A stretch of DNA of 35,469 bases from Peterkaempfera griseoplana (lineage in GTDB: Bacteria; Actinomycetota; Actinomycetes; Streptomycetales; Streptomycetaceae): the NCBI RefSeq assembly GCF_001418575.1, contig NZ_LIQR01000299.1:1-35469 (forward strand), given 5' to 3'. The notes under the pieces are model-generated. The model worked only from the letters and a program-made list of their open reading frames with translations. It searched no databases and had not been told where the DNA came from. Each line of letters begins with the position of its first letter. Position 1 is the stretch's first letter. The position numbers were made by a program, and so were the translations under genes. Shown here one piece after another: positions 1-35,469 of this stretch.

Positions 1-94
1 CCGCGGCGGCCAGCAGCAGACCGGCAAGCGGGAGCGAGACGCACAGCGCCCGGAGGTGGCGGTGGCCTCCGTGCCGCCGCACGCGTGCCGTCAT
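1..94 (-). CDS. 5' end of a secreted protein gene, cut by the window edge
   Basis: Reading the minus strand from an ATG at 92-94 gives an open frame to the window edge (31 codons). The visible product begins MTARVRRHGG and continues into a hydrophobic stretch ending LPLAGLLLAAA. That is the shape of a signal peptide: a basic N-terminus of about 15 residues followed by a Leu/Ala core. A purine-rich AGGGGA lies five bases before the ATG, a good ribosome binding site. The mature protein lies outside the window, so its function cannot be told. I am fairly sure of the start and of export, and know nothing about the family. Confidence 0.55.
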   Translation of the reverse strand, partial: MTARVRRHGGHRHLRALCVSLPLAGLLLAAA

Positions 95-546
95 CGTGGT
101 CCCCTGTCCGCAGGTTGTGCTCACCGCGCCCGGGACCTCACGGCGACGGGCTGGTCCGCCGGAGCCGCCGCGCTACGGCAGTGCTCTCACACCGTACTTT
201 TATCCGACCGTGCAGGGAATGCTCACGGCCGGGGTCGACGATCACCCTGACGCTCCTGACCGGCCGCCGGGCAGTCGTCCGCCGCCATCGGGCGCTCCAC
301 GGGTGGAGGGCCGTCGGGCAGCCGGGCCGTGGACAGGGGCCCCGCGCCGCTGGGTGCGGCATGACGCCCCGGCGCGTCACCCGCGCAACACAGCGAAGGC
401 GCACCGGTTCCCGGTGCGGCCCCTCGCGCTCTGGTCGGCCGGCCCCCGGGGCTGAGACGGCCGCCGAGGCCCGGCGGCTCGCGGCGTGGGGGGGAAGCGG
501 GAGCGACGGCGGACGCCTGGGCGTCGGCAGCCTGCTCCGGTAGGGG
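95..546. other. Non-coding stretch between the left-edge gene and the LysR regulator
   Basis: No frame here has convincing protein character on either strand; the open frames are GC-driven shadows. It must hold the promoter of the left-edge minus-strand gene: a TACGGT hexamer on the minus strand (190-195) is a weak -10 candidate beside an unusually AT-rich run (192-203). A small inverted repeat (CTCCA/TGGAG, 295-308) is visible. I see no clear terminator for the LysR gene that ends at 547. Confidence 0.4.
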
Positions 547-1446
547 TCAGCGGAGTCGGGGGCTGTCGGGGTCCAGGGGCAAAGAAGCGGTCAGGGTTTG
601 GATGAGGGCGTGTGCGGCGGGGAGCCACATGCCGGAGGCAGGTCCGGTGAGGTACAGGTCGCGGTGGACCCTGGGACGCAGCCTGGTGAGGACGGTGCCC
701 GGCGGCATCATCAGCTGAGCGAGTCCAGGGACGACCGCGATGCCGACGCGAGAGCGGACCATGTCCAGCACGGTGGCAAAGCCGCGGACTCGCGGAAGAG
801 GCGTGTATCGCCTGCCTGCGAGGCGGTGCATCTCCTTGAGGTATTTCTCCACACCGCCGTCGGACAGGAGCATGGTGTCGTCGTCGAGGTCGGCCAGTTC
901 CACCTCGGGCTCGTTGGCCAGGGGATGGTCGCACGGCAGGGCAACGCGGAAGTCGTCGTGCAGGAAGGGTACGGCTCCGGCTGGGATCGGGTCGGGGTCG
1001 ACGAGTACGGCCATGTCGACGGTTCCTGCTTCGAGCCAGCCGGCGACCTCGTTGTCCTCTCCCTCGAGGACGACGATGTCGATGTTCGGGTGCTCGGTCC
1101 GCCACAGGGCGACGCAGTCGGGCATGAGACCGCGGCACACGGTCGGAGGCGCACCGAGTCGTACTGTTCCCTGGGCGTGGGTGGTGAATGTGGCGGCCAG
1201 GCTGGTGAGCATGTCGACGGAGTCGATGGCCTGGCGGGCGTGAGGCAGCATGAGGGCGCCCAATGGTGTGGCGCGCGGGGGCGGCGTGTCGCGATGGATG
1301 ACAGGTGCGCCGAGGGTCTTTTCGAGGGTGGCGACGCTGTGGGAGACGGCGGACTGGCTGATGCCGAGTTTGTGGGCGGCTGGGGCGAAGCCCTGCTGGT
1401 CTATGACGGCGACCAGCGCGCGTAGTTGGGCCAACGTCACCGGCAT
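547..1446 (-). CDS. LysR-family transcriptional regulator
   Basis: This 299-residue protein has the normal LysR length and layout. Residues 1-60 form the winged helix-turn-helix, with the typical run LGISQSAVSHSVATLEKTLG. The rest is the effector-binding domain of the periplasmic-binding-protein type. The start ATG (1444-1446) has GAGGA six bases upstream. It is divergent from the membrane-protein gene at 1555, with a 108-base shared regulatory region, so it probably controls that gene and itself. A decayed copy of this gene's first 40-odd codons and of its upstream region lies at 2555-2750. The effector cannot be predicted. The family call is secure. Confidence 0.92.
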   Translation of the reverse strand: MPVTLAQLRALVAVIDQQGFAPAAHKLGISQSAVSHSVATLEKTLGAPVIHRDTPPPRATPLGALMLPHARQAIDSVDMLTSLAATFTTHAQGTVRLGAPPTVCRGLMPDCVALWRTEHPNIDIVVLEGEDNEVAGWLEAGTVDMAVLVDPDPIPAGAVPFLHDDFRVALPCDHPLANEPEVELADLDDDTMLLSDGGVEKYLKEMHRLAGRRYTPLPRVRGFATVLDMVRSRVGIAVVPGLAQLMMPPGTVLTRLRPRVHRDLYLTGPASGMWLPAAHALIQTLTASLPLDPDSPRLR

Positions 1447-1554
1447 GAGCGATCCTCATCAAGACGTGAAGGTTGTGTGTTGGACGTGATCGTCTCCTCT
1501 GCCCACACTCTTGTCCACCGCCGCATTTCACAGGCCCCCGACAGGAGTCAGCCG
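1447..1554. promoter_or_regulatory. Divergent control region with a 20-base-phased direct repeat
   Basis: The spacer between the LysR gene and the membrane-protein gene contains GACGTGA at 1463-1469 and again at 1483-1489, exactly 20 bases apart, about two helical turns. The same pair, with one change, is kept in the decayed duplicate at 2721-2727 and 2741-2747. The spacer appears better conserved between the two copies than the coding part. This suggests a binding site, most simply for the LysR protein itself. AGGAG at 1543-1547 is the ribosome binding site of the plus-strand gene. Confidence 0.5.
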
Positions 1555-2481
1555 ATGAGCGAGCAGTCAGGCGCAGGCCCCTCCGATCTGTCGAGGAATC
1601 TGCCGCCGCCGGCCTTCCCGCCCTCGGCGGCGGGCGCTGTGCCGGCGCCGCCGGCCTACGCTCCCGGTTACCCGTCGCCCCCGGCCCACCCGATGGGCAC
1701 TGCGGCACCGTGGCCGCCCTCGGCGGACCCTGGTCACCGGCCGCCCACCGGGGCCCGGCCTCCAAGGACCGGGCTGTGGGTCGCGCTCGGTGCGGTGGCC
1801 GCGTTGCTGGTGGGCGGTGGGGCGTACGCGCTGGCCGGAGAAACCGTGTCACCGTCCGAGGGCGCGACGGCGGGCGGAAGCGTGGCCGGTGGTGCGGGCT
1901 CCGGCTCGGGGAACGGTCCAGGTTCGGACACCGAGAACGGCAAGCAGGCTGCGAGGCCCGGTGCGCAACAGCTGTGGCGCATCGAGTTGCCGGATTCCTA
2001 CCAGGGCATGACCCGCAATGACGGCATACCGGGGCTGGCGGAGATGGAAGAGATGGCAAAAGCCGAGTACCCGAGCACGGAGGTCGTCGGCACCGTCTAC
2101 GCCGGCGGAGAGTTCGGGGAGAAGTACGCCGTCGTCATCGGCTTTCACAATGCCGCAGCGCTCACCGAGGCCGAGCGCCAGGAAGCACTCGCCAACGCAT
2201 GGAAGGCCGACCCGCGGAATTCGGTGCACACCGTTGTCGGCCCGGTCAAGGACGTCGATCCCGGCCCGCTTGGCGGCGCGATGCAGTGTGCGCAGACGGT
2301 CTCCGAGCAGGACCAGCCTGACGTCCTCGGCCACACCATGTTCGGCTCTGTGCAGTGCGTGGTGGTGGGGGTCAACACGGCGATCCAGTTCAGCGAGAGC
2401 GAGGACCTCTCCGGCAACAGCATCAGCAAGACTGCCGCGGACCTGCGCAATTTCCGGGCGCAGGCCGAGGTGAGGCGCTGA
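1555..2481 (+). CDS. Single-pass membrane protein with Pro-rich cytoplasmic tail, unknown function
   Basis: The ATG at 1555 is chosen because AGGAG lies seven bases upstream; the longer open frame starting at 1426 overlaps the LysR gene and has no such site. The 308-residue product has a Pro/Ala-rich N-terminal tail of about 70 residues, one transmembrane helix at about 72-95 (TGLWVALGAVAALLVGGGAY), a Gly/Ser-rich linker and an extracellular domain of about 170 residues. Two cysteines in that domain (in MQCAQTV and VQCVVVG) could form a disulfide. Many Streptomyces proteins share this layout, often next to regulators or kinases. I do not recognise the outer domain. The divergent LysR gene probably regulates it. 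Confidence 0.85.
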   Translation: MSEQSGAGPSDLSRNLPPPAFPPSAAGAVPAPPAYAPGYPSPPAHPMGTAAPWPPSADPGHRPPTGARPPRTGLWVALGAVAALLVGGGAYALAGETVSPSEGATAGGSVAGGAGSGSGNGPGSDTENGKQAARPGAQQLWRIELPDSYQGMTRNDGIPGLAEMEEMAKAEYPSTEVVGTVYAGGEFGEKYAVVIGFHNAAALTEAERQEALANAWKADPRNSVHTVVGPVKDVDPGPLGGAMQCAQTVSEQDQPDVLGHTMFGSVQCVVVGVNTAIQFSESEDLSGNSISKTAADLRNFRAQAEVRR

Positions 2482-2554
2482 CCTGTACCGTCGACTCGTC
2501 CAGCCCCGGTGGGCACCCTGCCTCGTACGGCACCACGAGTTCGGCGTCGGCCGC

Positions 2555-2704
2555 GGAACACCGGAGCGCCGAGCGTCTTTTCGAGGGTGGCAGCGCCGTG
2601 GGAGACGGCGGGCCGGCTGATGCCGAGTTCGTGGGCGGCCGGGGCGAGCCCCGCTGGTCCATGACGGCAACCGGCACACGTAGTTGGTCCACCGTCACCG
2701 ACAT
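2555..2704 (-). pseudogene. Decayed second copy of the LysR gene 5' end
   Basis: On the minus strand the sequence from 2704 downwards encodes a start like that of the LysR regulator at 547-1446: MSVTVDQLRVPVAVMDQ against MPVTLAQLRALVAVIDQ. The frame then shifts. The next frame continues with LAPAAHELGISRPAVSHGAA and TLEKTLGAPV, the recognition helix of the same family, before similarity stops near 2555. So only the DNA-binding start of the gene is left, carrying at least one frameshift. The upstream bases (2705-2750) also match the intact copy's spacer. It looks like the remains of a tandem duplication whose regulator died while the promoter side survived. Confidence 0.8.
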
Positions 2705-2750
2705 GAGCGATCCTCATCGGGGCGTGAAGATTGCGTGTTGGACGTGATCG
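2705..2750. promoter_or_regulatory. Duplicate of the LysR divergent control region
   Basis: This stretch matches 1447-1495 closely, including the 20-base-phased GGCGTGA/GACGTGA pair (2721-2727 and 2741-2747) and the following GATCGTCTCC. It now lies 200 bases upstream of the secreted-protein gene at 2951 and may drive it under control of the intact LysR protein. That link is an inference. Confidence 0.4.
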
Positions 2751-2831
2751 TCTCCCTTTCTCCACACTGTTGCCCACTGCCCTGTTTCACCGGTTGGGCA
2801 AAGCAACTCGGCACGTGCGTCTTCATGACCG

Positions 2832-2868
2832 GCCTGGGATGCAGCTACAGGAAAGGCCCCTCCCAGGC
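2832..2868 (+). other. Stem-loop in the leader of the secreted-protein gene
   Basis: GCCTGGGA at 2832-2839 pairs perfectly with TCCCAGGC at 2861-2868 around a 21-base loop. It lies about 80 bases before the start codon at 2951. It could be a leader structure or a terminator for transcripts entering from the left. No known riboswitch motif was recognised. Confidence 0.3.
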
Positions 2869-2950
2869 TCACCTGTGAAATGGCAGTGCCTTGCCGGTGT
2901 ACACAAATCGCCGGCGGCCTGCCACCGCCATCACGAAGGAGGTCACGACC

Positions 2951-4384
2951 TTGCGAGGTCGCCGTAGAACCGCAGCGCTGCTCGCTGCCCTCCCGCTCCT
3001 GGGCGCCGGAATTCTCAACTCCCCCGTGGCGCAGGCGGCCACCGTCTCCGTCCACTTGCCGGCGACACCCGTGATCAGCGCGTACGGGCGCGTCCACCTC
3101 GCGGTGAACGCGAACGCCCAAACGGTGCACGTCGTCCTGCCGCCCGCCCTGGACCACAAGCTGACGGGCGAGGAGTGGCTGTGGGGATCGCCGAACGCGG
3201 AGGTGACCGTCCCGGTCACCGCGGACTCGCACGGCACCGTGCCGGACGGCGCCGCCTCGTTCGACGTCCCCGTGCCGGACCACGCGGCCCTGGCCAACGC
3301 CATCAGCACCCGCCGCGAGGTGGACCTGATCATCTACAGCACTTACGACTACGACCACGACACGGGATTCCCGACGAGCGACGGCGTAGGCGCCCTCGTC
3401 CAGGTCGACCTGGCCGGCTCGCCCGGACCCACAAGCCTCACCGCGGACCTGCGATCCATCAGCGTCGACGAGTACTACACCCTCCCGCAGCGTGTAGCAG
3501 TCGGCGCCGGCAGCACCCTTCAGATCCAGGCACCCAGCGGCTTCTTCACGCACGGCCCCGGCGGCACGTGGGAGAGCCCCGCCGCCCCCACGCCGACGTA
3601 CACCAACTGGTGCGACTACGGGTACTGCACCAACGCACCCCAGCCCCTGTCCTGGAGCGCCGCAGCCAACGGAAGCGCCCTCAGCGTGGGGATACCCTCC
3701 GTCCTGCCGTACGACCGCGTGACCGCCCAAGACCGCCTGGAGGTCGTCCAGTCGGAGAACGGCGCAGTGGACGATCCCGTCCACGTCCACCTGACCATCC
3801 CCCTGCAGATCTCCGGCGGCACCTCCACCCTCATACCGACGGTCAAGCCCACCATCGCCGGCACCGTGCAGGTAGGACGCACGCTCACTGCCCGCCCGGG
3901 CACCTGGTACCCGAAGCCGGCACGCTCCGGCCTCTACAGCGCGCGCTACCAGTGGATGCGTGACGGCAAGCCCATCACCTTCGCCACCCGCTCCACCTAC
4001 GCCCTGACCGCGGCCGACATGGGGCACCGCATCTCCGTCCGCGTCACCGCCCACATGGCCGACTTCCACGACGGCATCCACACCGCGACGACGTCCACCA
4101 CGGTCACCGGCCTCACCGCGCCCCGCGCGGTCAAGGCGCCCACCGTCACCGGCACCGCCCTCGTCGGCAAGGTCCTGACCGCCCACCCCGGCACCTGGAC
4201 CCCAAAGCCCACCAGCATCACCTACCAGTGGTACCGCGACGGCAAGCTGATCAAGGGAGCCGCGAAGTCCACCTACCGCACCACCCGCGCCGACCGCGGT
4301 CACCGGATCAGCATCAAGGCCACCGCACACCTGGCCGGCCACTACGACGGCCACGCCACCAGCAAGTCCATCACCGTGCGCTGA
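2951..4384 (+). CDS. Secreted protein with two C-terminal Ig-like repeats
   Basis: The start is TTG at 2951, set by AAGGAGG at 2936-2942 eight bases upstream; the frame could be read from 2891 but has no ribosome binding site there. The 477-residue product begins with a classical signal peptide (RGRRRTAALLAALPLLGAG, cleavage near VAQA-ATV). The first 290 or so mature residues are beta-rich and not recognised. The C-terminus holds two copies of an actinobacterial Ig-like repeat of about 85 residues: V/T-G-x-x-x-V-G-x-x-L-T-A-x-P-G-T-W, then YQW..DGK.I, then T..D.GH.IS..., from about residue 300 to the end. One more copy is in the secreted protein at 18976. The repeats probably act as wall- or surface-exposed spacers. 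A strong terminator follows. Confidence 0.88.
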   Translation: MRGRRRTAALLAALPLLGAGILNSPVAQAATVSVHLPATPVISAYGRVHLAVNANAQTVHVVLPPALDHKLTGEEWLWGSPNAEVTVPVTADSHGTVPDGAASFDVPVPDHAALANAISTRREVDLIIYSTYDYDHDTGFPTSDGVGALVQVDLAGSPGPTSLTADLRSISVDEYYTLPQRVAVGAGSTLQIQAPSGFFTHGPGGTWESPAAPTPTYTNWCDYGYCTNAPQPLSWSAAANGSALSVGIPSVLPYDRVTAQDRLEVVQSENGAVDDPVHVHLTIPLQISGGTSTLIPTVKPTIAGTVQVGRTLTARPGTWYPKPARSGLYSARYQWMRDGKPITFATRSTYALTAADMGHRISVRVTAHMADFHDGIHTATTSTTVTGLTAPRAVKAPTVTGTALVGKVLTAHPGTWTPKPTSITYQWYRDGKLIKGAAKSTYRTTRADRGHRISIKATAHLAGHYDGHATSKSITVR

Positions 4385-4400
4385 CCTCACCTTTTCGAGG

Positions 4401-4428
4401 GCCCGGCACGCCGCGCGGCGTGCCGGGC
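4401..4428. terminator. Perfect 28-base palindromic terminator
   Basis: GCCCGGCACGCCGC at 4401-4414 is followed directly by its exact reverse complement at 4415-4428. It folds as about 12 GC-rich pairs with a four-base loop, 16 bases after the stop codon of the secreted-protein gene. There is no long T tract, as is usual in Streptomyces. It would work from either side. Confidence 0.8.
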
Positions 4429-5004
4429 CTTCTCGTGTCTCTCCAGCCGAGCAGAGCCTCCCGGTCCAGAGGCGCGCGACGAAGCCGCGCTGCAGCGAGA
4501 CACGGAAGCGTCGCCCTGTCGCCGGAAGGCGAGAGAGCCACGCAAGGCGATCCGTTACCGCGTTGCGGCCACGTGGGGGCAACGCGCCCGAATCACCCTC
4601 CCACCCACGGCGGGCCGCACCCTGCGCGCACTCGGCACCGCACCGGCCGGCACCCAGTTCAAGGTCGCATGGAACGGGACCGCGCTGGCCATCCCCCAGA
4701 ACATTGCCGCTCGCCGGCCCTGCTGCGCGACGAACCGGCGCGGTGCCGCGCGCCTGCGGCGTTGCCGTTACGCAGCCGTGCGGCGTCCTCGACGCAGGTG
4801 CCGGCAGACCCGGCGGAGACGCCGATCGCCCATGGGACAACAACGACTAGGACGTACTGGATATAGGAGTCAACCCCACCCCGCGGCACCGCACCCGGAC
4901 AGGAGGGCCCGACGTATCCCCGCTCGGGTCACGCCGGGGGCCGTCGGGACGACCGGTGGTGATTTTTTCGGCGCAGGGCATTGCCGGTTCGGCGTCGCGG
5001 TCCT
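4429..5004. other. Gene-poor stretch with a possible coding relic
   Basis: No intact gene is supported in these 576 bases. Around 4570-4695 one plus-strand frame reads like true protein (…RITLPPTAGRTLRALGTAP… then …FKVAWNGTALAIP), the kind of beta-strand text found at the end of secreted enzymes. It degenerates into Arg-rich shadow sequence on both sides, has no start signal and no partner. It may be a fragment of a lost secreted protein. The rest shows nothing identifiable. Confidence 0.3.
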
Positions 5005-5026
5005 AGTTTAATTTCTTAACTTAACC
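5005..5026. promoter_or_regulatory. AT-rich repeat, candidate ROK repressor operator
   Basis: AGTTTAATTTCTTAACTTAACC stands out sharply as AT-rich in GC-rich DNA, 28 bases before the kinase start codon. It holds GTTTAA facing TTAAC (5006-5020) as an imperfect inverted repeat and an overlapping CTTAACTTAAC direct repeat. ROK-family repressors commonly bind AT-rich operators of this sort. The repressor gene at 16399 closes the same locus, so it is the natural ligand. That pairing is inferred. The element may also overlap the operon promoter. Confidence 0.5.
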
Positions 5027-5053
5027 AGCACTGCCCCGACTTGAGGAGGCGTC

Positions 5054-5971
5054 GTGCTGTCACCGGTCGTCCTGGGGATCGACTTCGGAGGTACCAAGAC
5101 CGCGCTGGCAGTCGCCCGCGCCGACGGGGCCCGGCTGGGGACGGTGACGGTGCAGACGCCGGTCGAGCAGGGCGCCGGGGCCAGCCTGCGACGCGCCGTC
5201 GGCGCGGCGCGGGAACTGCTCGGCGAGGTGGCGGCCGGGCAGGGACCGGCCGCCGTCGGGGTGGCGACGATCGGTGTCCCCGGGGAGGACGGGGCCGAAC
5301 TGGCGCCCAACATCCCCGGCTGGAGCGGGCTCGCCCTCCGGCGCGAGCTGCGGCAGGCCTTTCCCGGGGCCGAGATCCGGCTGGCCAACGATGTGAAGGC
5401 CGCCGCGCAGGCCGAGGCCGAGACGGGGGCGCTGCGCGGCTGCGACCCGGGCATCTACCTCAATCTGGGCACCGGCCTGGCCGTGGCACTGGTGGTCGGC
5501 GGCAGGGTGGTCGCCGGACACCGCGGAGCCTCCGGCGAGATCGGCTACAACCTGCTGCGCGTGGCCGACGTGGGACGCCCGGCGGCCGGCCGGGTACCCC
5601 TGGAGGACGTGGTCAGCGGGCGCGCACTGGGGTCCGCCGCCGCGGACCTGCTACCGCCCGGCCGCGACGCCGAACAGGTCTTCGCCCGCGCCGCACACGA
5701 CCCGCGGGCCGCCCGGGCGCTGGACCGCTTCCTGACCGAGCTCGCCTTCCACCTGGTCAACCTGGCCAATGTGGTCGACCCCGAGCGGATCGCCGTCGGC
5801 GGCGGAATGGTCCGCTCCTGGGACGCCCTGCACGGCCGGCTGCGCCACGCCCTGGACGCCGCCGTGCCGTACCCGCCGCAGCTCGTGCCCGCCGCCTACC
5901 CGTACGACGCACCGCTGCGCGGCGCGCTCGGACTCGGCCTCTCGGCCGTGCAGCACCGCTCCCCACTCTGA
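5054..5971 (+). CDS. ROK-family sugar kinase (cytosolic)
   Basis: The start is GTG at 5054 with GAGGAGG (5043-5049) just upstream. The 305-residue protein has the ROK/glucokinase fold: the ATP-phosphate loop DFGGTKT (residues 10-16), the catalytic Asp in LANDVKAA (about D113), the second phosphate loop NLGTGLA, and GASGEIGY. Proteins like this phosphorylate glucose, N-acetylglucosamine, mannose or glucosamine at C6. The ROK zinc signature (His in GEIGH and the CxCGxxGC cluster) is absent: the His is Tyr and no cysteines follow. The gene opens the sugar-uptake operon, 26 bases before the binding-protein gene, so it most likely phosphorylates the imported amino sugar. The exact sugar is not shown by the sequence. 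Confidence 0.88.
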   Translation: MLSPVVLGIDFGGTKTALAVARADGARLGTVTVQTPVEQGAGASLRRAVGAARELLGEVAAGQGPAAVGVATIGVPGEDGAELAPNIPGWSGLALRRELRQAFPGAEIRLANDVKAAAQAEAETGALRGCDPGIYLNLGTGLAVALVVGGRVVAGHRGASGEIGYNLLRVADVGRPAAGRVPLEDVVSGRALGSAAADLLPPGRDAEQVFARAAHDPRAARALDRFLTELAFHLVNLANVVDPERIAVGGGMVRSWDALHGRLRHALDAAVPYPPQLVPAAYPYDAPLRGALGLGLSAVQHRSPL

Positions 5972-5997
5972 TCCAGGTCATGAAGGGACAGTCAGCA

Positions 5998-7713
5998 ATG
6001 AGGCGCTTCAGACTTCTTGCCGCCGTGCTGGCGCTGGGCATGGCCACGGCCGCCTGCTCGGCGACCCAGCACCGGACCGGTTCCGACTCCTCCTCCGGCA
6101 CCCCGTCCCGCACGTCCGGCGCCGGCACGCCGGCGAACGGCCCGCACAAGAAGGGCGGCACCGTCACCATCGCCAACGAGCAGGGCCAGACCTGGACCTG
6201 CCAGTTCAACCCGTTCAACCCCGCCGCCTACCTGGAGTCCAACGGTTTCGTCTACGAGCCGCTGATCTACGTGGACTCGCTGAACAACCAGGCCGAGACG
6301 CCGATGCTGGCCACCGGCTACCGGTGGAACGCCGACAAGACCCAGATCGTCTTCACCGTCCGCGACGGTGTGAAGTGGAACGACGGGCAGCCGTTCACCG
6401 CCGCCGACGTCGCCTTCACCTTCAACCTGATGAAGCGGGTCCCCGCCACCGACCTCTACGCGCTGTGGAGCGCGGCCGGGCTGAAGAGCGTGACCGCCTC
6501 CGGCAACCAGGTCACCCTGGCCTTCAAGCAGACCGCGGAGACCTACTTCTACGCCTTCGCCGACCAGGTGAGCATCGTTCCGCAGCACATCTTCGGCAGC
6601 GGCGAGGCCGCCGCCCACCCGGACACCTGGGCCGACCCGCACCCGGTGGGGACCGGCCCGTTCAAGGTCGACCCCTGCAGCCCCAACAACATCCAGTACA
6701 CCGCCAACTCCGGCTACTGGCAGGCGGGCAAGCCGTACATCCAGAAGGTCGAGTACCCCGCGTACCTGGACAACGGCCCCGCCAACCTGGACCTGGCGGC
6801 CGGCAAGGCGCAGTGGGGCAGCCAGTTCATCCCGGGGATCAAGAACTTCTACCTCGACAAGTCGCCGGACAACCACACCTGGTCCCCGCCGGTGCTCAAC
6901 GTCTCGCTCTTCCCGAACCTCGACCCCTCCCACAAGGCGACCAGCAATCCGGCGGTACGTCAGGCGATCGCCCACGCGATCGACCGCTCCCGGGTCGCGG
7001 CCATCGGCGAGGGCGGTCAGGAGCCGCCCGGCAACCAGTCCGGCGTGGTGCTGCCGACGTTCCAGAAGTACTACGACGCGGGCGCGGTGAGCGCGGCCGG
7101 CTACGACAAGCCCGATCCCGCCAAGGCCGCCCAGCTGCTGTCCGGCGCCGGGTACTCGCCCGCGCACCCGCTCAAGCTCAGCGTCATCACCATCACCGGC
7201 TACACCGACTGGGACGCCTCGCTCGCGGTGATCAAGCAGCAGCTCAAGCCGATCGGGATCGACCTGACCGTCCAGGACCTGGCCCAGCAGACCTTCGACA
7301 CCCGGCTGTACACCGGCGACTTCGACCTCGCCTACTACGGCGAGCCGACCGGCGGCCCGACCCCCTACTACGAACTGCGGGAGATCCTCGCCTCCGCCAA
7401 CACCGCGCCGCTCGGCAAGCAGGCCAACGGCAACTACGAGCGGTACCGCAACCCGGCCGTCGATGCGCTGTTCCAGCAGTACGCGACCGCCGACGACGCC
7501 GGGCAGGTGGCGATCGTCAAGCAGATCGAAGCCGCGGTGATCAAGGACGTCCCGGTGATCCCGGTGACCGAGTCGGTCGACTGGTTCCAGTACAACACCG
7601 CCGACATCGCCGGCTGGCCGACGCCGGAGGACCCGTACGCCCAGCCCGCCGCCTTCAACTTCCCCGACGCCGGCCAGGTGCTGCTCCACCTGTACTCCAA
7701 GGCCGCCCAGTAG
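5998..7713 (+). CDS. ABC transporter substrate-binding lipoprotein (SBP family 5)
   Basis: The ATG at 5998 has AAGGGA nine bases upstream; an in-frame ATG at 5980 is less likely. The 571-residue product starts with a lipoprotein signal (MRRFRLLAAVLALGMATAAC, modified Cys20). It has the layout of DppA/OppA-type binding proteins, including the family hallmark RDGVKWNDGQPFTAADVAFT near residue 120. It would sit on the outer face of the membrane and deliver ligand to the two permeases encoded next. Although this family is best known for peptides, some members bind chito-, cello- or manno-oligosaccharides. The flanking glycosidases and kinase point to an oligosaccharide here. Confidence 0.92.
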   Translation: MRRFRLLAAVLALGMATAACSATQHRTGSDSSSGTPSRTSGAGTPANGPHKKGGTVTIANEQGQTWTCQFNPFNPAAYLESNGFVYEPLIYVDSLNNQAETPMLATGYRWNADKTQIVFTVRDGVKWNDGQPFTAADVAFTFNLMKRVPATDLYALWSAAGLKSVTASGNQVTLAFKQTAETYFYAFADQVSIVPQHIFGSGEAAAHPDTWADPHPVGTGPFKVDPCSPNNIQYTANSGYWQAGKPYIQKVEYPAYLDNGPANLDLAAGKAQWGSQFIPGIKNFYLDKSPDNHTWSPPVLNVSLFPNLDPSHKATSNPAVRQAIAHAIDRSRVAAIGEGGQEPPGNQSGVVLPTFQKYYDAGAVSAAGYDKPDPAKAAQLLSGAGYSPAHPLKLSVITITGYTDWDASLAVIKQQLKPIGIDLTVQDLAQQTFDTRLYTGDFDLAYYGEPTGGPTPYYELREILASANTAPLGKQANGNYERYRNPAVDALFQQYATADDAGQVAIVKQIEAAVIKDVPVIPVTESVDWFQYNTADIAGWPTPEDPYAQPAAFNFPDAGQVLLHLYSKAAQ

Positions 7714-7749
7714 CGGGCGGCGTCCCCACCGAAAGGAGGTGTGTCCGCG

Positions 7750-8739
7750 TTGAGGCACCTGCTCCGGCGACTGGGTTTCTTCCTGCTCACCTTGTGGGCC
7801 GCGCTGACCCTGAACTTCCTCATCCCGAGGTTCATGCCCGGCAGCCCGGTCACCGCACTGCACGACCGCACGCGCGGCAAGGTCTCCGCCGCGGCGCTGG
7901 AGCAGATGCTCACGTCGTTCGGTTTCCGCCCGCACCAGAACATCGGCTCCCAGTACCTGCAGTACCTGGGCAACATGGTGACCGGCCACTGGGGCCTGTC
8001 CATCGGCCAGACCCTGGGCGAGCCCGTCACCACCCTCATCGGCCAGGCCCTGCCGTGGACGCTGGGCCTGGTCGGGACCGCCACCGTGCTGGCCTTCCTC
8101 CTGGGCACCCTGATCGGTGTGCTGGCGGGCTGGCGGCGCGGCGGGCGGCTGGACACGGTGCTGCCGCCGGTCTTCGTGGTCACCTCGGCGCTGCCCTACT
8201 TCTGGGTCGCGCTGCTGCTCATCCTGGTCTTCTCGGTCTGGACCGGCGGCCTGCTGCCCAGCGACTTCAACTACGACAACACCATCGTGCCCGGGTTCTC
8301 CCCCGGCTTCGTCGGCAGCGTGCTGCAGCACGCGGTACTGCCGGGCGCGACCCTGCTGATCACCTCGATCGGGGGGTGGATCCTGACCATGCGCAACAAC
8401 ATGATCACCGTCCTGGCCGAGGACTACGTCCGGATGGGCCGGGCCAAGGGGCTGAGCAACCGCCGCATCATGTACGACTACGCGGCCCGCAACGCGATCC
8501 TGCCCAACCTCTCCGGCTTCGCCATGTCGCTGGGGTTCGTCATCTCCGGCGCCATCCTCGTCGAGTACGTCTTCAACTACCCGGGGCTCGGCTATCTGCT
8601 CTACAACGCGGTGCAGAACGTCGACTACCCGCTGATGCAGGCGCTGTTCATGCTCTTCACCGTCGCCGTGCTGGCCGCCGTGCTGGTCTGCGACCTCGCG
8701 ACGCTCTGGCTCGACCCGCGCGCCCGGGCGAAGGGGTGA
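7750..8739 (+). CDS. ABC transporter permease, DppB type
   Basis: TTG at 7750 is the likely start: AAAGGAGG at 7732-7739 is ten bases away, whereas the GTG at 7741 touches it and is too close. The 329-residue protein begins RHLLRRLGFFLLTLWAALTL, the typical first membrane segment of DppB/OppB permeases, and has about six membrane helices. The cytoplasmic coupling loop (EAA loop) is visible as DYVRMGRAKGLSNRRIM. It pairs with the permease half of the next protein to form the pore. It lies 36 bases after the binding-protein gene and only seven before the next gene. Confidence 0.92.
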   Translation: MRHLLRRLGFFLLTLWAALTLNFLIPRFMPGSPVTALHDRTRGKVSAAALEQMLTSFGFRPHQNIGSQYLQYLGNMVTGHWGLSIGQTLGEPVTTLIGQALPWTLGLVGTATVLAFLLGTLIGVLAGWRRGGRLDTVLPPVFVVTSALPYFWVALLLILVFSVWTGGLLPSDFNYDNTIVPGFSPGFVGSVLQHAVLPGATLLITSIGGWILTMRNNMITVLAEDYVRMGRAKGLSNRRIMYDYAARNAILPNLSGFAMSLGFVISGAILVEYVFNYPGLGYLLYNAVQNVDYPLMQALFMLFTVAVLAAVLVCDLATLWLDPRARAKG

Positions 8740-8746
8740 GCGCGCC

Positions 8747-10687
8747 ATGGCGATGAACACCCCCGTACGCAGGCCCGGCGGCGGGCTGTGGCGCGCGCTA
8801 CGCGGCAGCCGCAAGGCGACGGCCGGAGCCGTCATCCTGCTGCTCTTCGCCGTGATGGCCGCCTTCCCCGGACTGTTCACCTCGGTCCGGGACGCCAACG
8901 CGCTGGACTTCGCACCCCGCCTGGGCCCGTCCACCAGGCATCTGCTGGGCACCACCGCACTGGGCCAGGACATCTGGTCCCAACTCGTGTACGGCACCCG
9001 CCAGTCGCTGGTCATCGCGCTGGTCGCCGGCTTCCTGGCCACCGTGCTGTCGGTGCTGGTCGGGGTGTCCGCGGCCTACCTGGGCGGACTCCTCGACGAC
9101 CTGCTGTCGATGCTGATCAACGTGGTGCTGGTGATCCCCGCCTTCCCGCTGATCATCATCCTGGCCAAGTACGCCGGCCGCGGCTCGCTCACCGTGATGC
9201 TGACCGTCCTGGTCGTCACCGGCTGGTCGTACGGCGCCAACCAGATGCGCGCCCAGGCGCTGTCGCTGCGCAACCGGGACTTCCTGGAGGCGGCCCGGGT
9301 CCGCGGCGAGCGGCGCTCGTACGTCATCGTGGCCGAGGTGCTGCCGACCATGACCTCGCTGATCGTCGCCAACTTCATGGGCGCCGCGCTGTACTCGGTG
9401 CTCAGCGCGGCGGGCCTGCAGTTCCTCGGTCTGGGCGACCCCAACTCGGCCAGCTGGGGCACCATGCTCTACTGGGCGCAGAACCAGCAGGCACTGCAGA
9501 CCGGTTCGCCGCTCTGGTCGCTGGCCCCGGGGCTGTGCGTGGCACTGCTCGGCGCCTCCTTCGCGCTGATCAACCACGCCTTCGACGAGATCGGCAACCC
9601 GGCGCTGCGCCCGGTACGGCGCCGGGGTGCGGCACCGGCCGCCGCGGCCCCGCCCGTCGACTCCGCGGCGTCCGATGCGCAGAGCGAGGACTCCCCGCTG
9701 CTGCGGGTGAGCGGGCTTCGGGTGGCGTACCAGGGCGCACGCGGTCCGGTGGAGGCCGTGGCGGGAGTCGACCTGACCGTCCGGCGGGGCCAGTTCACCG
9801 CCGTGGTGGGCGAGTCGGGCTGCGGCAAGTCCACCCTGCTCTTCGCGATCGCCGGACTGCTCAGCGCACCCGCGGCGGTCACCGCAGGGAGCGTGCTGTT
9901 CCGGGGCGACAACCTGGTCACCATGACCGAGAAGCAGCTCAATGCGCTGCGCTGGCGCGACTACTCGGTGGTCATGCAGAGCGCGATGAACGCGCTCAAC
10001 CCGGTGCGCACGATCGGCGCCCAGTACCGGGACGCGATGCGCGCCCACGGGACGTTCACCGCCGAGCAGGTCCGGGCCCGGTCGGTGGAGGTGCTGGAAC
10101 TGGTCGGCATCGACCCGGTCCATCTGCGCAGCTATCCCCACCAGTTGTCGGGCGGGATGCGGCAGCGCGCGATGATCGCGATGGCGCTGCTCTTCACCCC
10201 GGACCTGGTCATCATGGACGAGCCGACCTCGGCGCTGGACGTGGTGGCGCAGCGCTCGCTGATGGTGCAGATCAAGGAACTGCAGCAGCTGCTGGGCTTC
10301 GCGGTGCTCTTCGTCACCCACGACATGTCGCTGGTCCGTCACTTCTCGGACCAGCTACTGGTGATGTACGCCGGTCAGGTCGTCGAGGCCGGTCCGACCC
10401 GTACCGTCTTCGACACCCCGGCGCACCCCTACAGCCGGGGGCTGCTGGAGGCCTTCCCGTCGGTCCGCGGTCCCCGGGTCGAGCTGCGGGGCATCACCGG
10501 CAGCCCGCCCGATCTGGCCCGGCCGCCGCACGGCTGCCGGTTCGCGCCGCGCTGCCCGGTGGTGGAGGAGCGGTGCCGCGAGTGGGAACCCGAGCTGTAC
10601 CCGGTCGGGGAGGTGCGGGCGCGCTGTCTGCTGCAGGCTCCCGACCGCCGGACCCGTCCCCTGCCGCCCGTGGAGGCGACCTCATGA
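8747..10687 (+). CDS. Fused ABC permease (DppC type) and ATPase (DppD type)
   Basis: One 646-residue frame joins two subunits that are usually separate. Residues 1 to about 290 are a DppC-type permease with an N-terminal helix, the GTTALGQDIWSQLVYGTR motif typical of DppC, and an EAA loop (EAARVRGERRSYVIV). After an Ala-rich linker (about 290-315), the rest is an ATPase. It has Walker A GESGCGKST (about 355-363), signature LSGGMRQR (about 467-474), Walker B LVIMDEPTSALD, the His-switch THD, and the C-terminal oligopeptide-transporter tail with Cys pairs (CRFAPRCPVVEERC). The start ATG follows AGGGG after ten bases. The stop codon overlaps the next ATG (ATGA), so the two ATPases are translationally coupled. 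Such fusions are known in actinobacteria. Confidence 0.93.
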   Translation: MAMNTPVRRPGGGLWRALRGSRKATAGAVILLLFAVMAAFPGLFTSVRDANALDFAPRLGPSTRHLLGTTALGQDIWSQLVYGTRQSLVIALVAGFLATVLSVLVGVSAAYLGGLLDDLLSMLINVVLVIPAFPLIIILAKYAGRGSLTVMLTVLVVTGWSYGANQMRAQALSLRNRDFLEAARVRGERRSYVIVAEVLPTMTSLIVANFMGAALYSVLSAAGLQFLGLGDPNSASWGTMLYWAQNQQALQTGSPLWSLAPGLCVALLGASFALINHAFDEIGNPALRPVRRRGAAPAAAAPPVDSAASDAQSEDSPLLRVSGLRVAYQGARGPVEAVAGVDLTVRRGQFTAVVGESGCGKSTLLFAIAGLLSAPAAVTAGSVLFRGDNLVTMTEKQLNALRWRDYSVVMQSAMNALNPVRTIGAQYRDAMRAHGTFTAEQVRARSVEVLELVGIDPVHLRSYPHQLSGGMRQRAMIAMALLFTPDLVIMDEPTSALDVVAQRSLMVQIKELQQLLGFAVLFVTHDMSLVRHFSDQLLVMYAGQVVEAGPTRTVFDTPAHPYSRGLLEAFPSVRGPRVELRGITGSPPDLARPPHGCRFAPRCPVVEERCREWEPELYPVGEVRARCLLQAPDRRTRPLPPVEATS

Positions 10688-11775
10688 CCGCGGAGACCGC
10701 CGGAGCAGCGGGGACTGCCGGGACCACCGCAGCCACCGGGACGCACGGGCCTGCGGACACCGCTGCCCGGCCGGCGCTGCTGGAGACCGTCGGCCTCACC
10801 CGGCACTTCCGGGTCGGCGGCGGTCTGTCCCGCCGTACCCTGCACGCCGTCGACGACGTCAGCCTGGTGATCCACGACCGGGAGATCGTCGCCCTGGTCG
10901 GCGAGAGCGGCAGCGGCAAGTCCACGCTCGCCCGGCTGCTGGCGCAGGTGTACCGGCCGACCGGCGGGGAGATCCGCTACCAGGGACGGTCGCTCGCCAC
11001 GCTGCGCGGACGCCGGGCGCAGCTGGCGTACCGCAGTGATGTGCCGATGGTCTTCCAGGACCCCTTCAGTTCCCTCAACCCGGCCTACCGGGTGTCGCAC
11101 GGCATCCTGCGCGGGCTGGCGCTGCACCGGCCCGGGCTCGGCAGGGCCGAGCGGCGCGCGGAGGCCGAGCGGGTGGTCGAGGCGGTGGGGCTCGCCCCCG
11201 CCGCCGAGATCCTCGACCGGTACCCGCACGAGCTGTCCGGCGGGCAGCGGCAGCGGATCGGCTTCGCGCAGGCCCTGGCCTACCGGCCCCGGCTGATCCT
11301 GGCCGACGAGCCGGTGTCGATGCTGGACGTGTCGATCCGGATCGGTCTGCTCAATGTGATGACGCAGCTGCGCGAGCGTGAGGGCGTCTCGATCCTCTAC
11401 ATCACCCATGACATCGCCAGTGCCCGCTATGTCGCCGACCGGCTGCTGGTGATGTACGGCGGACACGTCGTGGAGTCGGGGCCCACCGAGGCCGTCCTCA
11501 CCGCCCCCAGACATCCCTACACCCAGTTGCTCCTCTCGGCGGTGCCGGATCCACGGGCGCCGCTGGAGGTGGACGCCGCGGCGGCGCGCTCCGATCCGCC
11601 CGCGGTGATCGATCCGGCCCCGGGCTGCCGTTTCCGTGCCCGGTGCCCGTTGGCGGTCGACGCCTGCCATGCCCTCACCCCGCGGCTGCGGGAGCTGGGT
11701 CCGGCACACGCCGCCGCCTGCCATGTCGCCGAGGCGGACGCCCCGAGCCCCCGGGCGTCCGCCGCACCGGCCTGA
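10684..11775 (+). CDS. ABC transporter ATPase (DppF/OppF type)
   Basis: This 363-residue protein starts at the ATG that overlaps the previous stop (ATGA). It carries Walker A GESGSGKST (residues 73-81), Q-loop VFQDPFSSLNPAYR, signature LSGGQRQR (about 184-191), Walker B LILADEPVSMLD (about 204-215) and switch THD. It ends with the C-terminal oligopeptide-transporter motif (CRFRARCPLAVDAC). About 25 low-complexity Ala/Thr/Gly residues precede the domain. It works as the second nucleotide-binding subunit alongside the fused one, powering import. It ends 44 bases before the first glycosidase gene. Confidence 0.93.
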   Translation: MTAETAGAAGTAGTTAATGTHGPADTAARPALLETVGLTRHFRVGGGLSRRTLHAVDDVSLVIHDREIVALVGESGSGKSTLARLLAQVYRPTGGEIRYQGRSLATLRGRRAQLAYRSDVPMVFQDPFSSLNPAYRVSHGILRGLALHRPGLGRAERRAEAERVVEAVGLAPAAEILDRYPHELSGGQRQRIGFAQALAYRPRLILADEPVSMLDVSIRIGLLNVMTQLREREGVSILYITHDIASARYVADRLLVMYGGHVVESGPTEAVLTAPRHPYTQLLLSAVPDPRAPLEVDAAAARSDPPAVIDPAPGCRFRARCPLAVDACHALTPRLRELGPAHAAACHVAEADAPSPRASAAPA

Positions 11776-11819
11776 CCCTTTCCACGCCACGCTCCTCCCC
11801 CACCGACAAGGGAGCACTT

Positions 11820-14660
11820 ATGGCACGTCACGGAAGGCATCCGATTGTCGCGACGGTGGCCCTGGCGGTCGCCGCAGTGACCGCGCTGCAAAGCGGCCCC
11901 ACCCCCCGGGCCGGTGCGCCGGCCCCCGTCGCCCTGTCCGCCCCGGCGACCGGCAGCACCGCGGTGGCCGATCTGGGCTCCGCCACCGGCTGGAAGGTGG
12001 TGAGCAGCGCCACGGCCACCCAGTCCGGAGCCCAGATCTCCACTCCGGGCTTCGGCACCTCCGGCTGGCTGACCGTCGCCAACGACGGCGGCGGCGCACC
12101 GGGGACCGAGATCAAGGCGCTGCTGGAGAACGGCAGCTGCCCCAACGTCTTCACCTCCACCACCATGAAGTCCTGCTTCGGGCAGATGACCAAGGTCGGC
12201 CCCGAGACCATCGCCCAGTTCTCGGTGCCCTGGTGGTACCGGACCGACTTCACCGCACCGCCCGCCGGACAGAACGCCAAGCTGGTCCTGAACGGCGTGG
12301 TCGGAGCGGCGGACGTCTGGGTCAACGGCACGCAGGTGGCGACCGCGGCGACGGTCACCGGTGCCTACGCACGCAATGTCTTCGACGTCACCGGGCTGCT
12401 GCTCCCGGGGACCAACTCGGTGGCGATCGAGATGCACCCCAACGATCCGAGCAGCATGCTCACCCTGGACGACGTGGACTGGAGCCAGATCCCGCCGGAC
12501 AACAACACCGGCATCCAGTTCCCGGTGCAGCTGCAGACCGGCGGACCGCTGGTGGTCGGCAACGCCCATGCCGTGCCCAACACCGCCGCGGATCTGAGCA
12601 GTTCGGCGCTGACCGTCAAGGCGGACGTCACCAACACCTCGGCGAGCGCGCAGACCGGCACGGTCTCCGCCACCGTCACCCCGCCGGGCGGCGGCACCCC
12701 GGTCACGGTCAGCCAGAGTGTGACCGTGGCGGCGGGCTCCACCCAGACGGTCTCCTTCACGCCCGCCTCGTACCCGGGGCTGACCCTCGCGAGCCCGCAG
12801 ATCTGGTGGCCCTACCAGCTCGGCGGACAGCCGCTGTACACGCTCGGCACCTCGGTGGCGCAGGGCGGCACGGTGCTCAACTCGACCAGCGGCACCTTCG
12901 GGATCCGCACCGTCACCTCGTACCTGACCGGGGCGTCGTCGGCGGCGCCGAGCGGGGTGCGAGCCTTCAAGATCAATAATGTGCCGCTGGTGGTCCGCGG
13001 CGGCGGCTGGTCCCCGGACCTGTTCCTGCGCTACGACCCGGCGGACACCGCCCAGCAGATCGGCCTGATGAAGTCGATGGGCATCAACACCGTTCGCCTC
13101 GAGGGCCATCTGATGCCGGCCGACTGGTACCAGCAGATGGACGCCGCCGGGATCCTGGTCAACGCCGGGTACCAGTGCTGCGACTTCTGGGAGAGCACCA
13201 GCTACACCGCCGCCCAGCAGGCCGTCTACCAGCTGACCGCGAAGACCGTCGGCGAGACCCTGCGCAACCACCCGTCGGTCTTCAGTTTCCAGTGGAGCGA
13301 CAACGCACCGACCGCGACCCAGGAGTCGCTGGCACTGGCGGGCTTCGCCGCGGCCGACTACACGGGCCCGTTCATCGCCTCCGCGGAGTACAAGAGCAGC
13401 CCGCAGCTGGGCGCGGCGGGTGAGAAGGAGGGCCCGTACGACTGGGTGCCGCCGAACTACTGGTACGACACCACCCACAGCAGCGGCGGCGACCTGACCA
13501 ACTCCGGCGGTGCGTGGGGCTTCGACAGCGAGCAGAGCGCGGGCAACACCGTCCCCACCCTGGACTCGATCAACCGATTCCTGTCCCCGTCCGAGCAGTC
13601 GGACCTGTGGCAGTCGCCGGGCGCCAACCAGTACCACAACAACTACGAGGGCACCAAGCACACCGGCTACCACTTCGGCACCCTCTACAACCTCGACACC
13701 GCGATCACCAACCGCTACGGCGCCTGGACGAGCCTCAACCAGTACGTCCAGGAGGCGCAGGTCCAGAACTACGAGGACACCCGGGCCCAGTTCGAGGCCT
13801 TCGTCGCCCACTCGGCCAACACCTCGGCGCCGTCCACCGGAACCATCTACTGGCAGCTGAACAAGGGCTGGCCGACCCTGCTCTGGTCGCTCTGGAACAA
13901 CGACGGCGACCAGGCGGGAGCCTACTTCGGCGCACAGAAGGCCAACCGGCCGCTGCACGCCCTCTACACCCTGGACAACGGAACGGTGACGGTCGACAAC
14001 CTGGGCGGCGCCACCCAGTCCGGGGTGACGGTCGAGGCCAAGGTGTACAACACCGCCGGCACCCTGCTCGACGACCGGACCTCGGGCAGCCTCACCCTGG
14101 CCTCCCAGCAGGTGGTCAGCTCCGTGCTGACCCCCAGCACCCCCACCACCGCCGGCACGGTCTACTTCGTCGAACTGCTGGTGCGGCAGAACGGCACCCT
14201 GGTCGACCGCAACGTCTACTGGCAGCCGACCACGCCGGACGTCCCCAACTGGAACAAGACCATCGGCCAGCCGCAGGCCGCCATGTCGCAGTACGCCAAC
14301 CTCAAGGCACTGCAGAGCCTGCCCCAGGCCACCGTCTCGGCGACCGCCACCACCAGCAGCCACGCGGGCCCCAACGGGGCGGACAGACTGGTGACGGTCA
14401 CCGTCACCAACACCTCCAGCCGCCCGACCGTCGGGTTCTTCCTGCGGGCCGACATCCGGCGGGGAACCACCTCCGGGACCGAGCTGGCGGGCGACAACGA
14501 ACTGCAGAGCTCGATCTGGGGCGACAACGACGTGACGCTCTGGCCCGGTGAGTCGGAGACGCTCACCGCGAGCTACAACTCGGCCGACCTCCGGGGCGCC
14601 ACACCGGTGGTCAGCGTCTCCGGGTGGAACGTGCCCACCTTCGACGTCCTTGCGGGGTGA
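11820..14660 (+). CDS. Secreted GH2 enzyme, exo-beta-D-glucosaminidase type
   Basis: ATG at 11820 follows AAGGAG by six bases. The 946-residue product has an N-terminal export signal (about 1-35), a GH2 sugar-binding domain with WWYRTDF, Ig-like domains, then the TIM barrel and C-terminal beta domains. The barrel resembles the CsxA branch of GH2: in place of the usual Asn-Glu there is WSDN with Asp494 as acid/base, and GFDSEQSAG supplies nucleophile Glu571, 77 residues on. CsxA-type enzymes remove glucosamine from the non-reducing end of chitosan oligomers; the same branch includes plant endo-beta-mannosidases acting on N-glycans. The end motif YWQLNKGWPTLLWSL is also typical. Export plus the GH20 gene seven bases away suggests extracellular breakdown of amino-sugar oligomers. 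The subfamily is well supported, the substrate less so. Confidence 0.88.
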   Translation: MARHGRHPIVATVALAVAAVTALQSGPTPRAGAPAPVALSAPATGSTAVADLGSATGWKVVSSATATQSGAQISTPGFGTSGWLTVANDGGGAPGTEIKALLENGSCPNVFTSTTMKSCFGQMTKVGPETIAQFSVPWWYRTDFTAPPAGQNAKLVLNGVVGAADVWVNGTQVATAATVTGAYARNVFDVTGLLLPGTNSVAIEMHPNDPSSMLTLDDVDWSQIPPDNNTGIQFPVQLQTGGPLVVGNAHAVPNTAADLSSSALTVKADVTNTSASAQTGTVSATVTPPGGGTPVTVSQSVTVAAGSTQTVSFTPASYPGLTLASPQIWWPYQLGGQPLYTLGTSVAQGGTVLNSTSGTFGIRTVTSYLTGASSAAPSGVRAFKINNVPLVVRGGGWSPDLFLRYDPADTAQQIGLMKSMGINTVRLEGHLMPADWYQQMDAAGILVNAGYQCCDFWESTSYTAAQQAVYQLTAKTVGETLRNHPSVFSFQWSDNAPTATQESLALAGFAAADYTGPFIASAEYKSSPQLGAAGEKEGPYDWVPPNYWYDTTHSSGGDLTNSGGAWGFDSEQSAGNTVPTLDSINRFLSPSEQSDLWQSPGANQYHNNYEGTKHTGYHFGTLYNLDTAITNRYGAWTSLNQYVQEAQVQNYEDTRAQFEAFVAHSANTSAPSTGTIYWQLNKGWPTLLWSLWNNDGDQAGAYFGAQKANRPLHALYTLDNGTVTVDNLGGATQSGVTVEAKVYNTAGTLLDDRTSGSLTLASQQVVSSVLTPSTPTTAGTVYFVELLVRQNGTLVDRNVYWQPTTPDVPNWNKTIGQPQAAMSQYANLKALQSLPQATVSATATTSSHAGPNGADRLVTVTVTNTSSRPTVGFFLRADIRRGTTSGTELAGDNELQSSIWGDNDVTLWPGESETLTASYNSADLRGATPVVSVSGWNVPTFDVLAG

Positions 14661-14667
14661 GGTGACC

Positions 14668-16233
14668 ATGCGACTGCGACAGACCCTGACGACACTGCTG
14701 GCCGCACTGGGCCTGGTGGCAGCCGGCCTGCTGGCCTGCGCCGGCCCGAGCGCGGCGGCGGGCCTCCCCAACACCGTGGTGCCGGCCCCGGTCAGCGTGG
14801 TCTCCGACGGCAGCACCTTCACGCTGACCCCGGCGGCCACCCTCACCTCCGACGACGCCGGCGTCGGCGGCTATCTGGCGAGCATCCTGCGCGCCTCCAC
14901 CGGGTACGCCCTGCCGCTCACGGTCGGTGCGTCCGCTCCGGGCAGCATCGCGCTGCAGCTCTCCGGGGCCCCCGGCAGCGTCGGCGCGGAGGGCTACCAG
15001 CTCACCACCACCGCCACCGGCGTGGTCCTCCGGGCCCAGCAGCCCGCCGGGCTCTTCCACGGCGTGCAGACCCTGCTCCAACTGCTGCCGCCGGCGGTGA
15101 TGAGCAGCACCGTGCAGCCCGGACCGTGGACGGTGCCCGGCGGCACCGTCCTGGACTACCCGCGCTTCGGCTACCGCGGGGCGATGCTCGACGTCGCCCG
15201 GCACTTCTTCACGGTGGCCCAGGTCAAGCACTACATCGACGAGTTGGCGCTGTACAAGGTCAACATCCTGCATCTGCACCTCTCCGACGACCAGGGCTGG
15301 CGGATCGCCGTCAACAGCTGGCCCAACCTGGCGACCTACGGCGGCAGCACCCAGGTCGGCGGCGGCCCCGGGGGCTACTACACCCAGGCCGACTACTCGG
15401 CGATCGTCTCCTATGCGGCGTCCCGCTTCATGACCGTGGTCCCCGAGATCGACATGCCCGGCCACACCAACGCCGCGCTGGCCTCGTACGCCCAGCTCAA
15501 CTGCAACGGCACGGCGCCCGCGCTCTACACCGGCACGAACGTCGGCTTCAGCTCGCTGTGCGTGCCGCTGCCGCTCACCTACACCTTCCTCGACCAGGTG
15601 ATCGGCGAACTGGCCGCCCTGACCCCCGGTCCCTATCTGCACATCGGCGGGGACGAGGCGTCCTCGACCACCGCCGCCGACTACGCCTCGTTCCTCGGCC
15701 AGGTGCAGCAGATCGTCGCCGCGCACGGCAAGACGGTGGTGGGCTGGCACGACATCACCCACGCCACGCTGCAGCCCTCCGCCGTCGCCCAGTACTGGGG
15801 CACCACCGCCTCGGACTCCGCCGTGGCGGCTGCGGCGGCGGGCGGGACCAAGGTCGTCATGTCCCCGGCCAACAAGGCGTACCTGGACATGAAGTACACG
15901 CGCAAGATCAAGCTCGGTCAGACGTGGGCCGGGCTGATCGACGTCAACACCGCCTACGGATGGGACCCCGGCAACTACCTCACAGGAGTGACCGGAGCCT
16001 CGGTCCAGGGCGTCGAGGCGCCGCTGTGGACCGAAACCATCGTCACCTCGGCGGACATCGACTACATGGCCTTCCCCCGCCTCCCGGCCCTGGCCGAACT
16101 CGGCTGGTCCCCGTGGTCCACGCACGACGTGACCGCGTTCGACCAGCGGCTGGCGGCCCAGGGACCGCGCTGGAAGGCCATGGGCGTCAACTACTACCAC
16201 TCGACCCAGATCAGCTGGCCCAGCGGCTCATGA
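14668..16233 (+). CDS. Secreted GH20 beta-N-acetylhexosaminidase
   Basis: ATG at 14668 is preferred, with GGTGAGG just upstream; GTG at 14662 is possible. The 521-residue protein has a signal peptide (RLRQTLTTLLAALGLVAAG). A Cys in LLAC could make it a lipoprotein, or cleavage may fall after PSAAA. A GH20b domain follows (to about 150), then the GH20 barrel. Hallmarks are HLSDDQGWRI, the catalytic pair Asp329-Glu330 in HIGGDEAS, and the substrate-wall motif EAPLWTETI. GH20 enzymes remove terminal GlcNAc or GalNAc with retention, using the substrate's acetamido group. With the GH2 enzyme it would strip mixed GlcN/GlcNAc chains or N-glycans from the non-reducing end. The family call is secure. 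Confidence 0.93.
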   Translation: MRLRQTLTTLLAALGLVAAGLLACAGPSAAAGLPNTVVPAPVSVVSDGSTFTLTPAATLTSDDAGVGGYLASILRASTGYALPLTVGASAPGSIALQLSGAPGSVGAEGYQLTTTATGVVLRAQQPAGLFHGVQTLLQLLPPAVMSSTVQPGPWTVPGGTVLDYPRFGYRGAMLDVARHFFTVAQVKHYIDELALYKVNILHLHLSDDQGWRIAVNSWPNLATYGGSTQVGGGPGGYYTQADYSAIVSYAASRFMTVVPEIDMPGHTNAALASYAQLNCNGTAPALYTGTNVGFSSLCVPLPLTYTFLDQVIGELAALTPGPYLHIGGDEASSTTAADYASFLGQVQQIVAAHGKTVVGWHDITHATLQPSAVAQYWGTTASDSAVAAAAAGGTKVVMSPANKAYLDMKYTRKIKLGQTWAGLIDVNTAYGWDPGNYLTGVTGASVQGVEAPLWTETIVTSADIDYMAFPRLPALAELGWSPWSTHDVTAFDQRLAAQGPRWKAMGVNYYHSTQISWPSGS

Positions 16234-16251
16234 CCGGCCGCTGAACCCGGA

Positions 16252-16284
16252 CCGGGTCCCGCCGCCGACGGTGGCGGGACCCGG
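16252..16284. terminator. Strong hairpin terminator after the GH20 gene
   Basis: CCGGGTCCCGCC (16252-16263) and GGCGGGACCCGG (16273-16284) form a perfect 12-pair stem with a nine-base loop, 19 bases after the GH20 stop. It probably ends the uptake operon and lets the downstream repressor gene be expressed separately or by read-through. Confidence 0.75.
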
Positions 16285-16398
16285 CCCCGTTCCGGGACGG
16301 CGGCGGTGGCCGCCGCACCGGACGCCGGGTCCCCGCGGCGCCGCGCGGGCGCCGCCCACACACTCGGGTCCACCAGCCACGACAGGGGATCACCAGCC

Positions 16399-17604
16399 AT
16401 GGACGAACTGCCCTGGAGCAGACGGCTGTTGCGCCGCAACAACGAATGGCTGCTGCTGGAGCGGCTGCGCTCCGCCGGGGCCGCCTCCCGGGCCCAGCTG
16501 GCCCGGGACAGCGGGCTGTCCAAGCCGACCGTCTCCTCCGCGCTGGCCGCCCTCGAACAGGCCGGCCTGGTCCGCCCGGCCGGCACGCTCGCCCCCGAGC
16601 GGGGCCGCATCGCCATCCTGTACGAGCCCGACCCCACCGCGGGCCATGTGCTCGGCATCGACATCGGCCGGGCCCGGCTCCGCACCGCCGTCGCCGACCT
16701 CTCCGGAGCCCTGGTCGCCCGGGTGGACCTGCCCAACCGGGGGCGCAGCGCCGGTTCGGTCGCCGACGCCGTGATCGACGCCGCCGCACGGGCCGTCACC
16801 GCGGCCGGGATCACCAGCGCCGACGTCGTGCATGTGGCGGTGGGAACGCCCGGCGTCTTCGACCCCCGTACCGGCCGCGTCCAGTACGCCGTCAACCTGC
16901 CGGGATGGGGACGGCCGGGCCTCTTCGCGCGGATCCGGGAACGGCTCGGCATCGCGCTCTCCGTCCACAACGACGCCAACCTCGCCGCACTCGGCGAGTA
17001 CGCCTTCGGCGCCGGCGCGGGCAGCCCCCTCTTCGTCTACCTCCTGATCGGCACCGGTCTGGGCATGGGCGTGGTGGCCGACGGCCGGCTGTTCGAGGGC
17101 GCCCACGGCGCCGCGGGCGAGATCGGCTACCTGGCGCTGATGGAGGAGCTGCCGGAGGCCGGCCGCGCACCGCGCCGCGGAGTGCTGGAGGACGCCGTCT
17201 CCGCGGACGCCGTCGTCCGCGCCGCGCGCCGGTGCGGCATGACCGGGCCGCTGACGGCCAAGCGGGTCTTCGACGCCGCCCGGGCCGGCAGCGAGCCCGC
17301 GATCGCCGCCGTCCAGCAGGAGGGCCGGCGGCTGGCCCTGGTGGTGGCCTCGGTCTCCGCAGTCCTCGACCCCGACCTGGTGGTCCTCGGCGGCGGCGTC
17401 GGCCACAGCGCCGACCTGCTGCTCGACATCGTGCGGAGCACGCTGCACCGGCTCACCCCGCTGCGTCCCGCCGTGGCGCCCAGCGCCCTCGGCGAGGACG
17501 CCGTGCTGCTCGGCGCCATCGCCACCGCGCTGCGGACCGCCCGGCCGCTCGTCTTCGAGCGCCGTACCGCGCGCGCCGCCGGCCAGGACCCCTCGGGCAC
17601 CTGA
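16399..17604 (+). CDS. ROK-family transcriptional repressor
   Basis: The 401-residue product has an N-terminal winged helix (about 15-62: SRAQLARDSGLSKPTVSSAL) joined to a ROK sugar-sensing domain. The latter shows the phosphate-loop-like GIDIGRARL, the ND motif HNDANLAALGE and GAAGEIGY. As in the operon's kinase, the zinc-binding CxCGxxGC cluster is missing and the motif His is Tyr. The DIGRARL loop lacks the GGT of kinases, so it probably binds sugar without phosphorylating it. It lies 165 bases after GH20, beyond a terminator. By family it would repress the operon until the imported sugar or its phosphate binds; the AT-rich repeat at 5005 is the likely site. Family sure, target inferred. 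Confidence 0.9.
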   Translation: MDELPWSRRLLRRNNEWLLLERLRSAGAASRAQLARDSGLSKPTVSSALAALEQAGLVRPAGTLAPERGRIAILYEPDPTAGHVLGIDIGRARLRTAVADLSGALVARVDLPNRGRSAGSVADAVIDAAARAVTAAGITSADVVHVAVGTPGVFDPRTGRVQYAVNLPGWGRPGLFARIRERLGIALSVHNDANLAALGEYAFGAGAGSPLFVYLLIGTGLGMGVVADGRLFEGAHGAAGEIGYLALMEELPEAGRAPRRGVLEDAVSADAVVRAARRCGMTGPLTAKRVFDAARAGSEPAIAAVQQEGRRLALVVASVSAVLDPDLVVLGGGVGHSADLLLDIVRSTLHRLTPLRPAVAPSALGEDAVLLGAIATALRTARPLVFERRTARAAGQDPSGT

Positions 17605-17613
17605 TCACTCCCC

Positions 17614-17633
17614 CGGACCTGCGGCCCGGTCCG
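17614..17633. terminator. Short hairpin after the ROK repressor gene
   Basis: CGGACC (17614-17619) pairs with GGTCCG (17628-17633) ten bases after the stop. It is a modest stem, placed as a terminator would be. Confidence 0.4.
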
Positions 17634-17681
17634 ACCGCCTTGCCCCTCCGGCCCGGGCCAGGGATTCTGGAGGTCGAATAC

Positions 17682-17710
17682 TTGACACCTCATCCAGCCT
17701 GAACAGCTGT
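17682..17710 (+). promoter_or_regulatory. Candidate promoter for the hypothetical gene at 17741
   Basis: TTGACA at 17682-17687 is a perfect -35 box. At the expected 17-base spacing the -10 is only AGCTGT (17705-17710), which is poor. Transcription would begin about 17717, giving a short leader before the start at 17741. Confidence 0.35.
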
Positions 17711-17740
17711 CACAGGTTGAGGTTCGTCAAGGGCCACAAC

Positions 17741-18490
17741 ATGGCCCATGACGTGGGTCGCCTACACCTCCTATCCGAAGCAGAGGCAATGACACGGGAA
17801 ACGGGCCTGTCCTGGCTTTCTCACCAGTGCGAGGAGCTCACCGATCTACCCGAACTGGAGCTCGACCGTCTGATCGAGCAGGGTCCCGTCTCTGCCATGG
17901 TTCTGACGGTGGAGCGCGCTGCGGCGGAGCTGGACCGCTCGGTGTCCCTGCAGCTGGGGAGCGATCTCCGGTGTCTGCTGGAGTCCTCGCTGCCGGAAGA
18001 GACGATCCGGACCGCCTGGGCCGGGTCGACGGACTACGCCTTCGACCCGGTCAAGGAGGGCGTAGCTCCTCGTATCTGGCTGAAAAGAATCGAATCGGTC
18101 TGGCTTGCGGCCGAGCGGCGGCGCGACCCGAACTTTGTTCCGCCGTCGGCCCGGCCGGTGACGGACGAGGCGCTGCGCGCGGAGGTTCTCCGGGTGATGC
18201 GTCCGCTCGCGGACGGATTGACCGCAGCGCACACGAACACGCAGGTGTCCAACCCCAGCCCACTGCCGCCCCTGCTGCCGGCGCTCCAGCGGGTCGTCAC
18301 GGAGGCATGCGCGGATCTCGGGTATCGGTTGTTTCTTCGAGCGGTGAAGTTCTACACGCTGCCGGTCGGGGAGGCGCTCTTCACGGAGATGGTCGCCCTC
18401 GGGGGCCGGCTCGGTCATCCGGCCGGTCCGGTCGAGGACGACCACAACCGGAGGGATGAACAAGGTCCGTGGAGTGCCGCGGTCAGGTGA
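17741..18490 (+). CDS. Hypothetical protein, helical, cytosolic
   Basis: ATG at 17741 is preferred since AAGGG lies seven bases before it; an upstream TTG (17717) and an internal ATG (17789) are alternatives. The 249-residue product has no signal peptide or membrane segment. It reads as mostly alpha-helical, with acidic N-terminal helices (EELTDLPELELDRLIEQ). A central conserved-looking segment holds IWLKRIESVWLAAERRR, and a Pro-rich linker comes before the last helices. Codon use is normal for the window but less extreme in GC than the sugar operon. I do not recognise the family. It stands alone, with a candidate promoter and about 490 bases of spacer after it. Confidence 0.65.
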   Translation: MAHDVGRLHLLSEAEAMTRETGLSWLSHQCEELTDLPELELDRLIEQGPVSAMVLTVERAAAELDRSVSLQLGSDLRCLLESSLPEETIRTAWAGSTDYAFDPVKEGVAPRIWLKRIESVWLAAERRRDPNFVPPSARPVTDEALRAEVLRVMRPLADGLTAAHTNTQVSNPSPLPPLLPALQRVVTEACADLGYRLFLRAVKFYTLPVGEALFTEMVALGGRLGHPAGPVEDDHNRRDEQGPWSAAVR

Positions 18491-18975
18491 CTGTCGGGGT
18501 CCTTGATGGAGCGAGAACATCGCTGCCGGCCTGCGCAGGCACTGCCGCGACGCCGTCCGGCCGTTGAGCACCCTCGGCATCGCTGATCAAACCGGGCGCA
18601 GCCGCGGGAACGACGCCGCCCTGCCTGATGCCGCCGCCGAACCGCGAAGTGAGATAGCGTCATATTCTGTGTGCGTGAGTGCTCTTGTTCTCACCGGACC
18701 GCGTGACTTTTGAAATTCTGCATCGGCTGGTGCGCTCCGTACGGCTTCCTCTATAGCCGTATACCTGACAACCAGCCCGGTTGCCGTCCCATGAGCGGAT
18801 CGTTTCACGGCGCGGCCGCCGCGCCGGATCGCCGTGGTCCCGCGCGCGGATTTCCGGCATGTCCGCTTAACTGCCCGGCCATACCGCCGTCGCGGCGGCG
18901 CAAACTCGCCCTCGTAGTAGTGGGACCGACACGGCGGACACGGTTCGTCCGCCGCGCAGGTCACATGGAGCAATT
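18491..18975. other. Spacer with leader hairpins before the propeller-like secreted protein
   Basis: No gene is supported in these 485 bases. The stretch is locally AT-richer near 18650-18780 than its surroundings. Two clean stem-loops lie near the right end: CCGCCG/CGGCGG at 18884-18898 with a three-base loop, and the stronger CGGCGGAC/GTCCGCCG at 18932-18954. Confidence 0.4.
18932..18954 (+). other. Stem-loop just upstream of a start codon
   Basis: CGGCGGAC (18932-18939) and GTCCGCCG (18947-18954) make a perfect eight-pair stem with a seven-base loop. It ends 12 bases before the GGAG ribosome binding site (18967-18970) of the gene at 18976. It could shape translation or mRNA stability. Confidence 0.35.
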
Positions 18976-20145
18976 GTGAGAAGTTACGCCCGAAGGAATT
19001 TCATCGCCGGACTTGCCCTGGTCGCAGCCGCCGCCGTGGCGGCACCCGCGGCCGCCGCACCCCTGCCCGCTCCCGCGCAGGCGGCGGGAACGTGGGAACT
19101 CATCGGCAAGGACGTGTTCACCGGCGAGGCCGAAGGCTCGCGCAGCCAGGGCGTCACCACCGACGGCACCCACTGGTACTTCTCCAGCAGCAACGGGCTG
19201 GAGATCACGGACATGCAGTACAAGACGCTCCTCAAGAGCTCGCCGGCCATTCCGTCGGCCTTGGCCAATCCCTCAACGCTGGCCTACAAGGGCCTGAACC
19301 ACATCGGCGACTTCGACTACGCCGACGGCAAGCTCTACATCTCGCTCGACACCAGCACGCGCGACTCGGTCACCGGAAGCCGTTACGACACGCCGGTGTT
19401 CGCCGTCTACAACGCCGCCGATCTGGGCTACACCGGCCAGGCCGCCGCCCTCAACCCGCCGCACGGCGTGCAGGACATCGCGAGCTGGGTGGCCGTCGAC
19501 GCCGCCAGGGGCCTCGCCTACGGCATGGCCTACAACAACGCGACGGAAATCGCCGTCTACAACCTGCGCGACTGGTCGTTCAACCGGTACATCCCGCTGT
19601 CGCAGACGGTCGACCAGGCCCAGGGCGGCAAGATCCACGACGGCTGGATGTACTTCGCCTCGAACGACGCGGAGAAGAACATCTCCCGCGCCAACCTGAC
19701 GACCGGCGAGGTCCAGGAGCTCTTCGACCTCAAGGTTCCCTACCCCCAGGAGGTCGAGGGCCTGTCGTTCCTGGACACACCGCAGGGCCTGACCCTCAAC
19801 ATCCTCAACCGGGAACTGCCGGACCCGAACGGTCCCAGCAACGTCACCTTCTACCACTACCGGCTGAAGGCGCCGGGCACCCCGGACATCAAGGGCTCGC
19901 CGAAGGTCGGCGGATTTGTGACCGCCGACCCGGGCACCTGGACCCCGGATGCGCGGTTCGGCTACCAGTGGCTCGTGAACGGCAAGGCGGTGGCGGGCGC
20001 GACCGGCTCCCGGTTCCACCTCCTGGGCAAGTACCTCGGGGACACGGTGACCGTCCAGGTGACCGGCACGTGGGCCGACGGCACGTCGAGCACCGTCGAG
20101 TCCGGACCGTTGACGGTCGCCACCGGCTCCGGCACCAAGGGCTGA
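18976..20145 (+). CDS. Secreted beta-propeller-like protein with Ig-like tail
   Basis: GTG at 18976 follows GGAG by five bases. The 389-residue protein starts with an Ala-rich signal peptide containing a twin Arg (YARRNFIAGLALV), so Sec or Tat export are both possible. The body (about 40-295) has repeating beta-sheet segments with DG/D-x-K-L-Y-I-like turns (HWYFSSSNGLEI, YADGKLYISLDT, IHDGWMYFASND), which suggests a propeller. No catalytic motif is evident. The last 85 residues (about 300-385) are an Ig-like repeat of the same type as in the protein at 2951: GGFVTADPGTWTPD, then GYQWLVNGKAV. It is probably a cell-surface or extracellular binding protein. Function is unknown. Confidence 0.82.
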   Translation: MRSYARRNFIAGLALVAAAAVAAPAAAAPLPAPAQAAGTWELIGKDVFTGEAEGSRSQGVTTDGTHWYFSSSNGLEITDMQYKTLLKSSPAIPSALANPSTLAYKGLNHIGDFDYADGKLYISLDTSTRDSVTGSRYDTPVFAVYNAADLGYTGQAAALNPPHGVQDIASWVAVDAARGLAYGMAYNNATEIAVYNLRDWSFNRYIPLSQTVDQAQGGKIHDGWMYFASNDAEKNISRANLTTGEVQELFDLKVPYPQEVEGLSFLDTPQGLTLNILNRELPDPNGPSNVTFYHYRLKAPGTPDIKGSPKVGGFVTADPGTWTPDARFGYQWLVNGKAVAGATGSRFHLLGKYLGDTVTVQVTGTWADGTSSTVESGPLTVATGSGTKG

Positions 20146-20187
20146 GGGGTCACACCGTGAACTGACCCTCCGAGGTCCCGACGCGGC

Positions 20188-20225
20188 CGGGCCGCACCGC
20201 AGGCACATCCGCCCGGTGCGGCCCG
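20188..20225. terminator. Hairpin terminator after the propeller-like gene
   Basis: CGGGCCGCACCG (20188-20199) is exactly complementary to CGGTGCGGCCCG (20214-20225), a 12-pair stem with a 14-base loop, 42 bases after the stop codon. Confidence 0.65.
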
Positions 20226-20542
20226 CGGCGTAAGGGGCACCGGCGTGCGGGGCAGCGGCCGGGCCGGGCTCGTGGGTCGGTCGGGGGACCCCGGCCGGGC
20301 GGCGTCCAGGGTGCGCACGGGGCCAGTACCGCCGTGGGACACCTGGAGCACGACAGCCACACGGGCGCACAGGAGCCCGGCGGTTCAGCGGAGAGTGCCC
20401 GGTGCCGGCAGGCCACGAGTAATCGATCACAGAACCAGTGGAGGGGGCAATTGCCGCCGCCCTCAGTGCCCTGTTCGCCACCCGGCAGGCTTCCCCGCAA
20501 GCCGTCACGAGGGTTCTCCGCTGGGCTGTCCGATACGAGTGA
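20226..20542. other. Gene-poor stretch, possible short relic
   Basis: No convincing gene. A plus-strand frame around 20440-20543 could encode a 34-residue peptide starting GTG (MEGAIAAALSALFATR…) and ending at TGA, with amphipathic helix character. It has no ribosome binding site and may be the tail of a lost gene. Nothing else is identifiable. Confidence 0.25.
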
Positions 20543-20824
20543 TCACGTACGACGCCGCGTTCGAGGCCACCCGTTAAAGATCAAGTTAGGGTCTGTTGCA
20601 ACCTCGTCGGTGCGGAGCAGAACGGCGACGAGGCGGCCCCCGACCCTTTGGCGGATGCCGCCGGGCACGCCCTCAGCGGTCATGGCCGTGTCGAGGTGGC
20701 CGAGGACGGCCCGCAGGCGGTGGACTTCGGCCGCGTACTCGGGGTCGTGCAGGGCGGCGTGCCGGACGTCCGCGTTGCGGACCAGGTGCTCGCGGAGCAG
20801 CGCTTCGCCGTCGCAGGTGTCCAT
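20543..20824 (-). CDS. Small hypothetical protein
   Basis: The minus-strand frame from ATG at 20824 gives 93 residues: an acidic helical start (MDTCDGEALLREHLV) and heptad-like text (YAAEVHRLRAVLGHLDTAM). It then shows GIRQRVGGRLVAVLLRTDEV and an odd Arg-rich end. The composition up to LLRTDEVATD looks like true protein, unlike a shadow frame; I do not recognise it. A start at 20875 is also open. The C-terminal codons run through a sequence (20588-20603) resembling an insertion-sequence end, so the tail may have been replaced. Confidence 0.45.
   Translation of the reverse strand: MDTCDGEALLREHLVRNADVRHAALHDPEYAAEVHRLRAVLGHLDTAMTAEGVPGGIRQRVGGRLVAVLLRTDEVATDPNLIFNGWPRTRRRT
20588..20603. repeat. 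Possible insertion-sequence end relic
   Basis: AGGGTCTGTTGCAACC resembles the terminal inverted repeats of some insertion sequences (for example GGCTCTGTTGCAAA in IS6100). No matching opposite end and no transposase are present in the window. It sits where the small minus-strand gene changes character. Confidence 0.2.
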
Positions 20825-20996
20825 GTCGGCAGTGTCCCAGAGGCCCTGGTCACCGGGCCGCTTCCCGATCCGCACCAGCCGACGGCGGGGCCTGTGCGGG
20901 CCCGCTCAACGCCCGGGCCGGACGGGCATGTTGCGTATCTGTCACAGAACCCGGCGCCACACCGGGGCGCAGCGGACCGGCTGCCAGCATGCTCCC

Positions 20997-22076
20997 GTGA
21001 AGGTTGCCGAGCTGGTGCTCAAGTACATCCAAACCCTGGCGTGGCCCACGGTCGTGGTCGCCGTCATTTGGGCTCTCCGCGACCAGTTGCGGGCAGCCGT
21101 TGCGCGGATGACGCGGGTGGAGACTCCCGCCGGTTCCATCGAGTTCGCCGCGGAGGCCCGAGAGGCGCTGCAGCAAGCCGGGCGCGCTGCAGCTACCAAC
21201 GCGCAGTCGCGGATCCCCGATCTTCGGCCCACGTCGACCGCGGGTGGCGTGCCGCTGGGTGGTGGGGTCTTGGGGTCACGGCGTGCGCCGTCGGATGGCG
21301 TGCCCGCGGGTGCGGGGGGCTTGGGGCCACGTCGCCCACCGTCGCGTGGCGGGCCGTTGACTGGTGAGGTCTTGGGGTCCCGTCGCCCACCGTCGGATGG
21401 CGTGCCCGCGGGTGCGGGGGGCTTGGGGCCACGTCGCCCACCGTCGCGTGGCGGGCCGTCGAGTGGCGAGGTCTTGACGCCACGGGCTGGCGAGGACGAG
21501 GAGAACAGCGACGGACCGCGCATCACGCCGGTAGGTCGTGGGCGAGACCGACCGGCTGGGGACAGGCTCGACTACGTGTCTGAGCCTGTACCCCAGCCAG
21601 CAGTACCACCCGTACCCGGGCCTTCAAGCCCGGGCGTCGGATCCGCGACGGGAGCAACGCCGCACCAGCAGCCAGCTGCAGGTGCCTCGTCGACTGCCCG
21701 TGAACACCTCGCCCACATGATTACCAACCTGTGGGAATCGCGAGAGATGGTCGACTCCTCACCCCTCAGAGCAGTGACCGAGGCCTGGGCAGCGCTCTGC
21801 CGCATCTGCTTCATTGCAATCGAGCGGACTCGCGGGGTTGAGGCCGCCAGTGAGTGGGCGGTGCACCTGAACATGGGGGACCCGACACTGGCGATCCCCC
21901 AATTGCACATGATCGGCCTGCGTCCGGAATACCACCTGGTCTTCGTTCGACTTGCCCTGCTGGAGAAACAGGCCCGTCGCGACGGCCTCGACGCTGTCAC
22001 TCCTCTCGCTGCCCGTGACTTCATCGACACCTGTCTGGCCTTGACACCCGAGATCATCACACTCCCAATCCGGTGA
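20997..22076 (+). CDS. Membrane-anchored protein with 17-residue tandem repeats, unknown function
   Basis: GTG at 20997 starts a 359-residue product. No ribosome binding site is seen; CAGCAT (20985-20990), six bases before the GTG, could be the -10 of a leaderless mRNA. Residues 5-27 form a membrane helix (VLKYIQTLAWPTVVVAVIWAL). A charged segment with VETPAGSIEFAAEAREALQQA follows, then a repeat region (about 85-165) of a 17-residue Pro/Gly/Arg unit, and a Pro-rich linker. The final domain of about 125 helical residues starts near AREHLAHMITNLWESREM. The membrane helix and following segment resemble a layout common in uncharacterised actinobacterial proteins. The final domain contains CRICF and is not recognised. 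The repeats are a disordered spacer that can vary in copy number. Confidence 0.72.
   Translation: MKVAELVLKYIQTLAWPTVVVAVIWALRDQLRAAVARMTRVETPAGSIEFAAEAREALQQAGRAAATNAQSRIPDLRPTSTAGGVPLGGGVLGSRRAPSDGVPAGAGGLGPRRPPSRGGPLTGEVLGSRRPPSDGVPAGAGGLGPRRPPSRGGPSSGEVLTPRAGEDEENSDGPRITPVGRGRDRPAGDRLDYVSEPVPQPAVPPVPGPSSPGVGSATGATPHQQPAAGASSTAREHLAHMITNLWESREMVDSSPLRAVTEAWAALCRICFIAIERTRGVEAASEWAVHLNMGDPTLAIPQLHMIGLRPEYHLVFVRLALLEKQARRDGLDAVTPLAARDFIDTCLALTPEIITLPIR
21267..21485 (+). repeat. Tandem repeat, 51-base unit in 102-base higher order
   Basis: Four 51-base units (17 codons each) run from 21267 to 21470 with a partial fifth. They alternate in two types, so the near-identical period is 102 bases: GTCTTGGGG recurs at 21267 and 21369, and GTCTTG at 21471. 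The encoded units alternate VLGSRR.PSDGVPAGAG and GLGPRRPPSRGGP(LT/SS)GE. The length keeps the frame, so copy changes leave the protein intact. Confidence 0.85.
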
Positions 22077-22401
22077 AGCAGCGGGTCACGGCCGAACCCA
22101 CCCGCCACCTCGCGATCCTCCGCCCGTGCACCCCCGCTGAGGGCGGCGGCTGACGCACACCGGCCGGCTGCGGGGCCTGTGGCAGCGGCGCATGCACGAT
22201 CGCGCCCTTGTTCGCCTCGGGGATCAGGCCGTACACGAGGATGCAGGAGGCGTCGATCCGGCCGGGGCTGTCAGGGTCGGTTGGCTGCCATGTCGCACAC
22301 TCGTTCTCCAGGTCCATGAACGCGCCGCGCAGCCGGACCCGGTCCTGCACCATCTGCTGCGCCACGGGCTCGGCGCGGAGCAGCTTGCCCTGCCTGGCCG
22401 C
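22057..22401 (-). pseudogene. Relic of a phage terminase large subunit (3' end)
   Basis: The minus strand from about 22400 to 22186 encodes text typical of the C-terminal nuclease part of phage terminase large subunits: QGKLLRAEPVAQQMVQDRVR, then FMDLENECATW, then TDPDSPGRIDASCILVYGL, matching the family's RAEP…V and W.P….SPDR.DA pattern. The ATPase and most of the nuclease domain are missing; upstream the frame switches to unrelated text. The frame runs on to a stop at 22057, overlapping the converging gene. It is a prophage scar with no likely activity. No other phage structural gene is visible nearby. Confidence 0.65.
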
Positions 22402-22593
22402 ACGCGGTCGATCATCGGCATCAGGTGGCCGGCGGGGATCTCGCCGTCGCGCTGGAGCTTCTCCCATGCCCGCAGAGGAGGGCGCCGGGCTGCACCGGGC
22501 ACCGCGGGCCAGGACGGACCACGATGCGAATCCGGCGCCCCAAATCTAGACTGGAATCTCCATGACATATCCTGACAACAGGAGATGAGTCCT

Positions 22594-22668
22594 ATGTCGA
22601 AGCGGGGCAACAAGCGGCGCGCCCGCAACAAGAAGCGCGCCAATCACGGCAAGCGTCCCAACACCTGA
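22594..22668 (+). CDS. Ribosomal protein bL37 (24 residues)
   Basis: ATG at 22594, with AGGAG (22580-22584) nine bases upstream, encodes a 24-residue, very basic peptide: SKRGNKRRARNKKRANHGK followed by RPNT. An in-frame ATG at 22585 is too close to the ribosome binding site. The pattern KRG-K-R-R—K—ANHGKRPN matches bL37, the short large-subunit protein first seen in mycobacterial ribosome structures and conserved in actinobacteria. It would be buried in ribosomal RNA in the large subunit. A strong hairpin follows 29 bases after the stop. The gene is surrounded by mobile-element relics, yet its length and key residues are intact, so it is probably functional. Confidence 0.85.
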   Translation: MSKRGNKRRARNKKRANHGKRPNT

Positions 22669-22696
22669 GAAGCGAACGCAGGGTGTCTCGACCAGC

Positions 22697-22726
22697 GGAG
22701 CAGGGATGAGATTCCCTCCCTGCTCC
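22697..22726. terminator. Hairpin terminator after bL37
   Basis: GGAGCAGGGA (22697-22706) pairs perfectly with TCCCTGCTCC (22717-22726), ten pairs and a ten-base loop, just downstream of the bL37 stop. Confidence 0.75.
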
Positions 22727-22945
22727 TGAACCGGGCCGTGAACCGCCACCGCAACAGCGGTCCACGGCCTGCTGCCGCACTCGCTCCCGCGGGTGATGGC
22801 GCCCACTGAAAACGGCCTTGGGACTGATGGGCTCGCATGTCTCGCATGGAGAGGTGTCATGTCGTGTATTCGCGGCTGGCGCCGAATCGACATGACGCGG
22901 GGGAACAGGTGCGGGCGGCGACGGCCTGTCTGACATGATCGCGCA

Positions 22946-23527
22946 GTGGGCGATACGAAGGCGAGAGCCGCCGCCGAGGCAGTCGAGTCGCATGTCCGGG
23001 AATTCTTCGAAGGGCATCCTGTCGAGGTCATCGAGTGCGACCTCGGGCCGGAGCGCCGAGAGGTGCTCACCGGCCTGCGCATCCTTGTTGCAGGTCCCGG
23101 CCCCCGTAGCGACAGCTGGGCCTATGTGACGGCAGGGTGCTGGGCCGTGGCGGAGCGAGACGGTCACGGTCTTGAGTTCGTCATGACCGCGCATGTCCGC
23201 GACCAGCGGTTCGTCGAACTCATGGCGATGATTGCCTACTACCACTGCGGAGGGCATCGGCTCGACCTGGAGCACAGCATGCCGATCGGTGAACCGTGGG
23301 TGCCGGGTTCGACCTGCGACCACCTGCTGATCAGCCTGCCGTATCTCCACGGGCCGGACCTCGAGCACTGCCCGCTGCCTGTGGGCCACGCTCGTGTCCT
23401 GTGGGTCCTGCCGGTGACGGCAGCCGAGATCGAGTTCCGCAGGCATCACGGCCACGAAGCGCTGGAACAGCTCTTCGACGAGGCAGAGATCATTCCTACC
23501 GATCCTTTCCGGGCATCGGTCGTCTGA
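22946..23527 (+). CDS. SUFU (suppressor of fused) domain protein
   Basis: GTG at 22946 opens a 193-residue cytosolic protein. No ribosome binding site is seen. CATGAT, six bases before the start, may be the -10 of a leaderless mRNA. The C-terminal half carries the SUFU family signature: a Leu-rich HLLISLPYLHGPDLE strand pair, then VLWVLPVTAAEIEFRR and HGHEALEQLFDEAEI. In bacteria this domain is often found as immunity protein to polymorphic toxins, or as a lone domain of unknown role. No toxin gene is seen on either side, so it may be an orphan immunity gene carried by the surrounding mobile DNA. Confidence 0.8.
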   Translation: MGDTKARAAAEAVESHVREFFEGHPVEVIECDLGPERREVLTGLRILVAGPGPRSDSWAYVTAGCWAVAERDGHGLEFVMTAHVRDQRFVELMAMIAYYHCGGHRLDLEHSMPIGEPWVPGSTCDHLLISLPYLHGPDLEHCPLPVGHARVLWVLPVTAAEIEFRRHHGHEALEQLFDEAEIIPTDPFRASVV

Positions 23528-23534
23528 TCTCCCG

Positions 23535-23800
23535 CTATGTCGGCCCCAGCGGAGACGGTGTTCGCTCGCCGCCCGCGCATCGGCTCCAGGTCCCGCGCGC
23601 CTCGACCACCAAGTGGGTGATGGTCTTGTCGTGGTAGCCGAGCACGCGGGCGACGACAGGTGCGGGGGCCCGGAGGACGAGCTGGCGGATCGCTGAGGCC
23701 CGGCCGCGCTGAGCGGGAATCCCGGCGGCTCGAAGCTCGTCGAGCAGACCGACCCGGGCCGTCGGCTGGCCGGGCTGCCGACCGCGGGTGTGCGGTCGGT
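23535..23800 (-). pseudogene. C-terminal relic of an integrase-like protein
   Basis: Translating the minus strand from about 23800 to the stop at 23535 gives a clean protein-like run without a start: GRQPGQPTARVGLLDELRAA, then RASAIRQLVLRAPAPVVARV, then LGYHDKTITHLVVEARGTWS. This resembles the C-terminal tail widely found in Streptomyces tyrosine-recombinase-like proteins (AIRQLV..APAPV.A..LGYH..T…W.RY). The catalytic domain is absent, and upstream the LysR gene begins at once. So it is a truncated remnant. The family assignment rests on remembered similarity and should be searched. Confidence 0.45.
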
Positions 23801-23810
23801 GTACGGGTGG

Positions 23811-24779
23811 TCAGCCGTAGACGACTGACCACGGACGGGGGGTGCCGTCCGGTGGGGAGGCAGTGCCCTCGCCTCGGGGACCTGCGGTGTGATGGTGGGC
23901 CAGGACGTCGGCGGCCAGTCGGGCGAAGTGGGGCGCGGCCGGGTGGGCGCCGCGGCCGATGGGCCAGGCGCCGCTGATGCGCGCCGTGAGGAGGTGGCCC
24001 GCCAGGGGGCACCAGGCGACGCGGGGCTCTTTGCGGGCCACCGACCCCTGAGCGAAGGCGATCCCGTGCCCCGCCGTGACCAGGGCGAGCAGGAACTCGG
24101 GGTTGGAGGCATGGCGAACGCGGCCGGGGATGAAGCCCTCGGTACGGCACACGTCGAGGATCTGGTCGTACCAGCCAGGCGCGTGGGCCCGAGGGAAGAG
24201 CACCAGGTCGTGCCCGGAGAGGTCGCTGAGCGCCACCTCCGGCAACCGGGCCAGCGGTGAGGTGCGGGGCAGGACGACGCCCAGGTCCAGGGAGATGCCG
24301 GGGCCGAGCCGCACTTCGGTGGCGTCGACGGGGTGGTGGACGAGTCCGACGTCCAGGCCCCCGGAGACCAGCAGCCGCAACTGCTCCACCGTGGTGACCT
24401 CCTGCAGGTCGACGGAGAGTTCCGGGACGTGCTCGGCGCAGGCTGTGAGCAGCGCGGACAGTACGGCAGCCGTGGTGTCGGGCGGTACGCCCGCCCGCAG
24501 GGTGCCGAGGCCGCCGTCCGCGGCGCGGCGCGCCAGAGTGCGCAGCCGCTTCTCCCGGGCGAGGAGATCGTGGGATTCCTCCAGCAGCGCCACCCCGGCG
24601 GCGCTGAGCCGGACGCCGCGCTGCGAGCGGTCGAACAACTCGGCCCCCAGTTCCTTCTCCAGCCGGCGGATCGCCTGGCTGAGCGGCGGCTGGGCCATGC
24701 CGAGCCGTTCGGCGGCCCGGCTGAAGTGCAGCTCGTCGGCGACGGTGACGAAAAGACGCAGGTGGCGCAAGAGATCCAC
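23811..24779 (-). CDS. LysR-family regulator, divergent from a serine hydrolase
   Basis: The start is taken as GTG at 24779, giving 322 residues that begin VDLLRHLRLFVTVADELHFS, the normal LysR N-terminus; longer in-frame starts add Arg-rich non-protein text. The helix-turn-helix shows RAAERLGMAQPPLSQAIRRL. The remainder is the effector domain. There is no ribosome binding site, but TAAGAT lies eight bases upstream, fitting a leaderless mRNA. The gene is head-to-head with a penicillin-recognising serine hydrolase gene 84 bases away, the ampR-ampC arrangement also used by some Streptomyces beta-lactamases. It probably controls that gene. Confidence 0.92.
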   Translation of the reverse strand: MDLLRHLRLFVTVADELHFSRAAERLGMAQPPLSQAIRRLEKELGAELFDRSQRGVRLSAAGVALLEESHDLLAREKRLRTLARRAADGGLGTLRAGVPPDTTAAVLSALLTACAEHVPELSVDLQEVTTVEQLRLLVSGGLDVGLVHHPVDATEVRLGPGISLDLGVVLPRTSPLARLPEVALSDLSGHDLVLFPRAHAPGWYDQILDVCRTEGFIPGRVRHASNPEFLLALVTAGHGIAFAQGSVARKEPRVAWCPLAGHLLTARISGAWPIGRGAHPAAPHFARLAADVLAHHHTAGPRGEGTASPPDGTPRPWSVVYG

Positions 24780-24787
24780 AATCGAGG

Positions 24788-24793
24788 ATCTTA
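24788..24793 (-). promoter_or_regulatory. Leaderless -10 box of the LysR gene
   Basis: TAAGAT on the minus strand ends eight bases before the GTG start, matching TAnnnT at the spacing typical of leaderless actinobacterial mRNAs. No clear -35 box is visible. Confidence 0.5.
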
Positions 24794-24863
24794 TGGGGAA
24801 GCCGCCTTGAGGGGGAGGGAGCGGTCGGCCGGAAGCCCGACCGCCCGATGACAGGGAACGTCT

Positions 24864-25853
24864 GTGTCCGATGACGTAGCAGCCACCACGCGAACAGCAG
24901 CCGAGGAGCGAATCCGGCAGGTCTTCACCGCGGTCGGGGCGAGAGGGCAGTTGCACGCCGTTCCTCTCGCAGCACGCACACCGGTCGCCGGAACGACCGA
25001 CGGCGAGCAGCGTGTCGGTGAGGTCGCCGTGGGCGCCGACGACGCCGTCGTCATCGCTTCGATCTTCAAGATCCTGCTGGTCCTGGAGTTCGCCCGGCAG
25101 GTCGCGGCCGGTCAGCTCGACCCGAGGCAGCGGGTGCGGGTGACCTCGGCCGACAGACTCGGCGGCTGGGGCACCGCCGGATGCCTGGACGATCTCGAGC
25201 TGTCGTTGCGGGACCTGGCCTACTTCACGATGTCCGTCAGCGACAACTCGGCGGCCGATCTGCTACTGGACCGGGTGGGACTGGACACCGTGAGACTGCT
25301 CGCGAAGGAACTCGGCCTGGACCGGACCCGGATCGTGGGCGGCCCGCGGGACCTGCTGGAGTCGATGCTCGCGGAGGTCGGAGCGCGCGACGAGAGGGAG
25401 TTCGCCGTCCGCTACCCGGCTCTGCCGGACGAGAGGAAGAGACGGCTGGCCATGCTCGACCCCGCCCACGCCACGGCCAGCACACCCCGGGAGATCACCC
25501 GGCTGCTCCAGCTCGTGTGGACCGATGCGGCAGGGCCACCGGAAGCATGTGCGTTCGTGCGCGACCTGATGAGCAAGCAGGTCTTCCGCCATCGGTTGGC
25601 GTCGGGTTTCCCGGACGACGTCGTGGTCGCGGCCAAGACCGGGACCCTGCCGGGGCTGCACATGGAGGCGGGCGTCGCCCGTTACCCGGACGGCGCGTGC
25701 TATGCGATCGCCGTCTTCGCGCGCACCCATGATGTGAGCACCTCCCGCGCCTCGGTGGACGCGGCGATCGGCCGGGTCGCCGGGATCGCGGCCGATTCCC
25801 TCCGGGGCGCCGGTGACCAGGACACATATGCTTTCGCGTATCGCCGGGGCTGA
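24864..25853 (+). CDS. Class A beta-lactamase-related serine hydrolase, apparently cytosolic
   Basis: GTG at 24864 has AGGGAA five bases upstream. The 329-residue product carries the three penicillin-recognition motifs: SIFK with Ser66 and Lys69, SDN at 126-128 and KTG at 258-260. The order and spacing suit the class A fold. Two oddities stand out. There is no signal peptide or Tat motif at the N-terminus, although these enzymes normally act outside the membrane. The omega-loop Glu-x-x-Leu-Asn, which gives class A enzymes deacylation, is not found between SDN and KTG. It may thus be an amidase- or esterase-like hydrolase rather than a resistance enzyme. Divergent LysR control is likely. Confidence 0.85.
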   Translation: MSDDVAATTRTAAEERIRQVFTAVGARGQLHAVPLAARTPVAGTTDGEQRVGEVAVGADDAVVIASIFKILLVLEFARQVAAGQLDPRQRVRVTSADRLGGWGTAGCLDDLELSLRDLAYFTMSVSDNSAADLLLDRVGLDTVRLLAKELGLDRTRIVGGPRDLLESMLAEVGARDEREFAVRYPALPDERKRRLAMLDPAHATASTPREITRLLQLVWTDAAGPPEACAFVRDLMSKQVFRHRLASGFPDDVVVAAKTGTLPGLHMEAGVARYPDGACYAIAVFARTHDVSTSRASVDAAIGRVAGIAADSLRGAGDQDTYAFAYRRG

Positions 25854-25899
25854 ACTTCGGTCTTGGACAGGGCACTTGGTCCCTTGATCTCCTGTCGTC

Positions 25900-26931
25900 A
25901 TGACCCAGGACATACACGCCTCCGACAGACACGCCCCGACCTCCGGCCGCGGGCCCGACCGTCGTACGGTGCTCCGGGGCGCAGTGCTCGGTGCGGCAGC
26001 CCCGTTGATCCCGGCCACGGCAGCCTCGGCGTCCGCGACCGTCGGCCGCGGCCGGGGCGGTGACCGGACCGTCGCCCGCTCCGTCTCCTTCCGCTGGCTC
26101 GGCACTTCGGGCTGGCGCATCGACGTGGACGGCCGCACCGTGCTCTTCGACCCCTACCTCACGCGTTTCGTCACCGGTCTGTACGACAGCGGCCTCGATC
26201 CGAGGACAGAGCTGACGACGAACCCTGCGGTCGTCGACGCGCACATCGGCCGTCCCGACGTGGTGCTGGTGAGCCACTCCCACTGGGACCACCTCAGCGA
26301 CGTGCCGTACATCGCCAAGACCACCGGCGCCCGCGTCATCGGCACCGAGACCACGTACCACCTGCTCACCGCCCTCGGGGTCGACCCGGGCCAGATCTCC
26401 GTGGTGAAGGGCGGCGAAGTGCTGGATCTCGGCACGATCACCGTCGAGGTCGTACCCAGCCTGCACAGCCGCAACAAGAACTGCTCGTACTTCGCCCCGG
26501 GCACGCTGACCGCCCCGCCCAGGACGGTTCCCACCACCATCGCCGATCTGCCGGAGGGCGACACCCTGGCCTTCCAGATCACGCTCGGCGAGCACGGACC
26601 CTCCGCGTTCCTCATGGGAGCCAGCGACTTCTCCGAGCGGGCGGTACGGGGGCTGAGTCCCGACCTCGCGATGATCGCCGTACCCGCCGAGAGCGGCACC
26701 ACCTACCGCTACGTGCCCCGACTGCTGAACGCACTGGGCAGTCCCGAGGTCGTCGTCCCCGTCCACTGGGACAACTTCGAGCTCCCGCTGAGCGATCCCC
26801 CCGTCCCCGACCCGGGCATGGATCTCGACGCCTTCCTCGCCCAGGTCGGGAAGGCATCCGCAGCCAGCCGGATCGTCGTCCCGGACTACCGCACCGTGTA
26901 CGACGGCGACATGCGGCCCGTAAGCCCGTAG
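25900..26931 (+). CDS. Tat-exported metallo-beta-lactamase-fold hydrolase (UlaG/NAPE-PLD-like)
   Basis: ATG at 25900, 46 bases after the serine hydrolase, starts a 343-residue protein; no clear ribosome binding site is seen. Residues 27-55 form a Tat signal (RRTVLRG then an Ala-rich core). The mature part opens with SFRWLGTSGWRIDVDGRTVL, typical of this branch, followed by the metal motif HSHWDH (His126, His128, Asp130, His131). Later metal ligands are probably His in PSLHSR, Asp in MGASDFSE and His in VPVHWDNF. Such enzymes hydrolyse phosphoesters or lactones with two metal ions. The substrate is unknown. It may be co-transcribed with the serine hydrolase, giving two hydrolases of different mechanism in one unit. 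Confidence 0.88.
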   Translation: MTQDIHASDRHAPTSGRGPDRRTVLRGAVLGAAAPLIPATAASASATVGRGRGGDRTVARSVSFRWLGTSGWRIDVDGRTVLFDPYLTRFVTGLYDSGLDPRTELTTNPAVVDAHIGRPDVVLVSHSHWDHLSDVPYIAKTTGARVIGTETTYHLLTALGVDPGQISVVKGGEVLDLGTITVEVVPSLHSRNKNCSYFAPGTLTAPPRTVPTTIADLPEGDTLAFQITLGEHGPSAFLMGASDFSERAVRGLSPDLAMIAVPAESGTTYRYVPRLLNALGSPEVVVPVHWDNFELPLSDPPVPDPGMDLDAFLAQVGKASAASRIVVPDYRTVYDGDMRPVSP

Positions 26932-27083
26932 ACGAAACCCGACGTGCCGCCCGCCCGGCGCCGCGAGCACGCCCGCATCCGCAGTGGGAAAGGCCCCCGC
27001 TGGGGCAGCAGGCCCATCACCGCCGCGGCCCGAGCCCAGCCGCACCGACCTTGACCGGCCCGGCGGCAACGTGCCCGCTTCGT

Positions 27084-27125
27084 CTCCGGGTGTGCCGTCC
27101 CCTCCCAGGGACCGCACACCCGGAG
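27084..27125. terminator. Strong nested hairpin terminator
   Basis: CTCCGGGTGTGC (27084-27095) and GCACACCCGGAG (27114-27125) form a perfect 12-pair stem. The loop itself can close as GTCCC/GGGAC. It lies about 150 bases after the metallo-hydrolase stop and directly before the methyltransferase promoter, separating the two units. Confidence 0.75.
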
Positions 27126-27142
27126 TGGCAGCTCCGCTCACC

Positions 27143-27148
27143 TATGCT
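27143..27148 (+). promoter_or_regulatory. Leaderless -10 box of the methyltransferase gene
   Basis: TATGCT is followed by seven bases and then ATG at 27156. There is no ribosome binding site, so the mRNA probably begins at or next to the start codon. Confidence 0.55.
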
Positions 27149-27155
27149 TGCCGTC

Positions 27156-27761
27156 ATGAGCCGTTGGGAAGAGCTGACCGGGGGAACGTCCGGGGAGGAC
27201 TACGCCGCGCGCTTTTCGGCTCTGGCCGGCACCCGCAGGGACATGCACGGTGAGGCACGGTTCTGCGCCACGCTCATGCCCCCTGGAGCCCGGGTGCTGG
27301 ACGCGGGGTGTGGTACCGGGCGGGTCATGATCCGGCTTGCGGAGCTCGGGTACGACTGTGTCGGCGTGGATCTTGATGCGTCCATGCTGGCGGTGGCGCG
27401 GAAAGAAGCGCCCGGATTGCCCTGGATCCAGGCCGACCTGGCGACATTCGACCCCGGCGCGGTCAATGTCGCCGCAGACTTCGATCTCGTGGTCGCCGCC
27501 GGCAACATCTTCCCGCTTCTCGCCACCGGTACCGAGGGCGCGGTCGTCAGTCGCCTGGCCGCAGCCCTGCGCCCAGGTGGCTTGCTCGTCTCGGGCTTCG
27601 GCCTGGATGAGGCTCACCTGCCGGTACCACCCAGCATCACGCTGCCGGAGTACGACGCCTACTGCACCGCGGCCGGCCTCTCCTTCGTCGGCCGCTTCGC
27701 CACCTGGGACGCCGACCCTTACGACGGCGGCGGCTACGCCGTCAGCGTCCATCGCCGCTGA
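27156..27761 (+). CDS. SAM-dependent class I methyltransferase
   Basis: ATG at 27156 is chosen because a TATGCT -10 box lies seven bases upstream and the earlier in-frame starts run through the terminator hairpin. The 201-residue protein has the class I fold: motif I VLDAGCGTGR (about 47-56), the acidic residue of motif II in VGVDLDASML, and post-I DLVVAAGNIF. LRPGGLLVSGF follows at the usual place. The short N-terminal cap (WEELTGG…YAARF) is typical of small cytosolic methyltransferases of unknown substrate. It is alone between a terminator and a converging operon. Family secure, acceptor unknown. Confidence 0.9.
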   Translation: MSRWEELTGGTSGEDYAARFSALAGTRRDMHGEARFCATLMPPGARVLDAGCGTGRVMIRLAELGYDCVGVDLDASMLAVARKEAPGLPWIQADLATFDPGAVNVAADFDLVVAAGNIFPLLATGTEGAVVSRLAAALRPGGLLVSGFGLDEAHLPVPPSITLPEYDAYCTAAGLSFVGRFATWDADPYDGGGYAVSVHRR

Positions 27762-27924
27762 GCAGGCCCCGTTCCGGCCGAAAGCACGGCCTCGCTGGGC
27801 CGCCCGGCAGAACCTGCAACGGACAAGCAGCTCCCCTGACAGCGCCCAAGGAATCACTGACACGCCCCACCGTTGCGCGGCCGCCGCTTCGTGGGTGTGC
27901 TGGGGTGTCGTGGATGGATTCCGG

Positions 27925-29235
27925 TCAGGCCCGCGACGGCCGCTGCAGGATGCCGCCGGGGTCGTAGCGCTTCCACAGCTCTCCGACACGGGCGCCGGTG
28001 GACCCCGGGTAGGCACGCGCGAATGTCGTGTCGTCCGGATTGCTTTCGAAGTTCACGTACGCCCCGTCCGTGTGAGGGGCCAAGGTCTCCCAGGCGCCTG
28101 ACAGGGCCTGTCGACCGTCCGGTGGGAACACCGTGGCGATGACGAGCGTCCTTTGATGGCGATGTGTGTAGGCAGTGGCCCCGGGGTCGATGTCGTTGAC
28201 CGCACCACCGAGCGAGCGCATCTGGATCAGGACCGGGTCGGATCCGGTTGCTGCCGTCAGCAGTGCGCGGGCCGCGTCGGGGGTGATGTCCGTGAGCAGT
28301 CCGTTGGTGGTGGTGCCCGGCATCTGTCCGGTGTTGGGGTGCAGGTGGGCGGGCGACACCAGGTCCGTGTACGGGAGGATGTGGGCCTGCTGGACCGTGA
28401 CCTCGCCGATCCCGAGGAGCGGCTGGAGTGCCTGCTGGATGCCGGACCGGCTGTCCGAGGCGACGACCGCGGTGATGAAGGCGAGAGGTGACGCACCCTG
28501 CGAGGAGAGCATCACTGCGGTCGACAGCTCACGCGGCGCCTGTGCCATGACGGCATCCCAGCGCTGCAGCGTCTTGCCCGCCGGGTCCACGCGTGCGACA
28601 AGCTGCGCGAATCCGACATCGCGGAGTTCAGTGGCTGCGATCTCGAAGGCCACAGCGATGCCGGCTCCCGCCCCTGCACCGCGCATCACCCACAGCAGAT
28701 CGGGCTCGGTCTGCGGGTCGGCGCGGACCTGAGTACCGTCGGGCAGCACCACCTCGACCGCGCGGATGTGGTCGATGGTGAGTCCGTAGTTCCGTACCAG
28801 CCATCCGACGCCGCCGGCCGTGGCGAGGCCGCCGACGCCGACGTTGCCGTGGTCGCCGGAGCTGATGGCCAGTCCGTGCGAGGCGAGCGCCTGGGCGACC
28901 TGGGCCCAGCGCGCGCCCGCCTCCACCCGCACCAGGCGTGCGTCGCGGTCGAGAACGTCGACCCGGCGCATCTCACTCAGGTCGATGACGAGCCCGGCGT
29001 TGTTCGTGCCGCTGCCGGAGAGGCCGTGTCCGCCGCTGCGGACGGCCAGCGGGAGATGCTGCTCATGTGCCAGTCGAAGTGCTGCAGCGACGTCGGCGGG
29101 GGATTCGGCGAGTACGACTGCTGCCGGTCTGCCCACGGTGGTGTAGGTGGAGCGGAGCAGGGCATAGCGACGATCTCCGGGAGTGATGATCTTGCCGGCA
29201 AGGCCGGCGGGCACCACGCCGAGGCTTGTGGTCAT
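27925..29235 (-). CDS. FAD-linked oxidase (berberine-bridge-enzyme type)
   Basis: The 436-residue protein begins MTTSLGVVPAGLAG, and its ATG overlaps the upstream stop codon (ATGA). It shows the FAD-binding domain of the vanillyl-alcohol/BBE superfamily: RPAAVVLAESPADVAAALR, then VRSGGHGLSG, whose His70 is the expected site of covalent 8-alpha flavin attachment, then GVGGLATAGGVGWL. The second covalent Cys of bicovalent members is absent. The C-terminal BBE segment is seen as ELWKRYDPGGIL. It is cytosolic, with no signal peptide. It is co-transcribed with an LLM flavoenzyme and sits in a unit likely controlled by the divergent HxlR repressor. It probably oxidises an alcohol, sugar or aromatic, but the substrate is unknown. 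Confidence 0.9.
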   Translation of the reverse strand: MTTSLGVVPAGLAGKIITPGDRRYALLRSTYTTVGRPAAVVLAESPADVAAALRLAHEQHLPLAVRSGGHGLSGSGTNNAGLVIDLSEMRRVDVLDRDARLVRVEAGARWAQVAQALASHGLAISSGDHGNVGVGGLATAGGVGWLVRNYGLTIDHIRAVEVVLPDGTQVRADPQTEPDLLWVMRGAGAGAGIAVAFEIAATELRDVGFAQLVARVDPAGKTLQRWDAVMAQAPRELSTAVMLSSQGASPLAFITAVVASDSRSGIQQALQPLLGIGEVTVQQAHILPYTDLVSPAHLHPNTGQMPGTTTNGLLTDITPDAARALLTAATGSDPVLIQMRSLGGAVNDIDPGATAYTHRHQRTLVIATVFPPDGRQALSGAWETLAPHTDGAYVNFESNPDDTTFARAYPGSTGARVGELWKRYDPGGILQRPSRA

Positions 29236-30131
29236 CGTCCGTTCCTTATGGCCTCGACGCGCTCACGAACCGCCGGCACGACCTCGGAGGCGAAGAGCGC
29301 GAGCTGACTCTCGGGGTTCACCACGGGCCAGAACACAAAGGTGTCGAACCCGAGGACCACGGCCCACTCCGTGAGCGTGTCCACCCACTGGTGCACGTCA
29401 CCGACGAGCCCTTGGCCGCGCCGGCCGGCTCCGATGACGCCGATCACGTTGTAGATGCGACGGATGGATTTCGGGGTGCGCCCCGCGGCAGTGGCTGCTT
29501 CGTCGATGAGATGCTGGCGCGAGGGCACCTGCTCCGGCGGGACGTAGATGTTGAGCGGGGAGACCCACCCGTCGGCCGACCGGCCGGCAACCGCCAGCAT
29601 CTTGGGTCCCTGGGCGCCGAGCCAGATCTCGACGGGCTTCGGGGGCACCGGACCGGCGCGGTAGCCGGACACGGAGTGATTCGGGCTTTGCAGTTGCACC
29701 GCTCCTCCGGCCAAGGCCTCGCGCATGAGCCCGAGCGATTCCTCCGTGAAGGCGACCATCTGCTCGCCGCGCCGCGGCAGGCCACCCATCGATGCGATGC
29801 CGTCGGCGAAGGCCCCACCGCCGACACCGAGCTGGATCCGGCCGTCGGTGAGCACACTCAGCGAAGCGGCGACCTTGGCGAGCATGGTGGGCGGCCGCAG
29901 CTGCAGGTCGGACACGTCGGTGAAGAGCGAGATGCGGTTGGTGTCGGCAGCCAGGTTGCCGATCAGAGTCCAGGAGTCCAGGTGTCCCGGCTGGTAGGGA
30001 TGGTCCTGGACAGCGAGATAGTCCAAGCCGGCGTCCTCGGCCAGGCGCGCGAGGCGTCGTGTCCCGCCCAGCGACTCGGCTGCAGGATCGAGACTCAGCC
30101 CGAAAGAGAGCGGATGTCCGTAGTCGTTCAT
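29232..30131 (-). CDS. LLM-class flavin-dependent oxidoreductase (luciferase-like)
   Basis: This 299-residue protein starts at ATG 30131, with GAGG very close to the start, and is first in a two-gene operon. It has the luciferase-like barrel of F420- or FMN-dependent enzymes: a Gly/Leu start (HPLSFGLSL), a first helix RRLARLAEDAGLDYLAVQDH, a strand with RISLFTDVSDLQLRPP, and GRIQLGVGGGAF with KPVEIWLGAQGPKML. The last two are common in F420-type members. It may reduce or monooxygenate a small molecule handled next by the FAD oxidase. HxlR at 30202 is divergent and probably represses both. Confidence 0.9.
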   Translation of the reverse strand: MNDYGHPLSFGLSLDPAAESLGGTRRLARLAEDAGLDYLAVQDHPYQPGHLDSWTLIGNLAADTNRISLFTDVSDLQLRPPTMLAKVAASLSVLTDGRIQLGVGGGAFADGIASMGGLPRRGEQMVAFTEESLGLMREALAGGAVQLQSPNHSVSGYRAGPVPPKPVEIWLGAQGPKMLAVAGRSADGWVSPLNIYVPPEQVPSRQHLIDEAATAAGRTPKSIRRIYNVIGVIGAGRRGQGLVGDVHQWVDTLTEWAVVLGFDTFVFWPVVNPESQLALFASEVVPAVRERVEAIRNGR

Positions 30132-30164
30132 GTCCTCACTGTGCAGCGCACGGCCTCACTGGAA

Positions 30165-30201
30165 AAGGCGAAGGTAAGGAGCTATATTTTAGTAAGCAGC
30201 T
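30165..30201. promoter_or_regulatory. Divergent promoter and candidate HxlR operator
   Basis: The AT-rich core holds GCTATATTTTAGTA (30181-30194) with AGCTAT repeated at 30180 and 30198. TATATT (30183-30188) can serve the plus-strand gene and TAAAAT the minus-strand one, so a bound protein would block both. GCTAT-N3/4-TAGT also occurs in the other HxlR spacer (31620-31631, minus strand). Confidence 0.45.
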
Positions 30202-30582
30202 ATGAGATCGGAAGTGGTGCAGGTGATCAGGACTCAGCCTCCACGCATCGAGGGCAACTCGATCCACGACGACTCCTGCCCGAGCTTCCTGGGTGCTCTG
30301 GAGCTGATCGGACGCCGCTGGACAGGATCGATCCTGGCCGCTGCCGCCCAAGGCGCTCGCCGCTTCGGCGAGTACCGGGCCATGATCGACGGCATCTCCG
30401 ACCGGCTGCTCGCTCAGCGCCTGAAGGAGCTCGAGGCCGAAGGCCTCATCGAGCGAACGGTGATTCCCAGCACTCCCGTGCAGATTCGCTACAGCCTCAG
30501 CCGCGACGGACAGGCCCTGCTGGGCGCCCTGCAGCCTCTGGCGCAGTGGACCGCTCAGCGTCCCGCCCGACAGGTGCGGTAG
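30202..30582 (+). CDS. HxlR-family regulator (DUF24 winged helix)
   Basis: ATG at 30202 starts a 126-residue protein of the normal family length. It has the HxlR core: Cys in DSCPSFLGALELIGRRWTG, then RRFGEYRAMIDGISDRLLAQ and RLKELEAEGLIERTV, and a wing ending RYSLSRDGQAL. The conserved Cys, placed before the first helix, is the redox- or aldehyde-sensing residue in studied members. There is almost no leader (5' end near 30195). The gene is divergent from the LLM/FAD operon with 70 bases between starts, so it likely controls that operon and itself in response to reactive electrophiles or oxidants. Confidence 0.92.
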   Translation: MRSEVVQVIRTQPPRIEGNSIHDDSCPSFLGALELIGRRWTGSILAAAAQGARRFGEYRAMIDGISDRLLAQRLKELEAEGLIERTVIPSTPVQIRYSLSRDGQALLGALQPLAQWTAQRPARQVR

Positions 30583-30888
30583 CCGGTTCGGCATGTGCCC
30601 GGACGCCAGGAGCGTAGACCCAGACCCTCCACGGGCCCACCATGTGCCTTCCGCCGAATCCGAGTCCTCTCACCGCTCCCCCACTGCCCTGGGAACCGGG
30701 CCGTCCGGATCACCCCGACCTGTCGGTGCGAGGGCTTGCAGTGAGGTGCGCGGTGATCCCCGGGTGCCCCTTCCCCGAGACTCCGGGGCTCCAGGAACCG
30801 CTCCCACACCACCGGTGGCCCCGCCGACTCCCCCTCGGCAGGACCACCGGCGCCCTCACGGCCTGCGGCTGCAGCGTGCGGGTGCGAG
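30583..30888. other. Convergent spacer with a terminator
   Basis: About 300 bases between the ends of an HxlR gene and the azoreductase gene. No coding character is seen on either strand; the only structure noted is the hairpin at 30812-30850. Confidence 0.4.
30812..30850. terminator. Hairpin terminator of the azoreductase gene
   Basis: CCGGTGG (30812-30818) pairs with CCACCGG (30844-30850), and inside it GCCGA (30823-30827) pairs with TCGGC (30835-30839), separated by four-base internal loops. It lies about 40 bases past the azoreductase stop on the minus strand. Confidence 0.55.
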
Positions 30889-31539
30889 CTATGCGGCGAG
30901 GCGGCCAGCCAGTTCCTTGGCCCTGGCCACCGCGTCGGCGAGGGCCCGCTCGCGGGACGCGTGGTACAGGGGGATCAGCTCAGCCATGGCCGGATTGTGC
31001 GGGGCCATGGTGAGCTCCGGAACGATGAACGTGGTCTCCATGCCGAGAGTGTCGGCGAAGATGGCCGTGAGGTAGTTCCGCACGTACTCGTACGACTCCT
31101 TCGGCGTGCCCGGCTCGTAGGAGCCGCCGCGGCTGGCAACGACGGTGACAGGGGTCCCCGCGACCGTGGACGACTCACCCACCGTGCGGCCGTAGAGGAC
31201 CACGTTGTCGATCCACGCCTTGAGAGTGGACGGGATTGCGTAGTTGTACATCGGGGCACCGATCAGCACGGCGTCGGCCTGCTCGAGCTCCTCGATGAGC
31301 TTGACCCGCTCGGCCAGGGCGGCGGCCTGCTCGGGTGTGTGCTCCGAGGGATCGGAGAGGCCGGCGGTGTGCGCGTCGGCGGTGATGTGAGGGACCGGAG
31401 CCGCGGACAGGTCCCGGTAGATCACCCTGCCGTCCGGATGCTGCTCCTCCCAGGCGGCGCGGAAGGCCCCGGTCACGGCCCGGGAGGCAGATGCGGAGGT
31501 GGGCGAGAGCGACGAGTCGATGTGCAGAAGGGTAACCAC
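30889..31539 (-). CDS. azoR: FMN-dependent NAD(P)H azoreductase / quinone reductase
   Basis: GTG at 31539 has GGAG eight bases upstream. The 216-residue flavodoxin-like protein matches the AzoR family: an N-terminal strand LLHIDSSLSPTSASASR that binds the FMN phosphate, APMYNYAIPSTLKAWID (about 95-111), and SRGGSYEPGTPKESYE near the isoalloxazine ring. Such enzymes reduce quinones and azo compounds by two electrons, protecting against thiol and quinone stress. It is divergent from an HxlR gene with a 145-base spacer, the classic arrangement for quinone- or electrophile-responsive control. Family secure; natural substrate probably quinones. Confidence 0.93.
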   Translation of the reverse strand: MVTLLHIDSSLSPTSASASRAVTGAFRAAWEEQHPDGRVIYRDLSAAPVPHITADAHTAGLSDPSEHTPEQAAALAERVKLIEELEQADAVLIGAPMYNYAIPSTLKAWIDNVVLYGRTVGESSTVAGTPVTVVASRGGSYEPGTPKESYEYVRNYLTAIFADTLGMETTFIVPELTMAPHNPAMAELIPLYHASRERALADAVARAKELAGRLAA

Positions 31540-31610
31540 TGATGATCTCCAACGGAGGCGAAGGTTGCGGCGCAGCGGGGCTCTCCATGACCGGCCCCAT
31601 CACTGACCTT

Positions 31611-31678
31611 TCGTACTGAACTATTGATAGCACACTAGCTTACTTTTTCTCACCTCCGTACGAGGAGGGCGGTACCCT
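31611..31678. promoter_or_regulatory. Divergent promoter and candidate HxlR operator
   Basis: The AT-rich core contains ACTATTGATAGC (31620-31631), built on the dyad CTAT/ATAG, whose minus-strand form resembles the element before the other HxlR gene. TACCCT at 31673-31678, six bases before the ATG at 31685, is a good leaderless -10 for the HxlR gene. Confidence 0.45.
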
Positions 31679-31684
31679 TGGGGC

Positions 31685-32044
31685 ATGGCGGCGGAGCAGA
31701 GACACGATGAGACGGCATGCAAGCGAGTGGACGGGGGCATCACCCGGGTCTTCCAGCTGCTGGGAAAGCGCTGGACCGGGCCGATCGTGGCGGTGCTCGT
31801 GGAACAACCGGCCTACTTCGCCGACCTGCGCAGAGCCGTCCCCGGCATCAGCGAGCGCATGCTGTCCGACCGACTGACCGAGCTGGGCGCTGCGGGTCTC
31901 CTGGTACGCGAGGTCGACGAAGGCCCGCCGCTGCGGGTGTGCTACCGGCTGACGCAGGCTGGTGCTGCACTGGAACCTGCACTCAGGGAACTGGGTAAGT
32001 GGGCTGAGACCCACTTGCCGGAAAGCCAGCCGTGCACCGAGTAG
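31685..32044 (+). CDS. HxlR-family regulator (DUF24 winged helix)
   Basis: ATG at 31685 gives 119 residues with the HxlR fold: RVFQLLGKRWTGPIVAVLVE, YFADLRRAVPGISERMLSDR, LTELGAAGLLVRE and the wing VCYRLTQAGAAL. The N-terminal Cys is displaced (ETACKRVDGG rather than Cys-Pro), with two more cysteines, in the wing and at the end (QPCTE). The mRNA is probably leaderless. It should control the divergent azoreductase. The 3' end runs straight into an SDR relic. Confidence 0.92.
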   Translation: MAAEQRHDETACKRVDGGITRVFQLLGKRWTGPIVAVLVEQPAYFADLRRAVPGISERMLSDRLTELGAAGLLVREVDEGPPLRVCYRLTQAGAALEPALRELGKWAETHLPESQPCTE

Positions 32045-32049
32045 AGCCT

Positions 32050-32307
32050 CACCGGGCTCCGGCGCGACCGTGGTCGTCGGCGCGCGCGACAAGGCACGCG
32101 GCGAAGCGACCGTCGCAGATATCGAAGCCGCGGGCGGCCGGGGGCGCTTCGTGCGGACGGACGTCACACTTCCTCGGGCAGATCCCGACCGAGCGGGCCG
32201 GCGCGGAAGACGACGTCGCCGCCTTCACCGCCTTCCTGCTCAGCAACGAGAGCACCTTCATCAACGGTGCGGCGCTCACCGTCGGCGGCGGCTTCACCGC
32301 CCGGTAG
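32050..32307 (+). pseudogene. Internally deleted short-chain dehydrogenase (SDR)
   Basis: Two pieces of one SDR are joined out of frame. The first (about 32052-32167) reads GATVVVGARDKARGEATVAD then GGRGRFVRTDVT, the second-strand region after the usual TGxxxGIG turn, which is itself missing. The second, in another frame (about 32170-32307), reads FLGQIPTERAG, DVAAFTAFLLSNES and FINGAALTVGGGF, the usual SDR end. The 130 or so residues between, including NNAG and the catalytic Ser-Tyr-Lys, are gone. It begins within ten bases of the HxlR stop. An SDR once formed part of this HxlR neighbourhood and was lost by deletion. Confidence 0.75.
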
Positions 32308-32557
32308 CGCGGTCGGCCCCGGCTTGCAACGCATCCGCCGCGAGCAAGCCGACCGCGGTCACGACCGATGGCCCCGATCCACATGAGCAGATCCCGGCGA
32401 TCCGTAGTGCTGTTGAGGCAGGGCGCTTCGAAGAGCACTTGCCCCGCAGCCAGTCCGCGTGCGGCGGCTCCGGTTCCCGGCCTGACCTGGCCATCGGGGT
32501 TGTCGGGCTCGGTGTCACCCGGACCGGGCCCGCCGACGTACCTACCCGGAAACGTTC

Positions 32558-33433
32558 CTACGCGCTTTCCGCGGTGATGCGCGAGGAGTCCGCGCGCCCG
32601 GGGGTGGTGTCGTCCAGGGCGGCGAGCAGGCGCAGACGTTCTTCCGAGTCGCTGCCGGGGAGGGCGTGGTAGGTGACGAGGGTCTGCCCCCCGGCGCCGG
32701 GGATCAGCAGTTTCTCATAACGCAGGTGCAGTGGACCGACCTGAGGGTGTTGCAGCAGGCTGGTGCCGGAGGCCTTGTGCTTGACGTCCTGCCGCGCCCA
32801 GAGCTTGCGGAAGCGTTCGCTGCGCACGGAGAGTTCGCCCACGATCTCGACGAGGCGTGGATCGTCGACGTCGGGACCGGCGACGGACCGGAGGTACGGC
32901 GCGATCCGGGCGGTCATCTCCTCCCAGTCGGCATGCAGCGCGCGCAGTTCCGGTTCCAGGAAGGCAGCAAGGATGCTGTTGTGGCCTGGTGAGTTGAACG
33001 GTGAGAGCGCGACGGCCAGGCGATTGGCGGCGAGCACGTCCATATAAGTGCCGTGGACGTACGCCGGGGTCAGCGGCCATGTGTCGATCAGGGAGCGGAT
33101 GCCGTCGCCGACTCTCTCGGGTCTGCGTGGGCGCCGGCGACGGGTGCTGGGGGAGGTGGCGAGCTGGAGCAGGTAGACGGTGGCCTCCTCGTCCAGCTGC
33201 AGTGCCTGGGCGATGCTGCCGAGAACCTGTTCGGAGGGGTGCCGGTCGCGACCCTGCTCCAGGCGTACGTAGTAGTCGGAGCTGACGCCGGCGAGGAAGG
33301 CGACTTCCTCCCGGCGCAGACCGGGGACGCGCCGGTTGCCGGTGTCGGGAATGCCCACGGCGGCGGGCTGGACCAGTTGCCTGCGAGCGCGCAGGTACAC
33401 GGCCAGGGGGCCCGGATCTCCGATGGGTGCCAT
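32558..33433 (-). CDS. XRE-type regulator with MmyB-like ligand-binding domain
   Basis: The start is taken at ATG 33433 because TACCCT sits seven bases upstream, a leaderless promoter; ATG at 33451 would add six residues. The 291-residue protein has an N-terminal helix-turn-helix (RRVPGLRREEVAFLAGVSSD, YYVRLEQGRDRHPS) followed from about 100 by the PAS-like MmyB domain (PAYVHGTYMDVLAANRLAVAL, WARQDVKHKASGTSLLQHP). MmyB-like regulators are abundant in Streptomyces and are very often divergent from an SDR gene, as here. The ligand is probably a small lipophilic molecule. It likely controls the two genes to the right. Confidence 0.92.
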   Translation of the reverse strand: MAPIGDPGPLAVYLRARRQLVQPAAVGIPDTGNRRVPGLRREEVAFLAGVSSDYYVRLEQGRDRHPSEQVLGSIAQALQLDEEATVYLLQLATSPSTRRRRPRRPERVGDGIRSLIDTWPLTPAYVHGTYMDVLAANRLAVALSPFNSPGHNSILAAFLEPELRALHADWEEMTARIAPYLRSVAGPDVDDPRLVEIVGELSVRSERFRKLWARQDVKHKASGTSLLQHPQVGPLHLRYEKLLIPGAGGQTLVTYHALPGSDSEERLRLLAALDDTTPGRADSSRITAESA

Positions 33434-33440
33434 GCGTTCC

Positions 33441-33446
33441 AGGGTA
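33441..33446 (-). promoter_or_regulatory. Leaderless -10 box of the MmyB-type regulator
   Basis: TACCCT on the minus strand lies seven bases before ATG 33433. The same hexamer precedes the HxlR gene at 31685 at six bases. Confidence 0.5.
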
Positions 33447-33590
33447 GGCATGCGCCGCCCGCCTCCGGGTGGCCCTGCCAGTCCCAGTCTCAGGCGGTCC
33501 TGGGCGGCCCGCGGCGGCTGGCGCACAGTGGCAGAGCACGGCCCACGAGAGCCCTGCTTCCGCATGTACGTCCCGACCGAGGGAAATCCC

Positions 33591-34514
33591 GTGTCTGAAC
33601 TCTTCCGCAGCCCCTTCAACCGTCACTCGACCGCTTCGGAGGTGATCGACGGTGTCGACCTCGCCGGCAGGCGTGCCGTGATCACCGGCGCCACTTCCGG
33701 CATCGGAGTGGAGACCGCCCGTGCGCTGGCAGCCGCCGGTGCCGACGTCACCCTCGCGGTCCGGCGTCCCGACGCCGGAGAACAGGTCGCAGCCGACCTG
33801 CGTACCAGCACCGGCAACGACGCCGTCCACGTCGCCCGGGTGGACGTGGCGGACCTCGATTCGGTGAACGCGTTCACCGATGCCTGGGCCGGCCCCCTGC
33901 ACATCCTGGTCAACAACGCCGGGATCATGATGCTCCCCGAACTGGAACGGGGCATACGCGGTCACGAGCAGCAGTTCGCCACCAACTACCTGGGGCACTT
34001 CGCCCTCACCCTGGGCCTGCACGGCGCACTCGCCGACGCCGCCGGTGCGCGCGTGGTGACCGTCTCCTCCATGGGGCACCTGTTCTCACCGGTCGTCTTC
34101 GACGACATCGACTACCGCTTCCGCCCCTACGACGCTCTGGGCGCCTACGGCCAGTCCAAGACCGCCGAAGTCCTCCTGGCCGTCGAGGCCGACCGGCGCT
34201 GGTCGAGCGAGGGCATCAGAGCGAACGCACTGCACCCCGGGGCCATCGCCACCAACCTCCAGCGGCACACCGGTGGCCTGAAGACCCCCGAGCCCTACCG
34301 CAAGACCGTCGAGCAGGGCGCGGCCACCTCCGTCCTCCTCGCCGCCTCCCCGCTGGTCGAAGGCATCGGTGGCCGCTACTTCGAAGACGCCGGCGAAGCA
34401 CCGCAGATCACCTCACGGCCCACGGAACCCGGCGTGCCCGGCGTGGCACCCTACGCACTCGACACCGCGAACGCCGAGCGCCTGTGGGACCTCGGCACCG
34501 CCATCCTGCGCTGA
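33591..34514 (+). CDS. Short-chain dehydrogenase/reductase (retinol-dehydrogenase-like)
   Basis: GTG at 33591 has GAGGGA six bases upstream. The 307-residue protein is a classical SDR: cofactor turn TGATSGIG (32-39), structural VDVADLDSV, NNAG in HILVNNAGIMML, Ser in VTVSSMGH (about 159-160) and catalytic YGQSK (Tyr186, Lys190). The 26-residue gap between Ser and Tyr, containing DIDYRF, is typical of the retinol-dehydrogenase/WWOX-like branch. Arg residues after the second strand (AVRRPDAG) suggest NADP. It is divergent from the MmyB-type regulator and followed, 44 bases on, by a 6PGDH-like gene, probably in one operon. Substrate unknown. Confidence 0.93.
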   Translation: MSELFRSPFNRHSTASEVIDGVDLAGRRAVITGATSGIGVETARALAAAGADVTLAVRRPDAGEQVAADLRTSTGNDAVHVARVDVADLDSVNAFTDAWAGPLHILVNNAGIMMLPELERGIRGHEQQFATNYLGHFALTLGLHGALADAAGARVVTVSSMGHLFSPVVFDDIDYRFRPYDALGAYGQSKTAEVLLAVEADRRWSSEGIRANALHPGAIATNLQRHTGGLKTPEPYRKTVEQGAATSVLLAASPLVEGIGGRYFEDAGEAPQITSRPTEPGVPGVAPYALDTANAERLWDLGTAILR

Positions 34515-34558
34515 CCGCGGCCATGCGACACGACGGACGTCACCAAGGAGGCAGGCGC

Positions 34559-35404
34559 ATGAGGAACATCAGGAAAGTCGGCTTCATCGGGCTCGGTGAC
34601 CAGGGCGGACCCATGGCCGAGGCGATAGGTGAGCAAGGATTCGAACTGCACGTCTGGGCGCGTCGTCCAAAGTCGCTGTCCGCCGTGGCAGCGGTACCGC
34701 ACCTGGTGCACGACACGGTGGCCGGCCTGGGCGCGTCCGCAGACCTTGTCGGGCTCTGCCTGCGTGACGACGCGGACATCTGGAGCCTGCTCGACGACCA
34801 GCACCTCCTGACGGACGTCGCGCCCGGCACGATCATCGTCAACCACGGCACCGGCGACCCCGGAGAGGCTGAGCGAGTCGCGGCGCGCGTCGCCGGCGCA
34901 GGCGCGGTCTATCTCGACGCGCCGGTCAGCGGCGGCGGTCCGGGCGCTCGCGCCCGCACCCTGACCACATTCGTCGGCGGGCCCGCCGACGCCTTCGAAG
35001 CCGCACGCCCGGTGTTCGCGGCCTTCAGCGACACCGTGCGGCTGATGGGACCCGTCGGAGGCGGACAGCTCACCAAGCTGTTCAACAACGCATTGACCAT
35101 CACCAACATGAAGAACGCGGAAGACGTCCTCACCCTGGCCGAACAGGTCGGTCTCGCCCTGCCCGCGCTGATCGAGATCATCGGCGCGAGCAGCGGCGGC
35201 AGCGCGGCACTGCGCGCCCTCGGCACGGACATCACCCCCGGCCTCGCCGAACACCTCCACCCCCTGATGCGCAAGGACATGCAGCACTTCGCCCAGGCCG
35301 TACGCGAGCGCGGCGCACACCCCGAAGAGGTCCTCGCACGCGGCGCGGCCGGCGCAGCCGGCCTGGTCCGGACCGCCCAACTGATCGCCCGCAGCAGGGC
35401 CTGA
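34559..35404 (+). CDS. NAD(P)-dependent beta-hydroxyacid dehydrogenase-like protein
   Basis: ATG at 34559 follows AAGGAGG (34545-34551) by seven bases, the best ribosome binding site of this part. The 281-residue protein has the 6-phosphogluconate/3-hydroxyisobutyrate dehydrogenase layout: Rossmann motif GFIGLGDQGGPMA (8-20), cofactor-specificity Arg pair in VWARRPKSL (suggesting NADP), substrate motif DAPVSGGGPGA, and catalytic Lys173 in GGGQLTKLFNN. The C-terminal helical domain has RKDMQHFAQ, close to the family's KD motif. It probably reduces a small hydroxyacid, semialdehyde or imine. With the SDR before it, it forms a redox pair under the MmyB-type regulator. Confidence 0.92.
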   Translation: MRNIRKVGFIGLGDQGGPMAEAIGEQGFELHVWARRPKSLSAVAAVPHLVHDTVAGLGASADLVGLCLRDDADIWSLLDDQHLLTDVAPGTIIVNHGTGDPGEAERVAARVAGAGAVYLDAPVSGGGPGARARTLTTFVGGPADAFEAARPVFAAFSDTVRLMGPVGGGQLTKLFNNALTITNMKNAEDVLTLAEQVGLALPALIEIIGASSGGSAALRALGTDITPGLAEHLHPLMRKDMQHFAQAVRERGAHPEEVLARGAAGAAGLVRTAQLIARSRA

Positions 35405-35469
35405 GCCCCACCCGAGGCAACCGGTCATGCGTCCGCAGCGCCAGGACGGGCCGCCGGGAGAGCGCCGAC

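Follow-up and report, generated by a model that had tools for sequence, protein, structure and literature searches.

A predicted GH2_16 exo-beta-D-glucosaminidase in a putative chitosan-oligomer operon of Peterkaempfera griseoplana

Which sugar is recognized by the GH2 enzyme encoded in an importer operon of Peterkaempfera griseoplana, and what is this operon for? The window analyzed here is the whole stretch of contig NZ_LIQR01000299.1 (GCF_001418575.1; 35,469 nucleotides, forward strand). One of its plus-strand ORFs (11820..14660) encodes a 946 amino acid GH2 protein of the GH2_16 kind, a predicted exo-beta-D-glucosaminidase with a match to CsxA and to the PF18368, PF00703, and PF22666 models, whose hydrophobic N-terminus was read by eye as a secretion signal. 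The initial annotation had proposed an enzyme of the CsxA kind, the substrate of which would reveal the purpose of the operon. Both points are borne out: CsxA is the nearest solved relative and has the same catalytic residues, and the motif and the loop-2 residue favor glucosamine, in agreement with gene context and operators.

First, we read the active-site residues directly from their codons on the plus strand and aligned them with those of CsxA using MAFFT. The usual NE acid/base site is replaced by SD (Ser493-Asp494, 13296-13301; Ser493 at 13296-13298 and the acid/base Asp494 at 13299-13301), preceded by Trp492 (13293-13295), and the alignment pairs Asp494 with CsxA D469. The catalytic nucleophile Glu571 (13530-13532) pairs with E541, Arg426 (13095-13097) with R392, and Glu428 (13101-13103) with E394. 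The replacement of NE by WSDN and the role of Glu571 as second catalytic residue had been proposed from the sequence, and codons and alignment agree with both: the interval 13299-13532 runs precisely from Asp494 through Glu571, and the acid/base stays on Asp494 rather than moving to another residue. A phmmer search against the PDB aligned residues 6-943 to CsxA (2vzs; E = 1e-174), the next protein reaching only 2.4e-16. The combination R/E/S/D/E at five active-site columns is present in every one of the 80 window-clade and 33 CsxA-clade rows, several of which are second copies from one genome and all of which cover about CsxA 305-840, rows lacking this coverage having been excluded beforehand; conservation on this scale indicates that the pattern is not due to chance. 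In the MAFFT alignment, all nine rows of other PF18368 paralogues that cover these columns have a W at the second position past the Arg and read NE at the acid/base site, a tenth (L088) lacking coverage here; this W sits one gap column off Glu394, its equivalence resting on the spacing from the Arg.

The Asp swap had also been taken as common to exo-glucosaminidases and endo-beta-mannosidases, a claim that needs revision. A 2007 clustering grouped both activities into a single subfamily (PMC1976428, in the part available), whereas the 2025 division of GH2 separates them as GH2_16 and GH2_17, respectively (PMC12243196). According to the available part of the latter source, the SD motif is strictly conserved in GH2_16, the acid/base motif of GH2_17 is not spelled out there, and the loop-2 position is Glu (for His) in GH2_16 and Trp in GH2_17 and GH2_13. 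In the window enzyme, SD for NE is found at Ser493-Asp494, and the loop-2 Trp of GH2_17 is absent, with Glu428 in its place. Glu428 aligns with CsxA Glu394, which binds the amine of GlcN (PMC6566704, in the part available); it is from this contact that we take Glu394 to be the loop-2 residue of PMC12243196. The loop-7 nucleophile Glu and the strand-2 Arg of the published description of GH2_16 correspond to Glu571 and to Arg426, taken as that Arg, and the phmmer E-value of 1e-174 to CsxA, a pairwise value and not a network score, compares with a published GH2_16 network cut of 1e-59 (PMC12243196). Since Glu428 stands where GH2_17 has Trp, and SD marks GH2_16, the substrate appears largely readable as the terminal GlcN of chitosan oligomers; the two features together already favor glucosamine over mannose. 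Compared by published description, the plant endo-beta-mannosidases of GH2_17 share with the window enzyme their place in GH2 group II, but differ in the loop-2 Trp, endo action, and N-glycan substrate.

Fold and phylogeny pointed to the same relative. The AF2 model of the window GH2 is nearest CsxA by Foldseek (3e-68; next 3e-36), the model being used for the fold only (mean pLDDT 72, active-site loops below 50). VIA Z values reached 39-40 for four of the seven CsxA entries and about 28 for the other three within one run, a split because of which they are quoted loosely; a GH2 called CapGH2b equally gave 28.2, and mannosidases at most 24.8. In a tree including 33 of the 80 window-clade rows, with the W/NE paralogues as outside rows, the window GH2 groups with CsxA and belongs by its sequence to a sister clade of CsxA (SH-aLRT 100 for the window clade, 95 for the CsxA clade, and 100 for the branch separating SD from W/NE rows). 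CsxA of Amycolatopsis orientalis (GH2_16; PDB 2VZO, 2VZS, 2X09) and the window GH2 are alike in fold, SD motif, nucleophile Glu, amine-binding Glu, and secretion, and their clades have a common operator type and a ROK-family regulator. They differ in that the window GH2 (about 38% identical) lacks the C-terminal module beyond CsxA residue 896, falls in a separate clade, and sits in an operon with an ABC importer and a GH20.

The remaining genes of this plus-strand operon agree, on sequence grounds, with a chitosan reading through the GH20, the CBP-like ABC importer, the ROK kinase, and the CsxA-linked ROK repressor. The first (5054..5971) encodes a ROK-family sugar kinase without HTH (PF00480, 1.3e-31), likely for GlcN, GlcNAc, or a related hexose, with glucokinase 3vov (1.2e-23) and then GlcNAc kinase 7p7i (2.6e-17) as nearest solved structures. 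It is followed by a predicted ABC importer composed of an SBP_bac_5 binding lipoprotein (5998..7713, start at 5980 or 5998; PF00496, 5.4e-62), an OppB/DppB-type permease (7741..8739; PF00528, 6.5e-42), an OppC-OppD-type permease fused to an ATPase in one frame (8747..10687; PF00528 and PF00005), and an OppF-type ATPase whose start overlaps the preceding stop (10684..11775; PF00005, 5.9e-31). Among solved structures, the binding protein is closest to the chito-oligosaccharide-binding proteins VhCBP and VcCBP of Vibrio (5YQW, 1ZTY). Of the residues Asn204, Trp363, Asp365, and Trp513 that mark oligosaccharide-binding SBPs of cluster C/IV (VhCBP numbering; alignment by eye), the window protein keeps Asn204 and Asp365 and changes both Trp (Trp363 to Tyr, Trp513 to Phe); it also lacks the N-acetyl-recognizing Arg436 and Phe437 of VhCBP. 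Seven bp past the GH2 stop begins a GH20 beta-N-acetylhexosaminidase gene (14668..16233; PF00728, 1.3e-84) with a signal-like N-terminus, a kept GGDEA motif, and an E-value of 8e-190 to 1hp4. Finally, a ROK-family repressor with HTH (16399..17604, open frame from 16306; PF00480, 1.2e-47, and HTH models) shows 66% identity to the ROK beside CsxA in locus L142 and 40% to the host's CsnR-like ROK.

Analysis of the promoter identified a weak AT-rich operator-like site, CCTAGTTTAATTTCTTAAC (5002..5020), 33 bp upstream of the first gene. Noticed by eye before ten sites from other genomes were used to make a matrix, it is the best site of the window under that matrix (17.4 bits, a score reached in 1 of 300 Markov-shuffled windows), and the orthologous promoter of L137 scores 18.3 bits. 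ROK-family operators resemble one another in general, and because of this likeness the site names no regulator. The CsnR-box AGGAAANTTTCCT was absent from the operon promoter at up to three mismatches, and a scan of the window with the 13-bp box gave three matches against 1.83 expected, all away from that promoter; direct control by CsnR was therefore rejected, and only a related, looser site is claimed. Both clades often carry CsnR-box-like operators: exact boxes lie upstream of the window-clade gene in three Catenulispora-group loci, boxes with one or two mismatches occur in 10 of 15 CsxA promoters (upstream scan anchored on the CsxA N-terminus), and one A. orientalis genome has an operator both at its CsxA orthologue (30.1 bits) and at its window-clade module. 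An operator above 12 bits is lacking in 10 of 91 loci, namely three CsxA loci and seven MAG loci, the latter mostly Streptosporangiaceae and several of them short. A ROK protein 64-69% identical to that of the window lies near 8 of 15 CsxA loci.

Outside the window, the host genome encodes a GH46 chitosanase and a csnREFGHK-like cluster, each with a box one mismatch from the 17-bp form; four host sites lie within three mismatches of this form, including C120 and C388, against one for the reversed control. A GH75 family search of the host gave no match, yet its control also matched nowhere. The Streptomyces csnREFGHK cluster (PMC6097792, in the part available) resembles the window operon in having a ROK repressor, an ABC importer, a kinase, a hydrolase, and a CsnR-box-type operator. 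The host has both systems, its csn-like cluster with an SBP_bac_1-type importer, a GH4, and a BadF-type kinase, the window operon with an SBP_bac_5/Opp-type importer, a secreted GH2 and GH20, and a ROK-type kinase.

We also compared the neighborhoods of window-clade genes in 63 named loci, leaving L066 and L067 (23 and 37% identity) out of the counts. Neighbors include GH20 (11), a GH8 protein (7), a ROK repressor (20), and a ROK kinase (27). The single GH8 protein compared is nearest 5xd0, named 'Glucanase' (4e-63), then chitosanases (2e-46, 4e-46) and a cellulase (7e-17). The full operon was found in none of the 63 loci and again in one of 22 Streptomyces-family loci (L137); a Micromonosporaceae MAG among the 63 (L012) has SBP, OppB, and ROK. 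An APC (amino-acid-type) permease lies directly upstream of the GH2 in 28 of 63 loci, 27 of these with the ROK kinase directly downstream and all 28 with an operator in the promoter (15 to 19 of 19 seed bases), and such a permease is also found near 9 of 15 CsxA loci.

On the observed operon order, residues, phylogeny, and common types of regulator and operator, the window GH2 is very probably a secreted retaining exo-beta-D-glucosaminidase of GH2_16 that would act within a chitosan-oligomer operon. Glu571 would attack the anomeric carbon of the non-reducing terminal GlcN, Asp494 would donate and then accept a proton, and Glu428 would hold the free C2 amine, thereby disfavoring mannose and GlcNAc at -1. 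Trimming of terminal GlcN by the secreted GH2 and of terminal GlcNAc by the secreted GH20 would together degrade the mixed oligomers that arise from partly acetylated chitosan, for instance through the host's GH46 chitosanase. Short products would then enter via the Opp-type importer, the ROK kinase would phosphorylate them, and repression by the ROK repressor would be lifted once products appear.

It is possible, although rather unlikely, that this GH2_16 member prefers a GlcN-bearing glycan related to, but distinct from, homopolymeric chitosan, such as GlcN-GlcNAc hetero-oligomers or de-N-acetylated cell-wall fragments. The two clades show 20 fixed differences over the compared part, of which six lie in the stretch CsxA 643-657 and others include G467W, which adjoins the SD motif, S498E, and M510E; together with the GH20 partner, and with the presence of both clades in one A. 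orientalis genome, where they may not be redundant, these differences would fit a shifted preference. However, the operator family is the same as that of CsxA and the regulator is related, and the clades co-occur in none of the 297 Streptomyces-family genomes searched (Fisher p 0.09), which fits interchangeability. Far less probable is an operon for N-glycan salvage in which the enzyme would be a bacterial endo-beta-mannosidase with the Man-beta-1,4-GlcNAc of N-glycans as its substrate. The older single subfamily (PMC1976428, in the part available) and the adjoining GH20 would suit it, as would a PNGase A near the window-clade gene in 14 of 63 loci and a GH92 beside one, and according to PMC12243196 no member of GH2_17 from bacteria has been characterized. 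The PNGase A link, however, is confined to Amycolatopsis and the GH92 to one genome, and in L022 and L036 the PNGase A lies at least 1.8 kb past the kinase with an opposite-strand gene between; we set this reading aside on the loop-2 Glu in place of Trp, the SD motif, the tree, which joins the enzyme to CsxA apart from the W/NE paralogues, and the context of GH8 and CsnR-boxes. A plain beta-galactosidase or beta-glucuronidase, names that the protein may receive in automatic annotation, is hardly credible. NCBIfam gives weak matches to GalA, GalB, and beta-glucuronidase models, but these names were rejected, as the four matches score far under their cut-offs (e.g., 67.6 vs. 900 and 27.2 vs. 544 bits) and SD stands where NE is expected.

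Returning to the exo-beta-D-glucosaminidase, the enzyme type is known, while its branch and transporter setting look little studied: our search of the open-access literature turned up neither a publication dealing with the window clade or a characterized member of it nor one on an APC glucosamine importer. We tentatively propose that the clade might form a functionally distinct branch of exo-glucosaminidases, specialized for mixed GlcN/GlcNAc oligomers, and that GH2_16-linked transporters might import glucosamine or chito-oligosaccharides, through an Opp/CBP-type ABC importer in the window and an APC permease in Pseudonocardiaceae and Streptomyces-family genomes. Free glucosamine may be taken up by the amino-acid-type permeases found alongside both clades. 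If so, these would give monomeric GlcN an entry path; how actinobacteria transport it was described as an open question in 2018 (PMC6097792, in the part available).

For annotation, the SD motif and the loop-2 Glu can tell an exo-glucosaminidase from an endo-beta-mannosidase. As far as sequence can settle it, the operon would serve GlcN-terminated chitosan oligomers and not the mannose of N-glycans. CsxA, its sister clade, the ROK repressor, and the candidate importers would then form one operator-defined set, which would make actinobacterial glucosamine uptake testable by simple gene removals.

The GH2 gene (11820-14660, + strand) encodes a 946 amino acid protein, with a plausible ribosome site at its start (11820) and an N-terminus that, judged by eye, is of the secretion-signal kind (a basic stretch followed by a hydrophobic one). 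Pfam analysis identified GH2 domains together with PF18368 (Ig_GlcNase; score 74.7 bits, cut-off 26.3). The closest solved protein was CsxA, the exo-beta-D-glucosaminidase of Amycolatopsis orientalis (E = 1e-174, residues 6-943 aligned), followed by a beta-mannosidase (2.4e-16). In the sequence alignment, residues R426, E428, S493, D494 and E571 fall on CsxA R392, E394, S468, D469 and E541, which agrees with the acid/base Asp494 (13299-13301) and the catalytic Glu571 (13530-13532) of the initial annotation, as these two codons form the ends of its stretch 13299-13532. In CsxA, Glu394 holds the GlcN amine and Asp469, just after Ser468, is the acid/base (PMC6566704). All five residues are kept in 80/80 rows of the clade containing the window protein and in 33/33 CsxA-clade rows, counts that include repeat copies from some genomes.

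The initial annotation also took the Asp swap as a mark of both exo-glucosaminidases and endo-beta-mannosidases, two activities that were placed in one group by a 2007 clustering (PMC1976428). According to a 2025 division of GH2, the SD motif is strictly conserved in GH2_16, the exo-beta-glucosaminidases, and the loop-2 His position is occupied by Glu in GH2_16, whereas both mannosidase subfamilies, GH2_13 and GH2_17 (GH2_17 being the endo-beta-mannosidases), have Trp there (PMC12243196). The window protein carries both GH2_16 marks (SD and the loop-2 Glu), and the other PF18368 paralogues have W and NE in 9/9 rows covering the motif, the W being equated by its spacing from Arg. The view that Asp is a mark of both activities is thus unsupported. 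A second PF18368 protein of the host, encoded on contig C149, has a W/NE active site, an F5/8C domain and mannosidase-type Ig domains; thus, the presence of Ig_GlcNase alone is no proof of a glucosaminidase.

In a phylogeny, a fast maximum-likelihood run on 74 rows (33 CsxA-clade, 33 window-clade and 8 W/NE) placed each group on one side of a branch and thereby separated the CsxA clade (SH-aLRT 95), the window clade (100) and the W/NE paralogues (100). Long branches meet between the window clade and the outgroup (a program warning), and the root position is less sure. The window clade shares ~34-39% identity with CsxA, and 20 columns, from about CsxA position 294 on, differ between the clades, each at least 95% fixed per clade, including G467W, S498E, M510E, M643Q, S646K, T649P, S650T, H652L and D657N (CsxA numbering). 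Using the A. orientalis CsxA orthologue as query against 297 genomes of the host's family, Streptomycetaceae (at most four candidates scored per genome), we identified CsxA-clade matches in 33 genomes (34 counting a fragment in G223; 57-71% identity, fragments from 54%) and window-clade matches in 23 (41-43% identity). Both clades co-occurred in 0/297 of these genomes (Fisher p = 0.09), and they were found together in one A. orientalis genome, outside this family. Of the three genomes of the host's genus among those listed, the host alone carries a window-clade gene, which gives no frequency for the genus.

The GH2 gene lies in an operon, all on one strand, encoding a ROK kinase (5054-5971, +), an SBP_bac_5 lipoprotein (5998-7713, +), a permease (7741-8739, +), an Opp-type permease-ATPase fusion in a single reading frame (8747-10687, +), an ATPase (10684-11775, +), the GH2 protein, a GH20 protein (14668-16233, +; closest to the beta-N-acetylhexosaminidase 1hp4, E = 8e-190) and, 166 bp past GH20, a ROK repressor (16399-17604, +). 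Among solved structures, the SBP_bac_5 protein is closest to Vibrio chito-oligosaccharide-binding proteins (2e-48; 1zty, 1.2e-42), which include VhCBP, solved in complex with (GlcNAc)2 (5YQW; PMC8449061). By eye, the alignment with VhCBP shows Asn204 and Asp365 retained, whereas Trp363 and Trp513 are replaced by Tyr and Phe, and Arg436/Phe437, the N-acetyl readers, are missing. This pattern would suit a ligand poor in N-acetyl groups, without proving one. Upstream of the operon lies a gene for a secreted-looking 497 amino acid protein (2891-4384, +) whose Ig-type matches are all weak and fall short of the cut-off, and elsewhere in the window a class A beta-lactamase-like gene (24864-25853, +; PF13354, 3e-52) is followed by a metallo-beta-lactamase-fold gene (25900-26931, +).

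Across 63 named loci of relatives, the GH2 gene is near an APC (amino-acid-type) permease in 28, a ROK kinase in 27, a ROK repressor in 20, PNGase A in 14, GH20 in 11, a GH8 protein in seven, GH92 in one, and SBP plus OppB in one (L012). Among 22 window-clade loci of the host's family, many from the same species as the named loci, GH20 is near in nine, GH8 in four and the entire window operon in one (L137), although no ROK repressor was seen in the L137 stretch examined. In the 28 Pseudonocardiaceae loci with an APC permease, this gene precedes GH2; 27 of them have a ROK kinase after GH2, and in 19 a ROK repressor in divergent orientation was counted. Near the 15 CsxA loci we found a ROK protein 64-69% identical to that of the window in eight and an APC permease in nine. 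This permease, linked to GH2_16 genes of both clades (for example L036 8445-9872, +, and equivalents), is a candidate for glucosamine import. In the host genome it has just distant relatives (best 27%), and the ABC importer takes its place in the window operon.

One GH8 protein compared with solved structures matched 5xd0 ('Glucanase') first (4e-63), followed by chitosanases (2e-46 and 4e-46) and a cellulase (7e-17). A C-terminal module of ~160 amino acids (GH8 protein residues 527-690) recurs, at 49-59% identity, at the C-terminus of otherwise different proteins beside CsxA in 6/15 loci; it was noted at L142 9914-11437 (-) and L017 13604-15676 (+). The module had no Pfam match in three proteins tested and no PDB match for one tested, and possibly corresponds to an undescribed chitosan- or wall-binding module.

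CsnR, the ROK repressor of the Streptomyces csnREFGHK chitosan-oligosaccharide cluster, represses chitosanase genes via AGGAAANTTTCCT, with (GlcN)2 as best competitor (PMC6097792). In 28/28 loci the promoter of the APC permease has GTTAAGAAACTTTACTAAC itself or a version of it matching at least 15 of 19 bases. In three loci (L014, L056 and L065) the window-clade gene is preceded by an exact CsnR-box, and of the 15 CsxA promoters (500 bp each) ten have the box with one or two mismatches, one with three and four with at least four; ~1.8 sites with up to three mismatches are expected by chance per 35 kb of window composition. We built an operator matrix from ten distinct non-host sites, after the window site had already been seen. 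This site (5002-5020) scored 17.4 bits, the top score of the window, equalled by 1/300 shuffled windows; the A. orientalis CsxA-orthologue promoter scored 30.1 bits. Sites of at least 17.3 bits were present in 76/91 loci, and nothing above 12 bits in 10/91, a set including some training loci and repeated species. The host also encodes a GH46 chitosanase with a CsnR-box ~26 bp upstream (30.6 bits), and a cluster in csnREFGHK order (ROK, SBP_bac_1, two permeases, GH4 and a BadF-type kinase) with another box (29.0 bits). Further host sites at most three mismatches from the extended CsnR-box lie at C120:15083-15099 and C388:4210-4226.

By analogy with CsxA, Glu571 and Asp494 would carry out a retaining double displacement on terminal GlcN and GH20 would take off terminal GlcNAc, with the products imported by the ABC importer and then phosphorylated; import, kinase substrate and regulation are deduced from gene context. 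No characterised member of the window clade was found in the open-access literature searched. Altogether, it is well supported that the window protein is a GH2_16 member in a chitosan-type operon, of an ordinary kind, and the points that deserve tests are the sister clade and the two linked transporter types (ABC and APC).
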